Positions 1 to 64,000 of a DNA stretch of 64,000 nucleotides are shown piece by piece. The stretch lies in NCBI RefSeq assembly GCF_900112985.1, contig NZ_FONS01000001.1, forward strand, positions 121,730 to 185,729, read 5' to 3'. Within the stretch, counting starts at the first letter, position 1, and the number at the start of each line of letters is the position of its first letter. The notes beneath the pieces were generated by a model. The model did not search any database, had not been told where the DNA came from, and worked only from the letters and a program-made list of their open reading frames with translations. The DNA comes from Pedobacter antarcticus (lineage in GTDB: Bacteria; Bacteroidota; Bacteroidia; Sphingobacteriales; Sphingobacteriaceae). A program made the translations under genes and the position numbers.

Positions 1-2886
1 ATTTTGTCTAAAAAAAACGCTCAAATTATTTAACACCTTTTCTTTTATGATACATGCTTGAGTTTGTTGTCTATTTTTATCCTTAGAAAACATTAAAATG
101 TTCGTGTCAACAGTAGCTGTGTCAAAGATTTGTGATCCTCCAAAATCTATTAACATTATAGGATTAGTATTCTCCACAAAAAACTTTCGCAAACTTTCTC
201 CATAGGCCGCTCGCATCCATTTATTAGAAGTGATGAAAATCAATAGACCTTTATTTTTTAATATCCGATGTCCTAATTCGTAGAACAAACTATATATATC
301 GCCCGTGCGAGCAAATGTATCGTAGCCTATCTTCTCTAATGCATTGCTATCTACACCCATTTTTTGTAACTGGATATAAGGGGGATTTCCTATGATTGCA
401 TCAAAGCCGAGGAAGTTTCCTTCGTCGTCCAACGTTTCTGGAAACTCAAAACGCCATTCAAAAGCGTTCCTATACATTACATTGTTAACAATCTCTCCTT
501 TCTCTTTTAATGTTTTATCTGCTTTCTCTTTTAATTTTTTAAGATTATCTTTTTCAGACTTTTTCGGTTTTTCATTAAACAATAGGAGGTTTTGCAACCG
601 CTGCTCTTCTTTTTGGTAATCGCCAACCGTTTTAGAGATCCTATCCTTAATTTTATTATCTAATGTTGAATTAAAATTATTTTTTACGGTATTAATGATT
701 TCTTCTATTTCTCTTTTTTTAATCTTAGAATTAGTTGTCTTGTAATCCTTAACCGCTTGTTTATATTCTTCTATCGTGTAATTGATTTCTTTGTTTTTAA
801 AAGCTGACTTCAGACTGTCATCTAAACCAAAACGGCTAATCAAAGAGTTGCCACATTTAATATTTATGTCAATATTTGGAAGAGTTTGTAGTTGTCCTTC
901 ATCCGTGTAATAGGCATTCTTTAACAACTCAATCCACAAGCGAAGGCGGCATATATTAACGGAATTTGAATTGATATCTACCCCAAAAAGAGAATTCTCT
1001 ATGATAATTTGCTTTTCGTGGAATATTGATTTTTGTATTCTCAGGCTATTAGGATCATTCCTTTGATACTCAAATAAATCGCCATTAGCATCGGAAATAT
1101 AAAGCTCATCATTTTCAATTTGAATTTCACAAGGTAGTGCATTTCCATTGTGATCAGCCAAAATATGCATCTCGCTTTTTATGGCAATCATCTCATTTAA
1201 TGCAGATACAAGGAAATGTCCTGAACCAACGGCAGGATCACAAATTTTTATATCATTGATAATTGAATTAAAATGTAGAATATCAGCTTTCTTGAAAAAT
1301 TTTCCACAGTAATCTTTTACATCATCAAATGTTTCTATATGATCACTTACTTTTTCTCTAAATTTTTGAGTTACTATCTTTTGCAAGGTTTCCTTACACA
1401 TGAACATGGTTATCAAACCAGGTGTGTAAAACGAGCCGTCTTTGTAACCATTAATTTTTTCAAAAATTAAACCTAACACTGATGCATTTATTAGCGTTTT
1501 ATTTTCATGTTTTTCTTCTATCTCTATGCCAGCTTCGGTCGAAAAATCGTACGCATCTAAAAATTTGAATAGGTATTCTAGTGTATTCAATTTCCCTTTG
1601 AGCCTTTTCCCTCCTGAATCCTTTAATACTGTTGATGGGGATATCTCCATTTCCTCATCCTTTAACGCCGTTACATCGAAAGTCAGGCTTTCAATTGGAC
1701 TATGCTCAAATAAGCTACTATTTAAGTATGGTATGTATTTAAACTTGTCGGCATATTTTGGATGTCTTTCAGATATCGGCTTTGCTAACGCAGAAAAAAA
1801 GAGGTCATTTAATTCATCGAATCCGTCAATAAAATTGAAATTTAAAAATTTGAATTCAGCGGAGTTATTATTGTAGCTTAAGAGTTGAGACTCCAAAAGT
1901 TTTAAAAAAAGTATTCTATTTACCCATGTCAAACATAGTTCAAGTCCAATCACAAAACTTTTTTCTTCCGAATTAGGGATGTATTTGACTTTATTTAAAT
2001 AGTCACGGTCCTCCAATGTAAATATGGTATTTTCAAGAAGTGAGGAATAATCTCTTTGGGAGACTTCTTTACGCTGGATAATCTTTTTGGAATTATCTTT
2101 TACTTCTTCAAGCCCTATAATATGCAATAGTTCGTTATAGAATTCCTTGTTTAATCTATTACTGTCATTTCCAAAGCTTTTCCCTAGCAAATGAACATCG
2201 GAAAATAATTTATAAATAATAACAATCTCCTTATCCTTCAACTCGGAAATGCTTTTACTTCTGAAATCTAAATAGACAAATGGCAGTATGTCTTTTACTT
2301 CCTCAATATATTTATACGCTATTTCATTATAGAAAAGCTCATTTTTAGATGTATCTTTTAATTTGTCCCTAAACTGTTCGTATTCTTTTACTAGCTTTTT
2401 ATTCTTATAAAAGAACTCATAAAAGTCTTCCGCTTTGAAAAAAAACCACTCAAATCCATTGGTAACAACTAATTGTTTGATGTTATTATTTTTGTAATCA
2501 ACTCTTTCTCGTAAATAATAAAGTAAAAGTTCGTGTAGAGCTTTTTTATTGAGACTTTTTACAGATATAAACTCTGCTTTATTGCTTGGTCTTTTTGCTT
2601 CTATCACAACTCCGACATCAGAAGTCGCATCTTTACCCAAATAAATTGCCAAATCAATTTTCTCTTTGGTGTTAATTTCGTTTTCAGCGTAAAACGTGGT
2701 TTCTAAAAAACGTTTTATAGGAGATTTTAAATGTTCTTCACTCTCATTTCGCTCGTCAATTAACTTTATAGTAGTTATACAATCCTCCAATTTGGTAACA
2801 AAGATTTCAACATCTTTTCGTAAAGGTTTGTACTTCTTGTAGGCAGGATTTAGTGCTTTACGAGGATCGAGTTGGTTAACTTTCAT
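1..2886 (-). CDS. Type IIG restriction-modification fusion (Eco57I-like), C-terminus off the left edge
   Basis: A single reading frame runs from ATG at 2886 to the window edge, 962 codons, with no stop in the stretches I checked codon by codon. The order of parts is that of type IIG enzymes, where one chain both cuts and methylates DNA. Near the N-terminus D78 and E96-A-K98 (in a VIEAKRP context) form a PD-(D/E)XK nuclease site. A helical linker follows. SAM-binding motif I is DPAVGSGHF at 550-558, and the amino-methyltransferase motif IV is NPPY at 834-837, which points to N6-adenine methylation. The missing C-terminus should hold the target-recognition domain. No separate R or S gene is visible to its right. 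It lies outside the tRNA-Lys island repeat, so it may belong to a second accessory block. Function is confident; specificity cannot be told. Confidence 0.85.
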   Translation of the reverse strand, partial: MKVNQLDPRKALNPAYKKYKPLRKDVEIFVTKLEDCITTIKLIDERNESEEHLKSPIKRFLETTFYAENEINTKEKIDLAIYLGKDATSDVGVVIEAKRPSNKAEFISVKSLNKKALHELLLYYLRERVDYKNNNIKQLVVTNGFEWFFFKAEDFYEFFYKNKKLVKEYEQFRDKLKDTSKNELFYNEIAYKYIEEVKDILPFVYLDFRSKSISELKDKEIVIIYKLFSDVHLLGKSFGNDSNRLNKEFYNELLHIIGLEEVKDNSKKIIQRKEVSQRDYSSLLENTIFTLEDRDYLNKVKYIPNSEEKSFVIGLELCLTWVNRILFLKLLESQLLSYNNNSAEFKFLNFNFIDGFDELNDLFFSALAKPISERHPKYADKFKYIPYLNSSLFEHSPIESLTFDVTALKDEEMEISPSTVLKDSGGKRLKGKLNTLEYLFKFLDAYDFSTEAGIEIEEKHENKTLINASVLGLIFEKINGYKDGSFYTPGLITMFMCKETLQKIVTQKFREKVSDHIETFDDVKDYCGKFFKKADILHFNSIINDIKICDPAVGSGHFLVSALNEMIAIKSEMHILADHNGNALPCEIQIENDELYISDANGDLFEYQRNDPNSLRIQKSIFHEKQIIIENSLFGVDINSNSVNICRLRLWIELLKNAYYTDEGQLQTLPNIDINIKCGNSLISRFGLDDSLKSAFKNKEINYTIEEYKQAVKDYKTTNSKIKKREIEEIINTVKNNFNSTLDNKIKDRISKTVGDYQKEEQRLQNLLLFNEKPKKSEKDNLKKLKEKADKTLKEKGEIVNNVMYRNAFEWRFEFPETLDDEGNFLGFDAIIGNPPYIQLQKMGVDSNALEKIGYDTFARTGDIYSLFYELGHRILKNKGLLIFITSNKWMRAAYGESLRKFFVENTNPIMLIDFGGSQIFDTATVDTNILMFSKDKNRQQTQACIIKEKVLNNLSVFFRQN

Positions 2887-3510
2887 TTAGTCTATTTACT
2901 TTTTAAGGTTAGTAAATGTACCATATTTATTGAAAGTACACATCGCTTTAACTACTATAATGCGGTGTATATAATTAACTAATACCGTATAATATCAAGA
3001 TTTTGCACTTAATAATGAACTTTTCAAAAAATGGCTATTTAGTGTTTCGTAACCTTGTAATCCTGCCGGATTTCGAACTAGTCTGTCGACGAGAACTGTT
3101 ATGGGGGGGGTAATGGATAGGATTTTGTACAGGCGGAGTATTTGCTTTTAGGGACGGATATAGAGGTAAAGGCGATCGGGTTTGAGTTGGGGTTTTCTTC
3201 GAGTGCAAACTTTGCGACGTATTTTGTAAGATACAAGGGGGGGGCATGCTGGTCCATATCATGAAGACCGGCAGACAAAAAAGAAGAAATGATGTCAGCA
3301 CTTCAATCTAAACTAAATGATCATTCGTAAATGATGAATCATAATAACCTTTGTAGGTTTCTTCTTCAAAATATTCGGGTACCTTATTTCCTGCAAACAC
3401 ATTGGTCCGAAGCATTTCTGTCTCATTTATTCATGATAGCGGTTAACTTCAACAATGTCTCTGGTAAGTTCTCCGTAACTTTGAACTGTTCTCAGCATAA
3501 ACCAGTATGT
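2887..3510. other. Gene-free stretch with two G8 runs
   Basis: No convincing gene. Both strands have short open stretches of odd composition, and none shows a motif. Two runs of eight G lie at 3103-3110 and 3237-3244, unusual in this AT-rich surrounding. The stretch probably holds decayed coding DNA between the restriction enzyme gene and the nuclease relic, but I cannot name an ancestor. Confidence 0.5.
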
Positions 3511-3815
3511 TTACCAGATCTCCACCACACTTTTGTTCGCACTTTTTTTTGCTTGAAGTCTGGCAATAGAATCCTTTATAACCTTCTTTGACCTTTTTAA
3601 TTCGCGCAGGAATTCCCTGGCCAATTGCGGCTCACAGGCAAAGACCATTAGGTTTTCAAAGCTTTTTTTTGCATTCTCGGACCAGTTGAACGAACCGATC
3701 AGTAATTTTTTTCGAATCAATAATTCAGAATTTATGGTGCATATTGTTTTGCACACTCGGCCTTTCAACAAAGATAATAGCTGCGCCAGACCTGCGCTCC
3801 TCACTGTTTTTTAGT
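3511..3815 (-). pseudogene. Phospholipase-D-like (HKD) nuclease relic
   Basis: Read on the minus strand, this stretch keeps the C-terminal half of a PLD-family nuclease. It shows MHHKF, then an in-frame TGA, then IIDSKK, a shift of one base in a run of seven A, then LLIGSFNWSENAKKSFEN. With six A and a sense codon at the TGA the line reads as a canonical HxK(x)4D motif followed by GSxNWS and the conserved Asn, exactly the PLD active-site layout. PLD-like nucleases occur in restriction and defence loci. The 97-aa open frame starting at 3804 is only the part after the shift and lacks the catalytic HxK. The N-terminal half and a second HKD copy are not seen. The relic ends at the stop near 3511. 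Confidence 0.7.
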
Positions 3816-3998
3816 GTATTTTAGCTGCAGTTACTATGGTTTAAATATAATCTCTTTACAAACTAAAAGGAATTTAAATTGAAGGATTTAAAAATAATAA
3901 AAATCAAAATTCAAGGGAGAGAACAGACTTCTCAACGGTTCAAGGAGGGCATTTTTAAAAGCAAATGCATATATTAGCATTGCTAATTTTAGGCAATT

Positions 3999-4988
3999 AT
4001 GATATCTTCTAAAATCAACGCTTTTTTTATTTTTATTGATTATTTAGACAGCAGGAAAAGTGAGCTAATTGAAAATTACATTCCTTTATGTGCAGAGCTC
4101 AATAAGCTTGATGTGCAGCGTTCTAATTTAAGGCCGAAGGAGAACTATAAAGATAAAATTAAATACCATATCATCCAGCAACAGATTACCGAGAAATTTG
4201 ATCCTATAACCGAGCATATATATAAGCCTTTAACCCAAAAGCTGATTGATTTACAGATTTGGAATGGTGAGGACATTTTTACAAGTGTCTGGAACAACAA
4301 TATTGGCGCGGTATCTGAACAAAAGGAAAATTTTGATCTGAAAGATGTTAACGAGATTATCCGCTATAAGGTTAAATACTTAAACTTTAGAAAAGAGACC
4401 AATTCAAGTTTTTTATGTCTGACTATGGTTTTTAGCCAGTTAGATGAAATCCTAAAGGTGCTGTTTGACTTTTACAAGGATACAAGCGAAAATGAATTTG
4501 ACAGTTTCGAGGCCAAATTGATAAAAGTCGGGAGCATGGAGGAGCTGGTTGAAAATGTTAAAAATAAAGGGGATAGGCACGTTAAATTTTCATTGCCACA
4601 TGACTTCTTCTATAAGAAGCCTGTTCAGCCGTCAACTCACGGGCAAATCATACTTGTCAAAAACGAATATAATATGGGAGATACATTCAACGGAGTTTAT
4701 AATTCAACAATCTACAATCGTTCAACCTTTAATGATGCCTTTAATTCAGTTAAAACAAAGTACAGTGAAGATTCTGCAGAGGCACTCGAAATGTTAAGGA
4801 TTCTGGTAGAAAATTCAAAGAATAGGGAGGCGGGAGAGCTATTTGATAGCTTTAATGAAGAGCTTAAAAAAGAGAAGCCCAAGACCTCAGTTCTTGGAAG
4901 CCTTTGGGGCGGATTGCTCAAGATCGTGCCATTGATCACCGAAACTGTCGGCCTGGTTGACAAAATATTACCAATGCTTCAGTCCTAA
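3999..4988 (+). CDS. Uncharacterised 329-aa protein
   Basis: I do not recognise this protein. It is an intact 329-codon frame starting MISSKINAFF. Charged, probably helical segments fill residues 1-200. A polar Asn/Tyr/Thr-rich patch at about 225-250 (GDTFNGVYNSTIYNRSTF) looks like a short beta-helix or low-complexity linker. The end is a Gly-rich hydrophobic segment (SLWGGLLKIVPLITETVGLVDKI) that could be an amphipathic or membrane-touching helix. There is no signal peptide. It stands alone between the nuclease relic and a second relic, outside the island repeat, so there is no operon partner to suggest a job. Coding is likely from length and codon pattern. An effector with a membrane-active tail is possible but is only a guess. 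Confidence 0.6.
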   Translation: MISSKINAFFIFIDYLDSRKSELIENYIPLCAELNKLDVQRSNLRPKENYKDKIKYHIIQQQITEKFDPITEHIYKPLTQKLIDLQIWNGEDIFTSVWNNNIGAVSEQKENFDLKDVNEIIRYKVKYLNFRKETNSSFLCLTMVFSQLDEILKVLFDFYKDTSENEFDSFEAKLIKVGSMEELVENVKNKGDRHVKFSLPHDFFYKKPVQPSTHGQIILVKNEYNMGDTFNGVYNSTIYNRSTFNDAFNSVKTKYSEDSAEALEMLRILVENSKNREAGELFDSFNEELKKEKPKTSVLGSLWGGLLKIVPLITETVGLVDKILPMLQS

Positions 4989-5045
4989 TGCATTTTGATT
5001 AGCGGTAGTTAGCACTTAATATGCATTATTTGTCCAATATTTTTT

Positions 5046-5400
5046 TTATAAGGATGATTTCAATTCGTCCAACGAAATGTTGGCCAGTCCGATGAGTTCC
5101 TTTAACTTATCTGGAATTGAACCCCCTTTGGTAGGCGCTGCAAGATGCTGGTAATAGAAAGCATCGAAACTAGTGCTGGCGCGAAGCAATGCATCTTGGG
5201 AGCCGGTTTCGGTAAACTTGTCGGAATTAGGTATGAGAATTTGGTCTTCAGGAAACGTGTGGGCCTTGTATTCAAAAAGAAAAATGACGTTTCCCATTCT
5301 GCAATAACAGTCGGGCAGATTTGGTGTCCGATCATCAAAATGGACAACCTCTGGAGTTTACTTTAAAAATAACTGTTCCATCACCGGTTTAAATAAGGTG
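5046..5400 (-). pseudogene. Relic with a nuclease-like PD...E-x-K fragment
   Basis: On the minus strand the frame reads a short piece ending LFLK, then TAA, then TPEVVHFDDRTPNLPD, on through FLFEYKAHTF to the stop at 5046. The 83-codon frame beginning at 5297 is only its last part. The spacing PD-x(12)-E-x-K resembles the core of PD-(D/E)XK nucleases, but one motif is thin evidence. The in-frame stop and the lack of any longer upstream frame indicate a decayed C-terminal fragment. The ancestor is unknown. Confidence 0.35.
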
Positions 5401-5506
5401 AGTTCCAGTGCATCGGACACAATTATTTCAGTCCCCCAACAATTCCGCTTGATCCCGAATCACTCACCAAAGTTTTGTGAATTCGTGCGATTTTTGCCAC
5501 CTCTTT

Positions 5507-5552
5507 AAAAGTAAAAACCCTGCAATCATTTGATTGCAGGGTTTTTACTTTT
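5507..5552. terminator. Perfect 22-bp-arm hairpin, bidirectional terminator
   Basis: The arms 5507-5528 and 5531-5552 are exact inverted copies (core ACCCTGCAATCA / TGATTGCAGGGT) with a 2-base loop, flanked by A and T runs on both sides. It sits 12 bp outside the left attachment repeat. When the island is absent it would lie directly behind tRNA-Lys and could end its transcript. Confidence 0.75.
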
Positions 5553-5564
5553 TGATATTGTTTC

Positions 5565-5582
5565 TTGTGATCCCGCTGGGAT
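5565..5582 (-). repeat. Left attachment site: 18-bp copy of the tRNA-Lys 3' end
   Basis: TTGTGATCCCGCTGGGAT at this place is identical to 23940-23957, which covers the acceptor stem and part of the T arm of tRNA-Lys. The match stops at both flanks. A tRNA 3'-end copy at the far side of an integrase-carrying segment is the standard footprint of tyrosine-recombinase integration. Confidence 0.85.
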
Positions 5583-5652
5583 AATAACCTAGTATTTCAA
5601 GATTCACTAAATGAGCAAGTTATAAATAATATTTGATCGTCTTTTCAATGTG

Positions 5653-5674
5653 GGCACCGAATTAGGCACCAGTT
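5653..5674 (+). repeat. Left pair of putative integrase arm sites
   Basis: GGCACCGA (5653) and GGCACCAGTT (5665) are 12 bp apart. The 16 bases 5660-5675 recur exactly at 23818-23833, about 110 bp inside the other end. The stretch 5583-5898 around them holds no gene. It carries these sites and the leader of the HTH gene. Confidence 0.6.
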
Positions 5675-5898
5675 ATTTCGATTTGTTTTGACCAATTTTA
5701 AAGAACAAATTATGTGATAAGTATATAAAATCACATTCAATAATGCAATTATTATCTTATATAATTCTGATTAATTTATCTTGGTGGTACTTTAATACGT
5801 TATTTAAACATGTTAATTTTAGGGACTACCTTGTGGGGTGTCAAATTCAACAACTTTTCATTGCCAATTTTATTTCATTGAGTTAAAATAAACATATT

Positions 5899-6180
5899 AT
5901 GGCAATAGTGGAATTTATCACCAAAGAAGATCTTGAGAAGTTTAAGTTGGAATTATTTGCAGAACTTAGAAGACCCGGACAAAAGTTACATAAACAAAGC
6001 GAACAAAAGGAATGGTTGAAAAGCTATGAAGTTATGAAATTACTAAGTATTTCTCCTGGAACCCTACAAAGTCTGAGAAATAGTGGTTCATTGAAGTTTA
6101 ATAAAGTAGGAGGGTTAATATATTATAAATATGAGGATGTGAGCTTGTTAGTTGAGGGTAAAAATAGAGTCGTTAGATAA
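5899..6180 (+). CDS. HTH_17-type DNA-binding protein, excisionase-like
   Basis: This 93-aa protein has a charged, helical N-terminus (residues 1-38) followed by a winged helix-turn-helix of the MerR/excisionase type. EWLKSYEVMKLLSISPGTLQSLRNSGSLKFNKVGG is the family pattern (split here as EWLKSYEVMKLL and SISPGTLQSLRNSG), with the wing residues IYYKYEDV after it. In Bacteroidota islands such genes usually sit near an end and act as recombination directionality factor or as a local repressor. Here it is the first gene inside the left end, about 320 bp from the attachment repeat and facing into the island. A role with the integrase at the other end is inferred from position. DNA binding itself is well supported. 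Confidence 0.8.
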   Translation: MAIVEFITKEDLEKFKLELFAELRRPGQKLHKQSEQKEWLKSYEVMKLLSISPGTLQSLRNSGSLKFNKVGGLIYYKYEDVSLLVEGKNRVVR

Positions 6181-6185
6181 TTAAG

Positions 6186-6500
6186 TTATTTTGAATCCAC
6201 AATTTTCAAAAGCATCTTTATGAACTTAAAAAGAATAAAGATAAATATAATAATGAATCTGGATGCAGTATACCTCTTTTGCTCAGGTTCTGTAGTTGGG
6301 GTCTTCAAAATGTGTTTTATATTTCTTGGTTTAGGGGATATAGGAATTGATTTCTGTTGAAAAAGTTTCTCTATTGATTTACCTACGGCAATTGTGTACT
6401 TTAAGTTTGAAAGTTTGAATTCGATAATGTCAGCAAGTCCGTCTAGCTTCTCGATCATAAAATCTAGCATCATATTACGATTAAAACTTAACTTACCCAT
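6186..6500 (-). CDS. Small uncharacterised protein with C-terminal membrane segment
   Basis: A 104-codon frame, convergent with the HTH gene (5 bp between stops) and divergent from the abortive-infection gene. Residues 1-55 look helical and charged. A Pro/Thr/Lys-rich linker follows (about 56-78). Residues 82-98 (FIIIFIFILFKFIKMLL) form one strongly hydrophobic helix with a basic end. It could be a tail-anchored membrane protein. I recognise no family. The hydrophobic stretch in AT-rich DNA could also arise by chance, so coding is only moderately likely. Confidence 0.45.
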   Translation of the reverse strand: MGKLSFNRNMMLDFMIEKLDGLADIIEFKLSNLKYTIAVGKSIEKLFQQKSIPISPKPRNIKHILKTPTTEPEQKRYTASRFIIIFIFILFKFIKMLLKIVDSK

Positions 6501-6527
6501 TGAAAAAGTAATGAAATAATGTAAACC

Positions 6528-7722
6528 ATGAACAAATTTTTAATTAGATGCTCTTTTTTTGTGATCAGTCTTGGCGCTGTAATTTGTGTTTATTTCTTTT
6601 ATGCGCTCTCTGGCGCTTATGAGGTCAACGGCAAAGGAGAATGGAAAATGGATGTTACAGGGCAGGTTGGCGACTTTATAGGTGGGATCGTCGGGACGCT
6701 CTTTGCATTATCAGGAACTCTTTTGATTTATCTATCTTTCAGGGAACAGACGAATCAGAATAAGCGTGAGGCCTTTGAAGCTGCCTTTTTTGAGATGCTC
6801 AGGCTTCATAGAGAGAATGTAGAGGAAATGAGGCTCTCCAAGGAGGTTGATGGCCATGTTGAGCTTGCTGAAAACCGAAAGGTATTCCGGTTGATCTACG
6901 CTGAATTTGTAGAGTGTTACCGGGAAGTGAAAAAATTTTTTCGTAAGACCGATGATTATATTCTTCCAAAGTACAAGGTCGAATTGGAGATGATTGCCAG
7001 ACGTATTAGCGACAAGATAGATGTCAAAGAAATGGCAATGATTGACACTGCTTATTGCATTGTTTTTTTTGGAATGGGTAATGAAGGGGAACAGGTTTTA
7101 ACCCACCAGTTTCGAAAGAAGTATGATGGTATGCATTTTCGTAATTTATTAACTTAACATTAAGCTAAAGCCAAAACACTCTGATGAATTAAGATATAGG
7201 AATTTTCTTTATTTCAGAGGCTTACCTGTGACAGAGCAGCGCGCAAAGATCCGTGAACTGTATGATTTTAAGCGTAAGGCAGTCATCAAAAAACCTACGC
7301 TGTCAGCCAATGAGCTGAACTATTTAGCGCGTAATGATTATATGAAATATTATGGAGGTCATCAGCATCGTCTAGGCCATTATTTCAGGCACCTATTTCA
7401 GACATATAAATATTTACACTACCATCCAAATCTGAACATGAAGGAAAAATATTTTTACGGCAAGACACTTCGGGCTCAACTTTCTACTTATGAACAGGCA
7501 CTTCTTTTCATAAACAGTATTTCCACAGTGGGTATGAAATGGGAGCTATTGGCAGAATATAAAGAGAAAAGTGGTATGAATTTAGAACGGATTTTTAAAC
7601 TTCGGAGGGACAACCATCTGATCACTAGATATAACTTGATCAAGAATCTGCCTGGAGAAAGCTCTTTCGGCTTTAAATATAGAACCTATTACCCTTCAAT
7701 CAAATATGAATCAGAAGAATAG
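6528..7722 (+). pseudogene. Putative phage abortive infection protein (putAbiC-like), broken by one frameshift
   Basis: Two frames make one gene. The first (6528-7157) has two N-terminal membrane helices and the family hallmark GDFIGGIVGTLF with ALSGTLLIYLSF, then a helical part with FFEMLRLHRENV. The second, open from the TAA at 7150-7152 in the next frame, gives the C-terminal hallmark YYGGHQHRLGHYFRHLFQ and LRAQLSTYEQALLF. The break is at 7150-7160: frame one ends NLLT-stop while the other frame continues LNIKLKPKHSDELRYRNFLYFRG, so a single lost or gained base would join them. This family is linked to abortive infection by homology. The 7228 GTG start sometimes predicted for the second part is unlikely to be real. 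Either the gene is dead or the sequence has one base error here. Confidence 0.75.
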
Positions 7723-7860
7723 ATCTACCTTCTATGGTAATCAAAAATTTTTTTTCTTAAAACCAATTATGGTTTATTTTTTAGCTTGTCAGATATTCTT
7801 TGATGAAAAGTATGTTTTTTTTTTTAAAAGCAGATTATCTACTTTCTCTAAGTATCCACT

Positions 7861-8139
7861 AATTCTGAGTGGGGAAATTTTCTAACTAAATTTTTCTTGC
7901 TTATAGCTGATAGTGAAAGAAAGCAATTAATAAGAAGAACAAATGAAGGATAGCTTGAGCCAGGGAGATAAGAAGTGTTGGGGGGTGAAAAGAAAGGTCT
8001 TTCTGCTACGGCAAGAACAATTGCTAAGAATGCAGTTGTTCTTTATGATTCCAACCTTTTAACTACTGAAGCAATGTGCAGCGCACTAAAAATTAGTAGA
8101 GCCACTATTCATAAATATTTTAGGCATGGGGGGGGATGA
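7861..8139 (+). pseudogene. C-terminal relic of a serine recombinase (Hin/resolvase family)
   Basis: One frame from about 7861 to TGA 8137-8139 reads LIADSERKQLIRRTNEG, TAG (7951), LEPGR, TAA (7969), then EVLGGEKKGLS and the HTH_7 DNA-binding domain with LKISRATIHKYFRH. This matches the end of the resolvase catalytic domain, the E-helix and the C-terminal helix-turn-helix. The N-terminal catalytic part with its Ser nucleophile is gone, and two in-frame stops split the rest. It ends in a run of eight G (8128-8135). It is a fossil of an earlier mobile element or of a DNA invertase inside the island. Confidence 0.75.
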
Positions 8140-8302
8140 AATTTTAGGATGTTTAAACACCCTAAACTTATACGAGATTTAAGCTCTCAATTGATCAACT
8201 CTTATATTTCCCAGGTGACCAGGTGCACCTGGTTAAATCCATGATAATCTGGAGAGAAATGAAATTTGATTTTTAAAGATAGATTTGTCTTAAAAAACGG
8301 AA

Positions 8303-8827
8303 CTATATAATAGTGACCATTCTTACTAATTCCCCAGCAACATAAATTTCTGTTTTAAGAATATCTCTTTTATTATCTTTTACCCACTTACTTAATAAAT
8401 TCCCTTCTTCACTGGGATAAGGAATGATTTCAATTTCATGCGGTTGTTTATCAGAGTTTAACCAAAGTCTCAATGCGGCCGCAGGTTTATCATTGATGTG
8501 GATGCTAACACTTGAGGGTGGAGTTTCAACAACTGTTGAATTATCTATAACTCTAAATTTGTCGCCAAATTCCAATAATAATCTGTGATAGTTAGGCGCA
8601 AGCAATTCAGTAAGAAACTGCTTTATTTCATTTATTTCAGGCAGGTTCTCATTTATAGTCGCTATAATCTCCGAGCCAACAGATTCAATAATAGAATCTT
8701 CACTATCGATTGATGAGGTTGCTGAATTATAATATTGGAAAGGAACGCCTTTAAATGAGATTTTCAATCTTTGTTCAATCGAGCTTAAAGCAAGTTCTTT
8801 AGGGTTGTTAAAGGTAAATTTCTTCAT
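8303..8827 (-). CDS. Uncharacterised 174-aa protein
   Basis: An intact 174-codon frame on the minus strand, starting MKKFTFNNPKEL and ending MVTII. I do not recognise a family. Residues 35-75 look helical and acidic (SIDSEDSIIESV, INEIKQFLTELL). The second half alternates strands with polar turns (SVSIHINDKPAAALRLWL). No signal peptide, membrane segment or metal motif is visible. It stands alone between the recombinase relic and a small broken frame, with about 160 bp of empty DNA downstream and 200 bp upstream. Its intact state beside several broken genes argues for recent arrival or some use. Function unknown. Confidence 0.55.
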   Translation of the reverse strand: MKKFTFNNPKELALSSIEQRLKISFKGVPFQYYNSATSSIDSEDSIIESVGSEIIATINENLPEINEIKQFLTELLAPNYHRLLLEFGDKFRVIDNSTVVETPPSSVSIHINDKPAAALRLWLNSDKQPHEIEIIPYPSEEGNLLSKWVKDNKRDILKTEIYVAGELVRMVTII

Positions 8828-9033
8828 TGTTTATTATTTAATAAGTTTAAAATCTAATTTAAGATTTTAAATGCACATTTTTCTTTATAATTTAGTTGTA
8901 GATTTTAATTGTATCGAAACTTTATCATAAGATGTGGTAAGAAATTAAAACGCTATTTACAATAATTGAATCACCAAGCTGGGGAGAAAACCAAAAGCAC
9001 GAATGATAGTAAAAATTAAATTTAAGGTAAAAA

Positions 9034-9271
9034 ATGATGGAAAAAAGTAAAGAAGAAGAATTACGTGGACCAGCCGAGTTAATATCAAGTATTTTAAGAG
9101 GTTGTTAAAAACAAACAGCAGAGAATTGACTACTTAAGACGAATACCAAAAAAACCTACAACTTCTATTCTTAGGTTTATCTTTGAAGTAGCAGAATTAA
9201 AGGAAGACTATGAAACTTATGAAGCGCTAAAAATTTATTGCAATGATATCGAAATAAAACTCTTTAACTAA
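9034..9271 (+). pseudogene. Small broken gene, family unknown
   Basis: The frame from ATG 9034 (MMEKSKEEELRGPAEL) hits TAA after about 25 codons. The neighbouring frame then continues EVVKNKQQRIDYLRR to a stop at 9269-9271. The joined product would be about 78 aa, acidic then basic and mostly helical. The total length is one base off a multiple of three, in line with one frameshift near 9100. I recognise no family. The 160 bp that follow hold nothing clear. Confidence 0.35.
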
Positions 9272-9432
9272 CTTAACAACAACCTAGTGAGCGTAATCTA
9301 GCTGCAAAGGGTCAGATCCGGAAGAAGGCTGGATTGTTTCAATTACGCCTTATTTAATATCCTGCCCTGAAATAGAATTGGGATTTGCAGGTATCTGGCA
9401 TTGAATGATTCCTGCCTCAATAAACGAACAAT

Positions 9433-10253
9433 ATGAATAACGACAAACTAAATAAGTATATAGAAGATTTGGTTCATGCGAAAAGTATGGATCTTTCGAC
9501 TTGGAAAAAGGTCCAGTGGCAAGGAGGGCGTGTAAATGTTGAAATTGGCAATATTAAGTACGAAATTTAAGACTTCAATATTGAAACTAAGATTCTCTAT
9601 TTAGAGAAATTGCTAGAAAAAAGTTTTGTTATACAAGACAATCTGCCATCGACAGCACCTAATGTAACCTCAGACTTTAGAAGGGAACTCCAAAGTTTGC
9701 TAAGCACCTTACGGATACTCCACTAACAGGATATACAGAATGTATCATTACAGCATGGAATTAAGTTAGAAGGTGATCAATCAAAAATGAATATATCTCC
9801 GATGGCTGAAAATTTACAACCACTTATTTTCATATCATATTGCTGGGAATCTAAAGACCATGAAGATCACGTTATTAGTTTTGCGAATAAACTATCATCC
9901 TTTGGATATCATCTGGAAATAGATAAGATAATAACTCAGAGGCATTCGTCAACTCATTTTATTCAAATGATGGAAGAAGGTTTTTTCAAAAGTGATAAGG
10001 TTATTGTAATTTTATCTGAAGGATACAAAGTAAAGGCAGATAAATTTGAGGGGGGGTGGGACGCGAGTATCGAATTATACTAAGTGAAATTGATAAAATG
10101 CCAAATAAATACATTTTAGTTAGTTTTAAAGGTCGTGATAGCAAAATAATACCGAATAGTTTAAATGATAGAGATATAGTCGACGTAGGAAATGAAGGTT
10201 TTGACCGGCTCTATAGAAAGCTAAATGGACAACCTGAATATCTTTTTATCTAA
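9433..10253 (+). pseudogene. SEFIR/TIR-like signalling-domain protein, broken by two stops and a G-run shift
   Basis: A single frame from ATG 9433 has TAA at 9568-9570 and again at 9724-9726, then stays open through the SEFIR-like domain (LIFISYCWESKDHEDHV ... SDKVIVILSEGYKVKAD). In a run of seven G at 10050-10056 it shifts. With eight G the line would read FEGGVGREYRIILSEI, which is the conserved end of this domain, and run on to the stop at 10253. SEFIR domains are TIR relatives, used in bacteria as effector or adaptor modules of immune systems. The 273-aa ancestor would have a short helical N-terminus and this domain. The open part starting at 9787 and the small frame at 10056 are pieces of one gene, not two genes. 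Confidence 0.75.
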
Positions 10254-10370
10254 TAACTTTAATGATTAATAGAGATAATATAAGTTAAAGTTTATTAAAT
10301 AAATTGAGGTCGTCTGCTAAAAATCTCTATTTTTATGCAATTTGATGTAGGCGTCAAAGAAAATTTGTAA

Positions 10371-10401
10371 TTTGCATTAACTGACTATAAATAAATCTTT
10401 G
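10371..10401 (+). promoter_or_regulatory. Candidate promoter of the four-gene operon
   Basis: TTTG at 10371-10374 and AATCTTTG at 10394-10401, 19 bp apart, fit the Bacteroidota -33/-7 pattern with one mismatch in TAnnTTTG. It lies 11 bp before the ATG, so the leader would be very short. Confidence 0.4.
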
Positions 10402-10412
10402 CTCTCAAATCA

Positions 10413-11639
10413 ATGATCATAATACATAATTTTCCGGCTAGCTACGGTGATACTTTTATAATAGAAATTCAAGACGCCACTTTTGATGCCGTCAATATAC
10501 TGGTCGATTGCGGGAAGGGATTCAAGTCTGGGGCACAAAAATACTTGGAAAAAATGGGTTTGGATAGAGCCCATAAGATTGATCGTTTTATAATTACCCA
10601 TTTTGATGACGACCATATTGCTGGTGCATACAATTTTCTAAAAGAAAATGGGGATCCTTTAAACCCCTCCATCATTGAAATTAAGCAGATTTGGCTTAAT
10701 ACTTTTCGTCATCTACAGTTTAAGAAGCGAAAACCTGGGCAACTTAGTGCTACTGAAACCAATAAATTAAATCTTTTCAAGTCTGCTTTCCCCAGTGTAT
10801 CTGAATCACAGGAAGAATCAGAGATTGGCGCGGCCCAAGCTCTTCTTGCTGGACAAATCATTTTTGAGAAAGGTTATGATTGGAATACCGATTTTGGCGG
10901 CCAGGCATGTATCGCACCAACCAAAATCACGATAGCCGAAAATGTTACTCTGCATTTACTTACACCGAGTGTGGAAAAATTAGAAGCTATAGAAACGTTC
11001 TTTATTAATAAGCTTAACGATGATTTTGGTTTGAACCCCACACAGGAGGATATTTTTGATGATGCATTCGAACTGTTCCTGAAAAGTAACGAGCGTCTAA
11101 AAATGGAGGAGATTGAAATTTCTGCAGGAACTAGTGAGATTTCGGTGGAAAGAATTGATCAACTTGTCAAAACAGCTGAATACACTCCAGACCTTAGTCC
11201 AGGTAATGGAAGTTCGATATCCTTTATTATAGAAACTTCACATAGGAAACTACTTTTTCTAGCAGATGCGCATGCAGAAGATGTCATCCAAGCACTTGAG
11301 AAAATTTTTACAGAATGTAAACGTCCGATTCATTTTGATGCAATCAAGATTGCACACCATGGAAGTTTTCGGAATAATAAACCTGAGTTGTTTAAATTGA
11401 TTGACAGTGATAAGTTTATTTTTTCTACGAATGGAAAACATCCGAAACATATACATCCTGATGTTGAGACAATTGCTCATATAGTATCTAGACCTCTTCC
11501 ATCTTGCTTTTCAGTAAGAACACTTTATTTCAATCATAGCTTTGTGGAGAAGCAGGTTCATTTGGCAGCCCTTGAAAAAAAGGAACTTCAGGATAAATTC
11601 AATTACAAAATTAGTATGGAAAGGGAAATCAGCATATGA
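10413..11639 (+). CDS. Metallo-beta-lactamase-fold hydrolase, first gene of the conflict operon
   Basis: An intact 408-aa protein of the ComEC/Rec2-like branch of MBL-fold hydrolases. The metal-binding motif is THFDDDHIAG with H63, D65, D67 and H68. Further ligands are likely D in FLADAHAED (about 285) and the HHGS at 315-318. These residues are all present, so a two-metal hydrolase is expected, acting on a phosphodiester, nucleotide or similar bond. It has no signal peptide and no membrane part, unlike true ComEC. Its stop overlaps the start of the protease gene (ATGA), so the two are translated together. In conflict systems MBL proteins often serve as effectors or as processors paired with proteases. 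The substrate here is unknown. Confidence 0.85.
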   Translation: MIIIHNFPASYGDTFIIEIQDATFDAVNILVDCGKGFKSGAQKYLEKMGLDRAHKIDRFIITHFDDDHIAGAYNFLKENGDPLNPSIIEIKQIWLNTFRHLQFKKRKPGQLSATETNKLNLFKSAFPSVSESQEESEIGAAQALLAGQIIFEKGYDWNTDFGGQACIAPTKITIAENVTLHLLTPSVEKLEAIETFFINKLNDDFGLNPTQEDIFDDAFELFLKSNERLKMEEIEISAGTSEISVERIDQLVKTAEYTPDLSPGNGSSISFIIETSHRKLLFLADAHAEDVIQALEKIFTECKRPIHFDAIKIAHHGSFRNNKPELFKLIDSDKFIFSTNGKHPKHIHPDVETIAHIVSRPLPSCFSVRTLYFNHSFVEKQVHLAALEKKELQDKFNYKISMEREISI

Positions 11640-12922
11640 GCCATATGCTTTCGATAAAAGCTGCAAGCTGTAAGCTTAGCTGTGGATTAAAGGAGGGGTC
11701 AGGATTTTTCGTGTCACTAGATCATGTACTTACCGCCAAGCACAATCTTGATCATGGAAATGAAATTAACGGTGAAGGCTATGGAGGGGAGATTTTTTCT
11801 TTAGAATTAGTAGATACGGATGATGATACCGATATGGTTTTACTTAAAATACAAGGGGCATATAAGAGTGGAACGTTTCTTCATATCTGTTCATTGGAGC
11901 CTATCGCTGGGATATCTTGGGAATCTTTTGGGCATCCTAAAACGGTAAATGGTCGTACTATTGGAGAAACATTGTCTGGCTCTATTAAGGACTTTGCAAA
12001 TGGAGTTAATTCTCACGATACCATACTAAATGTCGAAGGGTATAATGTTACATCTAGTGTATATCATGGCTTTTCGGGTTCGCCAGTAGTTGATTTCTAT
12101 GGAAATGCGATTGGAATGCTCCGTTTTTCTGGTAACAATAGTCTGGATGCAGTAAGTATTAAAAAGGCAGGTTCTTTCCTTGAGCGAAATGGCATTATTG
12201 TCAAAAAGGATTATCTTTTAGATTTTGGAGAATATGCTTGTAACTGTTTTTCAGGATTTGAAGAAACTCCAAAGAGAATGTGTGCTATTTATGCCGATAG
12301 ACTTCGTTCAACAATAGAGCCAAACGACATTGCCAGAGATTTATTAGGTAGACTATATTATCCACACACTAAGGGAGACCTTAATGAAATTATTTCCTTC
12401 TTAAAGAATAACCCTGAGATCAATCAAGGTCTATGGAAAGGTTGGTTGGAATTATTGAGTTACTTGTCTATGGTTACTTCGAGCAGGCCCGACTTCAACA
12501 ATATAACGGTCACCCTCACTGCTGAAAAATTTACAAAACTTTTTGGTATTAAAAGAGAAACTGCTGCTGACACAATAGATGTAAACCTCAATTTTTTCTG
12601 GACTCAAGGTACAGCTTACCTTAATATAATTAGTGATTACCTTCACAACAAGCTATTGGAAGGTATAGAGAACAATACGTGCTATATATTCAATTCTGCT
12701 GATCCACACTTCGGTAGGCGCGGACCTAAGGCAAATTTTAAGGAAAATATAGTCTTTGATATCAGCGGTGGCGAAGATGCTGGATTTCACATCGTTAAGG
12801 AAATGAATTTTGGGGTACTCAGCCTAAATGAATTATCTCAACAGGTATTGGAATGTGATAGCATTGCCAGTGCCCGTCCAAAAATCGAACAACTTTTCAT
12901 AGATGCACTCCAACATGATTAA
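11636..12922 (+). CDS. Trypsin-like serine protease with a C-terminal ABC-3C-type domain
   Basis: Residues 1-185 form a trypsin-like domain. GSGFFV is followed by LTAKH with catalytic H36, TDMVLLKI with D66, and GFSGSPVV with S147, so the His-Asp-Ser triad is complete. There is no signal peptide, so it acts inside the cell. Residues 200-428 form a second, non-protease domain (CRTSTIEPND-type helical start, later FNSADPHFGRRGP) that I take to be the coupling domain of an ABC three-component system. That name is an inference from gene order. It overlaps the MBL gene by 4 bp and the next gene by up to 20 bp. The likely picture is a protease held inactive until the SMC-like ATPase senses an invader, then cutting a cell or partner protein. 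Confidence 0.8.
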   Translation: MSHMLSIKAASCKLSCGLKEGSGFFVSLDHVLTAKHNLDHGNEINGEGYGGEIFSLELVDTDDDTDMVLLKIQGAYKSGTFLHICSLEPIAGISWESFGHPKTVNGRTIGETLSGSIKDFANGVNSHDTILNVEGYNVTSSVYHGFSGSPVVDFYGNAIGMLRFSGNNSLDAVSIKKAGSFLERNGIIVKKDYLLDFGEYACNCFSGFEETPKRMCAIYADRLRSTIEPNDIARDLLGRLYYPHTKGDLNEIISFLKNNPEINQGLWKGWLELLSYLSMVTSSRPDFNNITVTLTAEKFTKLFGIKRETAADTIDVNLNFFWTQGTAYLNIISDYLHNKLLEGIENNTCYIFNSADPHFGRRGPKANFKENIVFDISGGEDAGFHIVKEMNFGVLSLNELSQQVLECDSIASARPKIEQLFIDALQHD

Positions 12923-13451
12923 TATTTTAGATAGTGATTTTGTCATTGACAATAATCTGGTCCAATCAGAGACCCTACGTTGTTGGAAAAGACAACAGGG
13001 TGCCTTTAATATTCATTTTTTTACAAGTATACACCATTCGCAGGATGAACTGATAAGCTCATATGGGCGTATAAGAGACTATATTGCAATATATTTTCAG
13101 GGAAACTACTTAAAACTTGACATTGAAAGATGGAATATTTATCAAATTCATCTGTTAACTTTCAAAATCGATGCAGACTTTAAACAGCTGGTTGAACAGG
13201 ACAAGTTTGCAACAAGAAAAATCATAATTGATTCACTTTCCCAAGTTCCTGATGAGCATTACATCAAAGACTTGATAAACAAGCAGATGTTCCAGTTTTC
13301 TATAGAACGACGTGTCGTGAATAATTTATCTATAATGGAGGTTATCACAAAGGAAGATAAACAATTGGCAACCTATATTCAACAAATACCACCTGATAAA
13401 GATCAACTTATCAATTCACTTCTAATCAACTTTGGAGATGGCCAAAATTAA
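12903..13451 (+). CDS. Small middle component of an ABC-3C-like system
   Basis: A 182-aa protein (170 aa if ATG 12915 is used). It overlaps the protease gene at its start and the ATPase gene at its end, which is typical of a bridging subunit. The centre, WNIYQIHLLTFKID with VEQDKFATRKIII, matches my memory of middle-component proteins that link a RecF/SMC-like ATPase to its effector in ABC three-component conflict systems. No enzyme motif is seen. The protein probably sits between the ATPase and the protease as an adaptor or inhibitor. The family call is moderate; the operon position is strong. Confidence 0.65.
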   Translation: MHSNMINILDSDFVIDNNLVQSETLRCWKRQQGAFNIHFFTSIHHSQDELISSYGRIRDYIAIYFQGNYLKLDIERWNIYQIHLLTFKIDADFKQLVEQDKFATRKIIIDSLSQVPDEHYIKDLINKQMFQFSIERRVVNNLSIMEVITKEDKQLATYIQQIPPDKDQLINSLLINFGDGQN

Positions 13452-16400
13452 ACAGGTTACCATTGAAAATTTCAGAGCTTACGAGGGGATTCATGAATTC
13501 TCTTTTGTGATGTCAAAAGGACTTGCCAATCTGGTGGTTGTTTACGCACCTAATGGTTATGGAAAGACCTCTTTTTTTGATGCTATAGAATGGACATTCA
13601 GCAATAAAATAAGACGCTTTGAGAATGGGGTTCTAAAACAGGAGCTTGAAAGTAAAGATTTTGCCAGTGACGACCAGATTGTTCTGACAAATAGAACAGC
13701 TTATTTTAAAGGTGAAAAGGGAGAGGTTACCATTCTCACTGATGAGGATAAAGTAATCAAAAGAACGGTAGTGCCCAGGCAGATACCCAATACGGAAATA
13801 AAGAGCGACTACAGGGAGGTAGCACTACTTGGTGATTATAGGGCAGAAGAAATTAAGCAGTTTAGTGAGTATAATATGCTCACGCAAGATCAGATAGATT
13901 CATTTTTAAGGTTTAAGTCTCCGGAAGAAAAGTTCGAGGCTTTAAGGGAATTCTGGCCTGAAGGTAGCGAGGCTTCTTCCGTTTTTGCTACGCTTACGAA
14001 TTATGCTAGAGTACTTCGGATAAAAAATACTGAGCTCCAACACGCAGTAAATGATTTAAGTTCTAAGATTGCCAAGAATATAAATTCGGAAATAAATTTT
14101 TCCAAAGTAAATAATTGGATCAGAATTCTGAGAGAACAGGCAACTGTTTCCATATCATTACCTGATATCACTTCGGAAATTAATGACGAAGTCTATAGAG
14201 GAATTATCCAAGCCAATGAAACCTACAAATTAATTGTTGATAGCCAAATTGCAACGGCAAATTCTTCTGAGGTGAAACATAGAAATGTCATTTCTTCATG
14301 GGAAGAATATATTGCTTGGAAATCCTCAATTGACCGTTACGAAAAAGAGTTGGGAATCATTCAATCCACTTTAGCTAAGTACGAACGTATTAAGATAGTA
14401 CGAGACAATAACGAAGTTCGGACATTATCGATTAAAAAGCTGTCGACTGAAAAATCTGAGTGGGATAAATTGGACTTCTTATGGGTAGAGTTCGAGCAAG
14501 ACCTCAAGACAATTTCTACACTTCAGTCACTTTCCTTTGACCTAATTAAGGCACTGGAAGAACAGACGGATAATAAAAACCTGATTGAACAGAATCTGGC
14601 AAATGTCAATGAGGATAGGCGAGTATCTCTGGCAGAGTTAGAGGCTGAGCAGGTGATTTCATCTAAAATTGAGGTTGGGCTGCGTCAAATTGAAAAGTTG
14701 AAGATCGATATATCCGACGGGCATTCCCATCAGATGTATACAGAACTTTGCATAAATGACTTGATTTTCCAGTGCAGGCCATTGTATGAAGAAAAGAGAT
14801 TGGTTGAGGAATTGCTCAATCATTTTGATTTTTCCGAATATGACTCGGGCAATATAGAGTTGAACTTCTATATCTCTAAATTTACATCGAGAACCTCTGA
14901 TTTAGCAATTATTAAGGAACATCTCTCTGGACTTGAACAAGATATGGAGAACAGAGGTTCGTTTAACGAAAATCTTTCCAGAATGATCAAATGGGCAGAG
15001 ATACAGATAGATGAGCAACATATTTCGTCTTGCCCAATGTGTAATACGAAGTTTGATGATTTAGAAACCCTATTGAGTGCACTTAAGAATGACAAGGGAG
15101 ATGTTCTCTCCATCTCAAAGCTTGAACTTGAGTTGGAAGCACATTATTTGATAAAAAGCTATATCGAAGAGGAAATTGAAGATTCTGACAGATATCTATT
15201 GAGTTATTTCGAAACCAGATTGGATGTACTAGGTAATGAAATAGAAAATCTGGAAATTGGGGTTGGAAAGTTGGAACAAATTTCTAGGACTACGCAGGAT
15301 TCCATCGACCATGCTGGAATCGTAATTGATCAGATATTCGAAGAGCTTAATCGGAATTCTGAATTTTCTAATTACATAGATATAGACTTCAATGCGATTA
15401 GAACTAATAATCAGGAAAGTGTTAAAAGCCTGAGGCAGTTAATAAAGAGTTTGGATGAAGATCTTACCATCAAAAATTCTGAACTTAAAAATCTCAACAA
15501 CTCATTAATTGTTTCGAAAACATCTGTAGAGAACAATGAAAATCGTATTAATCTTACTAAAGCGAAAAATAACTACATAGAGACTTCTCAGCTTATTGAG
15601 AAGTTGGGCTTAAATCTTGAAGTTTTAGATCAGGCTTCGATTAAGGCACAATGTGATGAATATTTAAAGCTTATAAGTTCAGAACGCTTGACCTTGGCTG
15701 AACAAAATATAGTTATTTCTACTTTAATGGATGACCTAGGAAAAATCTCACCACCCCTGACCGAGTTGGACGCAAAATCAAAAGCCCTAGAAATTGAAAG
15801 TATTTTAACTGGTCTAAAACAATTGAAATTAACTTTTGAATCTAATTATGCTACTTTGGTAAATGGCGAGCAAGTCAGCATAGAGTTATTGCAGAGTGCA
15901 TTTGATAATATTTTGGCGAGGCAAAAACAACTCGGAAAATTAAAGGCGGACCTTGATGCGTTTGGGATTGATCTTGCCATAATAGAATCAGACGTTGAAA
16001 GAAATCGATTAAATGCGGTGCTTTTAGAGGTAAAGAGTGAGAAAGTGAGAGTTGAAAATGCATGTGGAAGGATCGAGAAAGCCAGGTCCACAACAGGGGA
16101 ATACATAACCAAGGGAATAGATGAATATTTTAACAAGGATGTTATAAATCAGATCTATGGTAAGATAGAGCCGCATCCAAAACTCACGGAAATAGAGATC
16201 AGAGCCGACAGCACGGGAAGGCAGCCCCGATTGATGATTCGTGCAAAAAGTGATTCTGAGGAATTAGCTCCAGGACTATTTTTGAGCACCGGACAAGTTA
16301 ATGTTCTATCCTTAAGTATTTTTATTGCAAGAGCATATGAAATGGGGAGTGGTAATTTTAATAGTATTTTTATGGATGATCCAGTGCAGAATATGAGTGA

Positions 16401-16581
16401 TATAAATGTGCTTTCATTTGTCGACCTTTTGAGAATACTTATCATGGACCAAGATCGTCAAGTGATGATTTCAACACATGACGAAAAATTCTTTAAACTT
16501 TTACAGCATAAATTATCTGATGATTTCTTTAAATCTAAATTTATTGAACTGAGTTCTTATGGTAAAATAAAGGACGAATAG
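13438..16581 (+). CDS. SMC/Rad50-like ATPase with central zinc hook
   Basis: A 1047-aa protein built like Rad50/SbcC. The N-terminal ATPase half has Walker A APNGYGKT (37-44). Long coiled coils lead to an exact mid-chain zinc hook CPMC (532-535), and coils return to the C-terminal half with signature STGQ (950-953), Walker B FMDD (ending D981) and the His switch STHD (1012-1015). All ATPase residues are present. The ATG at 13438 overlaps the previous stop by 14 bp. I prefer it to a TTG two codons earlier. Rad50-like ATPases of conflict operons are thought to sense foreign DNA ends or stalled replication and to switch on partner effectors, here the protease and MBL hydrolase. No Mre11-type nuclease gene is beside it, which separates it from SbcCD. 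Confidence 0.9.
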   Translation: MAKIKQVTIENFRAYEGIHEFSFVMSKGLANLVVVYAPNGYGKTSFFDAIEWTFSNKIRRFENGVLKQELESKDFASDDQIVLTNRTAYFKGEKGEVTILTDEDKVIKRTVVPRQIPNTEIKSDYREVALLGDYRAEEIKQFSEYNMLTQDQIDSFLRFKSPEEKFEALREFWPEGSEASSVFATLTNYARVLRIKNTELQHAVNDLSSKIAKNINSEINFSKVNNWIRILREQATVSISLPDITSEINDEVYRGIIQANETYKLIVDSQIATANSSEVKHRNVISSWEEYIAWKSSIDRYEKELGIIQSTLAKYERIKIVRDNNEVRTLSIKKLSTEKSEWDKLDFLWVEFEQDLKTISTLQSLSFDLIKALEEQTDNKNLIEQNLANVNEDRRVSLAELEAEQVISSKIEVGLRQIEKLKIDISDGHSHQMYTELCINDLIFQCRPLYEEKRLVEELLNHFDFSEYDSGNIELNFYISKFTSRTSDLAIIKEHLSGLEQDMENRGSFNENLSRMIKWAEIQIDEQHISSCPMCNTKFDDLETLLSALKNDKGDVLSISKLELELEAHYLIKSYIEEEIEDSDRYLLSYFETRLDVLGNEIENLEIGVGKLEQISRTTQDSIDHAGIVIDQIFEELNRNSEFSNYIDIDFNAIRTNNQESVKSLRQLIKSLDEDLTIKNSELKNLNNSLIVSKTSVENNENRINLTKAKNNYIETSQLIEKLGLNLEVLDQASIKAQCDEYLKLISSERLTLAEQNIVISTLMDDLGKISPPLTELDAKSKALEIESILTGLKQLKLTFESNYATLVNGEQVSIELLQSAFDNILARQKQLGKLKADLDAFGIDLAIIESDVERNRLNAVLLEVKSEKVRVENACGRIEKARSTTGEYITKGIDEYFNKDVINQIYGKIEPHPKLTEIEIRADSTGRQPRLMIRAKSDSEELAPGLFLSTGQVNVLSLSIFIARAYEMGSGNFNSIFMDDPVQNMSDINVLSFVDLLRILIMDQDRQVMISTHDEKFFKLLQHKLSDDFFKSKFIELSSYGKIKDE

Positions 16582-16935
16582 AAATTTCATACTTTATCTG
16601 AAATTCCAACCTCCGTGGGAGACTTCCTTTGTATATGCCGTCCTGACCTGCGGTCACCTGTTTTCAGCTGGTGGATAGGACGGGGATTGGCAATTTTTCT
16701 TCGTCGGACTTTGCCTTAATGCCCTTGAGTAGCTTATAAACTAAATAAGATAAAATTACCATAAATTACGATATGTGGAAGTTTCCCAATCCGACAAAAA
16801 GATTGTATAACTCATCCAAAGTATTATTTTACTAGATATAAAGACTTGTCTGTCTTGATGGGATTGCATGCTTTTCGATATCTGGGAATTATTTTTTAAC
16901 AATACAATTGATTACAAACACTTCGTTTTTTGTTA
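16582..16935. other. Spacer between the two defence modules, with a hairpin
   Basis: No gene. An inverted repeat CCGTCCT (16638-16644) / AGGACGG (16677-16683) encloses a second pairing CACC/GGTG, making a stem-loop 57 bp behind the SMC gene. It could be a terminator or a processed RNA, but no T run follows directly. The rest should hold the promoter of the NACHT gene. I see no clear -7 box. Confidence 0.4.
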
Positions 16936-19900
16936 ATGTATATTCGTGTTATGATAAGTGAAAATTCATACGAAAAGCTGAGCTGGGAAAAATTTGAGGA
17001 CATGTGCGTTTATTTGGCACAATCGATTTTTGATGATCCCTCATTTGAACAATATCTCAAACGGGGCAGCAAGCAACATGGGATTGATATCATTACATTT
17101 GATTCCAAGGTTGGTAAGAACTACACCATTCAATGCAAGCATATACAGTCGTTGTCAGTAAATGGACTAAAGAAAATTGTTGGGGAGTTTGAAGTCGGGA
17201 AATATCTCAGCCGGACGGCAGTTTTTGTTCTGTCAACAACTTGCGAGCTTCAGACCAAAGAGCTTAGGGATGAAATCGACCTACTGAAAGAATATTTTTT
17301 AAAGGAGTATAATATAGATTTTCGCTGTTGGGACAGAAAATTTATCGATCAGGAACTAGTCAAGCATTACCGTATCGTACACTATTTTTTTGGATCTGAG
17401 CAGGCAGAAGGCCATTGTTTTTTACCATCTTTTTCAAAAGGAACGGTTTTGCCAGTTGAGGGATTTATCGAAAGAACAGTAAGCTCCCTGGATGTTGAGG
17501 ATGACGATCCTATTTGGGGAAGAGAACGCCGAGAAAAGTCTTACAGTCTTTACGAAATCATCGTGAAAAATGCACACATCTCGAAACATATCTGTCTTTT
17601 GGCAGATGCTTATGAAGGAAAAAGCATGCTGATGAGACAATCTGCATTTCTGCTATCCAATTCCGAAATACCATTTGAAACCATATCGATTGATTTTAAG
17701 GCATTCAGCATTAGACCTATAGCTGATATCCTTAATGATCACTTTGGAGCATGGAGGTCAGTGCCAGCTAAAGATCTTGTTATATTGATAGATGGCTTGG
17801 ATGAAGTTCCAACCGATAAATTCCTAGATGCCATAACCTTTCTTCAAGAGTTCTTATCGAAGTTCTATTTTATCAATATAATTTTTTCCTGTAGAAAGCT
17901 GTTCTACAACTACTATGGGCTGAAGGATAAATTTGTGAGTGTCGATTTTTATCAGCTCAATGAACTCAATTATTTCATCTCCCAACAGTATGTCGATGAC
18001 AATTTAACTAAGAAACAGTCAGAAGACTTTAGCAATAAAATTGATAAGCTTGATGTTGGGGAGCTATTGAGACAACCATTCTATCTGGTGAATCTTGTAA
18101 AATGGTTCAGGACTTCTCCAAAAAACCTGCCAGTGGATAAGATTGGCATAGTTACCAAATTCATAGAAGAATCACTAGATGTCTCTTACTCTAGAAGACT
18201 TGCAAGGGGCAACGTGCTTCTGCAAAAGAAAGTAGCTTACAGGACTGTTTTGCAAAAATTGGCATTTTCACTGCAACTCTCTGGTTTGAATTCATGTGAT
18301 AACGATTTCATACAACAACTATTTCTAGAGGATGAAATAGAATTGTTGCAGCATAGTTCGCTTCTCTCTGTTGTTAACGGAAAATGGTCGTTCTATAATG
18401 CCTTATTCCAAGAACAACTTGCCGCCATAGCGCTGATTGATTTTGAGATGTCTGAAATCATTAAATTTGTTGCGGTTGGAAAAAAGATAAGAAAGGTTAG
18501 GACCAAATGGATACAGACGATTGCTTCGGCAATTTCGCTATTGGATGAACAAAGCGAAAAAAGGAAGAAACTTATTTCGCTGGTGGAAAATGATAACATT
18601 GAACTTCTGACATATGGCGATAGTTCCAAATTTACATCCGCATTCAGGTTGTACGTGCTGCAGTCTATTATCAAAAAATGCGTAAAACTGAAAATCAGGT
18701 TAGTAAAGGTCGGCGAAAAGGAAATCGCGAATTTTATAGGTTCTGAAAAGAATGCTGTACGATACCTGCTTGAGGTGATGTCCACTGAGACTGTATATGT
18801 CGTGAAGGTTGCTATTGCTAGAATACTAAAATTGATCCACTTGGAGCAAGAAGAATTGGAACTATTTGAAAAATTGGCAATTAATGAACTTCAGGTCCTT
18901 AATGATCCCTATTATGGTAAGATCTTAATGGACAGCCTGTGTCATTATTCTACCGACGTCAAAACCCTTTTGCCTATACTGTTCAAGCGTAAGAACCTGC
19001 TCGGGCAACATGAATTCAGAAATGGTATCTACAAGCTATTGTTGAAGAATGGGCTTTCAGAACAATATTATGATTTTGGAATTGAAGGTTTTCAGGTTCT
19101 GGTAGACTATAACAGAAGTATCAGCCACCATGGTTCTGAAAGAAAGCTGGAGGAATTTTTATTGAGCACCCGTCATTTTGAATCATCTAAAAAGCTATTC
19201 CAGCTTATGCAGACAGATTCCTGGACGAGCTTTAAGGGATTTCGAAAAGACGACATCAAAAATTTCGTTGTGAAACTGGAGGTGCAGTGTTCAGAAATTT
19301 TCATGTCCAACCCAATGATAGTATTTTCGGTCGTCAATTTTATGGAGTTTCTTGGGCGAAGATCAATTAAGGAGGAATATCGTGAGCTAAACCAATTTTT
19401 TTCAAACACCAATACAACTTTACTGGCAGTCAAAACCCTTTTGTTAAAGAACGAGCAGCATAATTATTGGGAGCTGGCAGACATTATCTCGGAAGAATGT
19501 TTTGAGCACGTTTTATGGTGCCTGGAAGAGGGCTACGTCGTTAGAAATGTTGTTGAGACGTTCATTACGAGATTACGCCATGACTCCAGGGTTAAGGAGG
19601 CGGATCAGCTGGAGACGATGCTCTTTAACGCATTTGGTAAAACCACAGCAGTTAGAGAATCGATTTACGAATTTTACCGGGATTCTGAAGAGATAAAATT
19701 TCAGAATGATTTAAAGTTCGTGCAATCCCAAAGTGCATTTAGGGAAGCTGTAGTAGCCTATTTTTATGGATTTGGAAAAAAGACCATTCCCTCGGACTCG
19801 TTATACATAGATCATGCAGATAAAAAGGAGCGGTATAAGACCGATTCCTACATCCTGCATAATTTCTTGGTGAGATATTGCAGGGATAACGAAAAGGTTC

Positions 19901-21075
19901 TGTTAAGGGATTGCCTAAAAATCATTGACAATAGCGACCATTTCGAATTTGTGAGGGCAGAATTGATATTGGATTATAACTTCAATGAAAGGCGAAAAAA
20001 GGAAGAGCAAAATCTGGTAAGAATTGCTGGCCAATATTTCTCAGATCACGTTGGAAGTGTTAATTTTTCCAACACATATTTTATGGAAGGGCAATATTTG
20101 CACTGGCGGATTAAGGAAAAGCTTCTCGGTAAACTCTTTGTCAAGTTCGGGCTTGAAGTCAAGGATGACCAGGCATTGGATCTACTATGGTTGGACAAGG
20201 ATGGTATAAAGGGAGTCGAACACAACCGTCTCAACAAGCGTTCCTCCATAGCGCAGATATTACTGGAACGATTCAGTGGCAATAAGGCACCACTTATTGA
20301 AAGGATACTGAAAAATATGTACGATGGAATAAGTTATGTTCCCGTTCTTGGCTCACATATTGGGCTTTGCGGACACCTTAAAATACATGAAGCTGCCGAT
20401 TTCATACTGGAACAGGTGAAGTCAGGAATTATTTCAAATGAAGATTACTCCGCCATAGACATCTTTTTGAAACTGGATGGGGATAAGGAGAAGTTATTAC
20501 CACTGTTGCGGACCTTTAGTAATTATGAAGATTATTTTTTTATACACCTTGTCAAACTTTTGCACATTGATTTCCAGGATGAGGTAGGAGCCATTTTGGA
20601 AAGGGGCCTATCGCAACACGGATTGAGTATTGAGAAGCAGATCGAGTTCTCAAAATATCTTTCTTCGATGGGAAACAGAACCGGTTTTACTTTTTTGATC
20701 GGACATATGCGCAAGAATAAAGTTTCTCCCTATTACACACAGAGTGGATTTGAGATTTGGAATGTAGATACCACCTGGGGGCTAGACCAGATTGAGGATC
20801 TTTTATACCTGGTAGTTGAAGAAGATAATCGAGATAGACGTTTCTATGATACACCAAAAAGTTTCTTGGTTGAACTTATAAGAGGTTTTGCGGCAAAGAG
20901 CGAACAAGACCTGCTCATCGTTGAACAATTCATCAACAAGAATATTAGGGCCCTGAAACCGAAGTTTGAATATGCAAACCACCTATCTTGGCATCTTGAA
21001 AATGCACTCGAGAATTTTAGAAATACTGAAGACGGTATAATGTCTGTCGAAAAGATCAAGGCAATTATCTATTAA
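16936..21075 (+). CDS. Mrr-like nuclease fused to NACHT/STAND NTPase (Avs/bNACHT-like)
   Basis: An intact protein of about 1379 aa. Residues 1-130 are an Mrr-type PD-(D/E)XK nuclease: GIDIITF with D51 and IQCKH with Q66 and K68. Residues 210-400 are a NACHT-type NTPase: Walker A DAYEGKS (K229, S230), Walker B VILIDGLDEV (D286, D289, E290), then the sensor-like IIFSCRK. The remaining 950 residues look like helical repeats and would form the sensor. This three-part plan (effector, NTPase switch, sensor) is that of bacterial STAND immune proteins, which oligomerise on binding a phage protein and unleash the nuclease. ATG 16951 or TTG 16930 are other possible starts. It is followed after 12 bp by the HEPN gene, so the two are probably one operon. 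Confidence 0.85.
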   Translation: MYIRVMISENSYEKLSWEKFEDMCVYLAQSIFDDPSFEQYLKRGSKQHGIDIITFDSKVGKNYTIQCKHIQSLSVNGLKKIVGEFEVGKYLSRTAVFVLSTTCELQTKELRDEIDLLKEYFLKEYNIDFRCWDRKFIDQELVKHYRIVHYFFGSEQAEGHCFLPSFSKGTVLPVEGFIERTVSSLDVEDDDPIWGRERREKSYSLYEIIVKNAHISKHICLLADAYEGKSMLMRQSAFLLSNSEIPFETISIDFKAFSIRPIADILNDHFGAWRSVPAKDLVILIDGLDEVPTDKFLDAITFLQEFLSKFYFINIIFSCRKLFYNYYGLKDKFVSVDFYQLNELNYFISQQYVDDNLTKKQSEDFSNKIDKLDVGELLRQPFYLVNLVKWFRTSPKNLPVDKIGIVTKFIEESLDVSYSRRLARGNVLLQKKVAYRTVLQKLAFSLQLSGLNSCDNDFIQQLFLEDEIELLQHSSLLSVVNGKWSFYNALFQEQLAAIALIDFEMSEIIKFVAVGKKIRKVRTKWIQTIASAISLLDEQSEKRKKLISLVENDNIELLTYGDSSKFTSAFRLYVLQSIIKKCVKLKIRLVKVGEKEIANFIGSEKNAVRYLLEVMSTETVYVVKVAIARILKLIHLEQEELELFEKLAINELQVLNDPYYGKILMDSLCHYSTDVKTLLPILFKRKNLLGQHEFRNGIYKLLLKNGLSEQYYDFGIEGFQVLVDYNRSISHHGSERKLEEFLLSTRHFESSKKLFQLMQTDSWTSFKGFRKDDIKNFVVKLEVQCSEIFMSNPMIVFSVVNFMEFLGRRSIKEEYRELNQFFSNTNTTLLAVKTLLLKNEQHNYWELADIISEECFEHVLWCLEEGYVVRNVVETFITRLRHDSRVKEADQLETMLFNAFGKTTAVRESIYEFYRDSEEIKFQNDLKFVQSQSAFREAVVAYFYGFGKKTIPSDSLYIDHADKKERYKTDSYILHNFLVRYCRDNEKVLLRDCLKIIDNSDHFEFVRAELILDYNFNERRKKEEQNLVRIAGQYFSDHVGSVNFSNTYFMEGQYLHWRIKEKLLGKLFVKFGLEVKDDQALDLLWLDKDGIKGVEHNRLNKRSSIAQILLERFSGNKAPLIERILKNMYDGISYVPVLGSHIGLCGHLKIHEAADFILEQVKSGIISNEDYSAIDIFLKLDGDKEKLLPLLRTFSNYEDYFFIHLVKLLHIDFQDEVGAILERGLSQHGLSIEKQIEFSKYLSSMGNRTGFTFLIGHMRKNKVSPYYTQSGFEIWNVDTTWGLDQIEDLLYLVVEEDNRDRRFYDTPKSFLVELIRGFAAKSEQDLLIVEQFINKNIRALKPKFEYANHLSWHLENALENFRNTEDGIMSVEKIKAIIY

Positions 21076-21087
21076 TAAGAATTCCAT

Positions 21088-22281
21088 ATGAACAGCACGA
21101 TAAATGAGCTTTTACCAATGATCAAGATAGGACTTGAGAACCAATCCTTATTTTCAGCTGGTTCCAAAAATATTCCGGTAACAAAGATAGAACTGCTTAA
21201 CGTTGATACAATCTCAGCAACCATCGTTACCGAGTTTTCCAGGATTAATGATGTGAAGATGGAAGTGGCGACAGTTATCGGTTTTTTTAATGGTTTTTTT
21301 CGAAATGACCATTTGCATCTTAAGATTGCGAACTATGCCGTAAGTATCCTTGATGTAAATGGAGAAGAGTTGCTCTATGCAATATGCTCGAAAAGTAATG
21401 CTGAGCTTCTTGGGAAAAGTAATGCGTTGGATTGGCTAAGAACAGTCTATTTTCAGGAAAACACATCAGATTATAGACTTCAACGTGCAAAATTGATAAT
21501 TTCAGAGATTGAAAATGGCCTCAGGTTCGCGATAAAGGAGGTGTTAATGAACGTTTATGGTGAAAATTGGTGGTTGGACAAGATTGATGAGAAGATAAGG
21601 TCTAGTGTAGATGATGTTTATTTAAGCCAGTTTGGTGAAACGATTTCGCAAGGCAACATACTCATCGATTATACATTCACGATGCATCTAAAAAAAATAA
21701 TTCTAGTCCACTGGAAAGAGTTTTCGAAATTTTTCATTAGCAAACGTGACTTCGAATCTCAAGTGGAAAAATTAAATCTTATTAGGCGTGAAGAGGCACA
21801 TAACAGGCCTATCACTCTTTTAAACATCATCGATCTGGAAGAGATACACCAGAGGTTGCTAGCAAAGCTACTCGACATATATCCATCGCTTACCTCCATG
21901 TATATGGTTGAAAACTGGAGGATAAAAATTAGCTCGATTTCTTTGGTCAGGCCGAAAACCGATAATTTTTCTGAACGATTTTCCAATGAGACCAATGATG
22001 TAGTAAAAATCAAATTGATAATCGAACATACTGAAAATCTAATTAGCTATATAAATGAAGTCATCACACTGCTTAATTCCATTCCTGTTCCTCCCCAGAA
22101 AAGTGGGCGACATAAAACCTTGGTAGGTCTATATGAAACCCATCGAGAGCTGGAGGAAGAAATACTCGTTAACATTCACGGAAATAAACTGGCTGCTGCC
22201 GTAGCTTTCCAGGGTAAAGTAGCTTCGCATGATCTTATTATAAAAGAATTTATAAATGATTTTCTTAACCAAGAAATATAG
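21088..22281 (+). CDS. HEPN-domain protein (Swt1-type), partner of the NACHT nuclease
   Basis: A 397-aa protein. Residues 1-120 form a mixed alpha/beta N-terminal domain I do not recognise. Residues 140-245 look like a HEPN domain of the Swt1 type: helices around ENGLRFAIKEVL and HWKEFSKFF, then the R-x4-H motif RREEAHNR with R233 and H238. R-x4-6-H is the active site of HEPN RNases, so RNA cleavage is possible. The C-terminal part is helical (ETHRELEEEILVNIHGNKL). It starts 12 bp after the NACHT gene with no terminator between. It may be a second toxic effector, or an RNA-sensing or regulatory partner. I know of no described system with exactly this pair, but I could not search. Confidence 0.7.
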   Translation: MNSTINELLPMIKIGLENQSLFSAGSKNIPVTKIELLNVDTISATIVTEFSRINDVKMEVATVIGFFNGFFRNDHLHLKIANYAVSILDVNGEELLYAICSKSNAELLGKSNALDWLRTVYFQENTSDYRLQRAKLIISEIENGLRFAIKEVLMNVYGENWWLDKIDEKIRSSVDDVYLSQFGETISQGNILIDYTFTMHLKKIILVHWKEFSKFFISKRDFESQVEKLNLIRREEAHNRPITLLNIIDLEEIHQRLLAKLLDIYPSLTSMYMVENWRIKISSISLVRPKTDNFSERFSNETNDVVKIKLIIEHTENLISYINEVITLLNSIPVPPQKSGRHKTLVGLYETHRELEEEILVNIHGNKLAAAVAFQGKVASHDLIIKEFINDFLNQEI

Positions 22282-22431
22282 TGTAACGTTATTCGGTTGT
22301 ACAATGACTAGACTACCTTCGACATTCTCATAATTCTATCAACTTTCAAAGAAAATATTGGTTCTATGGCCTTGAAAAGAAACTGCATAGGTGTCCCAAG
22401 TATTCTTGCGACACACTACTATCATAATTTA

Positions 22432-23715
22432 CTAATTATCTTTTCTTAATTCTCCATTGTCATCAAATAATATACTTTTCGCATCTTTCATTTTCTTGCT
22501 AATTCTGCTTTTCTTTACTCTGGCATATCTTTGAGTAGTGCGAATATTTTTATGCCCTAGCATTTTGCTCACACCCTCCAATGGAAAGTTCAAAACATTC
22601 AGCATTATATCTGCGAAGATATGACGTGCAAGATGACTATTTAGCGGTTTTCCAATGTTGCATATTTCAGATAATTCTTTTAAATAGGTGTTGTACCTGA
22701 AATTACTGTTTACAGGAATTAATTTGTTGTAAATTTTACAATACTTATCGTTCTTATATTTCTCAATTAGTTCTGCGACAATTGGAAGTATGGGCACCAT
22801 TTCTGCAACTTTTGTTTTTCCACGTTCTTTGATCAGCCATGGTTCGTTTTGCGGTCCGACGTTAACAATGTGGTCCTTACTTAGGTTATAGATATCCTGA
22901 TAAGCGAATCCGGTGAAGCATTGGAATATGAATGCGTCTCTCACCTTACCTATACGTTCAATGCTGATTTTTTTTCGCCACAGCTTTTCTACATCAAAAA
23001 TTTCAAGAGGCATTATCTCTGGGTCTTCCGACCCACATTTAAATTTTTGAAGTGGATTCTTTGCAATCCACTGATTAGCCTCCGCTACATTTAATATCTG
23101 CTTCAAATTTTTGATCTGTTTCATTGCAGCCGGATCTTTTAGTGCAGGAACTCTTTTTACGGCAAGGAACTTATAGAATTTCTGTGCGAATGAATACTGA
23201 ATAGATGATAATTCAATGTCATTGGCTTTAAACTCAAATCTTAGAAATTCAATTATTTTCTTCTTTGTTGCTTTCCATTGTTTTAACGTTTCATTCGACC
23301 TTAGGTTTTTTTCTACCAGTTCAGCAAAATCATTGATGTGGATATTGGTTAACTCCAGTAATTGAGGAATTTCTTGCTCTATTTTGTTATTGTCGTTTTC
23401 CATTGGAAAATTCTAGAATACATTTTTCAGCATTATTGGTGTGACATCATCAAATTTGGTTTTGAGTACCGTAAAATTAATTTCCAAGGAACTCTCGATG
23501 TGATTGAGTGCTGAATTGATTTTCTTTAAATTGATAGATCCTATGACCTTTTTGGTTTTAACGTCCCATTCCGATAGATGTACTTTTTGTGAGGTAGAAA
23601 ACTCTGCATCTTTTCCATCTATAGATATTCTACAGATAATAGGTGCAAAGCCTTTAGAATCGGCCTTTGATTTACGGTGCCAGAAAAGGATTTTAAGGGT
23701 TTGGTTACTTTTCAT
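22432..23715 (-). pseudogene. Island tyrosine integrase, interrupted by one amber codon
   Basis: One frame from ATG 23715 to 22432 encodes a normal-size Bacteroidota integrase of about 427 aa, but codon 101 is TAG (23413-23415). Before it lies the arm-binding domain (LKILFWHRKSKADSKGFAPI and EFSTSQKVHLSEWD, each family-typical). After it come the core-binding domain and the catalytic domain with HLARH (box II His and Arg), GHKNIRTTQRY (His and nucleophile Tyr), while box I reads FTGFAYQDI without the usual Arg, as in CTnDOT-type integrases. A restart at ATG 23403 would give a 323-aa protein lacking arm binding. The gene sits beside the attachment site in tRNA-Lys. It may be dead, or rescued by readthrough or by another integrase. 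Confidence 0.85.
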
Positions 23716-23791
23716 TTCTCAATCTTTTGGTAAAACATTTTGTTTGTTTTCAGATTGTTCTTCAGTACTTTAGATCAATTCGATCAGGTAT

Positions 23792-23844
23792 GACTGGTGC
23801 CCAAATTTACCAACTAAAATTAGGCACCAGTTAGGGCACCAGTT
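23792..23844. repeat. Right cluster of putative integrase arm sites
   Basis: GGCACCAGTT occurs at 23823-23832 and 23835-23844 (12 bp apart, same spacing as the left pair), and an inverted 9/10 copy lies at 23792-23801. They lie 96-150 bp inside the right attachment repeat and upstream of the integrase gene. Confidence 0.65.
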
Positions 23845-23915
23845 GTAGTGGTTTAAGATGGTTTGAAATGACTTATTATTTTTTCGGATTGCGGTTTAAA
23901 ATATCTTTTAAACAG

Positions 23916-23941
23916 AAAAGGCGCAATCTCTTGCGCCTTTT
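23916..23941 (-). terminator. tRNA-Lys terminator supplied by the island
   Basis: AAAAGGCGCAA (23916-23926) and TTGCGCCTTTT (23931-23941) pair perfectly around a 4-base loop, directly behind the tRNA 3' end on the minus strand. It replaces the hairpin now stranded at 5507-5552. Confidence 0.75.
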
Positions 23942-23957
23942 GTGATCCCGCTGGGAT
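23940..23957 (-). repeat. Right attachment site within tRNA-Lys
   Basis: Identical to 5565-5582 (18 bp). It covers the discriminator, the acceptor 3' strand and the start of the T stem, so the tRNA gene stays intact after insertion. Confidence 0.85.
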
Positions 23958-24015
23958 TCGAACCCAGGACCACTACATTAAAAGTGTAATGCTCTACCAG
24001 CTGAGCTACGGAATC
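23943..24015 (-). tRNA. tRNA-Lys (anticodon TTT)
   Basis: A 73-base cloverleaf on the minus strand. The acceptor GATTCCG pairs with CGGGATC (one G-T pair), then discriminator A. The D arm is GCTC...GAGC, the anticodon loop CTTTTAA gives UUU, and the T loop is GTTCGAATC. CCA is not encoded. It is the integration target of the island on its left. Confidence 0.97.
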
Positions 24016-24064
24016 ATCCTTTAAATTTCAACGATTTTGACAACCGTTTTCCTTTATTGTGATG

Positions 24065-24096
24065 CAAATATAGAACTAGAATACATCCCTTGCAAA
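24065..24096 (-). promoter_or_regulatory. tRNA-Lys promoter
   Basis: On the minus strand TTTG (24093-24096), 20 bp, then TATATTTG (24065-24072) is a perfect Bacteroidota -33/-7 pair. The tRNA starts about 50 bp later. Confidence 0.75.
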
Positions 24097-24148
24097 TTAA
24101 TATGCTGACAAAATGATATTCGCCTGAATGTAAGCCAGATTAATTAAT

Positions 24149-24171
24149 AAAGCCGGCGAAAAACCGGCTTT
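24149..24171 (-). terminator. Terminator of the OPT transporter gene
   Basis: AAAGCCGG (24149-24156) / CCGGCTTT (24164-24171) with a 7-base loop, 34 bp behind the stop on the minus strand, followed by a T-rich stretch. Confidence 0.6.
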
Positions 24172-24204
24172 ACCCATGTTATTTAGCTTAAAAACGCATC
24201 TTTT

Positions 24205-26280
24205 TTATTCTCTATCCAGTGGTTTTTCTTCCGGATTTGGTTTGCTGCCGATGTTATAAAGCACAAATCCCATGAATAAGAAGATTAATACACCTAATAT
24301 CTGGTATCCGCCGTCCCCAAACCAGGTGCTCAATAGCGGTTCCAGGTTTACTTTGCTCAAATTATCCCTCACAGACGGGATAACCATCAATACAGCGACG
24401 ACAACTCCGGCTAATGCACCACCGGCAACCAGTCCGGTTGCGAACAGGTTACCAGGGCCTAATTCTTCCTCTTCGAGCGTTTTTATTTTTTTACGCTCTT
24501 TCCATTCAACGAAACCTTTGATTGCACCACCGGCAAAGATCGGCAGGGTAGTGGATAGCGGGAGGTAAGCACCAACAGCGAAGGATAAGGAGTTCACACC
24601 GCATAACTCAATGGTGATGGCGATAAACACACCTACCAGTACATATTGCCAGTCCAGATTAAAAGATAACATCCCTTTAATCAGCGTGGCCATTAAAGTC
24701 GCCTGGGGAGCAGAATATTCTGCGGTACCGATGGCGTGATGAATCCCCTGTGCAAGCATTTCCGGGGTAGGTGTATCCAGGATCCGGACGGTTAAGCCAA
24801 TCACAATAGAAGATACGATTACACCAATAAATAAAGCGATCTGCTGATATTTTGGAGTTGCACCTATAATATAACCCGTTTTTAGATCTTGAGAAGTTGC
24901 ACCGGCATTTGCAGCAGCGATACAGATCATACCGCCGACAACCAATGCCATTGGTTCGTATACTTTACCCGTCCAGCCGACAGCAATAAATACCAGGCAG
25001 GTTCCCATGATTGTGGCAATGGTCATTCCTGAGATTGGATTATTACTCGATCCGATCAGGCCGACAATACGGCTGGAAACGGTAACGAAGAAGGCACCAA
25101 ATAATACAACGAGCACACCGATCAGCAGGTTACTACCGAATCCGTTACTTGGAATTTGCGGGAGGACAGCGACCAGGATAATAAGTAATAAACTACCTAT
25201 ACCCACAACTTTAAGGGAAAGATCGCGGTCAGTTCTTTTAATGTCTGATTCTATTTTGCCTTCTTTCAAAGATCCTATGCTGTCTTTAAATGAAGAAATG
25301 ATAGTCGGGATAGTTTTAAGCAAAGTGATAAAACCACCTGCAGCTACTGCGCCGGCACCGATTTGTTTCACATAAGCCTGGTAAATTGCGAGTGGATAAT
25401 CCGAGAACGTCTGGGTATCCGGATTCCAGCCAACAGAACCGCCGGCTTTAGTGATATCTGCCAGTAAGCCGAGTTTAACCAATTGATTTGCAGCTAATAT
25501 TGGGTCGATTAAGGTTGCCAGTAAGGGGATTAATCCTAACCATGCTAATACACCACCAGCGACAAGGACACCAGCGATCTTTGGGCCGATAATATAACCG
25601 ACACCCAGATATTCGGGTGTAATTTCACCGCTAACCTGTGCAGCGGGAAGGAATTTATTAGTTTGAGTAGTGATCCAAGCCGGAGCTTCAGCGATGATAT
25701 GGAATACTTTCTGGAACATGGCGTAAACCATGGCGAAGCCTAGTCCCCAGAAAGCAGTACGGGCGAATGTGCCGCCGCGTTCACCCGCTTTGAGTACCGA
25801 GGCACAGGCTGTACCTTCGGGATAGGGCAGGGTATCATGCTCTTTAACGATGAGTGAGCGGCGTAAAGGGATCATCATCATAGTTCCCAGCACACCACCC
25901 AGGATCGCCAGGATCAGGATAGTCATATAATTGAAAAAGGCATCACCGGAGCTTTGTCCGCCGATATCTGTACTCAGGAATAGAAAGCCGGGCAGCGTGA
26001 ATACTACACCCGCAGCGATCGATTCACCGGCAGAGCCTGTTGTCTGAATAATGTTGTTCTCGAGAATAGTGGTCTTAAAAAATTTCTTACCTAGAGTAAT
26101 TGCCAGAACGGCGATTGGAATGGATGCGGAAACAGTTAATCCGGCTTTTAAGGCGAGGTATACAGTAGCAGCTCCGAAGATGATACCAGCTATGCAACCA
26201 AGCAGAATTGATTTAATCGTGAATTCAGCTACCTTACTTTCGGCAGGGATGAACGGTTTAAATTCGTCTTGAGTCATCAT
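24205..26280 (-). CDS. OPT-family oligopeptide transporter
   Basis: A 691-aa inner-membrane protein with about 15 hydrophobic segments. The N-terminal segment GIIFGAATVYLALKAGLTVS and the long Gly-rich helices are typical of prokaryotic OPT transporters, which import small peptides or siderophore-like metal chelates with protons. The start is MMTQDEF; either Met may be used. It is a single-gene unit, divergent from the phosphatase gene with 104 bp between them, and ends before a clear terminator. It is the first core gene beyond the tRNA, which places the island boundary. Substrate cannot be told. Confidence 0.9.
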   Translation of the reverse strand: MMTQDEFKPFIPAESKVAEFTIKSILLGCIAGIIFGAATVYLALKAGLTVSASIPIAVLAITLGKKFFKTTILENNIIQTTGSAGESIAAGVVFTLPGFLFLSTDIGGQSSGDAFFNYMTILILAILGGVLGTMMMIPLRRSLIVKEHDTLPYPEGTACASVLKAGERGGTFARTAFWGLGFAMVYAMFQKVFHIIAEAPAWITTQTNKFLPAAQVSGEITPEYLGVGYIIGPKIAGVLVAGGVLAWLGLIPLLATLIDPILAANQLVKLGLLADITKAGGSVGWNPDTQTFSDYPLAIYQAYVKQIGAGAVAAGGFITLLKTIPTIISSFKDSIGSLKEGKIESDIKRTDRDLSLKVVGIGSLLLIILVAVLPQIPSNGFGSNLLIGVLVVLFGAFFVTVSSRIVGLIGSSNNPISGMTIATIMGTCLVFIAVGWTGKVYEPMALVVGGMICIAAANAGATSQDLKTGYIIGATPKYQQIALFIGVIVSSIVIGLTVRILDTPTPEMLAQGIHHAIGTAEYSAPQATLMATLIKGMLSFNLDWQYVLVGVFIAITIELCGVNSLSFAVGAYLPLSTTLPIFAGGAIKGFVEWKERKKIKTLEEEELGPGNLFATGLVAGGALAGVVVAVLMVIPSVRDNLSKVNLEPLLSTWFGDGGYQILGVLIFLFMGFVLYNIGSKPNPEEKPLDRE

Positions 26281-26384
26281 AAAAAATTATGGTTTAAAGG
26301 TATCTATTTTTGCCCGGCAAACAAGATTGATGGTTGAAGAGGTTAATATTTTTATCATCTTAGCGGCCATAACCAACCATTAAA

Positions 26385-26879
26385 ATGAATAAAGCAATAT
26401 TTTTAGACCGTGACGGAGTCCTGAACCATGAGATTTATGACTATATCTGCAGACTGGAAGACTTTGAAGTCCTGGAATACCAGATCCCGCCATTAAAGCG
26501 GTTTTATGATGAAGGATACCTGCTGGTAGTCATCACAAACCAGGGCGGAATTGCGCTGAACCGCTATACAGAAGAAACACTTGCAGAAATGCATGAGATC
26601 CTTTTCAATAAGTTTGAAGAGCAGGGCGCTGAAATTATTCATGCCTATTACTGCCCGCACCATCCAACGGTGAGCGGCGAATGTGAATGCAGAAAACCTA
26701 AATCAGGCATGCTGCTGGAAGCAATTGCAGAATATGATATTGACCCTGCGCAATCTGTAATGATTGGAGATAAACCCAGAGATGTCGAAGCTGCAAATGG
26801 AGCAGGAGTGAAGGGCGTTCTGATTGCTCCTGATGAGCAGATTGACTACGACCAGATCAAAGCAGTACTTGCTTCTTAA
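26385..26879 (+). CDS. gmhB: HAD-IIIA phosphatase, D-glycero-D-manno-heptose 1,7-bisphosphate phosphatase-like
   Basis: A 164-aa cytosolic HAD phosphatase. Nucleophile and acid are D8 and D10 in FLDRDGVLN. The Thr motif is VITNQGG. The zinc-binding insert has CPHHP and CECRKPKSG, the pattern of GmhB and of histidinol phosphatases of this class. The acidic motif is MIGDKPRDVEAA. GmhB removes the C7 phosphate in ADP-heptose synthesis for lipopolysaccharide core. No other heptose gene is next to it, so a role on another sugar phosphate is possible. Length is slightly short for the family (about 180). Confidence 0.8.
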   Translation: MNKAIFLDRDGVLNHEIYDYICRLEDFEVLEYQIPPLKRFYDEGYLLVVITNQGGIALNRYTEETLAEMHEILFNKFEEQGAEIIHAYYCPHHPTVSGECECRKPKSGMLLEAIAEYDIDPAQSVMIGDKPRDVEAANGAGVKGVLIAPDEQIDYDQIKAVLAS

Positions 26880-27654
26880 AAAAAGCGATAACAAATATTA
26901 TCCCTCCGGACCAGAACCAAGCCAATTTTTTGTCCATTCCTGAAAAAGCTGTGCACTAAATACAGTGTAATGGATAGGGAAGAAGTTTAGTTCTGGTTCT
27001 GTTTCGGTCTTGTGAGTACCATATAGTGCTGTCGTTCGACTGGAGCCTGAACATTCCCTGAACTTAACCCGAGGTCGACCCGAAGCCGACCCGAACGCCA
27101 TTAGATTTTATCTTCTTGAAATCGCAGAAAGAACTTTTCTCAAAGACTTTTCTAAATCCAAACTCTAAAAAAGCGAAGCAGAATATAAACTAGAACTGGC
27201 CTGGTGAATAAGGTTCTGGTCATGTTTTGTTCGGGTCTCGTTTGACTGTTCTTTTACTCTTGTTCAACTGAACCCCACACCATACCCACAAGAACCCCAC
27301 ACGTACCCACAGCGAACCCACAAGATGGTGTATTCTAGTGAGTTATTTACGGGGTTTCGACTAAAAACACCAATTAGTACTGCATCAGAACCCGAATAAC
27401 CCAGTCATCTCGACTCAAAGCCATGGTTGTATCTCGTTAGAGTCTTGTTAGAGCCATGTTCTTGGTTGGCACATCTTTATAAGGGGTTGGCCCAATTTTA
27501 CCCCATCGTTGACCCAATTATAGATAATAACAAAGCAACATCGGAATATATAAAAAAGCGAACTGGATAAGCGGTGATCCAATGACATCAAGACAAAATA
27601 ACCCCGGAACCAATTAACTCCCAAGCCAATCCGCTTTTAATCTAAACACACGAA
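26880..27654. other. Long low-complexity spacer with degenerate short repeats
   Basis: No gene fits. Short open frames here have no family features and a strange Arg/Ser/Pro mix. The DNA is built of recurring words such as GACCCGAA, AACCCCACAC, TACCCAC and GTTAGAG, and is locally richer in GC than its surroundings. It separates two gene ends: the plus-strand phosphatase gene and minus-strand fsa. Confidence 0.6.
27270..27324 (+). repeat. 22-bp tandem repeat, 2.5 imperfect copies
   Basis: Units at 27270-27291 and 27292-27313 share GAACCCCACAC and TACCCACA with few differences. A half unit GAACCCACAAG follows at 27314-27324. They lie within the low-complexity spacer. Confidence 0.6.
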
Positions 27655-27685
27655 AAAGGGCTCCTGAATTATTCAGGAGCCCTTT
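27655..27685 (-). terminator. Terminator of fsa
   Basis: AAAGGGCTCCTGAA (27655-27668) pairs perfectly with TTCAGGAGCCCTTT (27672-27685) around TTA. It is 22 bp behind the stop, followed by TTTTTCG on the minus strand. Confidence 0.85.
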
Positions 27686-27707
27686 AATAAGATAAAGAAA
27701 TTTGTGC

Positions 27708-28373
27708 TTATGCGTTTGCTTCCGCAGCTTTTTTATGATCTGCAAGGAAAGTCGCCAATCCATTGTCAGTTAATGGGTGCTTCAACAAGCCTAAGATCGA
27801 AGATAATGGACCAGTCATAACATCAGCACCTAATTTAGCGCAGTTGATGATATGTAACGGACCTCTGATCGAAGCAGCCAAGATTTCAGTTTCGTAACCG
27901 TAGTTATCAAAAATTAAACGGATATCTTCAATTAATTGCAAACCGTCCTGACCTATATCGTCTAAACGACCTAAGAAAGGGGATACGTAAGTAGCACCTG
28001 CTTTGGCAGCTAATAAAGCTTGACCTGCAGAGAAAATTAAAGTACAGTTAGTTCTGATGCCTTTTGAAGAGAAATATTTGATGGCTTTAATACCGTCTTT
28101 GATCATCGGAACTTTAACTACGATTTTTGGATCTAGTTTAGCCAAAGCTTCACCTTCTTTAATGATATTCTCAAAATCTGTAGAGATTACTTCTGCACTT
28201 ACATCGCCGTCTACAATAGCACAGATAGCTTTGTAATGGTCTGTTACCTTTTGGTCTCCGGAAATTCCTTCCTTCGCCATAAGGCTTGGATTCGTAGTTA
28301 CACCATCTAATACACCAAGGTCCTGGGCTTCTTTGATTTGCTCAAGATTAGCCGTGTCAATGAAAAATTTCAT
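27708..28373 (-). CDS. fsa: Fructose-6-phosphate aldolase / small transaldolase
   Basis: A 221-aa cytosolic enzyme of the short transaldolase family (type 3B/FSA), which lacks the extra parts of Tal[14 protein letters not shown] carries the catalytic-site Asp, [10 protein letters not shown] is the substrate loop, VVKVPM holds the Schiff-base Lys, and [16 protein letters not shown] with SPFLGRLDD completes the barrel. It makes or moves dihydroxyacetone units between sugar phosphates. In Bacteroidota this form usually serves as the pentose-phosphate transaldolase, and I cannot tell the two activities apart from sequence. Single-gene unit with its own terminator. Confidence 0.88.
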
Positions 28374-28470
28374 GATTATATAATTTAGGGAATAAAAAAC
28401 TGGAGAAGTGTTCAGCGTATGCTTTTGACGGAAGATTGTGCGTTGAAAGCATAGTCAATCTGAAAAAGTA

Positions 28471-28574
28471 AAAAATGGGCAAGCAACCTTTATCGCACCG
28501 CTACAACCTCCTACCCTTGCTTCGTTCCCGCCCTGGGGGAGTTCAAAGGGAGCTGATCGTAAAGGACTTGCCCA
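28471..28574 (-). ncRNA. ffs: Signal recognition particle RNA (4.5S-type)
   Basis: The minus-strand transcript begins near GGGCAAG (28573) and ends CTTGCCC (28477), which pair. CCTTTA/TAAAGG extends the stem. At the tip lies CAGGGCGGGAACGAAGCA: the AGG and AGCA sides of the Ffh-binding loops around a GGAA tetraloop closed by CG pairs, the hallmark of SRP domain IV. A T run (28470-28475) after the last pair is the terminator. A strong promoter sits right before it. It is short (about 100 bases), with no Alu domain, as in many Gram-negative bacteria. With Ffh it targets nascent membrane proteins. Confidence 0.85.
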
Positions 28575-28577
28575 CTG

Positions 28578-28607
28578 CAAATGTAGCAAAAGAGTTTAGT
28601 CTGCAAA
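28578..28607 (-). promoter_or_regulatory. SRP RNA promoter
   Basis: On the minus strand TTTG (28604-28607) and TACATTTG (28578-28585), 18 bp apart, match the Bacteroidota -33/-7 consensus. The SRP RNA starts about 4-5 bp later. Confidence 0.75.
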
Positions 28608-28853
28608 AACGAAATTCAAAAAAAAGTCCAGGAAAATATTTAACTTCAGATAATGAATTGAAGACGAGTGAATTGTAATTGAATATTTTTTTCAAATATT
28701 TTTCAGCGTATAGATTTTTGAGTCAAATTGATGGTTTTTGCGCTGAGAGCAGGGGAGGTTAAATGCCTTATTATGCTCGGAAAGCCAATTTTTTGTTCAA
28801 AAATTCATTTTTGCCAGTCATTTTTAACGCTCCCAAATAGACTACTTTCGTTC

Positions 28854-28904
28854 AATTGCCAAGTTGATAATTTTCGACTGTAAAAATTGCCAAGTTGATA
28901 ATTT
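28854..28904 (+). promoter_or_regulatory. Two 20-bp direct repeats upstream of gltB
   Basis: AATTGCCAAGTTGATAATTT occurs at 28854-28873 and again, exactly, at 28885-28904, with starts 31 bp apart (three helix turns). They end about 100 bp before the gltB ATG. The layout suggests tandem binding of a nitrogen or glutamate-responsive regulator on one DNA face. Confidence 0.6.
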
Positions 28905-29007
28905 AACCCTATTGAAATTATGCTATTCTTTGTTTTTCACAAAAAAAATAACAGAATGGTAATTGATCAAAAATTTAAATACCTTAGTGTTTAGAATACA
29001 ATTAGAT

Positions 29008-32000
29008 ATGGAACAACTACAAGATAATGAGGGCTTATACGACTCCAAATTCGAGCACGATGCTTGCGGTATTGGGTTCGTAGCCCATGTGAAGGGAAGA
29101 AAGTCACAACAAATTATTTCAGACGCTATAACCATTCTGGAAAACCTTGACCACCGGGGTGCATGCGGTGCAGAGATTAATACAGGCGATGGGGCAGGTA
29201 TTATGATACAGATACCCCACGAATTTCTATATGACGAATGTTTAAAGATAGGTTTCAGTCTGAATCAATCGGGCGATTATGGCGTAGGGATGTTATTCTT
29301 GCCAAAAGACGTTAGAGCAAGGGAAGAATGTCGTGAAGTAATATACAGAGCAGCAGAAAAGCTGGGTCTGGATGTATTAGGCTTCAGGAAAGTAAATACT
29401 AATCCTGCGGATATTGGAGATATGGCACTGTCAGTAGAGCCGGAAATGGAACAACTCTTTGTTTCACGCCCCGAAAATATTGCTGCCGGCGCAGATTTTG
29501 AACGTAAACTATATGTCTTTAAGAACTACCTGAGCAAAACCATTCTGGGTACAGTTAAAGGAATTAAAGCAGATTTTTATATCGCTTCATTTTCTTCACG
29601 TACTATAGTATATAAAGGACAGCTAACATCTATGCAGGTTAGAACCTATTTCACAGAGTTAAGTGATAAAAGAGTTGTTTCTGCATTTGGTTTAGTCCAC
29701 TCACGTTTTGCTACGAATACCTTTCCATCATGGAGGCTGGCACAACCATTCCGATATATTGCCCACAATGGTGAGATTAACACCTTACAAGGTAACCTGA
29801 ACTGGTTCCGTGCAAGTGTGAAATCATTTGCTTCCAGCTATTTTACTGCTGAAGAATTGAATATCCTGCTCCCGGTGATCGATGAATCACAATCAGATTC
29901 CGGCTGTCTGGACAATATTATAGAATTATTATTGCATGCCGGCCGTTCCTTGCCACATGTAATGATGATGCTGATTCCTGAAGCATGGGATGGTAATGAA
30001 GACATGGATGAGCTTAAACAAGCCTTCTACAAATTCCATGCAACCTTAATGGAGCCTTGGGATGGACCAGCGGCCATTGCTTTTACAGATGGTAATCTAA
30101 TTGGTGCCACACTGGACAGAAATGGTTTAAGACCTTCCCGTTATGCAATTACTAAGGATGACCGCGTAATTATGGCATCTGAATCTGGCGTACTGGCTTT
30201 AGATCAGAGCGAGATTATCGAAAAAGGCAGATTAACCCCTGGTAAAATGTTCGTTGTGGATATGGAACAGGGCAGAATTATCAGCGATGCCGAAATCAAA
30301 CAAGAAGTATGCAGCCGTAAGCCTTATGGTGACTGGTTAAATCAATATCAGATCCGCCTGGAAGAACTTTCAGATCCAAGAGTGGTCTTTACAGGACTTT
30401 CACAAGAGTCTATTTTTAAATATCAGCAGGTATTTGGTTATAGCAGGGAAGATGTCGACCTGATTCTGAAACCGATGGCTTTAGAAGCGAAAGAGCCAAT
30501 TGGTTCTATGGGTACAGATATCCCGCTGGCCGTACTTTCTCAGAAACCCCAGCATTTATCTTCTTATTTCAAGCAGTTATTTGCACAGGTTACCAACCCG
30601 CCAATTGACCCGATCCGTGAAAAAGTGGTGATGAGTCTTGCTGGTTTTATGGGGAACAATGGTAATTTGCTGGAAGAGCATGCTATGCAATGTCACTGTG
30701 TCGGTATTAAACACCCGATCCTGACTAACCTGGAACTGGAGAAAGTACGTAGTATTGATACCGGTGTATTCCAGTCTAAAACTTTGCAGACTTATTTCCG
30801 TGCAGATGGTAAACCAGGCTCATTGGCTAAAGCACTGGAACGTTTGTGCCGTTACGCAGTAGATGCAGTAGAAGACGGATTCCAGGTATTGGTCCTTTCA
30901 GACCGTGCATTGGACTCTGAGCATGCTGCTATTCCATCTTTACTGGCTGTTTCGGCGGTACACCATCACCTGATCCGTAAAGGTCATCGTGGTGCGGTAG
31001 GTATCGTGGTTGAAGCGGGAGACGTATGGGAAGTACATCATTTCGCTTGTCTCATTGGTTTTGGTGCGACTGCAGTGAACCCTTATCTGGCTCTGGAAAC
31101 GATTACCGGATTCCAGAAAGAAAGTGGTATGGCCGTCAATAAATTAATTGATAATTATATCTACGCTGTAAATAACGGATTGCTGAAGATCTTCTCTAAA
31201 ATGGGAATTTCCACTTTACAATCTTACCATGGTGCACAGATCTTCGAAATTCTGGGTATCCATAAAAGTGTGGTAGATAGCTATTTCAGCGGTGCTGTAT
31301 CCAGAATCGGCGGTTTGGGACTGGATGAAATTGCACGTGAAGCATTAATTAAACACAGCCGTATTTTCGGAAAGAACACCCGCCCGGATGCAATCCTGCC
31401 AACTGGTGGTAATTATAAATGGCGCAGAAAAGGGGAGCAGCATTTGTTTAACCCGCAGACTATCCATTTATTACAAAATGCGACCCGCAAAAACGACTAC
31501 CAAACGTATAAACAATATAGCAAGCTCGTTAATGAGCAGACTAAGCAGGCTTATACTATCCGCGGATTGTTTGAATTTAACTATAACCGCTCTTCGGTAC
31601 CACTGGATCAGGTAGAACCGGTTGAAAGTATCTTAAAACGTTTCGCTACAGGAGCGATGTCTTTCGGGTCCATATCCCATGAAGCACACTCTACACTAGC
31701 GATTGCGATGAACCGGATCGGTGGAAAAAGTAATACCGGAGAAGGTGGAGAAGACGAACTGCGTTATGAAAAAATGGCCAATGGAGATTCTATGCGTTCT
31801 TCGATCAAACAGATCGCTTCTGCAAGATTTGGCGTAACCAGTAACTATTTGACCAACGCAGATGAGCTGCAGATTAAAATGGCTCAGGGTGCTAAACCGG
31901 GTGAAGGGGGCCAGCTTCCAGGGCATAAAGTAGATGACTGGATTGCAAAAGTCCGCCATGCTACTCCGGGTGTTGGTTTAATTTCGCCGCCTCCACACCA

Positions 32001-33519
32001 TGATATTTACAGTATTGAAGATTTAGCTCAGCTGATCTTTGATTTGAAAAATGCAAATCGTAAGGCCAGAATCAATGTAAAACTCGTTTCTAAAGCAGGC
32101 GTAGGTACAATTGCTGCTGGTGTGGCTAAAGCACATGCAGATGTTATCCTGGTATCTGGTTTTGATGGTGGTACAGGTGCTTCGCCTTTAACTTCTATTC
32201 AGCATGCCGGCCTTCCCTGGGAACTTGGTTTAGCTGAAGCGCATCAGACTTTAGTGAAAAACAGACTACGCAGCCGTGTGGTCCTGCAAACTGACGGGCA
32301 GCTAAAAACAGGTAAAGATATCGCTGTTGCGGCTTTACTAGGGGCTGAAGAATGGGGTGTGGCTACTGCTGCATTAGTTACTTCGGGCTGTATCATGATG
32401 CGTAAATGTCACTTAAATACTTGTCCTGTAGGTGTGGCGACTCAAGATCCTAACCTGCGTAAGTTATTTACCGGAGAAGCAGATCATGTAGTTAACCTGT
32501 TTTACTTCCTGGCCGAAGAACTGCGTGAGATTATGGCAGAATTAGGTTTTAAATCTGTAGAGGAAATGGTTGGTCAGGCAGATGCACTGAGCTTGCGTGC
32601 TGTTGATCCTGCAGACTGGAAACTGAAAAACCTGGATCTTTCCGCAATCTTATATAAAGCGCCTGATAATGGTTTGAGCCTGTTCCAGACTGAATTCCAG
32701 GACCATGGAATAGATAATGTACTGGATCATCAGCTGATTGCTGCTGCAGGACCTGCATTATTTAATAAGGAGCCTGTATTCCAGTCGTTTGAGGTGAAAA
32801 ACACGGATCGTGCAATTGGTACCATGTTATCTAACGAAGTTTCGAAAGTTTATGGCAGTGCAGGTTTACCGGCTGATACCATCAACTTTAAATTCCACGG
32901 TTCTGCCGGACAAAGTTTTGGTGCTTTCACCGCAAGAGGTATTTCACTGGAGCTGGAAGGTGAAGGAAATGACTATGTTGGTAAAGGCTTATCAGGCGCA
33001 AGGATTTCGATTTATCCGTTTAAAGAAGTGACTTATGTCCCAGAGCAGAATATCATTCTGGGGAATGTTGCTTTATATGGTGCGACATCCGGCGAATTAT
33101 TCGCAAGAGGTTTAGCCGGAGAACGTTTTGCTGTGAGAAACTCAGGTGCAACAGCAGTTATTGAAGGTTTAGGAGACCATGGTTGTGAGTATATGACTGG
33201 TGGAGAAGTTCTCGTACTGGGTAATACAGGAAGTAATTTCGCTGCCGGAATGAGCGGTGGTGTAGCCTGGATTTACGATGTGAACGGAGATTTTCCACAT
33301 AAATGTAATACCGAAATGGTAGATCTGGATCCGCTTCAGGAAGAAGATGAAATCAGAATCAACAGTTTGCTGAAGAAACATATTCAGTTGACTGGTAGTA
33401 AATTAGCTGAATTTATCTTAAGTGACTGGGCGACACAATCCGCGCATTTCGTTAAAGTATTCCCTAAAGAATACAAAGCGGTTTTATTAAAAAGAAGTTC
33501 AACGATCAAAACATCATAA
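29008..33519 (+). CDS. gltB: Glutamate synthase (NADPH) large subunit
   Basis: A 1503-aa alpha subunit of GOGAT, which makes two glutamates from glutamine and 2-oxoglutarate. I chose ATG 29008 (MEQLQDNEG) over a TTG 15 codons earlier. Residues 1-19 are then the propeptide and C20 in HDACGIGF is the amidotransferase nucleophile freed by processing. The glutaminase domain comes first, then the central domain, then the FMN-binding synthase domain with the 3Fe-4S cysteines C1128, C1134 and C1139 (KCHLNTCPVG), then the Gly-rich beta-helix. gltD follows after 3 bp, so they form one operon. Regulation probably acts through the tandem repeats upstream. Confidence 0.97.
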   Translation: MEQLQDNEGLYDSKFEHDACGIGFVAHVKGRKSQQIISDAITILENLDHRGACGAEINTGDGAGIMIQIPHEFLYDECLKIGFSLNQSGDYGVGMLFLPKDVRAREECREVIYRAAEKLGLDVLGFRKVNTNPADIGDMALSVEPEMEQLFVSRPENIAAGADFERKLYVFKNYLSKTILGTVKGIKADFYIASFSSRTIVYKGQLTSMQVRTYFTELSDKRVVSAFGLVHSRFATNTFPSWRLAQPFRYIAHNGEINTLQGNLNWFRASVKSFASSYFTAEELNILLPVIDESQSDSGCLDNIIELLLHAGRSLPHVMMMLIPEAWDGNEDMDELKQAFYKFHATLMEPWDGPAAIAFTDGNLIGATLDRNGLRPSRYAITKDDRVIMASESGVLALDQSEIIEKGRLTPGKMFVVDMEQGRIISDAEIKQEVCSRKPYGDWLNQYQIRLEELSDPRVVFTGLSQESIFKYQQVFGYSREDVDLILKPMALEAKEPIGSMGTDIPLAVLSQKPQHLSSYFKQLFAQVTNPPIDPIREKVVMSLAGFMGNNGNLLEEHAMQCHCVGIKHPILTNLELEKVRSIDTGVFQSKTLQTYFRADGKPGSLAKALERLCRYAVDAVEDGFQVLVLSDRALDSEHAAIPSLLAVSAVHHHLIRKGHRGAVGIVVEAGDVWEVHHFACLIGFGATAVNPYLALETITGFQKESGMAVNKLIDNYIYAVNNGLLKIFSKMGISTLQSYHGAQIFEILGIHKSVVDSYFSGAVSRIGGLGLDEIAREALIKHSRIFGKNTRPDAILPTGGNYKWRRKGEQHLFNPQTIHLLQNATRKNDYQTYKQYSKLVNEQTKQAYTIRGLFEFNYNRSSVPLDQVEPVESILKRFATGAMSFGSISHEAHSTLAIAMNRIGGKSNTGEGGEDELRYEKMANGDSMRSSIKQIASARFGVTSNYLTNADELQIKMAQGAKPGEGGQLPGHKVDDWIAKVRHATPGVGLISPPPHHDIYSIEDLAQLIFDLKNANRKARINVKLVSKAGVGTIAAGVAKAHADVILVSGFDGGTGASPLTSIQHAGLPWELGLAEAHQTLVKNRLRSRVVLQTDGQLKTGKDIAVAALLGAEEWGVATAALVTSGCIMMRKCHLNTCPVGVATQDPNLRKLFTGEADHVVNLFYFLAEELREIMAELGFKSVEEMVGQADALSLRAVDPADWKLKNLDLSAILYKAPDNGLSLFQTEFQDHGIDNVLDHQLIAAAGPALFNKEPVFQSFEVKNTDRAIGTMLSNEVSKVYGSAGLPADTINFKFHGSAGQSFGAFTARGISLELEGEGNDYVGKGLSGARISIYPFKEVTYVPEQNIILGNVALYGATSGELFARGLAGERFAVRNSGATAVIEGLGDHGCEYMTGGEVLVLGNTGSNFAAGMSGGVAWIYDVNGDFPHKCNTEMVDLDPLQEEDEIRINSLLKKHIQLTGSKLAEFILSDWATQSAHFVKVFPKEYKAVLLKRSSTIKTS

Positions 33520-33522
33520 ATT

Positions 33523-34989
33523 ATGGGAAAAGTAACTGGATTTTTAGAATATGAGAGAACTGCTCCTGTAAAAGAAGATGCTAAAACGAGATTACAGCAT
33601 TATAAGGAGTTCGTAGTTTCTTTCGAAAAAGAACAGGTTAAACAGGAAGCGGCCCGCTGTATGGACTGTGGTGTTCCATTTTGTCAATCGGGTTGCCCGC
33701 TTGGAAATGTAATTCCAGAGTTTAATGAAGCCGTTTATAAAAGAGAATGGGAGCTGGCTGCAGGTATTCTATTAAGTACCAACAACTTCCCTGAGTTTAC
33801 CGGACGTATCTGCCCGGCTCCATGTGAGTCTGCATGTGTACTGGGAATTAATAAATCTCCTGTATCTATTGAGGATATCGAGAAGCATATTATTGAGATT
33901 GCTTTCGAAAAAGGCTTTATTAAAGCCGATCCGCCAATGATCAGAACTGGTAAAAAGGTAGCCGTTATCGGTTCCGGACCTGCTGGTCTTGCTGCTGCTG
34001 CTCAATTGAACCGTGCAGGTCATGAGGTAGTTGTTTACGAAAGGGACGATACACCAGGTGGTTTATTAAACTACGGGATCCCTGATTTTAAATTGCAGAA
34101 AGATGTGGTAAGACGCCGTATCAGCCTGATGGAAAAAGAGGGTATTACGTTTAAATGTAATGCCAACGTAGGTGTAAACATAGAATTGAACACCTTACTG
34201 AGAGAGAATCAGTCTATTGTACTGGCTGGTGGCTCTACTGTACCACGTGATCTGCCTGTAACGGGCAGAACAGCTCAAGGGATTCATTTCGCCATGGACT
34301 TCCTGAAACAACAGAACAAACGTGTCAGAAATTTTGCAATCGCACAGGAAGATATTCTCGCAACCGGAAAAGATGTAATCGTTATTGGTGGTGGTGATAC
34401 AGGATCTGATTGTATTGGTACTTCTAACCGTCAGGGTGCACGTTCTGTTACGCAGTTTGAGATTATGCCAATGCCGGCTGAGAAGCGTACAGATAACATG
34501 CCATGGCCTACTTTTCCAATGTTATTAAAAGTAACCAGCTCACATGAAGAGGGTTGCAGCAGAGCATGGGGAGTAAATACCAAAGCATTCCTTGCAGACG
34601 AAAATAATAATCTGCGCGCACTTAGAATTGTAGATGTGCAGTGGGATATTGATGCGAACGGCAGACCTGTAAACTTCAAAGAAGTAGAGGGAACTGAGCG
34701 TGAATTACCTTGCCAGCTAGTGCTTTTAGCGATGGGTTTCCTGTATCCGCAAAAAGAAGGACTACTGGAAAAACTGGGTGTCGAGTTTGACAACCGCGGT
34801 AATGTAAAAGCAGAAGAGGGTAAATATCAAACCAATATTGCCAAAATCTTTACTGCTGGTGATATGAGAAGAGGACAGTCGCTGGTTGTCTGGGCCATTT
34901 CGGAAGGCCGCGAAGCAGCGAGAAAAGTAGATGAATATCTGATGGGTGAGAGCAGATTGCCAACCAAAGATGGTATTCCCTACGCTTAA
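33523..34989 (+). CDS. gltD: Glutamate synthase small subunit
   Basis: A 488-aa beta subunit that passes electrons from NADPH through FAD and two 4Fe-4S clusters to GltB. N-terminal cluster cysteines are CMDCGVPFCQSGCPLG and CPAPCESACVLG. The FAD-binding site is VIGSGPAGLAAAAQLNRAGH, and the NADPH-binding site is VIVIGGGDTGSD. Its end, GDMRRGQSLVVWAISEGREA, is the second FAD contact. Length is normal. It lies 3 bp behind gltB and is closed by a strong terminator at 35025-35058, so the operon is gltBD only. Confidence 0.97.
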   Translation: MGKVTGFLEYERTAPVKEDAKTRLQHYKEFVVSFEKEQVKQEAARCMDCGVPFCQSGCPLGNVIPEFNEAVYKREWELAAGILLSTNNFPEFTGRICPAPCESACVLGINKSPVSIEDIEKHIIEIAFEKGFIKADPPMIRTGKKVAVIGSGPAGLAAAAQLNRAGHEVVVYERDDTPGGLLNYGIPDFKLQKDVVRRRISLMEKEGITFKCNANVGVNIELNTLLRENQSIVLAGGSTVPRDLPVTGRTAQGIHFAMDFLKQQNKRVRNFAIAQEDILATGKDVIVIGGGDTGSDCIGTSNRQGARSVTQFEIMPMPAEKRTDNMPWPTFPMLLKVTSSHEEGCSRAWGVNTKAFLADENNNLRALRIVDVQWDIDANGRPVNFKEVEGTERELPCQLVLLAMGFLYPQKEGLLEKLGVEFDNRGNVKAEEGKYQTNIAKIFTAGDMRRGQSLVVWAISEGREAARKVDEYLMGESRLPTKDGIPYA

Positions 34990-35024
34990 AGAGCTTTTAA
35001 AACCAAACCTATACTAACCAAGAA

Positions 35025-35058
35025 AGCCCCTGGATTTATTCAGGGGCTCATTTTTTTT
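35025..35058 (+). terminator. Terminator of gltBD
   Basis: AGCCCCTG (35025-35032) / CAGGGGCT (35041-35048), then CA and eight T. Confidence 0.85.
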
Positions 35059-35071
35059 CAGGAGTATCCGT

Positions 35072-35611
35072 TTATTTAACCAGCAGGCGCATCTTTGCAT
35101 AGAAGTCCCAGAGGACAATTCCTGCCGAGATGACAATATTGAAAGAGTGTTTAGTGCCGAATTGTGGAATTTCAATGCAGTTATCAATTACCGCCATTAC
35201 TTCTTCACTCACACCATTTACCTCGTTCCCGAAGATCAGCGCATATTTCTCCTGCTGTCCCGGCTTAAATTCATGCAGATAAATACTATCTACAGCCTGT
35301 TCAATGGCGATAATTTTATAGCCATCTGCTTTAAGATTCTGAATGGCATCGAGCGTATTCTCATAATGTTTCCAGTCTACGGAAGCTGTCGCGCCGATAG
35401 CTGTCTTTTCGATTTCTCTATGTGGTGGCTGCGCAGTAATACCGCACAGGTATATTTTTTCAATGGAAAAGCCGTCTGCTGTTCTGAATGCCGATCCGAC
35501 ATTATTCATACTGCGAACATTATCCAGTACAACCACTACAGGTAATTTCTCCTGCTCCTTAAAAGCGGCTACATCTACACGGTTTAAATCTGTAGTCTTT
35601 AATTTCTGCAT
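35072..35611 (-). CDS. SpoU/TrmH-family RNA 2'-O-methyltransferase
   Basis: A 179-aa SPOUT methyltransferase. Motif 1 is LDNVRSMNNVGSAFRTADGF with the catalytic Arg, motif 2 is ALIFGNEVNGVS, and motif 3 is IEIPQFGTKHSFNIVISAGIV, where this protein has HSFN in place of the usual SLN. These build the knot that binds S-adenosylmethionine. It methylates a ribose in tRNA or rRNA. The exact target (Gm18, Gm2251 or other) cannot be told, and it lacks the N-terminal substrate domain of RlmB. It begins 15 bp behind galK on the same strand and may be co-transcribed with it. Confidence 0.88.
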   Translation of the reverse strand: MQKLKTTDLNRVDVAAFKEQEKLPVVVVLDNVRSMNNVGSAFRTADGFSIEKIYLCGITAQPPHREIEKTAIGATASVDWKHYENTLDAIQNLKADGYKIIAIEQAVDSIYLHEFKPGQQEKYALIFGNEVNGVSEEVMAVIDNCIEIPQFGTKHSFNIVISAGIVLWDFYAKMRLLVK

Positions 35612-35626
35612 GGCGCAAAATTAAAA

Positions 35627-36781
35627 TTAAATAGCAGATACGCCATGGCCTATTTCACTCTTATATACTTCGCATGCATAACCGATCTTCTGTAGATAGT
35701 CTGCCTTGATTTTCAGCTCGAAATCTTCCAGGCTTTCTTTTTTAACCAGGGCAATTGCACAGCCGCCAAATCCGGCACCCGTCATTCTGGCTCCGGTAAC
35801 ACCTGCATAATTTGCACAGAAGGCTACCAGTGTATCGAGTTCCTCACCGCTTACCTCATATAAGTTTTGAAGGGAATCGTGCGAGGCGAACATTAAACGT
35901 CCAAATTCTTCAAGATTGCCGGCATTTAAAGCTTTTGCAGCCAAACCTACACGGTCATTTTCGCGAATTACATGAGTCGCTCTTTTTAAAACAGTTTCGT
36001 CTGTGATCAGGTGGCTATGCAGAGCGAATTTCTCAGCGTTCAGCTCACATAAATTATTGAGGTGAATTTCCTGGTTGAGCGCTGCCAGTGCTGCTTCGCA
36101 TTCTGCAACCCGCTCATTATATTTAGATTCTGCCAGTTCCCGGGGTTTATTCGTGTTAATAATAATCAGTTCATGGTCACCGATCTCGCAGTCTACTTGT
36201 TTAAAGTCAAGCGTATCGCAATTCAATAACATGGCTTTCGCTTTCTCGCCAAATGCAACTGCAAATTGATCCATAATACCGCTGTTCAGACCAATGAAAT
36301 TATTCTCCACGTATTTACTAAGCTTAACCAGCGACAATTTATCTATATCCAGATTCAGGTAGGAACCCAGTGCATAGGCTGTTAGAACCTCTATTGATGC
36401 CGAAGAGGAGAGCCCTGAACCAATTGGGATATTTCCGCTGTACAGAAAATCGAAACCGACTGGAATGGTATAATCTTTAAGCAATTCATTAATTACGCCC
36501 AGCGGATAATTATACCAGTCTTTACCTTCTTTTGTATAACTTTCCTGCATTGGAATTACAGCTTCTTCTTCGAAATTCAGACTTTTGAACCGGAATACTT
36601 TTTCCTGGTTGGGTGCAAGGCATAACAAGGTGCCGAGTGTAATCGCGCAAGGCATGACCAGGCCGCCGTTATAATCTATATGTTCACCGATTAAATTTAC
36701 GCGTCCAGGGCAGAAAAACACAGCTTGAGGAGCCTGACCATAGGTGTCGGTAAATTTTCGGATCAATTCAGTTTTTATCAT
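35627..36781 (-). CDS. galK: Galactokinase
   Basis: A 384-aa GHMP kinase that phosphorylates galactose at C1 with ATP. I chose ATG 36781 (MIKTELIRKF). The 24 codons before it are poor and have no match to the family. Motif 1 is PGRVNLIGEHIDYNGG (galactose signature), motif 2 the ATP loop GSGLSSSASIEV, and motif 3 GAGFGGCAIALV. The base D in GIMDQFAVAFGE is in place. It is divergent from galM, with an inverted repeat between them that may be a shared operator, so mutarotase and kinase are likely induced together for the Leloir pathway. No galT is near. Confidence 0.95.
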   Translation of the reverse strand: MIKTELIRKFTDTYGQAPQAVFFCPGRVNLIGEHIDYNGGLVMPCAITLGTLLCLAPNQEKVFRFKSLNFEEEAVIPMQESYTKEGKDWYNYPLGVINELLKDYTIPVGFDFLYSGNIPIGSGLSSSASIEVLTAYALGSYLNLDIDKLSLVKLSKYVENNFIGLNSGIMDQFAVAFGEKAKAMLLNCDTLDFKQVDCEIGDHELIIINTNKPRELAESKYNERVAECEAALAALNQEIHLNNLCELNAEKFALHSHLITDETVLKRATHVIRENDRVGLAAKALNAGNLEEFGRLMFASHDSLQNLYEVSGEELDTLVAFCANYAGVTGARMTGAGFGGCAIALVKKESLEDFELKIKADYLQKIGYACEVYKSEIGHGVSAI

Positions 36782-36872
36782 TTTATGTGTTCTGGTTCTA
36801 ACAGCCGGTCTTTTCATACAGCAGACAAAGCCGTCTTTAAATTTATAAAACAAATCTGTTTATATCCTTATT

Positions 36873-36923
36873 TTACGTAGAACGAGGATAATTTATCTAT
36901 TATTTGTAGTATTGTCTACGTAA
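36873..36923. promoter_or_regulatory. Inverted repeat between galK and galM, putative operator
   Basis: TTACGTAGA (36873-36881) and TCTACGTAA (36915-36923) are exact inverted copies, 33 bp apart, between the two divergent gal genes. The right arm lies 9 bp before the galM ATG. Spacing and place suggest a repressor dimer pair controlling both genes. Confidence 0.55.
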
Positions 36924-36932
36924 TATTAAAAT

Positions 36933-37958
36933 ATGAAAGAATCCCAGATCAGCACCGGAAAACATATCGATGGTAAAGAAATCTTTGCCCTAACCCTGAA
37001 AAACACTAAAGGAAGCGTTGTTAAAATCTATAATTACGGTGGAATTATCAGTGAATTTACGGTGATAAATGCAAAGGGCGAGTCGCAGGATATCGTTCTG
37101 GGGTTTGATGATCTGGATGGTTATCTGACAGAAGAATATCTCGCTGCTTATCCGTATCTGGGAGCAGTGGTTGGTCGTTTCGCCAACAGGATTAAAGACG
37201 GGCGTTATGAAATTGACGGTAAAGCCTATCAGATGGATAAAAGTCTGCATGGCGGAATTAAAGGTTTCGATCGTAAGGTCTGGGATATTCTTCCAACTAT
37301 TGATCCCAGCGTAACCCTTCAATATGTAAGCCCTGCGGGTGAAGAAGGATTTCCGGGCAACCTGACGGTACAGCTTACTTATAAATTAAGCGACGATAAT
37401 GAGCTGATCCTGGATTACAGGGCTTTTACAGATGCACCTACACCTGTTAATTTGACACATCATACTTATTTCAATCTAGATCCGGATAAAGGAAGCGTAG
37501 CCGGAAATATTCACCGGATACCGGCCAGTAATTATCTGAAACAAGATGCAGATTATGTGCCTACCGGAGAATTGGTGCCCGTTGCAGGTACAATGCATGA
37601 TTTTCTGGCACCAAGAGCTATCGGTGCTAACTGGAACGAGGATGAAGGTTACGACCAGAGTTTCGTGCTTGACAAACCTTACGGGGAATTTGGCATGGCC
37701 TCTGAGACTTTCGACGCCAGATCTGGTTTATTATTAAGTGTTTATACAACTGAGCCCATTGCTCATTTTTACACAGCTAAACATCTCCGTGTGAATGGCG
37801 GAAAGGGCGGTAGAAATTATGGCCCGGCAGATGCTTTATGTGTAGAAACGCAGCATGCACCGAATAGCGTGAATCTCCGGGATTTTCCGGATACGATTCT
37901 CAGGCCCGGGCAGGAATACCATCAGACCACTGTTTTTCAGGTAACTGTCAGGAAATAA
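36933..37958 (+). CDS. galM: Aldose 1-epimerase (galactose mutarotase)
   Basis: A 341-aa cytosolic beta-sandwich enzyme that converts beta- to alpha-D-galactose, the form galactokinase accepts. Family landmarks are GAVVGRFANRIKDGRY near residue 70-85, the catalytic His in LHGGIKGFDRKVWD and in NLTHHTYFNL, and the catalytic Glu in VETQHAPNSVN near the end. No signal peptide, unlike the secreted Bacteroidota versions. Divergent from galK with a putative shared operator. The start is the only good ATG after the -7-like stretch. Confidence 0.95.
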   Translation: MKESQISTGKHIDGKEIFALTLKNTKGSVVKIYNYGGIISEFTVINAKGESQDIVLGFDDLDGYLTEEYLAAYPYLGAVVGRFANRIKDGRYEIDGKAYQMDKSLHGGIKGFDRKVWDILPTIDPSVTLQYVSPAGEEGFPGNLTVQLTYKLSDDNELILDYRAFTDAPTPVNLTHHTYFNLDPDKGSVAGNIHRIPASNYLKQDADYVPTGELVPVAGTMHDFLAPRAIGANWNEDEGYDQSFVLDKPYGEFGMASETFDARSGLLLSVYTTEPIAHFYTAKHLRVNGGKGGRNYGPADALCVETQHAPNSVNLRDFPDTILRPGQEYHQTTVFQVTVRK

Positions 37959-38036
37959 GCGCCTGTATTTTTACAGATCAATAAGCGCCTGTTTAAATTT
38001 ATGTTGTGAAAAATTATTAGATAAATTTTAAACAGG
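37955..38036 (+). repeat. Duplicated 13-mer and hairpin behind galM
   Basis: AATAAGCGCCTGT covers the galM stop (37955-37967) and recurs at 37981-37993. GCCTGTTTAAA then pairs with TTTAAACAGGC ending at 38036, a long-looped stem that may act as a weak terminator. Confidence 0.4.
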
Positions 38037-38082
38037 CTCTAACATTAGAAAGATTAAATTGCCAGCTCAATTTTAAAAAATT

Positions 38083-38733
38083 ATGAAAGTAGATATCTGG
38101 TCGGACGTCAACTGTCCATTTTGTTATATAGGTAAAAAGAAATTTGAAACTGCATTAGCGCAGTTTGAGCATGCAGACGAGGTAGAGGTAGAATGGCATA
38201 GTTTCGAGCTTGATCCTCATGCGGTGACCAATACTGAATTGAATGCTGCACAGTTCCTGGCCGATAAAAAAGGACAGACACTGGAATGGGCAATCCAAAT
38301 GCAAGATCATGTTAAAAATGCAGCTGCCGAAGTCGGCCTTCAGTTTGATTTTGACAAAGCTATTATGGCTAATTCTTTTAAGGCACATCGTTTAATTCAA
38401 CTGGCAAAGTCAAAAGGGCTGGCTGACGAAGTTGAAGAAGCTTTGTTTATCGCAAATTTTACGGACGGTAAAAATATAGATGATCCTGCTGTTTTACTGG
38501 AATTGGGTAAGGAATCTGGTTTGCAGGCAGACGAAGTACAGGAAATGCTGGAAGGTTATGTTTATGGCGATGACGTAAGGGCAGATGAAGAGGCGGCATC
38601 CAAAATAGGTATTAGCGGTGTTCCGTTTTTTATCATCAACCAAAAATTGGCTGTATCTGGTGCGCAGGCTCCCGAGACCTTTCTGGGTGCATTAAACCAG
38701 GCTTATCAAACTGCTGCAGAAACTGGCTCGTAG
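38083..38733 (+). CDS. DsbA-family oxidoreductase (FrnE-like)
   Basis: A 216-aa thioredoxin-fold protein. The active-site CPFC lies at residues 10-13 in SDVNCPFCYIGKKKFE, and the cis-Pro loop is GISGVPFFIINQ. There is no signal peptide, so it is a cytosolic FrnE-type enzyme, not a periplasmic DsbA. The family handles disulfide exchange in oxidative stress or is annotated as 2-hydroxychromene-2-carboxylate isomerase-like. The two Cys argue for redox work. It is followed 26 bp later by a PAP2 gene and may share its message. Confidence 0.88.
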   Translation: MKVDIWSDVNCPFCYIGKKKFETALAQFEHADEVEVEWHSFELDPHAVTNTELNAAQFLADKKGQTLEWAIQMQDHVKNAAAEVGLQFDFDKAIMANSFKAHRLIQLAKSKGLADEVEEALFIANFTDGKNIDDPAVLLELGKESGLQADEVQEMLEGYVYGDDVRADEEAASKIGISGVPFFIINQKLAVSGAQAPETFLGALNQAYQTAAETGS

Positions 38734-38759
38734 CTCCGGACCCGCTTAAATCAATCCAA

Positions 38760-39362
38760 ATGAACAGGAACCTCATTTATTTATTACTGCTGACAGGATG
38801 CTCGTTCTGCAGTCTTCAGGTATCTGCGCAATCGGGTTTGCAACGCCTGGATGACCGGATCCTGATAGATCTGTCTAATCACAGGACGCCTAAACAGACT
38901 GATTTCATGATGTTTATTTCGAAGTACAATGATGTAGTGAATTTTGCAGTACCTGTGGGCGTTCTTGCCGGCGGTATAATTGGAAATGATAAGGGGACCC
39001 GGCAGGATGCAGCTTATATTGCATCTAGCTCCGCGGTGAATGTAATTCTCACCATGGCGCTCAAAAAACTCTTTAAAAGGCCAAGGCCTTTTGCGGCAAA
39101 TGTTAAAATTAATGCGGTGTATCAACCACCGCATTACTCTTTCCCATCCGGACATACTTCTTCTGCGTTTACCACTGCGACGGCTATTTCTCAGGTTCAG
39201 AACAAATGGTACATTACTGCACCCGCTTATCTCTGGGCAGGGGCTATAGGTTACAGCCGCATGTATCTTGGCGTTCATTATCCGACTGATGTTGCAGCCG
39301 GTGCTCTGCTGGGAACGGGTTCTGCACTTTCCATGCAGTTCATGAAGAGCGACCGCAAATAA
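38760..39362 (+). CDS. PAP2-family phosphatase, secreted or membrane-bound
   Basis: A 200-aa protein with an N-terminal signal peptide (LIYLLLLTGCSFCSLQVSAQ), possibly a lipoprotein given LTGC. The three acid-phosphatase motifs are present: KKLFKRPRPF, YSFPSGHTSSAF with the catalytic His, and SRMYLGVHYPTDV. Such enzymes remove phosphate from lipid phosphates such as undecaprenyl pyrophosphate or phosphatidic acid on the outer face of the membrane. A second member lies at 43629. It may be co-transcribed with the TonB receptor gene 53 bp later. Confidence 0.88.
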   Translation: MNRNLIYLLLLTGCSFCSLQVSAQSGLQRLDDRILIDLSNHRTPKQTDFMMFISKYNDVVNFAVPVGVLAGGIIGNDKGTRQDAAYIASSSAVNVILTMALKKLFKRPRPFAANVKINAVYQPPHYSFPSGHTSSAFTTATAISQVQNKWYITAPAYLWAGAIGYSRMYLGVHYPTDVAAGALLGTGSALSMQFMKSDRK

Positions 39363-39415
39363 ACCATAACGTTGTTCTTTTCCGGAATTGCTATATTCGC
39401 AGCAATTACCAGCAA

Positions 39416-41278
39416 ATGAATAGATTTTTTATAGCGTTTGTGGGCTGTTCTTTAGCCTCAATTGCTGCCTACGGGCAACAGGATACTACTAATAACCTGA
39501 ATGAAGTGATGGTCAAAGAGAATCGGCTGAAGATTCCATTCTCTGCACAAAACCGGAATATATGGATCATAGACCAGCAGCAGATTAAAAACCTGCCATC
39601 ACGGTCAATAACAGATCTGCTGGGATTCGTAAGTGGCGTGGATATCAGGCAGCGTGGCCCCGGCGGTGTGCAGGCAGACATTAGTCTGGATGGAGGAACA
39701 TTCGACCAGACGCTAATTCTTGTTAACGGTGTGAAATTCTCTGATCCGCAGACTGGCCATCACATGATGAACCTCCCTTTTTCTGTAGATGATATTGACC
39801 ATATAGAGGTTCTCAGAGGCTCTGCTTCCCGTATTTACGGTTTGAATGCTTTGACTGGGGCCATTAATATTGTGACTAAAACAGCAACCCGCTCGGGTGG
39901 ATCGGCCCATGTTTTTGCAGGAAGCAGTTTCCGCAAGGATGATAAAAATGGAGATCTATACACAAATTATGGTATAAGAGCGTCTGGTTCTGTGGTTCTG
40001 GACGGTTCAACTCATCTGGTTTCTGCAGGTCAGGAGGCTGGAAACGGCTACAGGCATAATACTGCTTTTAATAACCAAAAAGTATACTATCAGGGAACTT
40101 TTAAAATTAAATCGGACGTGCTGGATGTTTCTGCTGGCTATATCCACAATAATTTCGGTGCTAATGGTTATTATTCTGCCCCGGGTGACCTGGAGGCTGA
40201 AGAAACAGTAAAGACAACTACTGCATCGGTCGGTTATCAGACGCAGATTACGTCCTTCTGGACTCTCAAACCAAGATTAACTTACAGGAACAACGTTGAT
40301 GATTACCTGTATATTAAACAAACTCCCGACAAATTTCATAACCACCATGTGACGCAAGTTCTGGGTGCCGAACTGAATAATGTTTTTTCGACCGGTATAG
40401 GTGATTTTGGCTTAGGGCTGGAAGCAAGAAAAGAGTTGATCAATAGTACAAATCTTGGCAAACGGAACCGGACAAATGCTGGCATTTATGGCGAATACAA
40501 ATTTGACCGGGTTAAAAACGTACTGATTAACATAGGAAATTACCTGAATTACAATTCTGATTACGGCTGGCAAGCTTTTCCAGGTATTGACGCTGGATAT
40601 AATTTTGCCGGAAACTGGAAGGTCTTTGTAAATGCAGGTACAGGCCAGCGTTTACCGACTTTTACTGACCTCTACTATAAAGGGCCAACCAATATTGGTA
40701 ATGCAGAGCTGAAAGCAGAACGTTCTGCTTATTTGGAATCTGGTCTTAAGTATAATGGTAAAAGGTTGAATTTGAATGCTAGCATATTTGAACGCCGGAT
40801 TAATAACTTTATTGACTGGGTAAAAGCTGAAGTAACAGATCCGTGGCAACCAAAAAATTTCAGCAGATTGTCTACCAGGGGCTACACTTTGAGCGCAGAT
40901 TATGCGGTTCCGGTTCAGGGGCAGGTTTTCACTTCAATCAGGACCGGCATTTCTTTAACGCACCTGGATCCCCGGATGAAAACGACATTAACAGATGCAC
41001 TTATTTCCAGATATTCTGTGGAATCTCTGCGTAATCAATATACTTTAACCGTATCTGGAAGTCTTTGGGATAAGCTTGACATTAGTCTAACGTCCCGGTA
41101 TGCGGAAAGAATTAATTACAATGATTATGTAATTCTGGATGCAAGGGTTGGTTACCGCTTTAATAAAAGTACGCTTTACTGGGACGGTTCTAATCTGCTT
41201 AACGAACAGTTTAACCAGGCTGGGGCAGTACCTATGCCAGGTGTATGGACCACGCTGGGCTACAAAATTCAGTTCTGA
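39416..41278 (+). CDS. TonB-dependent outer-membrane receptor
   Basis: A 620-aa receptor with signal peptide (residues 1-20, ending AAYG). The plug domain spans about 28-150 (VMVKENRL TonB-box-like region, DLLGFVSGVDIRQRG, VLRGSASRIYGLNALTGAINI). A 22-strand barrel follows, ending in Phe as outer-membrane proteins do. The size and plug resemble BtuB/vitamin B12 or siderophore receptors, not SusC, whose chains are about 1000 aa with a carboxypeptidase-like N-domain. No SusD gene is near. Substrate unknown. Possibly in one unit with the PAP2 gene upstream. Confidence 0.9.
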   Translation: MNRFFIAFVGCSLASIAAYGQQDTTNNLNEVMVKENRLKIPFSAQNRNIWIIDQQQIKNLPSRSITDLLGFVSGVDIRQRGPGGVQADISLDGGTFDQTLILVNGVKFSDPQTGHHMMNLPFSVDDIDHIEVLRGSASRIYGLNALTGAINIVTKTATRSGGSAHVFAGSSFRKDDKNGDLYTNYGIRASGSVVLDGSTHLVSAGQEAGNGYRHNTAFNNQKVYYQGTFKIKSDVLDVSAGYIHNNFGANGYYSAPGDLEAEETVKTTTASVGYQTQITSFWTLKPRLTYRNNVDDYLYIKQTPDKFHNHHVTQVLGAELNNVFSTGIGDFGLGLEARKELINSTNLGKRNRTNAGIYGEYKFDRVKNVLINIGNYLNYNSDYGWQAFPGIDAGYNFAGNWKVFVNAGTGQRLPTFTDLYYKGPTNIGNAELKAERSAYLESGLKYNGKRLNLNASIFERRINNFIDWVKAEVTDPWQPKNFSRLSTRGYTLSADYAVPVQGQVFTSIRTGISLTHLDPRMKTTLTDALISRYSVESLRNQYTLTVSGSLWDKLDISLTSRYAERINYNDYVILDARVGYRFNKSTLYWDGSNLLNEQFNQAGAVPMPGVWTTLGYKIQF

Positions 41279-41351
41279 TTTATTTCTTGTCCTATGGTAA
41301 GATTTAAGCCAGCCAGGGGGCTTAAATTTGTATAACAAAAAATTAAAGATC

Positions 41352-42068
41352 ATGGCACAGACAGTTTTACATACCGCAGATTCAAGAGGCGGTGCAGATC
41401 ACGGATGGTTAAAAAGTTATCATACTTTTAGTTTTGCCGGTTACTATAATCCTGAACGTCTGAATTTTGGCGCACTCAGAGTATTGAATGATGATCGTGT
41501 AGACGGGGGAAGAGGTTTCGGCGAACACCCACATGATAATATGGAAATTATCTCCATTCCTTTGGAAGGTAGTTTAGAGCATAAAGACAGTATAGGTAAT
41601 GTCGGCGTAATTGATCCCGGAGAAATTCAGGTGATGAGCGCGGGTACCGGCATCTATCATGCTGAATATAATAAGAACAAAAATGTTCCGGTTAAATTTT
41701 TGCAGATCTGGGTATTTCCGAACAAACGTAATGTAGAACCAAGATATGATCAGCAGATCATTCAAACGGCGGCTCACCCGAATGAACTGGTGCAAATTTT
41801 ATCTCCTGATAAAAATGACCAGGGTGTATGGATACATCAGGATGCCTGGTTTAATATGGGAAATCTGGAAAAAGATCATCAGGTTGTTTATAATTTCCAC
41901 AAAAAAGAGAGCGGAGTATATGTTTTCGTACTGGAAGGTAGCGTATCTGTAGATGGACAAAAATTGGCAACCAGAGATGGTTACGGTATTTGGGATACCA
42001 GCGCAATTGAAATTACAGCGGATACTGACGCCCGAATTTTATTGATGGAAGTTCCTATGGAATTTTAA
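41352..42068 (+). CDS. Pirin-family protein
   Basis: A 238-aa bicupin starting MAQTVLHTADSRGG (ATG 41352; an upstream ATG at 41328 precedes eight poor codons). The N-terminal cupin has the metal-binding HPHDNMEIISI (two His and a Glu) and EIQVMSAGTGIYHAEYN, the YhhW-type pattern. Relatives act as quercetin dioxygenases or as redox or transcription cofactors. The precise role in Bacteroidota is unsettled. The next gene starts 1 bp after its stop, so the two are translated together. Confidence 0.9.
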   Translation: MAQTVLHTADSRGGADHGWLKSYHTFSFAGYYNPERLNFGALRVLNDDRVDGGRGFGEHPHDNMEIISIPLEGSLEHKDSIGNVGVIDPGEIQVMSAGTGIYHAEYNKNKNVPVKFLQIWVFPNKRNVEPRYDQQIIQTAAHPNELVQILSPDKNDQGVWIHQDAWFNMGNLEKDHQVVYNFHKKESGVYVFVLEGSVSVDGQKLATRDGYGIWDTSAIEITADTDARILLMEVPMEF

Positions 42069-42069
42069 T

Positions 42070-42378
42070 ATGGAAAAGGAAATCTCGATTCTGGTTATCG
42101 GTGCACATGAGGAGATCTTAACGGTGATCCTGCGTCTGCTTAATAAAATGGACAATTGGAACGCGATAGGTGTAAATTCCTGCGAGGAACTAATTAAACA
42201 ATGCAGCGGAAAAAACTTCAGAGTTGTGCTGCTTGGTGGAGGGCTTTCTGCAGAGCAGGAGCAGGCCGTTAAGCAATATGTCATTGAGAAGTGCCCGGAC
42301 ACTACGCTTGTACCGCATTATGGAGGCGGAAGTGGCTTATTATATGCAGAGATTTACAGCGCATTGAAAACTGCCTAA
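42070..42378 (+). CDS. Small receiver-like or uncharacterised protein
   Basis: A 102-aa protein placed 1 bp behind the pirin gene. It alternates beta-strands and helices (ISILVIGAHEEILTVILRLL, FRVVLLGGG) like a half Rossmann or response-regulator receiver fold. The usual phospho-acceptor Asp after strand 3 is not there (VLLGGG), so it would not work as a standard receiver. I do not recognise a family. The tight coupling to pirin suggests a shared task. A terminator lies 13 bp after its stop. Confidence 0.65.
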   Translation: MEKEISILVIGAHEEILTVILRLLNKMDNWNAIGVNSCEELIKQCSGKNFRVVLLGGGLSAEQEQAVKQYVIEKCPDTTLVPHYGGGSGLLYAEIYSALKTA

Positions 42379-42390
42379 AAATAAAGACAT

Positions 42391-42419
42391 AAAAAAACCG
42401 GTCATTGACCGGTTTTTTT
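42391..42419. terminator. Bidirectional terminator between the pirin operon and the YtxH gene
   Basis: AAAAAAACCGGTCA (42391-42404) / TGACCGGTTTTTTT (42406-42419), a perfect stem with T runs for both strands. It serves the convergent genes on both sides. Confidence 0.9.
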
Positions 42420-42436
42420 ATATGCTTGATGTTTGG

Positions 42437-42838
42437 TTAAGCGTTTTTGACGGCATCTTTTGCATCGGATGCGTCGTTTTTAAGGTCTTTCACTGCCGAT
42501 TTTGCATGATCAACTGCATTATCTTTTGCATCTTTCAGGTCTTCAGCAGCGTCTTGAGCTCTTTCTTTATAACCCTGGAATTTATCTTTGGCAGTGTCAG
42601 CTAAATGATCTGCACTGTTTTTAATTTTTTCTTTATAGCTACTTAGTTTTTCTTTGGCACTATCGGTCAAATCTTTTGATTTGTCAGCAATCAGGTCTCT
42701 GGTCTCTGAACCGCTTCCTGGAGCAAATAACACCCCTAATGCTGCTCCAACTGCTAAGCCTGCTAATAATGCGACTAAAACCGGGGTTTTATCTGTGTTT
42801 CTGTCCAAATGGTCATTTAATAGTTTCCTGTAATTCAT
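42437..42838 (-). CDS. YtxH-domain protein
   Basis: A 133-aa protein. Residues 20-42 form one membrane helix (VLVALLAGLAVGAALGVLFAP) with the Gly-rich turn LFAPGSGSETR, the YtxH signature. The rest is a long Lys/Asp/Ala-rich amphipathic helix with LEA-like repeats (DSAKEKL, DTAKDKF, DAAEDLK). Such proteins are small stress-related membrane proteins, and their biochemical action is unknown. Single gene ending at the shared terminator. Confidence 0.88.
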   Translation of the reverse strand: MNYRKLLNDHLDRNTDKTPVLVALLAGLAVGAALGVLFAPGSGSETRDLIADKSKDLTDSAKEKLSSYKEKIKNSADHLADTAKDKFQGYKERAQDAAEDLKDAKDNAVDHAKSAVKDLKNDASDAKDAVKNA

Positions 42839-43015
42839 GGCGTTTTTTTTATTTATTTAATTCTAATTAATTGCTGATTCCTGTTACTCGCTGTACAACA
42901 GCGTTATTTTGTAGTTAACTATTCAAAAACCAGTCCATAATGACAATCAACAAAAAAAAATATTTATAATCATTTAGTACCTGCTTATTTTGTCGATAAA
43001 CAGGTACTTTATATT

Positions 43016-43480
43016 TTAAATCTGACTGGTATTATTTTGTTCCATTATCTGCTGGGATTTTTTGTATTCAATGGATAATTTACCATCACCCTCTATTAAA
43101 AAGCAAAAAAGTGCGATAAGTACTGTTGCCGACAACCACAATTCTGAATAGGGGCGCATAATGTGCCCCGGCATATTCACGAAAAATACTGCCGTGAAGA
43201 GTATTGGAATATTCAACAGACAAAATAAACGAGTATTCGACCCCAACGCAATTAACAGGCCCCCGATAATATGGAGGGCAATAATTGTATGCGCGATCAA
43301 ACTAATCGAAACCGCTGTCCCCAGTCCGGCATTGTCCATTAAATTTGTAAATGCATGAAGGTTCATTGCGAATGCAACGCCTTTCCAAATAAGGGTAATT
43401 CCTAAAGCAATTCTAAAATAATCTACCCATTGCGGATGATTCCTATCACCCCATTCCTGAATTTTTGATACGATTTCCAT
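43016..43480 (-). CDS. DoxX-like membrane protein
   Basis: A 154-aa inner-membrane protein with four predicted helices: FRIALGITLIWKGVAFAM, VSISLIAHTIIALHIIGGLL, LLNIPILFTAVFFV and LSATVLIALFCFLI. The FRIALGITLIWKG start and the HIIGGLLIALG pair fit the DoxX/DoxD-like superfamily of quinone or redox-linked membrane proteins. Exact role unknown. The 110 bp between its stop and the tail of upstream sequence hold nothing else. Single-gene unit on the minus strand. Confidence 0.7.
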   Translation of the reverse strand: MEIVSKIQEWGDRNHPQWVDYFRIALGITLIWKGVAFAMNLHAFTNLMDNAGLGTAVSISLIAHTIIALHIIGGLLIALGSNTRLFCLLNIPILFTAVFFVNMPGHIMRPYSELWLSATVLIALFCFLIEGDGKLSIEYKKSQQIMEQNNTSQI

Positions 43481-43628
43481 AATACAAATTTTTGGTTAGC
43501 TTAATGAATGTAACAATAAATATTTGGTATTCAATGTGTTGAAAGAACTATTTTTGGGAACGTAATTTGTTTAGATTTTTTTTATGTTTATCTGATTTCT
43601 GGCTTTTGTTTTGTACTTTGAATGCCCT

Positions 43629-44366
43629 ATGAAATTATCCCTTATTCTGCTTTCCGGATTATTTTTTCCAGGCATTTCAATGGCCCAGTATACAGATTCT
43701 GTGAGCCATCATTCTAAACCAAAAGTTGTAGAATTTATTCCAGCCGCCGCCGCCGTAGGTTATGGCTTTATAGCTTTAAACAATAATACGCTCAGAAGGT
43801 TTGATAATTACATTCACGAGCAGACCAATAGGCGTCATCCTGGCTTTAATACTTCTGCTGATGATTACCTGCGTTATCTGCCTATAGTGGCAGTTTATGG
43901 ACTGGATCTGGCCGGTGTGAAAGGGAAACATAATTTTGTAGATAAATCTGCTTTACTTTTAATTTCAGGAACCTTAACCATGGGCTCGGTACACCTGCTT
44001 AAGAGCAGTAGTAACCGAATGCGCCCGAATGGTTTAAACGACTACTCTTTTCCTTCGGGTCATACGGCTACGGCATTTGCTTCAGCTGAATTTCTTAGAC
44101 AGGAATACGGAGATGTATCTGTCTGGTATACAATAGGTGGGTACTCTGTAGCGACCGCTACCGGTGTTCTGCGGATGTATAAAAATTATCATTGGTTTAG
44201 TGATGTTGTTGCCGGCGCAGGATTGGGTATTTTATCGACAAAGTTCGCCTATGTTATCTACCCTTCAATCCGTAAATGGGTTACTGGAAAAGACCAGTCT
44301 AATTTCGTCATGATGCCAGTTTATCAGAACAGGGCCGCAGGGTTCGCGTTTTCAGGAAAGTTTTAG
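43629..44366 (+). CDS. PAP2-family phosphatase
   Basis: A 245-aa protein. I chose ATG 43629 because it gives a clean signal peptide (MKLSLILLSGLFFPGISMAQ). The six codons before it overlap a TACTTTG promoter-like sequence. Motifs are KSSSNRMRPNG, YSFPSGHTATAFASAEF with the catalytic His, and RMYKNYHWFSDVVAGAG. It is a periplasmic or membrane lipid-phosphate phosphatase like the one at 38760, though the two differ a lot. An extra 60 residues lie before the first motif. Single or paired with the small gene 28 bp downstream. Confidence 0.88.
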   Translation: MKLSLILLSGLFFPGISMAQYTDSVSHHSKPKVVEFIPAAAAVGYGFIALNNNTLRRFDNYIHEQTNRRHPGFNTSADDYLRYLPIVAVYGLDLAGVKGKHNFVDKSALLLISGTLTMGSVHLLKSSSNRMRPNGLNDYSFPSGHTATAFASAEFLRQEYGDVSVWYTIGGYSVATATGVLRMYKNYHWFSDVVAGAGLGILSTKFAYVIYPSIRKWVTGKDQSNFVMMPVYQNRAAGFAFSGKF

Positions 44367-44394
44367 ATAGTTTTGTCTCAAATTTCCCATACAA

Positions 44395-44742
44395 ATGATA
44401 GAACCTACATTATATTTTGAAACCGTCAACAGAAACTCCATCCTGATTAAAGCTAAGAAGCCTTTTTATGACTGGATTAATTTTGTAGATCCTGAATTTC
44501 CGGTAATCCCTGAAGATGAGGGTACCATATATCTGATTAAAGAACTGCAGACCAAAGCTAAGATTGAGAACTGGCTGAAGAGGAATTTTGACCAGATCTT
44601 CCGGAATGAACTTAATGATTTTCATACCGACGAACAGGACTGGCCGCAAACCAGAACATTTAAAGTGTTCAAGGAATGGTTTTCATATGAAATCTCATCT
44701 ATGATCGTCGATATGGTAGATAAACCACTAGAAAAACAGTAG
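44395..44742 (+). CDS. Uncharacterised small protein
   Basis: A 115-aa acidic protein, mixed strand and helix, beginning MIEPTLYFETVNRNSILIK. It contains KKPFYDWINFVDPEFPV and an acidic end part with TRTFKVFKEWFSYE. Similar small Bacteroidota proteins are conserved but unassigned to my knowledge. No signal peptide, membrane segment or metal motif. It lies 28 bp behind the PAP2 gene and 53 bp before the glycosidase gene, all on the plus strand. Confidence 0.7.
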   Translation: MIEPTLYFETVNRNSILIKAKKPFYDWINFVDPEFPVIPEDEGTIYLIKELQTKAKIENWLKRNFDQIFRNELNDFHTDEQDWPQTRTFKVFKEWFSYEISSMIVDMVDKPLEKQ

Positions 44743-44795
44743 ACTATTTTCGGTTTTCCCTCTTCTTTATGTCTGTAATTCCTTATTATTGAATT

Positions 44796-47420
44796 ATGAA
44801 CTCCAGCCTACCGGAAAACCCTGAAAAAAAACGTCTTCTGGCTCATTATTCAAACCAGGAAAACTGGTTAAAATGGGGCCCTTACCTGAGTGACAGACAA
44901 TGGGGAACTGTACGTGAAGACTATAGTGCAGACGGTGATGCCTGGAATTTCATCACGCATGAAATGGCCAAAAGTAAGGCTTTTAGATGGGGCGAAGAAG
45001 GGCTTGGCGGCTTCAGTGATGAGCGCCAGCGGTTCTGTGTCGGCCTGGCGCTTTGGAATGGCAGGGACCGGATCTTAAAGGAACGGTTATTTGGCCTCAC
45101 TAATGGTCAGGGAAATCACGGGGAGGATGTGAAAGAGATCTATTATCATATTGATGGTACTCCTTCGCATAGCTATATGAAAATGCTGTACAAGTATCCG
45201 CTGCAGGAGTTTCCTTATGAAAAGCTTGTCGTAGAGAATGCCACCCGTACAAGACTTGAACCCGAATTTGAAATTATTGATACCGGCTGTTTTGATCAGA
45301 ATGAATACGCAGATGTTTTTATTGAATTTGCGAAAAATGATACGGAAGATCTCCTTTTTAAATATACTGCATATAACAGGGGAACGACTGCTGCAAGGCT
45401 CGATCTGATCCCTCAGCTGTGGTTCCGTAATACCTGGAAGGCAGATCCGGCAGCAGAAAGGCCTGAGATCCTGAATCAGGGTAAAAATACGTTATATATC
45501 CGCTCTTCGGATCCAGGTGATTATCACTGTTATGCAGATGGAAACCCGGAATTTCTTTTTACAAATAATGAAACCAATAACCAGTTATTATATCAAGTAC
45601 CGAATACCAGTCCTTATTTAAAGGACGGAATAAATGAGCGGATCGTCAATAACCAGAATGAGGCTGTTAACCCGGCGGGATGTGGCACTAAGGCAGCGGT
45701 ATGGTATAAAACGATATTGGAGCCGGGAGTTGCCTTTACAGTGCGGCTGAGATTGAGTAAATCACGCCTGAAAGATCCATTTAATGACTTTAATGCAATT
45801 TTTGAGCAGCGGGTATCCGAAACTGATGTTTTCTACGACGGCCAGCTTCCTGAACATTGTAAAGGAGATGAGCTCAACGTCAAAAGACAAGCGCTTGCAG
45901 GTTTATTATGGAATAAACAGTTCTATAGTTTTGAAGTGAACCGCTGGTTAAATGGCGACCAGGGTGTAGTAAAGCCCCCGGCAATTAGAAAAAAAGGTAG
46001 AAATTCGCACTGGAAACATTTTGCCGCAAATGATATTCTGTCCATGCCCGATAAATGGGAGTATCCATGGTTCGCAGCATGGGATCTTGCTTTCCACTGT
46101 ATTAGTTTTGCAGCGCTTGACGCAGATTTTGCAAAGAAGCAACTTTTGTTGCTCGTTAGTGCAAATTATATGCACCCGAACGGGCAGCTTCCGGCTTATG
46201 AGTGGGACTTTGGTGACGTAAACCCACCGGTGCATGCGTTGGCTACATGGCATGTTTACAAGGCAGATAAGAAGGATAAAGGCCGGGGTGATTTTAAGTT
46301 TCTTGTTGAAATGTTTAATAAACTCCTCCTTAATTTCACGTGGTGGGTTAACCAAAAGGATAGTGAAGGAAACAATATTTTTGAAGGTGGTTTCCTCGGT
46401 CTTGACAATATTGGTGTGTTTAACCGGAGCCAGCCGGTTCCGGGGGGTGGATTCCTCGAACAGGCGGACGGTACCAGCTGGATGGCTATGTACGCCCTGA
46501 ATATGATGGAAATAAGTATGGAACTGGCAGTGGAAGATGATGCCTACGAAAGTATGGTAGTTAAATTCAGTGAACACTTTTTATATATAGCAGGTTCCAT
46601 GGCAATTATGGGCGAGGATTCTTCTGGTCTTTGGGATGATGATGACGGCTTTTATTATGATATGCTCCGCAAGCCTGACGGTACCGCTGACAGACTTCGT
46701 TTGAGAAGTATGGTGGGACTGATCCCGATGTTCGCCCAGATCTTATTCGAGGAAGATAAATGGCTAAAACTGCCGCAACTGAAAAGCCGTTTAGAGTGGT
46801 TTTCTAAAGAGAGGTCAGACCTGGTATCTCTGGTAAGTCACTGGACGGATACCAAAGGAAATAATGAACACTTGCTCTCGCTGTTAAGAGGGCACCGGAT
46901 GAAGCTATTGCTCAGAAGAATGCTGGATCCTGCTGAATTTCTGAGTGATTACGGCATCAGATCTCTTTCGGCAATTTACAGGGACGAACCATTCCGCTAT
47001 GAGCTGGAAGAGCATAAATTTGAAGTAGATTATCTGCCTGCCGAAAGTGATTCAGGTATGTTTGGTGGTAACAGCAACTGGCGTGGACCGATCTGGATGC
47101 CAATGAACTATCTGATGATCTCCGCCCTGCGCGGTTTCGAAGAATATTATACAGATGAATTCAAAGTGGAATATCCAACCGGAAGCGGCCAATATTCGAG
47201 TCTTTCGGAAATCGCAGATCAGATCAGTCTGCGCCTGAAACAAATCTTTTTAAAGAACGAGGCCGGAGAACGACCCGGAATGGGTGGCAACCCCAAGTTT
47301 CATCATGATCCTTATTTTAAGGATTATATACTGTTCCATGAATACTTTGACGGTGATCATGGAAGAGGGCTTGGGGCAAGTCATCAAACTGGTTGGACAG
47401 CGCTGATTGCGCTGTTGTAA
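44796..47420 (+). CDS. MGH1-like (GH63-type) glycoside hydrolase
   Basis: An 874-aa protein with no signal peptide. Residues 1-380 form the N-terminal beta-domain (YLSDRQWGTVREDYSADGD, RFCVGLALWNGRD). The (alpha/alpha)6 barrel follows, with MPDKWEYPWFAAWDLAFH carrying the likely acid Asp, GGGFLEQADGTSWMA, and near the end SNWRGPIWMPMNYL and HQTGWTALIALL, all typical for this clan. Relatives act on mannosylglycerate, glucosylglycerate or trehalose-like sugars. Substrate cannot be set. Being cytosolic it probably handles a compatible solute or an intracellular oligosaccharide. Confidence 0.88.
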   Translation: MNSSLPENPEKKRLLAHYSNQENWLKWGPYLSDRQWGTVREDYSADGDAWNFITHEMAKSKAFRWGEEGLGGFSDERQRFCVGLALWNGRDRILKERLFGLTNGQGNHGEDVKEIYYHIDGTPSHSYMKMLYKYPLQEFPYEKLVVENATRTRLEPEFEIIDTGCFDQNEYADVFIEFAKNDTEDLLFKYTAYNRGTTAARLDLIPQLWFRNTWKADPAAERPEILNQGKNTLYIRSSDPGDYHCYADGNPEFLFTNNETNNQLLYQVPNTSPYLKDGINERIVNNQNEAVNPAGCGTKAAVWYKTILEPGVAFTVRLRLSKSRLKDPFNDFNAIFEQRVSETDVFYDGQLPEHCKGDELNVKRQALAGLLWNKQFYSFEVNRWLNGDQGVVKPPAIRKKGRNSHWKHFAANDILSMPDKWEYPWFAAWDLAFHCISFAALDADFAKKQLLLLVSANYMHPNGQLPAYEWDFGDVNPPVHALATWHVYKADKKDKGRGDFKFLVEMFNKLLLNFTWWVNQKDSEGNNIFEGGFLGLDNIGVFNRSQPVPGGGFLEQADGTSWMAMYALNMMEISMELAVEDDAYESMVVKFSEHFLYIAGSMAIMGEDSSGLWDDDDGFYYDMLRKPDGTADRLRLRSMVGLIPMFAQILFEEDKWLKLPQLKSRLEWFSKERSDLVSLVSHWTDTKGNNEHLLSLLRGHRMKLLLRRMLDPAEFLSDYGIRSLSAIYRDEPFRYELEEHKFEVDYLPAESDSGMFGGNSNWRGPIWMPMNYLMISALRGFEEYYTDEFKVEYPTGSGQYSSLSEIADQISLRLKQIFLKNEAGERPGMGGNPKFHHDPYFKDYILFHEYFDGDHGRGLGASHQTGWTALIALL

Positions 47421-47448
47421 ATGTTTCTCCATTCTTTTAATCTTAAAC

Positions 47449-48528
47449 ATGTCTTATTCTTATCAAAGAATTGTAGTCAAAATTGGCTCCAATGTATTAA
47501 CTCTTTTTAATGGTTTACCCGATCTGGAGCGCATAGCGCATCTGGTTGATCAGATTGCCGCACTCAAAAAAAGAGGCCTGGAAGTTATACTAATCTCTTC
47601 TGGAGCAGTAGCATCTGGCCGAAGTATGATTACTATCCCTGAAAAAAAGGATAACGTTGCTGCCAGACAATTACTGGCCTCTATTGGTCAGATTAAATTG
47701 ATTAATACGTATTTATCCTATTTTGAGAAGCATGGGATTCTATGTTCCCAGGTTCTGGTTACTAAGGAAGACTTCAGGGATCGGCTTCATTACCTGAATA
47801 TTAAAAACTGTCTCGAGATCTTGCTGAAACACCGGGTAGTGCCGGTTATAAATGAAAATGACGTCGTATCGGTTACAGAATTGATGTTCACTGATAATGA
47901 CGAGTTAGCTGGCCTGGTCGCTTCCATGCTGGAAGCGGACGCATTAATTATCTTGTCTAACGTGGACGGTATTTATACCGGAGACCCCAATCTTCCAGGT
48001 TCCGTGGTTATCACAGATGTCAGAAAGGGGAACGAGGAGATTCAGTCCGGCATCAGCATTTCTAAATCTTCATCTGGTCGTGGGGGGATGGTCACTAAAT
48101 TAGGCATGGCTAATAAAGTCGCGAGTCTGGGAATTCCAGTACATATAGCGAATGGTAAAAAGGATCATATCTTAAGTTTAATTCTCGATAAGAAAATAGA
48201 ACACACCTATTTTCATCCGGAAAAACAGGTTTCAGGAAAGAAAAAATGGATCGCTCATGCCTGGGAATCTGCAACAGGAAGTATAACAATTAACCAGGGG
48301 GCCAAAGAGGTTCTACTTTCCGGCCAGGCCAGAAGTTTGCTTCCTGTAGGTATAACAGAGGTGTGTTCGGATTTTAAAAAAGGTGATATCATCCGCATAA
48401 TGGATACCAGCTTTAAACTTATTGGTGTAGGTATAGCAGAATATGGTGCTGATAAGGCCAGGGAAAGAACCGGCATCAAAGGGCATAAAGCCCTGGTCCA
48501 CTATAATTATTTTTACCTCGTAGACTAA
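47449..48528 (+). CDS. proB: Glutamate 5-kinase
   Basis: A 359-aa enzyme that phosphorylates the side chain of glutamate, the first step to proline. I chose ATG 47449 (MSYSYQRIVVKIGSNVL). The 14 codons before it are Cys/Leu-rich noise overlapping the glycosidase end. Kinase motifs are VVKIGSNVLT, ISSGAVASGR, INENDVVSV and LSNVDGIYTGDP. Residues 270-359 form the C-terminal PUA domain. Proline feedback residues are in the usual loop. proA follows after about 50 bp, forming the proBA operon. Confidence 0.95.
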   Translation: MSYSYQRIVVKIGSNVLTLFNGLPDLERIAHLVDQIAALKKRGLEVILISSGAVASGRSMITIPEKKDNVAARQLLASIGQIKLINTYLSYFEKHGILCSQVLVTKEDFRDRLHYLNIKNCLEILLKHRVVPVINENDVVSVTELMFTDNDELAGLVASMLEADALIILSNVDGIYTGDPNLPGSVVITDVRKGNEEIQSGISISKSSSGRGGMVTKLGMANKVASLGIPVHIANGKKDHILSLILDKKIEHTYFHPEKQVSGKKKWIAHAWESATGSITINQGAKEVLLSGQARSLLPVGITEVCSDFKKGDIIRIMDTSFKLIGVGIAEYGADKARERTGIKGHKALVHYNYFYLVD

Positions 48529-48580
48529 TCTGCAGGCACAGTTTCCGTCGCAAACGGAATAATCAATGACGCAACTAATC

Positions 48581-49825
48581 ATGGAATATATACAACAATT
48601 TGAGCTTGCCCGCGAAAGCAGCAAGCAAATGCATAATTTATCTGCTGAACTTGTCAATAAGGTATTGACGGATCTTGCAGAAGAAATAGTTAAACAAACG
48701 GTAGAGATATTAAAAGCTAATCAGCTTGATTTAAACAATATGGATCATTCTGATCCTAAATATGACCGGTTATTATTGAACCCGGATAGGGTGGCCGCTA
48801 TCGCTGCCGACATTCGCAATGTGGCCACTCTTAAAAGTCCGCTAGGTGAAGTGCTGGAAAATAAAGTAATGGAAAATGGTCTCGATATCTCTAAAATTCG
48901 GGTGCCCTTAGGTGTAATCGGGGTTATTTATGAGGCAAGACCAAATGTAACGTTAGATGTGTTCGCATTATGCCTGAAAACCGGCAATGTAGCTATACTC
49001 AAAGGCGGAAAGGACGCGGATGAGACCAATCGTGCACTTTTATCGATTATCCATAGCGTTTTAGCAGAAAACAAAGTGGATTTAGGTGTCGTAACGCTTT
49101 TGCCGGCAGATCGCAAGGCTACAGAAGAGCTGTTATCTGCGAGGGCTTATGTAGACGTGATCATTCCACGCGGCAGCCAGGGATTAATTGACTTTGTCCG
49201 CGAAAACAGTAAAGTTCCTGTTATTGAAACAGGAGCCGGGATCGTACATACTTATTTTGATATTTCCGGAGATCTGGAAAAAGGTAAGGCGATTCTTTTC
49301 AATGCTAAAACCAGGCGTGTAAGCGTTTGTAATTCGCTGGATTGTTTATTGATTCATCGCGAACGGCTGAATGATCTGGCAATGCTGGTAGCACCTATGG
49401 CAGGAAAAGATGTTCAGCTATATGCCGATCCGGCGGCTTTTGAAGCGCTGAAAGGTCTTTATCCTGAAGGCTTGCTGCACCAGGCAGGACCTGAAGACTT
49501 CGGTACCGAATTTCTGGATTACAAATTAGCGATAAAAACGGTATCGGAGTTAGACGAAGCATTAAGACATATCGCTTCATTCAGCTCCAGGCATAGTGAG
49601 GCAATTATAGCCGAAGATGATCAGAAACAGACCTTATTTTTAAATGCAGTAGATGCTGCCGCCGTGTATGTAAATGCTTCTACTTCCTTTACTGACGGCG
49701 GCCAGTTTGGAATGGGTGCGGAGATCGGAATTAGCACACAAAAGTTACACGCCAGAGGTCCTATGGGTCTTTCAGAACTGACTAGTTATAAATGGATAGT
49801 CAGAGGAAATGGCCAGGTACGTTAG
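48581..49825 (+). CDS. proA: Gamma-glutamyl phosphate reductase
   Basis: A 414-aa aldehyde-dehydrogenase-fold enzyme that reduces glutamyl phosphate with NADPH. ATG 48581 (MEYIQQFELA) is preferred to 48566. Landmarks are PLGVIGVIYEARPNVTLDVF, LKGGKDADETN and TRRVSVCNSLDCLLIH, where C-N-S-L-D-C carries the catalytic Cys, and SFTDGGQFGMGAEIGIST. Length is normal. It follows proB and is the last gene of the unit; 157 bp of leader DNA for mqo come next. Confidence 0.95.
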   Translation: MEYIQQFELARESSKQMHNLSAELVNKVLTDLAEEIVKQTVEILKANQLDLNNMDHSDPKYDRLLLNPDRVAAIAADIRNVATLKSPLGEVLENKVMENGLDISKIRVPLGVIGVIYEARPNVTLDVFALCLKTGNVAILKGGKDADETNRALLSIIHSVLAENKVDLGVVTLLPADRKATEELLSARAYVDVIIPRGSQGLIDFVRENSKVPVIETGAGIVHTYFDISGDLEKGKAILFNAKTRRVSVCNSLDCLLIHRERLNDLAMLVAPMAGKDVQLYADPAAFEALKGLYPEGLLHQAGPEDFGTEFLDYKLAIKTVSELDEALRHIASFSSRHSEAIIAEDDQKQTLFLNAVDAAAVYVNASTSFTDGGQFGMGAEIGISTQKLHARGPMGLSELTSYKWIVRGNGQVR

Positions 49826-49938
49826 CTTGAAGCCAGCGACTTAGGTATCTGATAATGTATTTAGCTTACTTTATCAGCATGCCGTAAAAAAAACACCATT
49901 TAAATGAGTTTTTAGCCCTTAACTACCACTCATTATAT

Positions 49939-49946
49939 TATTTTTG
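49939..49946 (+). promoter_or_regulatory. -7 box of mqo
   Basis: TATTTTTG fits TAnnTTTG and lies 36 bp before the mqo ATG. A clear TTTG -33 box is not seen, only a T-rich stretch (GAGTTTTTAG). Confidence 0.4.
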
Positions 49947-49982
49947 CAATCATAAAAAAAAGAATACATTATCAATCCTTCC

Positions 49983-51491
49983 ATGACCAGTAAAAGTTCT
50001 AATTCAGATAAAGAAGCAGTCGATGTTGTGTTAATTGGCGCAGGTATTATGAGTGCTACCTTAGGAGTTCTCCTAAAAGAGTTATCACCCGATCTGAAGA
50101 TCGGTATTTATGAGAGGCTAGGTGTAGCGGCAGCAGAAAGTTCAGATGCATGGAATAATGCAGGAACGGGCCACTCTGCGTTCTGTGAACTAAATTACAC
50201 GCCTCAGTTGCCTGACGGAAGTGTTTCTACCGATAAGGCAATTGCAATTGCCGAGTCTTTTGAAGTGTCGAAACAGTTCTGGTCATTTCTGGTTCAGAAC
50301 AAAATGGTGGATTCTCCTGATAACTTTATCAAAAGTATTCCTCATGTGAGCTTTGTATGGGGAGAGAATAATGTTGATTTTCTGCGTAAGCGTTACGAAA
50401 ATCTACAGCAATGTGAATTGTTTAAAGAAATGACTTATTCTGAAGATCCGGCTCTTTTAAAAGAATGGATGCCTCTGGTAATGGAGAACAGAGATCCGGC
50501 AGATAAAGTTGCTGCCACGCGCATGACCTTAGGTACTGATGTTAACTTCGGAGCGTTAACACGTATGATGTTCAGTAAATTACAGCTTAAATCTAATGTA
50601 TCTATGGAGTTTAACCAGGAGGTGCGCAAGCTGAAAAAGAAGAACGGGTTGTGGGAGATAAAAGTTAAAAATGAACTCACTGGAAAGAAGAAAGTCATAG
50701 AGGCTAAATTTGTATTTATCGGCGCTGGAGGTGGTTCTTTACCATTACTTGAGAAGTCTGATATTCCTGAAGGTAAGGGTTTTGGCGGCTTCCCGGTAAG
50801 TGGACAGTGGCTGAAATGTACAAATCCGGAAGTGATTGAAAAGCATAATGCCAAGGTTTACGGTAAGGCATCTGTTGGTGCGCCGCCAATGTCTGTACCG
50901 CATCTTGATACGAGAATGATTGATGGTAAGAAGGCTTTATTATTTGGTCCTTATGCCGGTTTTTCAACGCGGTTCTTAAAGAATGGTTCATTAATGGATT
51001 TACCACTTTCCATTAAACTCAATAATATCCGTCCGATGATTGCTGCAGGCCTTGATAACCTGCCTTTAACTAAGTATTTGATTGACCAGGTTCGACAAAC
51101 GCCTGAGGATCGTCTTGCTGCTTTAAAGGAGTATCTTCCCTCTGCAGAGATGAAAGATTGGGAGCTGGAAACTGCGGGTCAGCGTGTACAGGTGATTAAA
51201 AAGGATGCTGAGCACGGTGGTATTCTGGAGTTTGGTACTGAAGTGGTTGCGGCTGGAGACGGGTCTATTGCCGCATTATTAGGTGCTTCGCCGGGTGCAT
51301 CTACTGCAGTGTCAATTATGGTCACCTTGCTGGAAAAATGCTTTAAAGAGGAAATGAATACCAAAGAATGGCAAAATAAGCTTAAACATATGATTCCTTC
51401 TTACGGCCAGGCTTTAAGTAAGAACCCGGAATTAAGTAAAAAAATAAGGCTGCAGACATCTGAAACGCTAAATCTTAGCGTTACTCAGTAG
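49983..51491 (+). CDS. mqo: Malate:quinone oxidoreductase
   Basis: A 502-aa FAD enzyme that oxidises malate to oxaloacetate and passes electrons to the quinone pool at the inner membrane. The FAD site is VDVVLIGAGIMSATLGVLLKEL (split as VDVVLIGAGIMSATLG), followed by AAESSDAWNNAGTGHSAFCE, the family signature, and later GGFPVSGQWLKC and FGPYAGFSTRFLKNGS. Length and order fit. It replaces or complements NAD-malate dehydrogenase in the citric acid cycle. The last 11 bp overlap the convergent acyltransferase gene. Confidence 0.95.
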   Translation: MTSKSSNSDKEAVDVVLIGAGIMSATLGVLLKELSPDLKIGIYERLGVAAAESSDAWNNAGTGHSAFCELNYTPQLPDGSVSTDKAIAIAESFEVSKQFWSFLVQNKMVDSPDNFIKSIPHVSFVWGENNVDFLRKRYENLQQCELFKEMTYSEDPALLKEWMPLVMENRDPADKVAATRMTLGTDVNFGALTRMMFSKLQLKSNVSMEFNQEVRKLKKKNGLWEIKVKNELTGKKKVIEAKFVFIGAGGGSLPLLEKSDIPEGKGFGGFPVSGQWLKCTNPEVIEKHNAKVYGKASVGAPPMSVPHLDTRMIDGKKALLFGPYAGFSTRFLKNGSLMDLPLSIKLNNIRPMIAAGLDNLPLTKYLIDQVRQTPEDRLAALKEYLPSAEMKDWELETAGQRVQVIKKDAEHGGILEFGTEVVAAGDGSIAALLGASPGASTAVSIMVTLLEKCFKEEMNTKEWQNKLKHMIPSYGQALSKNPELSKKIRLQTSETLNLSVTQ

Positions 51492-52356
51492 GTTGATGTT
51501 TCCATCTTCTGTGGCTCCACAGCCAGTAGGTGGGATCTGAAAGGATAGTCTGTTCTAGAAAGCGGGCATGAAGTAAAGTTATTTCATGCCTGTTTTTTTG
51601 CGCTGGATTTTCCAGCAGGGGAACGCAATCCAATTCATAATACCCTCTTTTAACTACTTTTACTTTAATATAGAAAATAGGCCGGCCTGTCTTAATGGCT
51701 ATTTTTTCGATGCCTTGCTGAAACGAAGTCTGCTGATTCAGAAACGTAATCCATTCATGTGATTCGTGTTTACCGGGCGTCTGATCGTTTCCAAAACAGA
51801 ATAAACTGGCCTTATCTTTTGTGGCTGCAATTTCTCTTAGCGTTTGACGCATAGGGACCATACGGTTACCAAAACGCGTTCGAATATGCTTGAACCATTT
51901 GTCGAATACAAGATTGTTAAGTGGCTTGTATATAGCGTAACTATCTCCATTAACATTTAATCCAATCGCCAAAGTTCCACCTTCCCAGTTTCCATAATGA
52001 GCTGAACACGCTAATACGCTTTCACCACGATCCAGATACGCATTAATAAGATGTGCATTTTTGAATTTATAATGTTTGTTAAGCGTATTTTTAGAGATAG
52101 TAGCCATCTTGATTATTTCCATAATCACATCGGCAAGGTAAGCAAAGTACTTTCTCTCATAATTATCAAGTTCCTTGTCGGTCCAGCTGGGGAAAGAATT
52201 TTTAAGGTTGGTCCTCACTACCTTTCTTCGATATTTAAATACGCGATAGACGAAAAAGAATAAGATATCAGATATTCCATATAGCACAAACATAGGAAGA
52301 CAAGAGAGCATGTAGAGGAAAAATATGGCTATATAGGAGTTAAGCTTTTGCAGCAT
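51481..52356 (-). CDS. Lysophospholipid/lipid A acyltransferase (LpxL/HtrB-like)
   Basis: A 291-aa membrane-bound acyltransferase. The N-terminal helix is YIAIFFLYMLSCLPMFVLYG. The catalytic H-x4-E is in AHYGNWEGGTLAIG, followed by FGNDQTPGKHESHEW and a late FYIKVKVVKRGYYEL. It adds a secondary acyl chain to the lipid A precursor in the inner membrane. Which position (LpxL or LpxM type) cannot be told. It is convergent with mqo (11-bp overlap), and the 83 bp upstream separate it from the KTSC gene. Confidence 0.9.
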   Translation of the reverse strand: MLQKLNSYIAIFFLYMLSCLPMFVLYGISDILFFFVYRVFKYRRKVVRTNLKNSFPSWTDKELDNYERKYFAYLADVIMEIIKMATISKNTLNKHYKFKNAHLINAYLDRGESVLACSAHYGNWEGGTLAIGLNVNGDSYAIYKPLNNLVFDKWFKHIRTRFGNRMVPMRQTLREIAATKDKASLFCFGNDQTPGKHESHEWITFLNQQTSFQQGIEKIAIKTGRPIFYIKVKVVKRGYYELDCVPLLENPAQKNRHEITLLHARFLEQTILSDPTYWLWSHRRWKHQPTE

Positions 52357-52439
52357 GAATCTTTATTTGGCTGCAAACATAGATTTATTCCCCTAAATGC
52401 CCGCGGCTTTACAGTTATTTATGTGCGAATTTTAGTAAT

Positions 52440-52640
52440 TTATTTGTTAATGTGGTTAAAAACAAAGTGGTTTTTGATATACTTATTGAAGTATTTGCCC
52501 TTGGAACGGGCTATTAGCATTGCTTCATAATATTCTTCAGGCACATCAAGATATTGATACACATTACCAGAAAGAAAATTGACTGTCAATATTCTTTCTG
52601 AGTAATTGTAACTAAAACGCTGAATGACGGTAGAAGGCAT
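52440..52640 (-). CDS. KTSC-domain protein
   Basis: A 66-aa protein when started at MPSTVIQRFSY (52640). It is a complete KTSC domain: ILTVNFLSGNVYQYLDVPEEYYEAM is split by the conserved G-x-V-Y-x-Y, and ARSKGKYFNKYIKNHF gives the Lys-Ser-x-Gly end that names the family. KTSC stands for Lys tRNA synthetase C-terminal-like and has been linked to RNA or nucleic-acid binding. The function of stand-alone forms is unknown. It shares the strand with Lrp 24 bp upstream and may be in one message. Confidence 0.85.
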   Translation of the reverse strand: MPSTVIQRFSYNYSERILTVNFLSGNVYQYLDVPEEYYEAMLIARSKGKYFNKYIKNHFVFNHINK

Positions 52641-52682
52641 GGATGTTTTCCAAATCAACTATCTGCATCTGAATTTGTTTGA

Positions 52683-53144
52683 CTAAAAATGAAATCCGCT
52701 GTAGGGGATAATCTCATCAAGTTCAATATAATTCAGCACTCTTTCAACATGTGGAAAGCTCGCGATTTCTCGCTCTATTTCGTGAAATCTTGAAGTATCA
52801 TTCGTAATGACTTTAATTTTTATATTATAACTCCCTGTAATAGATGTACAAGAACTAACTTCCCGGATCAGTAATAGCTTCTGCCGGAACTTCTCGATTA
52901 CTTCCTTTGATGTGATGGTAAGTCTGAGATATACGTGCCCTAAGATATCCTGCTGAAGTTTTTTCCTATCAAGCTTTACAACTGTGCTGATGATTATTCC
53001 GCTTTGCTTTAACTTTTTAATCCTTTCGCTTATCGTACTGGTGGGCGAGTGCAATATGGACGACATCTGTTTATAAGGTCGATCTGCACTTTCCTGTAAT
53101 ACCCTAAGGATGGATTTATCTATATGATCAATTTTTCGTTTCAT
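52683..53144 (-). CDS. Lrp/AsnC-family transcription regulator
   Basis: A 153-aa protein with N-terminal winged helix-turn-helix (IDKSILRVLQESADRPY, SPTSTISERIKKLKQSGII) and C-terminal RAM ligand-binding ferredoxin-like domain (VYLRLTITSKEVIEKF, CTSITGSYNIKIKVI). Such proteins form octamers and sense amino acids. The end, LDEIIPYSGFHF, is normal. It is divergent from the sigma factor gene with 225 bp between them, which would hold its own autoregulated promoter. Target genes unknown. Confidence 0.92.
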   Translation of the reverse strand: MKRKIDHIDKSILRVLQESADRPYKQMSSILHSPTSTISERIKKLKQSGIIISTVVKLDRKKLQQDILGHVYLRLTITSKEVIEKFRQKLLLIREVSSCTSITGSYNIKIKVITNDTSRFHEIEREIASFPHVERVLNYIELDEIIPYSGFHF

Positions 53145-53369
53145 AATTAGAAATAAGTTTCACTGCAATAATAGTTAAAATAAAATAACCAGCGGTTACT
53201 AAATTAATTTTAGATTAAAATTCGGGAATAAAAACCGCTAAACGCAGTATTCAATATCCATTTCCGAACAAAATATTCTTATTCGTATGTTTATCCGTTT
53301 GTTTTTCAGTATAGGTACGCCTAGTTTCCTTACAGTAATTTTAAATCTCATTTTTGTGTAAAAAAATTT

Positions 53370-54251
53370 ATGAGGGAAATAAAAATACTACCGTCAATTA
53401 CGAATAGGGAACAGGATTCATTTAATAAATATCTAAATGAGATCGGAAAGATTCCGCTGTTGAGCTATGAAAGTGAAGCAGCTTTATGTGAGAAAATTAA
53501 CCAGGGAGATACACGGGCGGTGTCTGTACTGATTAGTACCAACCTCCGTTTCGTAGTCTCTGTTGCTAAACAGTATCAGCATCGTGGACTAAGTCTGGGC
53601 GACTTGGTAAATGAGGGCAATTGCGGGTTGATCCGTGCTGCTGGCAAGTTTGATATTACCAAAGGTTTCAAATTTATATCGTTCGCGGTCTGGTGGATAA
53701 GGCAATCGATTCTATTGGCTATTTCTCAGCAAACCAGAACAATACGTTTGCCGCTGAATTTGATTAACGCAATTGCAAAGATTAATAAGATCAGTGCAGT
53801 TTTGGAGCAAAAACTGGAACGTCTTCCGAATCAGGCGGAGATCGCAGAGGAAATGCAGACCGAGGAACAAGAGGTTCTCATGCGGCTGATATACGCAAAA
53901 CACTGTATTTCATTGGATAAGCGGCTGAATGAAGAAACTGGAAGTACCCTTTTAGATATCTACCCTAAGTCTTTAATTGGTTTTGATGAGAAAATTGACC
54001 TTCAGTCTTTTAACGAGCCGATTATTGGATTTAACGGAGTATACAGGCAACTGCCAAGGCAAGAGAAAGCAGTGATAGTAAGGTTTTTTGGACTGTTTGG
54101 TTACACTTGTTTGTCGTTGGATGATATTGCTCTGGAATTTAAGCTAAGTCGAGAACGGATCAGGCAACTGAAGGATAGTGCAATCAAAAAGATTAAATCG
54201 GGATTGAGAGCGAATACTAGTTTAACAGACCATCTAACCAAGCCTAATTAA
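53370..54251 (+). CDS. Divergent RpoD-like sigma-70 factor
   Basis: A 293-aa sigma factor of the short Bacteroidota group: no region 1.1, then 1.2 (DSFNKYLNEIGKIPLLS), 2 (NLRFVVSVAKQYQHRGLSLGD, KFDITKGFKFISFAVWWIRQSI), 3 (LPNQAEIAEEM) and 4 (LDDIALEFKLSRERIRQL). It departs from the housekeeping form at conserved points: VNEGNCGLIRAAGKFD where the standard reads INEGNLGLIKAAKRFD, and an unusual linker FGLFGYTCLS before region 4. It is therefore probably a second, alternative RpoD-like factor, not the primary one. The gene after it, 3 bp away, may be its regulator. Confidence 0.85.
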   Translation: MREIKILPSITNREQDSFNKYLNEIGKIPLLSYESEAALCEKINQGDTRAVSVLISTNLRFVVSVAKQYQHRGLSLGDLVNEGNCGLIRAAGKFDITKGFKFISFAVWWIRQSILLAISQQTRTIRLPLNLINAIAKINKISAVLEQKLERLPNQAEIAEEMQTEEQEVLMRLIYAKHCISLDKRLNEETGSTLLDIYPKSLIGFDEKIDLQSFNEPIIGFNGVYRQLPRQEKAVIVRFFGLFGYTCLSLDDIALEFKLSRERIRQLKDSAIKKIKSGLRANTSLTDHLTKPN

Positions 54252-54254
54252 GAT

Positions 54255-54635
54255 ATGCCTTATTATGATATGGCGGAAAGCCTAAGGGAAGAAAAATACC
54301 TGCATCAGCTGATTACCGATCTTGAAAAGAACCGGATGGACGATACCGAATATATAAATGAGACATTATTATCTGATGAGATCGAAAGGATCAAGAAAGC
54401 GGGAACCCGACACATTCTGATATTTGGTAAACATGCGGAGATCTATATTTCCGTACAGACAAGGTTGATCTTACATTTGGATATCAGGCTAATCGATCAC
54501 CTTAGAACGCTCAAAGCCAGATATAGTGTCGCATATCAGCAAAAGGATCTGATCTTACAATGTGAACTGCTTCATGATGAGTTATTGCGGCTTGTCTGTT
54601 TCTACGAGCAACTGATTGACACGATGATTAAGTAA
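54255..54635 (+). CDS. Uncharacterised protein coupled to the sigma factor
   Basis: A 126-aa protein, mostly helical, starting 3 bp after the sigma factor stop (MPYYDMAESLREEKYL). A central stretch AGTRHILIFGKHAEIYISV suggests a strand pair, and the end RLVCFYEQLIDTMIK is a long helix. No family recognised. Translational coupling to a sigma gene is the usual place of an anti-sigma factor or other sigma partner, which is an inference only. No membrane helix, so it would be cytosolic. Confidence 0.6.
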   Translation: MPYYDMAESLREEKYLHQLITDLEKNRMDDTEYINETLLSDEIERIKKAGTRHILIFGKHAEIYISVQTRLILHLDIRLIDHLRTLKARYSVAYQQKDLILQCELLHDELLRLVCFYEQLIDTMIK

Positions 54636-54650
54636 AGCTCAGGAATAAAT

Positions 54651-54693
54651 TCTTAAAAGCCTGGAAGAACTAACCCAACCAGGGCTTTTAAGA
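54651..54693 (+). terminator. Terminator of the sigma-factor operon
   Basis: TCTTAAAAGCCTGG (54651-54664) pairs with CCAGGGCTTTTAAGA (54679-54693), one base bulged. Two copies of AGGTACCAG follow at 54714 and 54732. Confidence 0.5.
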
Positions 54694-54751
54694 TATTTTG
54701 TGCTTGCATAATAAGGTACCAGGGAATAATGAGGTACCAGCATTTTCTCGC

Positions 54752-55072
54752 CTAAACAAAAGCTGGAACTGCACTGTCCGGGTCATTTCCCTGAATCTGA
54801 TTCCTTCTGACATCATTTAGTTCTTTCGGTCGCTTAGGGTAGGTTTCTTTGATCCCTCTAACGGCATCAAACAAGAGGAACCCACCTAATAACGCTTCCT
54901 GAGCGCCCAAAATCGGGTGCTTAATGATGCTTCTGATACCTCGGTTAAGGATATATGCCCCTGCAATAATGGATACGACCCGTTTTGCAGTAGAGAGATG
55001 AGCTGTTTTATTGGTGTCTAATATTTTTTTTGCTGCCAATATGGTCAGATTATGAGTGATTTTGCTTAGCAT
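54752..55072 (-). CDS. Small membrane-associated protein
   Basis: A 106-aa protein with two weakly hydrophobic segments: RVVSIIAGAYILNRGIRSI (about 30-48) and ILGAQEALLGGFLLFDAVRGI (about 54-74). The N-terminus is basic. The C-terminal 30 residues are polar and end VPAFV. I recall short proteins of this build in Bacteroidota (DUF2892-like), but the match is loose. The gene is convergent with the sigma operon and divergent from the MscS gene, about 180 bp apart. Confidence 0.55.
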   Translation of the reverse strand: MLSKITHNLTILAAKKILDTNKTAHLSTAKRVVSIIAGAYILNRGIRSIIKHPILGAQEALLGGFLLFDAVRGIKETYPKRPKELNDVRRNQIQGNDPDSAVPAFV

Positions 55073-55252
55073 AGTTTTAATCGAAATAATTTGTGTGTAA
55101 TTGCCGCTAATCTGAAAAAATCAGGCTTAGTTTAAGCATATTATTTTAATTCAGATCGCTGTAAATGGAACATTCGTATTGAATTTTTTGTTTTGCGTTT
55201 TTAGAATAAATAAACCAGTTACCCATATAGACGTTGTATAACTGATTTAATT

Positions 55253-56065
55253 ATGAAAAATCCAGAAAATAATACATCAGAACAATTCTATGACAAGGCG
55301 ATAGACTGGGTCATATTAAAAGGCCCTAATATCTTAATCGGCCTGGTCTTATTATTTATCGGAATGTGGCTTATCAGGGTTTTTTCCCGTTGGATAAGAA
55401 AACGGTTAGTACGAAAGGATTTGGATCCTTCGGTCAAGCCATTCTTTATTGGTCTTTCGGTTACTGCTTTACGGATTCTGCTGATTTTTACAGTAATGCA
55501 GTTTATTGGTATACAAATGACCGTGTTTGCTGCCTTAATAGGCGCAATTGGTGTCGCTGCAGGTTTAGCCTTGTCTGGTACTTTACAAAACTTTGCGAGT
55601 GGCGTGCTGATCCTGTTATTAAAACCATTTAGGGTCGGTGATAATATTATTGCGCAGGGGCAGGAAGGAACAGTTACAGATATCGAGATCTTCTACACAA
55701 AAGTAACGACGTATGACAACCGTACCGTTGTGGTCCCGAATGGAAAGCTTTCCAATGAGGTAATTATAAATTATAGTTCCAAGGGAAGCAGAAGGCTGGA
55801 TATAGAAGTCAAATTTAGCTACGGAATTGACTTTGAAGAATTGAAAAGGCAGATTAACGAGGTTATAGACGAATCTGGCGATATTCTGAAAACGCCTGAA
55901 AGACGTATAGCGGTTTCCACAATTGAAGAATCAGGATATAAAGTGATGATCAGTATCTGGTTAAATGCACATGGCTTTAATGACGCCAGATTGAAATTCC
56001 AGGAACTCCTTGTCAGGAAACTGAAAGAAGGCGGTCTACCACTCCCTGGAATTCAGGCCAAATAG
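55253..56065 (+). CDS. MscS-family mechanosensitive channel
   Basis: A 270-aa inner-membrane channel that opens under membrane tension to release solutes. Helices TM1 and TM2 are LIGLVLLFIGMWLIRVF and LRILLIFTVMQFIGI. The pore helix TM3 is AALIGAIGVAAGLALSGTLQNFASGVLILLL with the family Gly/Ala packing (shown in pieces: GAIGVAAGLALSGT, LQNFASG). The beta-domain has RVGDNIIAQGQEGTV and TTYDNRTVVVPNGKLSN. The C-terminal alpha/beta cap is normal. Length is that of small-conductance MscS (E. coli 286). Single gene. Confidence 0.95.
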   Translation: MKNPENNTSEQFYDKAIDWVILKGPNILIGLVLLFIGMWLIRVFSRWIRKRLVRKDLDPSVKPFFIGLSVTALRILLIFTVMQFIGIQMTVFAALIGAIGVAAGLALSGTLQNFASGVLILLLKPFRVGDNIIAQGQEGTVTDIEIFYTKVTTYDNRTVVVPNGKLSNEVIINYSSKGSRRLDIEVKFSYGIDFEELKRQINEVIDESGDILKTPERRIAVSTIEESGYKVMISIWLNAHGFNDARLKFQELLVRKLKEGGLPLPGIQAK

Positions 56066-56071
56066 GCCTGG

Positions 56072-57301
56072 TTAATGAAGTCCTCCGGTTAAAGCGGATG
56101 GATCGGCGTCAATTCTAATTTTGATATTTCGACGTCCCAGCGTCAGCATAGCAAGCGCTAAAATTGCAGAGCATGCCATAATACTCGTCATTGGAACCGA
56201 AGAACGTACGTCAAACAAGCTGACCGCAATAGATGCGATCGTTCCTAATCCCATTTGAATAGCTCCCATAAGCGCTGACGCACTACCGGCATTCTTAGTG
56301 AACGGTGCTAATGATAATGCTGATGCATTCGGGCTGGCAAAACCTACACAACCCAGAAAAATAAATAGTAAAACAACTGTTTCGGTAATCCCGTACCAGC
56401 CGAATATACTTCCAGCAAGAAAAAGCACGCCTGTAACGGTTTGGCAGATCAATGCTGCAAAGATGAGCTGCTCGCTGCTATATCTCCTTAAAAGAACTGA
56501 ATTGACCTGGCTGGAACCAATAAGTCCTATGGAAAGAATAGCGAATATCCAGCCGTAATTCTCTTCGCTGAGTCCATATATATCCATAAAAAGCATTGGT
56601 GACCCTGCAACATAGGCGAACAGGCCGGAAAATGCAAGAGCACCTGTTAATGCATAGGTATAGAACTGAGGTTCTTTAATTACCTCAATAAAACCTTTTA
56701 TAATCGGGGCCGGTTTTAGCGAGATATCGTTGTCCGGCTGATAGGAATTTGGCAACCCGAAAATACTGGTTAGCAGGTTCAGAATACCCAGCGCCATTAA
56801 AACAAGAAATACAGCATGCCAGCCAAAAGTGGAAGTAACATAACCTCCGACGGTGGGAGCCACCATAGGCGATACACCAACGACAAGCATTAGCAATGCG
56901 AATATTTTAGCATTCTCGTTCACTGGGAATAAGTCGCGAACCATCGCTATGGATGCCACAGCGGCTGCACAGCTACCTATCGCCTGAACAAAGCGCCAGA
57001 TAATTAACTGCTCAATTGTATTTGCGTAAACGCAGCCTAATGAGGCTAAGATATAAACGAATAATCCAATGTAGAGAGGCTTTTTCCTGCCGAACTTATC
57101 CAACAGGGGTCCATATAATAATTGCCCGGCAGATATGCCAATAAAAAAACCAGATAAAGACAGAGAGACTCTGGCAACCGTGGTGTTGAGATCTTTAGCG
57201 ATTGCCGGAAACCCCGGAAGATACATATCAATTGAAAATGGGCCTAATGCGGTTAAAGAACCTAAAATTAGAATCAGGACCAGTTTACTTTTTCCTTTCA
57301 T
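56072..57301 (-). CDS. Bcr/CflA-type multidrug efflux transporter (MFS)
   Basis: A 409-aa transporter with 12 helices when started at MKGKSKLVLILILGS (57301); an upstream ATG at 57331 would overlap the preceding phosphorylase end. Motif A is GPLLDKFGRKKPLYIG, and the N-terminal PFSIDMYLPGFPAIAKDL is typical for the drug:proton antiporter-1 branch (Bcr). Helix-5 motif C-like PTVGGYVTS is present. It exports drugs such as bicyclomycin or sulfonamides. Substrate unknown. It is the last gene of the minus-strand run that starts at ribD. Confidence 0.9.
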   Translation of the reverse strand: MKGKSKLVLILILGSLTALGPFSIDMYLPGFPAIAKDLNTTVARVSLSLSGFFIGISAGQLLYGPLLDKFGRKKPLYIGLFVYILASLGCVYANTIEQLIIWRFVQAIGSCAAAVASIAMVRDLFPVNENAKIFALLMLVVGVSPMVAPTVGGYVTSTFGWHAVFLVLMALGILNLLTSIFGLPNSYQPDNDISLKPAPIIKGFIEVIKEPQFYTYALTGALAFSGLFAYVAGSPMLFMDIYGLSEENYGWIFAILSIGLIGSSQVNSVLLRRYSSEQLIFAALICQTVTGVLFLAGSIFGWYGITETVVLLFIFLGCVGFASPNASALSLAPFTKNAGSASALMGAIQMGLGTIASIAVSLFDVRSSVPMTSIMACSAILALAMLTLGRRNIKIRIDADPSALTGGLH

Positions 57302-57314
57302 GTTTTTTTGACGA

Positions 57315-58193
57315 TTATGGGTTATAGTCAATCAGTTTTTCCAAAACTATTTGAATAGCAGCCTCTACTACCTGGTCTGGATTTTTACTGAACTGATAGT
57401 TAACCCGACTGGCTAAAATACCGTTAACAGACAGCGCTTTATGGCCTAAAGCTTTAGCAAGGGCATAGATACCTGCTGTTTCCATTTCTAAATTGGTAAT
57501 CCGCTGATTCTGATAGTTGAAGCTGTTGATCGTGGAAATGAATCCGGAGATTGTAGATTTAGCACGCACTTGCCTGCCTTGTGGTGCGTAGAAGCCAGGA
57601 GCAGTAACTGTAATGCCTTTTTCCATACCGGAGCCAAAATGATTCAGTAAATCCGGATCGGCTGCAGTTAAATAGGGAAGGACTCCTTTAATCTCAGCAA
57701 AATGGGCTTTAGCTGCATGGAGAATATCCTTTTCATCGGCTGAATTATTCTGCTCATAATAATGCATTAAGGCATCTAAACCAAGTCCGTAAGACGACGC
57801 TAAAATAGTTCCCATAGGCAAATCTGCCTGCACTGCACCTGATGTACCTATGCGAATAATATTCAGTGATTTAAGTTTTTCATTAACCGTCCGCGTTTTG
57901 AAATCAATATTCACTAAGGCATCAAGCTCGTTAATTACAATGTCGATATTATCAGTTCCAATCCCTGTGGATAGAACAGTAATTCTTTTTGAACCTATAT
58001 ATCCCGTTTGTGTCAGGAACTCACGTTTACCTTTTTTAAGTTCAATCCGGTCAAAATGTTTCGTAATCGCCGGAATCCTTTCCGGATCACCCACGGTAAT
58101 TACTGTATCAGCTATATCTTCTGGTAATAAGTTAAGGTGGTATACAGACCCATCTGGATTAATGACCAGGTCTGCTTCGGATATCTTTTCCAT
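57315..58193 (-). CDS. Nucleoside phosphorylase (uridine phosphorylase-like)
   Basis: A 292-aa enzyme of the PNP/UDP family that splits nucleosides with phosphate. Phosphate-binding part is ITVGDPERIPAITKHFD, then VLSTGIGTDNIDIVINEL, RIGTSGAVQADLPMG, and the nucleoside site with TNLEMETAGIYALA. The E-M-E-T Glu and Met contact ribose. The closest family is uridine phosphorylase, but base specificity is not certain. Part of the minus-strand run ribD-eamA-yigZ-phosphorylase-MFS; 31 bp behind yigZ. Confidence 0.88.
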   Translation of the reverse strand: MEKISEADLVINPDGSVYHLNLLPEDIADTVITVGDPERIPAITKHFDRIELKKGKREFLTQTGYIGSKRITVLSTGIGTDNIDIVINELDALVNIDFKTRTVNEKLKSLNIIRIGTSGAVQADLPMGTILASSYGLGLDALMHYYEQNNSADEKDILHAAKAHFAEIKGVLPYLTAADPDLLNHFGSGMEKGITVTAPGFYAPQGRQVRAKSTISGFISTINSFNYQNQRITNLEMETAGIYALAKALGHKALSVNGILASRVNYQFSKNPDQVVEAAIQIVLEKLIDYNP

Positions 58194-58224
58194 AGAGTAT
58201 TTTAAGGCCGCTAAATTAAGGTTT

Positions 58225-58839
58225 TTAGACGGTGGCGAGATATTTTATTTCTACTGAACCTAAGTTTTCAAACTGCTGAAGAACCTGGTTCAACTGGTTC
58301 TTTCTGACTTCCAAATGCATGACACAATCGTTATCAAATTGTTGTGAAAGCACCTTAAGCTGCTGCTCTTTAATGATTCGCATGACGTCATTCATTGCGA
58401 TGTATGCAAAGCTGATTTGATATTGGTCATTTACAGTTTTATCGACAATTTCAGATGCTGTAATAGACTCGTTAGCAGCATTTTTATAAGCGTTAATTAA
58501 ACCAGGGACTCCTAATAATGTGCCGCCAAAATGCCTGACAACTACAATGAGCAGATTGGTTAGGTCAGCGGATAACATAGCATTTAATATCGGTCTGCCG
58601 GCAGTTCCGGAAGGCTCTCCGTCATCATTGATACGAAATACACTTCGATCCTGTCCTAAACGGTAGGCATAGCAAAAATGATTTGCTTTAGTGTGAATTG
58701 CTCTGAGTGAGGTTAGATAACCTTTAACCTCCTGGTCAGTTGTAATAGGGTAGGCATAAGCAATGAATTTGCTCCCTTTATCCTTGAACAGCCCTTCAGA
58801 TGGTGCAGCTATAGTTTTATAAGTATCATCAAACAGCAT
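58225..58839 (-). CDS. YigZ/IMPACT-family protein
   Basis: A 204-aa two-domain protein. The N-terminal UPF0029/IMPACT domain has KGSKFIAYAYPI, ANHFCYAYRLG, and the signature NDDGEPSGTAGRPILNAM and VVVRHFGGTLLGVPGLINAY. The C-terminal half is an EF-G-like domain (DUF1949). In bacteria the role is unclear; relatives are tied to translation control or peptide processing. It overlaps the EamA gene by 11 bp, so it is translated in coupling. Confidence 0.92.
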   Translation of the reverse strand: MLFDDTYKTIAAPSEGLFKDKGSKFIAYAYPITTDQEVKGYLTSLRAIHTKANHFCYAYRLGQDRSVFRINDDGEPSGTAGRPILNAMLSADLTNLLIVVVRHFGGTLLGVPGLINAYKNAANESITASEIVDKTVNDQYQISFAYIAMNDVMRIIKEQQLKVLSQQFDNDCVMHLEVRKNQLNQVLQQFENLGSVEIKYLATV

Positions 58840-59689
58840 GGTGAATAGATAGTGTGATTAGCAATATGGCCAGAAGTGCCATTGCGATTCCGAAATAATT
58901 GGTTTTGGACAGCTTTTCTTTGAAGATCAGTACTCCGACAATGCTGCCGGCTACGATTACACCCATATTCATAGCTGCAAATACAGTCGACGGTTCTGCT
59001 GATAGCGCACGGTGTGCTTTAAGATAAAACAAGATATTTCCGAAATTAAAGGCTCCCAGGATCAGACCGCAAAGCACATTGATTAACTGAAACTTTTCCC
59101 TTTTAATAAAAATCCGGTACAGGACAATGAGTATTGAAACGAGAAAAGAAATCAGAAAAATACTCACCAGCACGGTGGTGTATGGGATAACTAAATGAGA
59201 GGCCAGCTGTTTAAACAGTACATCCACTACGCCAAACCCGATGAATACCAGAATCGGAAAGATAAAATGCTGACTCTTACTTTTCCCTGAGTGTTTCATC
59301 AGAATCAGGATGATGGCTGTAAACCCTGCAACCAGTCCGGCGATTTTTAAAGTATTAAAGCTTTCACCGAAAAGATATAATGCCGCAATAATCGGGATAA
59401 AGAGTGACAGGCGCTGCGCAATATCCGTTTTTACTATTCCAGCCTTGCTAACTGAGGACGCCAGAATCAAAAAAAGTAAGGGTAGAATGATTCCCAGTGA
59501 AAGCGACAGCAATGGAGGAGCCTGTAATAACTGTGCTGGTTCTGGTCGGAAAAAGAACAGACCAAGGGCAGCTGCAGCTACGTAGTTAAAACTAACGGCC
59601 TGTAGAACATTGATTTTGTACCTTCTGGCCAGTTTCAATAAAATGCTGACAATAACACTGCAACAAACACTAAACAGAATATAGATCAT
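58829..59689 (-). CDS. EamA/DMT-family transporter
   Basis: A 286-aa inner-membrane protein with ten hydrophobic helices in two EamA halves (FNYVAAAALGLFFF, LFIPIIAALYLFGES; later FAAMNMGVIVAGSIVGVLIFKEKL). The E-K-L pair at the end of each half is the usual one. It exports a small metabolite or amino acid by an unknown gradient. It overlaps ribD by 4 bp and yigZ by 11 bp, so all three are coupled. Confidence 0.9.
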   Translation of the reverse strand: MIYILFSVCCSVIVSILLKLARRYKINVLQAVSFNYVAAAALGLFFFRPEPAQLLQAPPLLSLSLGIILPLLFLILASSVSKAGIVKTDIAQRLSLFIPIIAALYLFGESFNTLKIAGLVAGFTAIILILMKHSGKSKSQHFIFPILVFIGFGVVDVLFKQLASHLVIPYTTVLVSIFLISFLVSILIVLYRIFIKREKFQLINVLCGLILGAFNFGNILFYLKAHRALSAEPSTVFAAMNMGVIVAGSIVGVLIFKEKLSKTNYFGIAMALLAILLITLSIHHAV

Positions 59690-60741
59690 GTGGTAAAAGT
59701 ATTAGTGTAAATAGTCAGCTGGTCTTTATCAATGGTAGTCAGAGAGGTAATGTTTCCATTTATCTGAGGGCTCAAAGTTCCTGTCTTCCAGCTATCTGTT
59801 CCGGTAAAAACTCGGGCTTCATCCCAAAGACCGGATGATATAAACTGCTCCAAAATATGGGCACCTCCTTCAATAATTATAGACTGTATATCCATCAGAT
59901 AAAGCTGGAAAGCAATCTTCTGCGGCAGATAAAAATGCATATCTTCCATTTGAATATAATGTATATTTCCTTCAACTGTGGTTTTCTTCTCATTAAAAAT
60001 GACTGTTTTGGCCAGATCGTTAAAGATTTTGGCGGTTACAGGAATCTCCAGGTTTTTGTCAATAACGATACGTATTGGATTTTTACCAGGCCATTCTCTC
60101 GCACTTAATTGAGGATCATCGGCAATAACAGTTCTTTTTCCAACTAGAATGGCATCTTCTTCTGTCCGCCATTGATGTACCAATTTCTTTGAAAGCGGAC
60201 CGCTGATCCATTGCTGGACGGCATTTTTTGGAGAGAAATAGCCGTTTGCTGTTCTTGCCCATTTGAGGATAATATAAGGCCTTTGCTGTTCTATTCTAGT
60301 AAAGAATCGTCTATTTATCCATTTACATTCTTTATCAAGGACTCCTGTCTGCACTTGGATACCTGCATCTTTCAATTTTGAGATACCCTTTCCATTAACA
60401 TCAGGAAAAGGATCAGTATTGGCAACTATGACTTTTCCTAACGCGTGTTTGATTAGAAGATCTGCGCAAGGCGGCGTCTTTCCAAAGTGGGCACAAGGTT
60501 CTAGCGTTACATAAGCTGTCGCGTCTTGAAGTAAGGCCGGGGCATTCGCTCCATGCTGGCTGAATACGTGGTTTATTGCATTTACCTCTGCATGGGCTTC
60601 TCCGTACTTTTTGTGATAGCCTTCACCAATTATTAACCCGTCTTTTACAATTACGCATCCGACAAGTGGATTTGGACTTACAGCTCCCTGACCTTTAGTG
60701 GCCAGTTCCATAGCACGTCTCATATATAGCTCATCACTCAT
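59686..60741 (-). CDS. ribD: Riboflavin biosynthesis deaminase/reductase
   Basis: A 351-aa two-domain enzyme when started at MSDELYMRRAMEL (60741). The deaminase domain has the zinc site H in GEAHAEVNAI and PCAHFGKTPPCADLL. The reductase domain has ILKWARTANGYFSP, AILVGKRTVIADDPQLSAR and IIEGGAHILEQFI. It carries out steps two and three of riboflavin synthesis. No other rib gene and no FMN riboswitch are visible near. It heads the minus-strand run. The start shares a 62-bp gap to prmC on the other strand. Confidence 0.93.
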   Translation of the reverse strand: MSDELYMRRAMELATKGQGAVSPNPLVGCVIVKDGLIIGEGYHKKYGEAHAEVNAINHVFSQHGANAPALLQDATAYVTLEPCAHFGKTPPCADLLIKHALGKVIVANTDPFPDVNGKGISKLKDAGIQVQTGVLDKECKWINRRFFTRIEQQRPYIILKWARTANGYFSPKNAVQQWISGPLSKKLVHQWRTEEDAILVGKRTVIADDPQLSAREWPGKNPIRIVIDKNLEIPVTAKIFNDLAKTVIFNEKKTTVEGNIHYIQMEDMHFYLPQKIAFQLYLMDIQSIIIEGGAHILEQFISSGLWDEARVFTGTDSWKTGTLSPQINGNITSLTTIDKDQLTIYTNTFTT

Positions 60742-60821
60742 AACGCAAAAGTAAGCCAATTAATGCTCAAAATAAATTTTTAAAAATATGGCGACTTAAA
60801 TAATAATTACTTTTGGACTTT

Positions 60822-61664
60822 ATGAAATTCAAAGAAATTGAACAGCTATATCTAGAAGGCCTGGTAGGACAATACGATTTAAATGAAGTGAAAGGTGTTT
60901 TTTCGTTGGTAGTGGAAAGTATTTGCGGGTGGTCTATAAACCAAATTAATATTCACATCCATCAGGAGGCTAGTATTTTAGAATATAATAACTTGATATC
61001 TGCTTTAGCTGAATTAAAAACAGGAAAGCCGGTGCAGCACGTTATTCATGCTGCCTGGTTTTATGGAAAGCAATTTGAGGTAAATGCAGATGTGCTTATT
61101 CCAAGACCAGAAACAGAAGAGTTGGTCGAATGGATACTACAGTCATTAAATACCAGTGCCGACCTATTAGATATTGGGACGGGTAGCGGATGTATTGCCA
61201 TTACAATCAAATCTAAAAGAGCGGATGTAACTGTCAGGGCTATGGATGTTTCCAAAGATGCATTGGCCATAGCCAAGAGAAATGCAGCATTGCATCATAC
61301 CGATATCGAATTTCTTCAGGAGGATGTCTTAAATTATACTACCGAGCAAAATTTTGATGTTATCGTCAGTAACCCGCCGTATATAACCCAACAGGAGAAG
61401 CAAGAGATGCATAATCATGTTTTATTACACGAGCCTCATCTCGCGCTGTTTGTGACGGATGAAAACCCACTCATCTTTTATCAGGCTATAGCCGACCTCG
61501 CGATGAATGTGCTTAAACCGGAAGGCTATCTGTTTTTCGAAATCAACGAGTACCTTGGGAGAGAAATGATGGATATGCTAAGAGATCGGAATTTCACCGA
61601 TATTCTGCTAAAAAAAGATATGCAGGGCAAAGATCGGATGATCCGATGTAAAAAGGTTGCTTAA
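60822..61664 (+). CDS. prmC: Release factor glutamine N5-methyltransferase
   Basis: A 280-aa enzyme that methylates the Gln of the GGQ motif in release factors RF1 and RF2. Residues 1-90 form the helical RF-binding domain. The methyltransferase part has LLDIGTGSGCIAITI (SAM motif I), VSNPPYI (NPPY catalytic motif for amide N) and PETEELVEWI before it. ATG 60822 (MKFKEIEQLYLEG) fits better than one three codons earlier. Its stop overlaps the convergent xerD stop by 4 bp. Confidence 0.92.
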   Translation: MKFKEIEQLYLEGLVGQYDLNEVKGVFSLVVESICGWSINQINIHIHQEASILEYNNLISALAELKTGKPVQHVIHAAWFYGKQFEVNADVLIPRPETEELVEWILQSLNTSADLLDIGTGSGCIAITIKSKRADVTVRAMDVSKDALAIAKRNAALHHTDIEFLQEDVLNYTTEQNFDVIVSNPPYITQQEKQEMHNHVLLHEPHLALFVTDENPLIFYQAIADLAMNVLKPEGYLFFEINEYLGREMMDMLRDRNFTDILLKKDMQGKDRMIRCKKVA

Positions 61665-62560
61665 GATCGGGGATGGTACTGTGTAACAACTTCTTTAAGG
61701 TAATCTCTGTCCAGGTGGGTATAAATTTCGGTAGTTGTAATGCTTGAATGGCCAAGCATTTCCTGCACTGCCCTTAAATCTGCACCGCCTTCTACCAGAT
61801 GTGTGGCATAGGAGTGACGGAAGGTATGCGGGCTGATACTTTTACTCAGTCCAACATGGGCAGCCAGTGCTTTGATCATTGTAAATACAGATATCCTGGA
61901 TAATTTTGTCCCTAATCGGTTTAAAAAGATAAAATCTTCATTTCCACGTTTTATATGGAGATGAACACGTACCTGGTTTAAATATATCAATGTATACTTC
62001 AGTGCCTGTGCACCGATTGGGATAATACGTTCTTTGTTACCTTTTCCGATTACATGAAGGTATTCTTCGGCGATATTAATATCAGAAACCTTAAGCGACA
62101 CCAGTTCGGATACCCTCAAACCGCAACCATACAGCATCTCCAGAATTGCCTTGCTACGGACACCTTCTGGCTTGGAGAGGTCTATGCCGTCAAGCAGGCT
62201 ATTAATCTCCATGATATTCAATACATCCGGGAGACTCCTGTGCTGGCGTGGAGTTTCCAGGTCTGAAGTAGGATCTGCATTGATTAGCTCCTCTAGTAAA
62301 AGATAATTAAAATAGGATTTAATGCCTGATATAACCCTTGCCTGGCTACTGGCAAACATACCCATCTCACTGAGATACTGGATAAAGCTGTGCAGGTCTT
62401 CATTTTTAATTGCTTTCACCTCAAATGCCTTTCCTTTGATCTCCAGGAATTCGGCTAGTTTTTGCACGTCATGAAGATATGCCTCTACAGAATGGGCTGA
62501 TAGACGCTTTTCCAGCATTAAATAAGCTTTATACGAAGACCGGTTAGGATACTTAATCAC
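61661..62560 (-). CDS. xerD: XerD-type chromosome-dimer tyrosine recombinase
   Basis: A 299-aa recombinase without an arm domain, hence housekeeping. The N-terminal SAM-like domain is AYLMLEKRLSAHSVEAYLHD. The catalytic residues are Arg in YGCGLRVSEL, Lys near YLHVIGKGNKER, HTFRHSYATHL (His, Arg) and GHSSITTTEIYTH with the Tyr nucleophile. It acts with XerC or alone at dif on chromosome dimers. It is unrelated in location and form to the island integrase. Convergent with prmC. Confidence 0.9.
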   Translation of the reverse strand: MIKYPNRSSYKAYLMLEKRLSAHSVEAYLHDVQKLAEFLEIKGKAFEVKAIKNEDLHSFIQYLSEMGMFASSQARVISGIKSYFNYLLLEELINADPTSDLETPRQHRSLPDVLNIMEINSLLDGIDLSKPEGVRSKAILEMLYGCGLRVSELVSLKVSDINIAEEYLHVIGKGNKERIIPIGAQALKYTLIYLNQVRVHLHIKRGNEDFIFLNRLGTKLSRISVFTMIKALAAHVGLSKSISPHTFRHSYATHLVEGGADLRAVQEMLGHSSITTTEIYTHLDRDYLKEVVTQYHPRS

Positions 62561-62603
62561 ACAAAAATTTTATTTTAATTATTTTAAGGCTAAGTTTGAA
62601 GGG

Positions 62604-63023
62604 ATGAAGATACAAATTATTAACGGCCCTAACTTAAACCTGCTGGGGATACGCGAGCCAGGTGTTTATGGAAACAGAAGTTTTGAAGATTACTTTCAGG
62701 AGCTTAAGGCAGCTTTTCCTGAAATTGAACTGACTTATTTTCAAAGTAATGTAGAGGGTGAACTGATCAATTGCCTGCATGAAGGTGGGTTCTCACTAGA
62801 TGGTTTTATTTTGAATGCTGGTGGTTATACACATACCTCTGTAGCGCTGGCAGATGCTATTTCAGGAATAAATACACCTGTGGTAGAAGTCCATGTCTCC
62901 AATATTTACGCCCGTGAAGAATACCGGCATACTTCGTTAACCGGTAAGAATTGCAAAGGTGTGCTGACGGGTTTCGGCCTCGATGGTTACCGGTTAGCTA
63001 TCGAAAGCTTTTTAAAGCCGTAA
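62604..63023 (+). CDS. aroQ: 3-dehydroquinate dehydratase, type II
   Basis: A 139-aa flavodoxin-like dodecamer subunit that makes 3-dehydroshikimate. Catalytic residues are in NGPNLNLLGIREPGVYG (Arg and Tyr of the lid), ILNAGGYTHTSVALADAI, and EVHVSNIYAREEYRHTSL (His). It is normal in length (about 140). Divergent from xerD by 43 bp and convergent with the glycosyltransferase, overlapping it by 26 bp. No other aro genes nearby. Confidence 0.95.
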   Translation: MKIQIINGPNLNLLGIREPGVYGNRSFEDYFQELKAAFPEIELTYFQSNVEGELINCLHEGGFSLDGFILNAGGYTHTSVALADAISGINTPVVEVHVSNIYAREEYRHTSLTGKNCKGVLTGFGLDGYRLAIESFLKP

Positions 63024-64000
63024 ATTTCTTCAGTCCCTGAATAAAAAAGGCCCAGACAATACTTCCGGGATATACGCCTGTATGTCTGGAAAATGGCAAT
63101 TGCGTACCTGCTCTTTTGGATGCAGTTCTTCTGAGCTGTTTTAGAAATTCAAAATGTGCTTTGCTTACAGCTGCAGAAAATCGGAATTCACCTTTTGCAG
63201 CAAATTGCAGCCAAGCGATAAAATCAAGAGACATGCGAATGAAAAGAGCGAATGGCACCTCGGCAAGAGGGAGGTTCTTCTGCATAATCATCAGGTTGTT
63301 TCGAAAGTTTAAATAGGCTTTATAAGGATTTTTAGCATCCAGCGTCGCCCCGCCGACATGGTAAACTTCTGCCTGTGGGCAATAAATGACCTTCAAACCC
63401 ATATTCTTCAGTCTCCAGCAGAGATCAATCTCCTCCATATGTGCAAACAAGTCTGGATCAAGGCCTCCACTTAGCTTCCAATAATGGCTTTTGATAAAAA
63501 AGGCAGCGCCACTAGCCCAGAATATTTCTCTTTCTGCTTCATATTGCCCGAGATCAAATTCGATTTGGTCAAAGATTCGCCCCTGACAAAATGGAAAAAC
63601 ATTCCTATCAAGAAAACCGCCTGCTGCACCGGCATATTCAAACTGTGTTTTATCTTTCTGCCATTTAATCTTAGGCTGTGCTGCTGCAATAATTAAGTCA
63701 GACTCCATTGCTTTGATAACCGGTTCTATCCAATTCTCGGGTACTTCAACATCTGAATTGAGCAAAACCAGATAATCTGCAGTAACATGATTGAGAATCT
63801 GATTATAACCCTCGGCAAATCCATAATTCCGGTCATTTTCGATAATCCGAATTAAGGGGTAATTCTCGCGAACGTAAGTGACTGAATCATCTGTAGACGC
63901 ATTATCGCCGAGGACAATTTGTAAGTTCGGATATACAGACCTACAGACGCCGGGCAAAAACTTTTCCAGAAGAGATTTACCGTTCCAGTTCAGGATGACT
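62998..64000 (-). CDS. Family 2 glycosyltransferase, N-terminus off the right edge
   Basis: The frame stays open to the window edge and reads VILNWNGKSLLEKFLPG before the TTG at 63957 that could be taken for a start, so the real start lies beyond the edge. The GT-A fold shows GDNASTDDSVTYV, FAEGYNQIL and LLNSDVEVPENW with the metal Asp. FWASGAAFFIK and HMEEIDLCWRLKNMG are the later GT2 motifs of rhamnosyl- and galactofuranosyl-type enzymes. It transfers a sugar to a surface polysaccharide in the cytosol. The C-terminus has amphipathic segments (FALFIRMSLDFIAWL). Confidence 0.9.
   Translation of the reverse strand, partial: VILNWNGKSLLEKFLPGVCRSVYPNLQIVLGDNASTDDSVTYVRENYPLIRIIENDRNYGFAEGYNQILNHVTADYLVLLNSDVEVPENWIEPVIKAMESDLIIAAAQPKIKWQKDKTQFEYAGAAGGFLDRNVFPFCQGRIFDQIEFDLGQYEAEREIFWASGAAFFIKSHYWKLSGGLDPDLFAHMEEIDLCWRLKNMGLKVIYCPQAEVYHVGGATLDAKNPYKAYLNFRNNLMIMQKNLPLAEVPFALFIRMSLDFIAWLQFAAKGEFRFSAAVSKAHFEFLKQLRRTASKRAGTQLPFSRHTGVYPGSIVWAFFIQGLKKFTALKSFR

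Follow-up and report, generated by a model that had tools for sequence, protein, structure and literature searches.

A nonsense codon at the arm/core border has probably inactivated the integrase of a tRNA-Lys defence island in Pedobacter antarcticus

We analysed a stretch of 64,000 nucleotides from Pedobacter antarcticus, here referred to as the window, which is part of contig 24 of a draft assembly of 25 contigs (genome G000). The window contains an intact tRNA-Lys(TTT) gene, and 18 bp of its 3' end recur at 5565-5582. Because these 18-bp repeats (5565-5582 and 23940-23957) mark the two ends, the island between them is about 18.4 kb long. It has the form of a tRNA-integrated island, flanked by direct repeats of the tRNA 3' end and with an integrase gene beside the tRNA, starting 227 bp from it. 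The features of the island ends and of the integrase are the following.

5565..5582: distal att core of the island, 18 bp, same sequence as 23940-23957
5653..5671: pair of putative arm-type sites near the distal att core, the copy at 5665 exact and that at 5653 with a single difference, arranged as in G130
5899..6180, plus strand: HTH_17 protein beside the distal att site
22432..23403, minus strand: core ORF, 323 aa, with core-binding (PF13102) and catalytic (PF00589) domains by Pfam; possible restart ATG at 23401-23403
23413..23415, minus strand: in-frame TAG, codon 101 of the integrase frame when read through
23413..23715, minus strand (stop included): arm-domain ORF, 100 aa, Arm-DNA-bind_5 (PF17293, Pfam E 2.6e-10)
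23795..23841: TGGTGCC at 23795 and GGCACCA at 23823 and 23835, three putative arm-type sites retained in relatives
23940..23957: att core on the tRNA side, 18 bp, same sequence as 5565-5582
23942..24015, minus strand: tRNA-Lys (TTT), intact, the integration site

We infer an excisionase-like role for the HTH_17 protein. The tyrosine integrase frame comprises 427 codons on the minus strand, from an ATG at 23715 to the natural TAG at 22432-22434, and the TAG at codon 101 is its sole internal stop when this codon is read as a residue. As the preliminary description had stated, this one codon parts the arm from the rest of the integrase, with the same frame on both sides. The two ORFs are each recognised separately by Pfam: the arm ORF, scored alone, matches above the cut-off only the arm DNA-binding domain (residues 13-90), while the core-binding and catalytic domains occupy residues 134-226 and 268-403. 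An AlphaFold2 model of the read-through protein, built from 4 sequences, has a mean pLDDT of 49.9 and is usable for the arm only (block means of 74-88 over residues 1-100), being too poor beyond it for fold searches. In this model the last arm helix ends at residue 101 and the next begins at 116, which would place the TAG at the arm end of the linker. The Pfam domains and the modelled helices together confirm the earlier claim that the break falls at the predicted arm/core border. The position of the stop by itself is weak evidence, since 18 of the 181 single-substitution nonsense opportunities in one unbroken homolog (L012) and 13 of 195 in another (L011) also fall at codons 90-133.

By a 38-row alignment (in which L013 and L019 are apparently one sequence from two collections), the window copy retains the catalytic residues H361, R364, H388 and Y397, and both its ORFs are otherwise open. 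Among the characters of IntCTnDOT-type integrases, the gene possesses an arm-binding domain of the Bacteroidota type (PF17293, E 2.6e-10) and core-binding and catalytic domains with H-x-x-R, H and Tyr; its arm and catalytic domains do not lie in one polypeptide, owing to the TAG at codon 101. It is a broken copy of the IntCTnDOT-type tyrosine recombinase family.

The cargo of the island includes the following genes.

6528..7722, plus strand: frameshifted AbiC-like gene, now in two ORFs (6528-7157 and 7228-7722)
9787..10253, plus strand: SEFIR fragments in two frames, jointly matching positions 34-186 of the 412-position bSEFIR profile
10413..16581, plus strand: Lamassu module
10413-11639, plus strand: MBL-fold LmuA of the Lamassu module
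11636-12922, plus strand: trypsin-like LmuA of the Lamassu module
12903-13451, plus strand: LmuC of the Lamassu module
13432-16581, plus strand: SMC-like LmuB of the Lamassu module

Part of this cargo appears to be decaying, with the AbiC-like gene frameshifted and the SEFIR gene partial. Contig 20 of this genome carries a paralog of the AbiC-like gene whose frame stays open for 400 codons and to which the two window pieces are 91% and 89% identical; a gene in G107 has an open frame of 405 (77% and 80%). Lamassu systems pairing an MBL nuclease with a trypsin-like protease are outlined in PMC12799240; the window module is alike in having the MBL gene directly upstream of the protease LmuA, followed by LmuC and LmuB. 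Moreover, the interval 16930-22281 encodes a 1381-aa protein without a confident Pfam match (a weak one to Mrr_cat_2, E 0.047), and after it a protein whose match to Swt1-like HEPN falls below the threshold. These two neighbours are possibly an undescribed defence pair.

Upstream of the integrase, TGGTGCC is found as two direct copies and one inverted copy, and two further tandem copies of this repeat lie at the distal ends of both the window island and the G130 island. The three repeats lie no more than about 150 bp from the att core at 23940, and the two others are near 5565. As TGGTGCC occurs 11 times in the window on both strands, about 0.04 copies would be expected per 226 bp. These arrays at both island ends are probably arm-type sites. 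All three repeats are exact in 14 of the 17 upstream regions compared (the window and 16 homologs); L012 is without the third repeat, L062 without one of the first two, and L030, the integrase locus of G042, has none. At the same alignment positions G042, a relative with a divergent integrase, carries CGGTTACC, CGGTTACC and GGTAACCG, which suggests that the sites change with the arm domain. A testable by-product of this analysis is that putative arm-type sites, nearly fixed in their spacing, precede a group of Pedobacter-type tRNA-Lys integrases, and that in the contrasting G042 a divergent integrase goes with another repeat sequence at equal spacing.

The nearest integrase homologs in Pedobacter, those of P. 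ureilyticus (L011, 92% identical) and P. cryotolerans (L012, 89%), are both unbroken; these two and a 63% homolog have a sense codon at the position of the window's TAG and are stop-free. Like the window gene, L011 lies beside a tRNA-Lys with all three repeats; in L012 two of the three repeats are exact (438 bp upstream compared). Both differ from the window gene in being free of stops. No blastn match to the window island cargo was found in the 10 kb beyond the L011 gene. Identity to L011 across 22442-24022 is mosaic, for the arm part has 8 differences in 300 nt and the core 129 in 969 nt, and upstream identity is 97.4% over 308 columns. This pattern in the sequence suggests past recombination within the integrase gene.

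We surveyed the genus by scoring the best 12 candidates per genome and found matches at E <= 1e-90 in 21 of 145 genomes, this one included. Among the 26 matches listed, 19 are full-length and stop-free, including the two closest; the other seven (the window copy, G132, G042, G012, two in G127, and G138:C28) are broken or partial. The wider surveys covered 399 genomes of the family, 400 of the order and 395 of the class, with the best 4 candidates per genome scored, and yielded additional matches, those listed for the order being almost the same as those listed for the family. A scan of viral_contigs found no relative of the integrase.

In G042, likewise beside a tRNA-Lys, a TAA interrupts an otherwise open frame one column ahead of the window's stop (alignment position 100); a tblastn search had suggested the same column as in the window, and the multiple alignment placed it one column earlier. 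G127 has a linker frameshift at a run of A, at about 111. The lesion of G132 is at 87, and Arg364 is lost as well. The genome of G127 is a single contig and holds two integrases of the same type, at C1:1510149 and 1759038 (L036/L062 and L026), each frameshifted. Comparison with homologs had been proposed as a way to recognise a naturally split integrase. The same split is not kept in relatives, and the nearest parallel is that of G042, one column away; G042 and the linker frameshift of G127 speak for such a split, and the lesions found along the whole gene in the survey speak against it.

In the matches listed, 14 other homologs carry a single lesion, at about 43, 55, 55, 58, 87, 100, 111, 169, 188, 206, 346, 370, 371 and 394, the positions of frameshifts and truncations being approximate. 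Two of the 14 fall at 90-133 (1.45 expected, p 0.43), three at 87-133 (1.55 expected, p 0.20), and seven break before 134 (p 0.11). Not counted were G226 with its two lesions, G012 with many, G138:C28, whose front is missing, this genome's other two wrecks (L002; L005/L007/L008), G432 and G192:C1:368933, in which the stop lies at the natural end, and three genes truncated by contig ends (G444, G718:C42 and G718:C58). The arm/core border as a hot spot overall was thus rejected: lesions in the matches listed occur all along the gene, with a border count near chance. Among the genus matches at E <= 1e-90, three of the four other single lesions are near the border (87, 100 and about 111; the fourth is at about 43), in a subset that was chosen after seeing the data. 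Two weaker-matching genes of the same genus (G142 and G130) break elsewhere, at about 55 and 169. The border may be a tolerated break point among the closest relatives, a possibility that we keep because of these three lesions in four and the G042 TAA one column away.

We then consider the signs of decay. The preliminary description held that apart from the stop all else was normal, which is true of the two ORFs in that they are otherwise open; T366I and D381G at conserved columns and two cargo genes that look broken tell against it. T366I lies beside HxxR in a column with T in 36 of 38 rows (L012, which has no stop, has P), and at the column of D381G the other 37 of 38 aligned rows have D or E. 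These two replacements, as read from the alignment, suggest relaxed constraint. On the window branch, codons 220-427 show 12 replacement to 8 silent changes against 6 to 18 in the two closest copies together (Fisher p 0.03, with the cut at codon 220 chosen after seeing the data); for the whole gene with the stop left out, the ratios are 14:9 and 15:25, and the excess is not significant (p 0.11). The window copy departs from the common residue at just one of 121 near-invariant columns, that of T366I, which is no more than in several unbroken relatives. Column 101 itself has 10 different residues in the 37 other aligned rows.

The state of related loci in the genome was also surveyed. Of the four tRNA-Lys(TTT) genes found, three lie within 2 kb of an integrase of the window's type, broken in each case. 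The two integrases besides the window's lie about 0.25 and 1.7 kb from their tRNA and have several frameshifts or stops each; they are wrecked integrases at G000:C24:117905-117977 (L002/L066) and G000:C15:313038-313110 (L005/L148), given by their tRNA positions. Around the fourth tRNA, no such integrase is present in 10 kb (C15:150000-160000). An intact close homolog able to act in trans was not found in the genome, where other matches are 26-31% identical or wrecks.

Taken together, we consider with a probability of about 0.83 that a nonsense mutation inactivated an IntCTnDOT-type integrase, that the island stays fixed, that the integrase and part of the cargo are decaying, and that the stop lies in the linker by chance. 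Events of this kind, in which a decaying integrase gene acquires a nonsense mutation, are known. Under this reading, ordinary translation would end after the arm domain, and a core protein, if made, would start at the ATG three codons past the TAG and be without the domain expected to bind arm sites. The N-terminal domain of lambda Int binds arm sites, and the protein bridges these to core sites (PMC4880445); in PMC8138268, mobile-element integrases are said to have acquired an arm-binding domain that is called essential for mobility. By analogy with the family, the split of arm from core should therefore stop regulated integration and excision, and the island should remain fixed in the chromosome. 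The stop itself would have fallen by chance in a weakly conserved linker. The earlier suggestion that a loss has fixed the island where it is agrees with the unbroken closest homologs, the broken cargo, the C-terminal replacement excess and the failure to find an intact close homolog. Counted against inactivation are the two open ORFs with H-R-H-Y kept and a near restart ATG, the change at T366 in the stop-free L012, the location of three of the four closest-relative lesions at 87 to about 111, and the single deviation among near-invariant columns together with the non-significant whole-gene excess.

The alternatives are all of low probability. One is that the two ORFs are translated separately, the core restarting at 23403, so that the arm peptide occupies the arm sites and the core carries out cleavage and joining, or directionality is changed. 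The separate N-domain of lambda Int stimulates its C-terminal domain, which counts for this idea, as do the in-frame ATG three codons past the stop, the open ORFs with their catalytic H, R, H and Y, the putative arm sites remaining at both island ends, the otherwise open frame of G042 with its TAA one column away, and the linker frameshift of G127. The truncated restart product proposed earlier does have a possible start codon, but the Met is present in only two of 38 aligned rows, the window and the stop-free L012, and therefore did not arise as an adaptation to the stop. In G042 the first in-frame ATG, GTG or TTG comes 34 codons past its stop, G132 is also without Arg364, the split is absent from the closest relatives, lesions elsewhere are equally common in the survey (matches listed), and T366I and D381G suggest relaxed constraint. 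Restart of an arm-less core is possible in the window by its sequence, yet it is not a conserved design, and we regard separate translation as improbable.

We likewise give little weight to the idea that the stop arose from faulty sequencing or assembly or is a variant present in the culture. A single base in a draft assembly of 25 contigs would suit this explanation; the change is a substitution and not a homopolymer indel, and it is accompanied by other signs of decay. It is about as improbable that the border is a preferred break point in the tRNA-Lys integrase subfamily, where the arm is lost in one step and the core can still be made, so that a two-way integrase becomes a recombinase independent of the arm, or a protein that only binds core sites, and keeps the defence island in place. 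If this were true, 101 (window), 100 (G042), 87 (G132) and about 111 (G127) would be independent cases; the parallels of G042 and G127 keep this reading alive and do not establish it. Readthrough of the TAG to yield some full-length integrase, also raised earlier, fits a single in-frame stop with open frame on either side and is extremely unlikely: no anticodon CTA was found among 53 typed tRNAs (150 of 294 candidates scored, an incomplete set without tRNA-Ile), TAG is not avoided, as it ends 9 of the 34 ORFs of at least 200 aa picked from the window (antisense ORF 45948-46577 left out), the integrase included, and there is no conserved readthrough signal because the closest relatives have no stop and G042 has TAA at another column.

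If inactivation is the right reading, the locus offers a small and clear case of a mobile anti-phage defence island that loses its mover and becomes part of the chromosome. In a literature search at the level of titles and abstract openings, we found no account of this island, nor of an integrase of this type split between arm and core. In SSV-type integrases of archaea, the att site is inside the integrase gene, and the pieces end at the two ends of the element. These integrases split on integration (PMC8371274) and resemble the window in having an integrase in two pieces; unlike them, the window has its att site in tRNA-Lys and its integrase pieces adjacent. The closer comparison is with the IntCTnDOT-type (Arm-DNA-bind_5, Phage_int_SAM_5 and Phage_integrase), with which the window shares the three domains, the catalytic H-R-H-Y and arm-site-like repeats flanking the core site. 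Its Box I stretch, FTGFAYQDI, is without Arg, as PMC8138268 reports for the CTnDOT integrase. Unlike in the IntCTnDOT-type, the coding frame in the window is cut between the arm and the core-binding domain.
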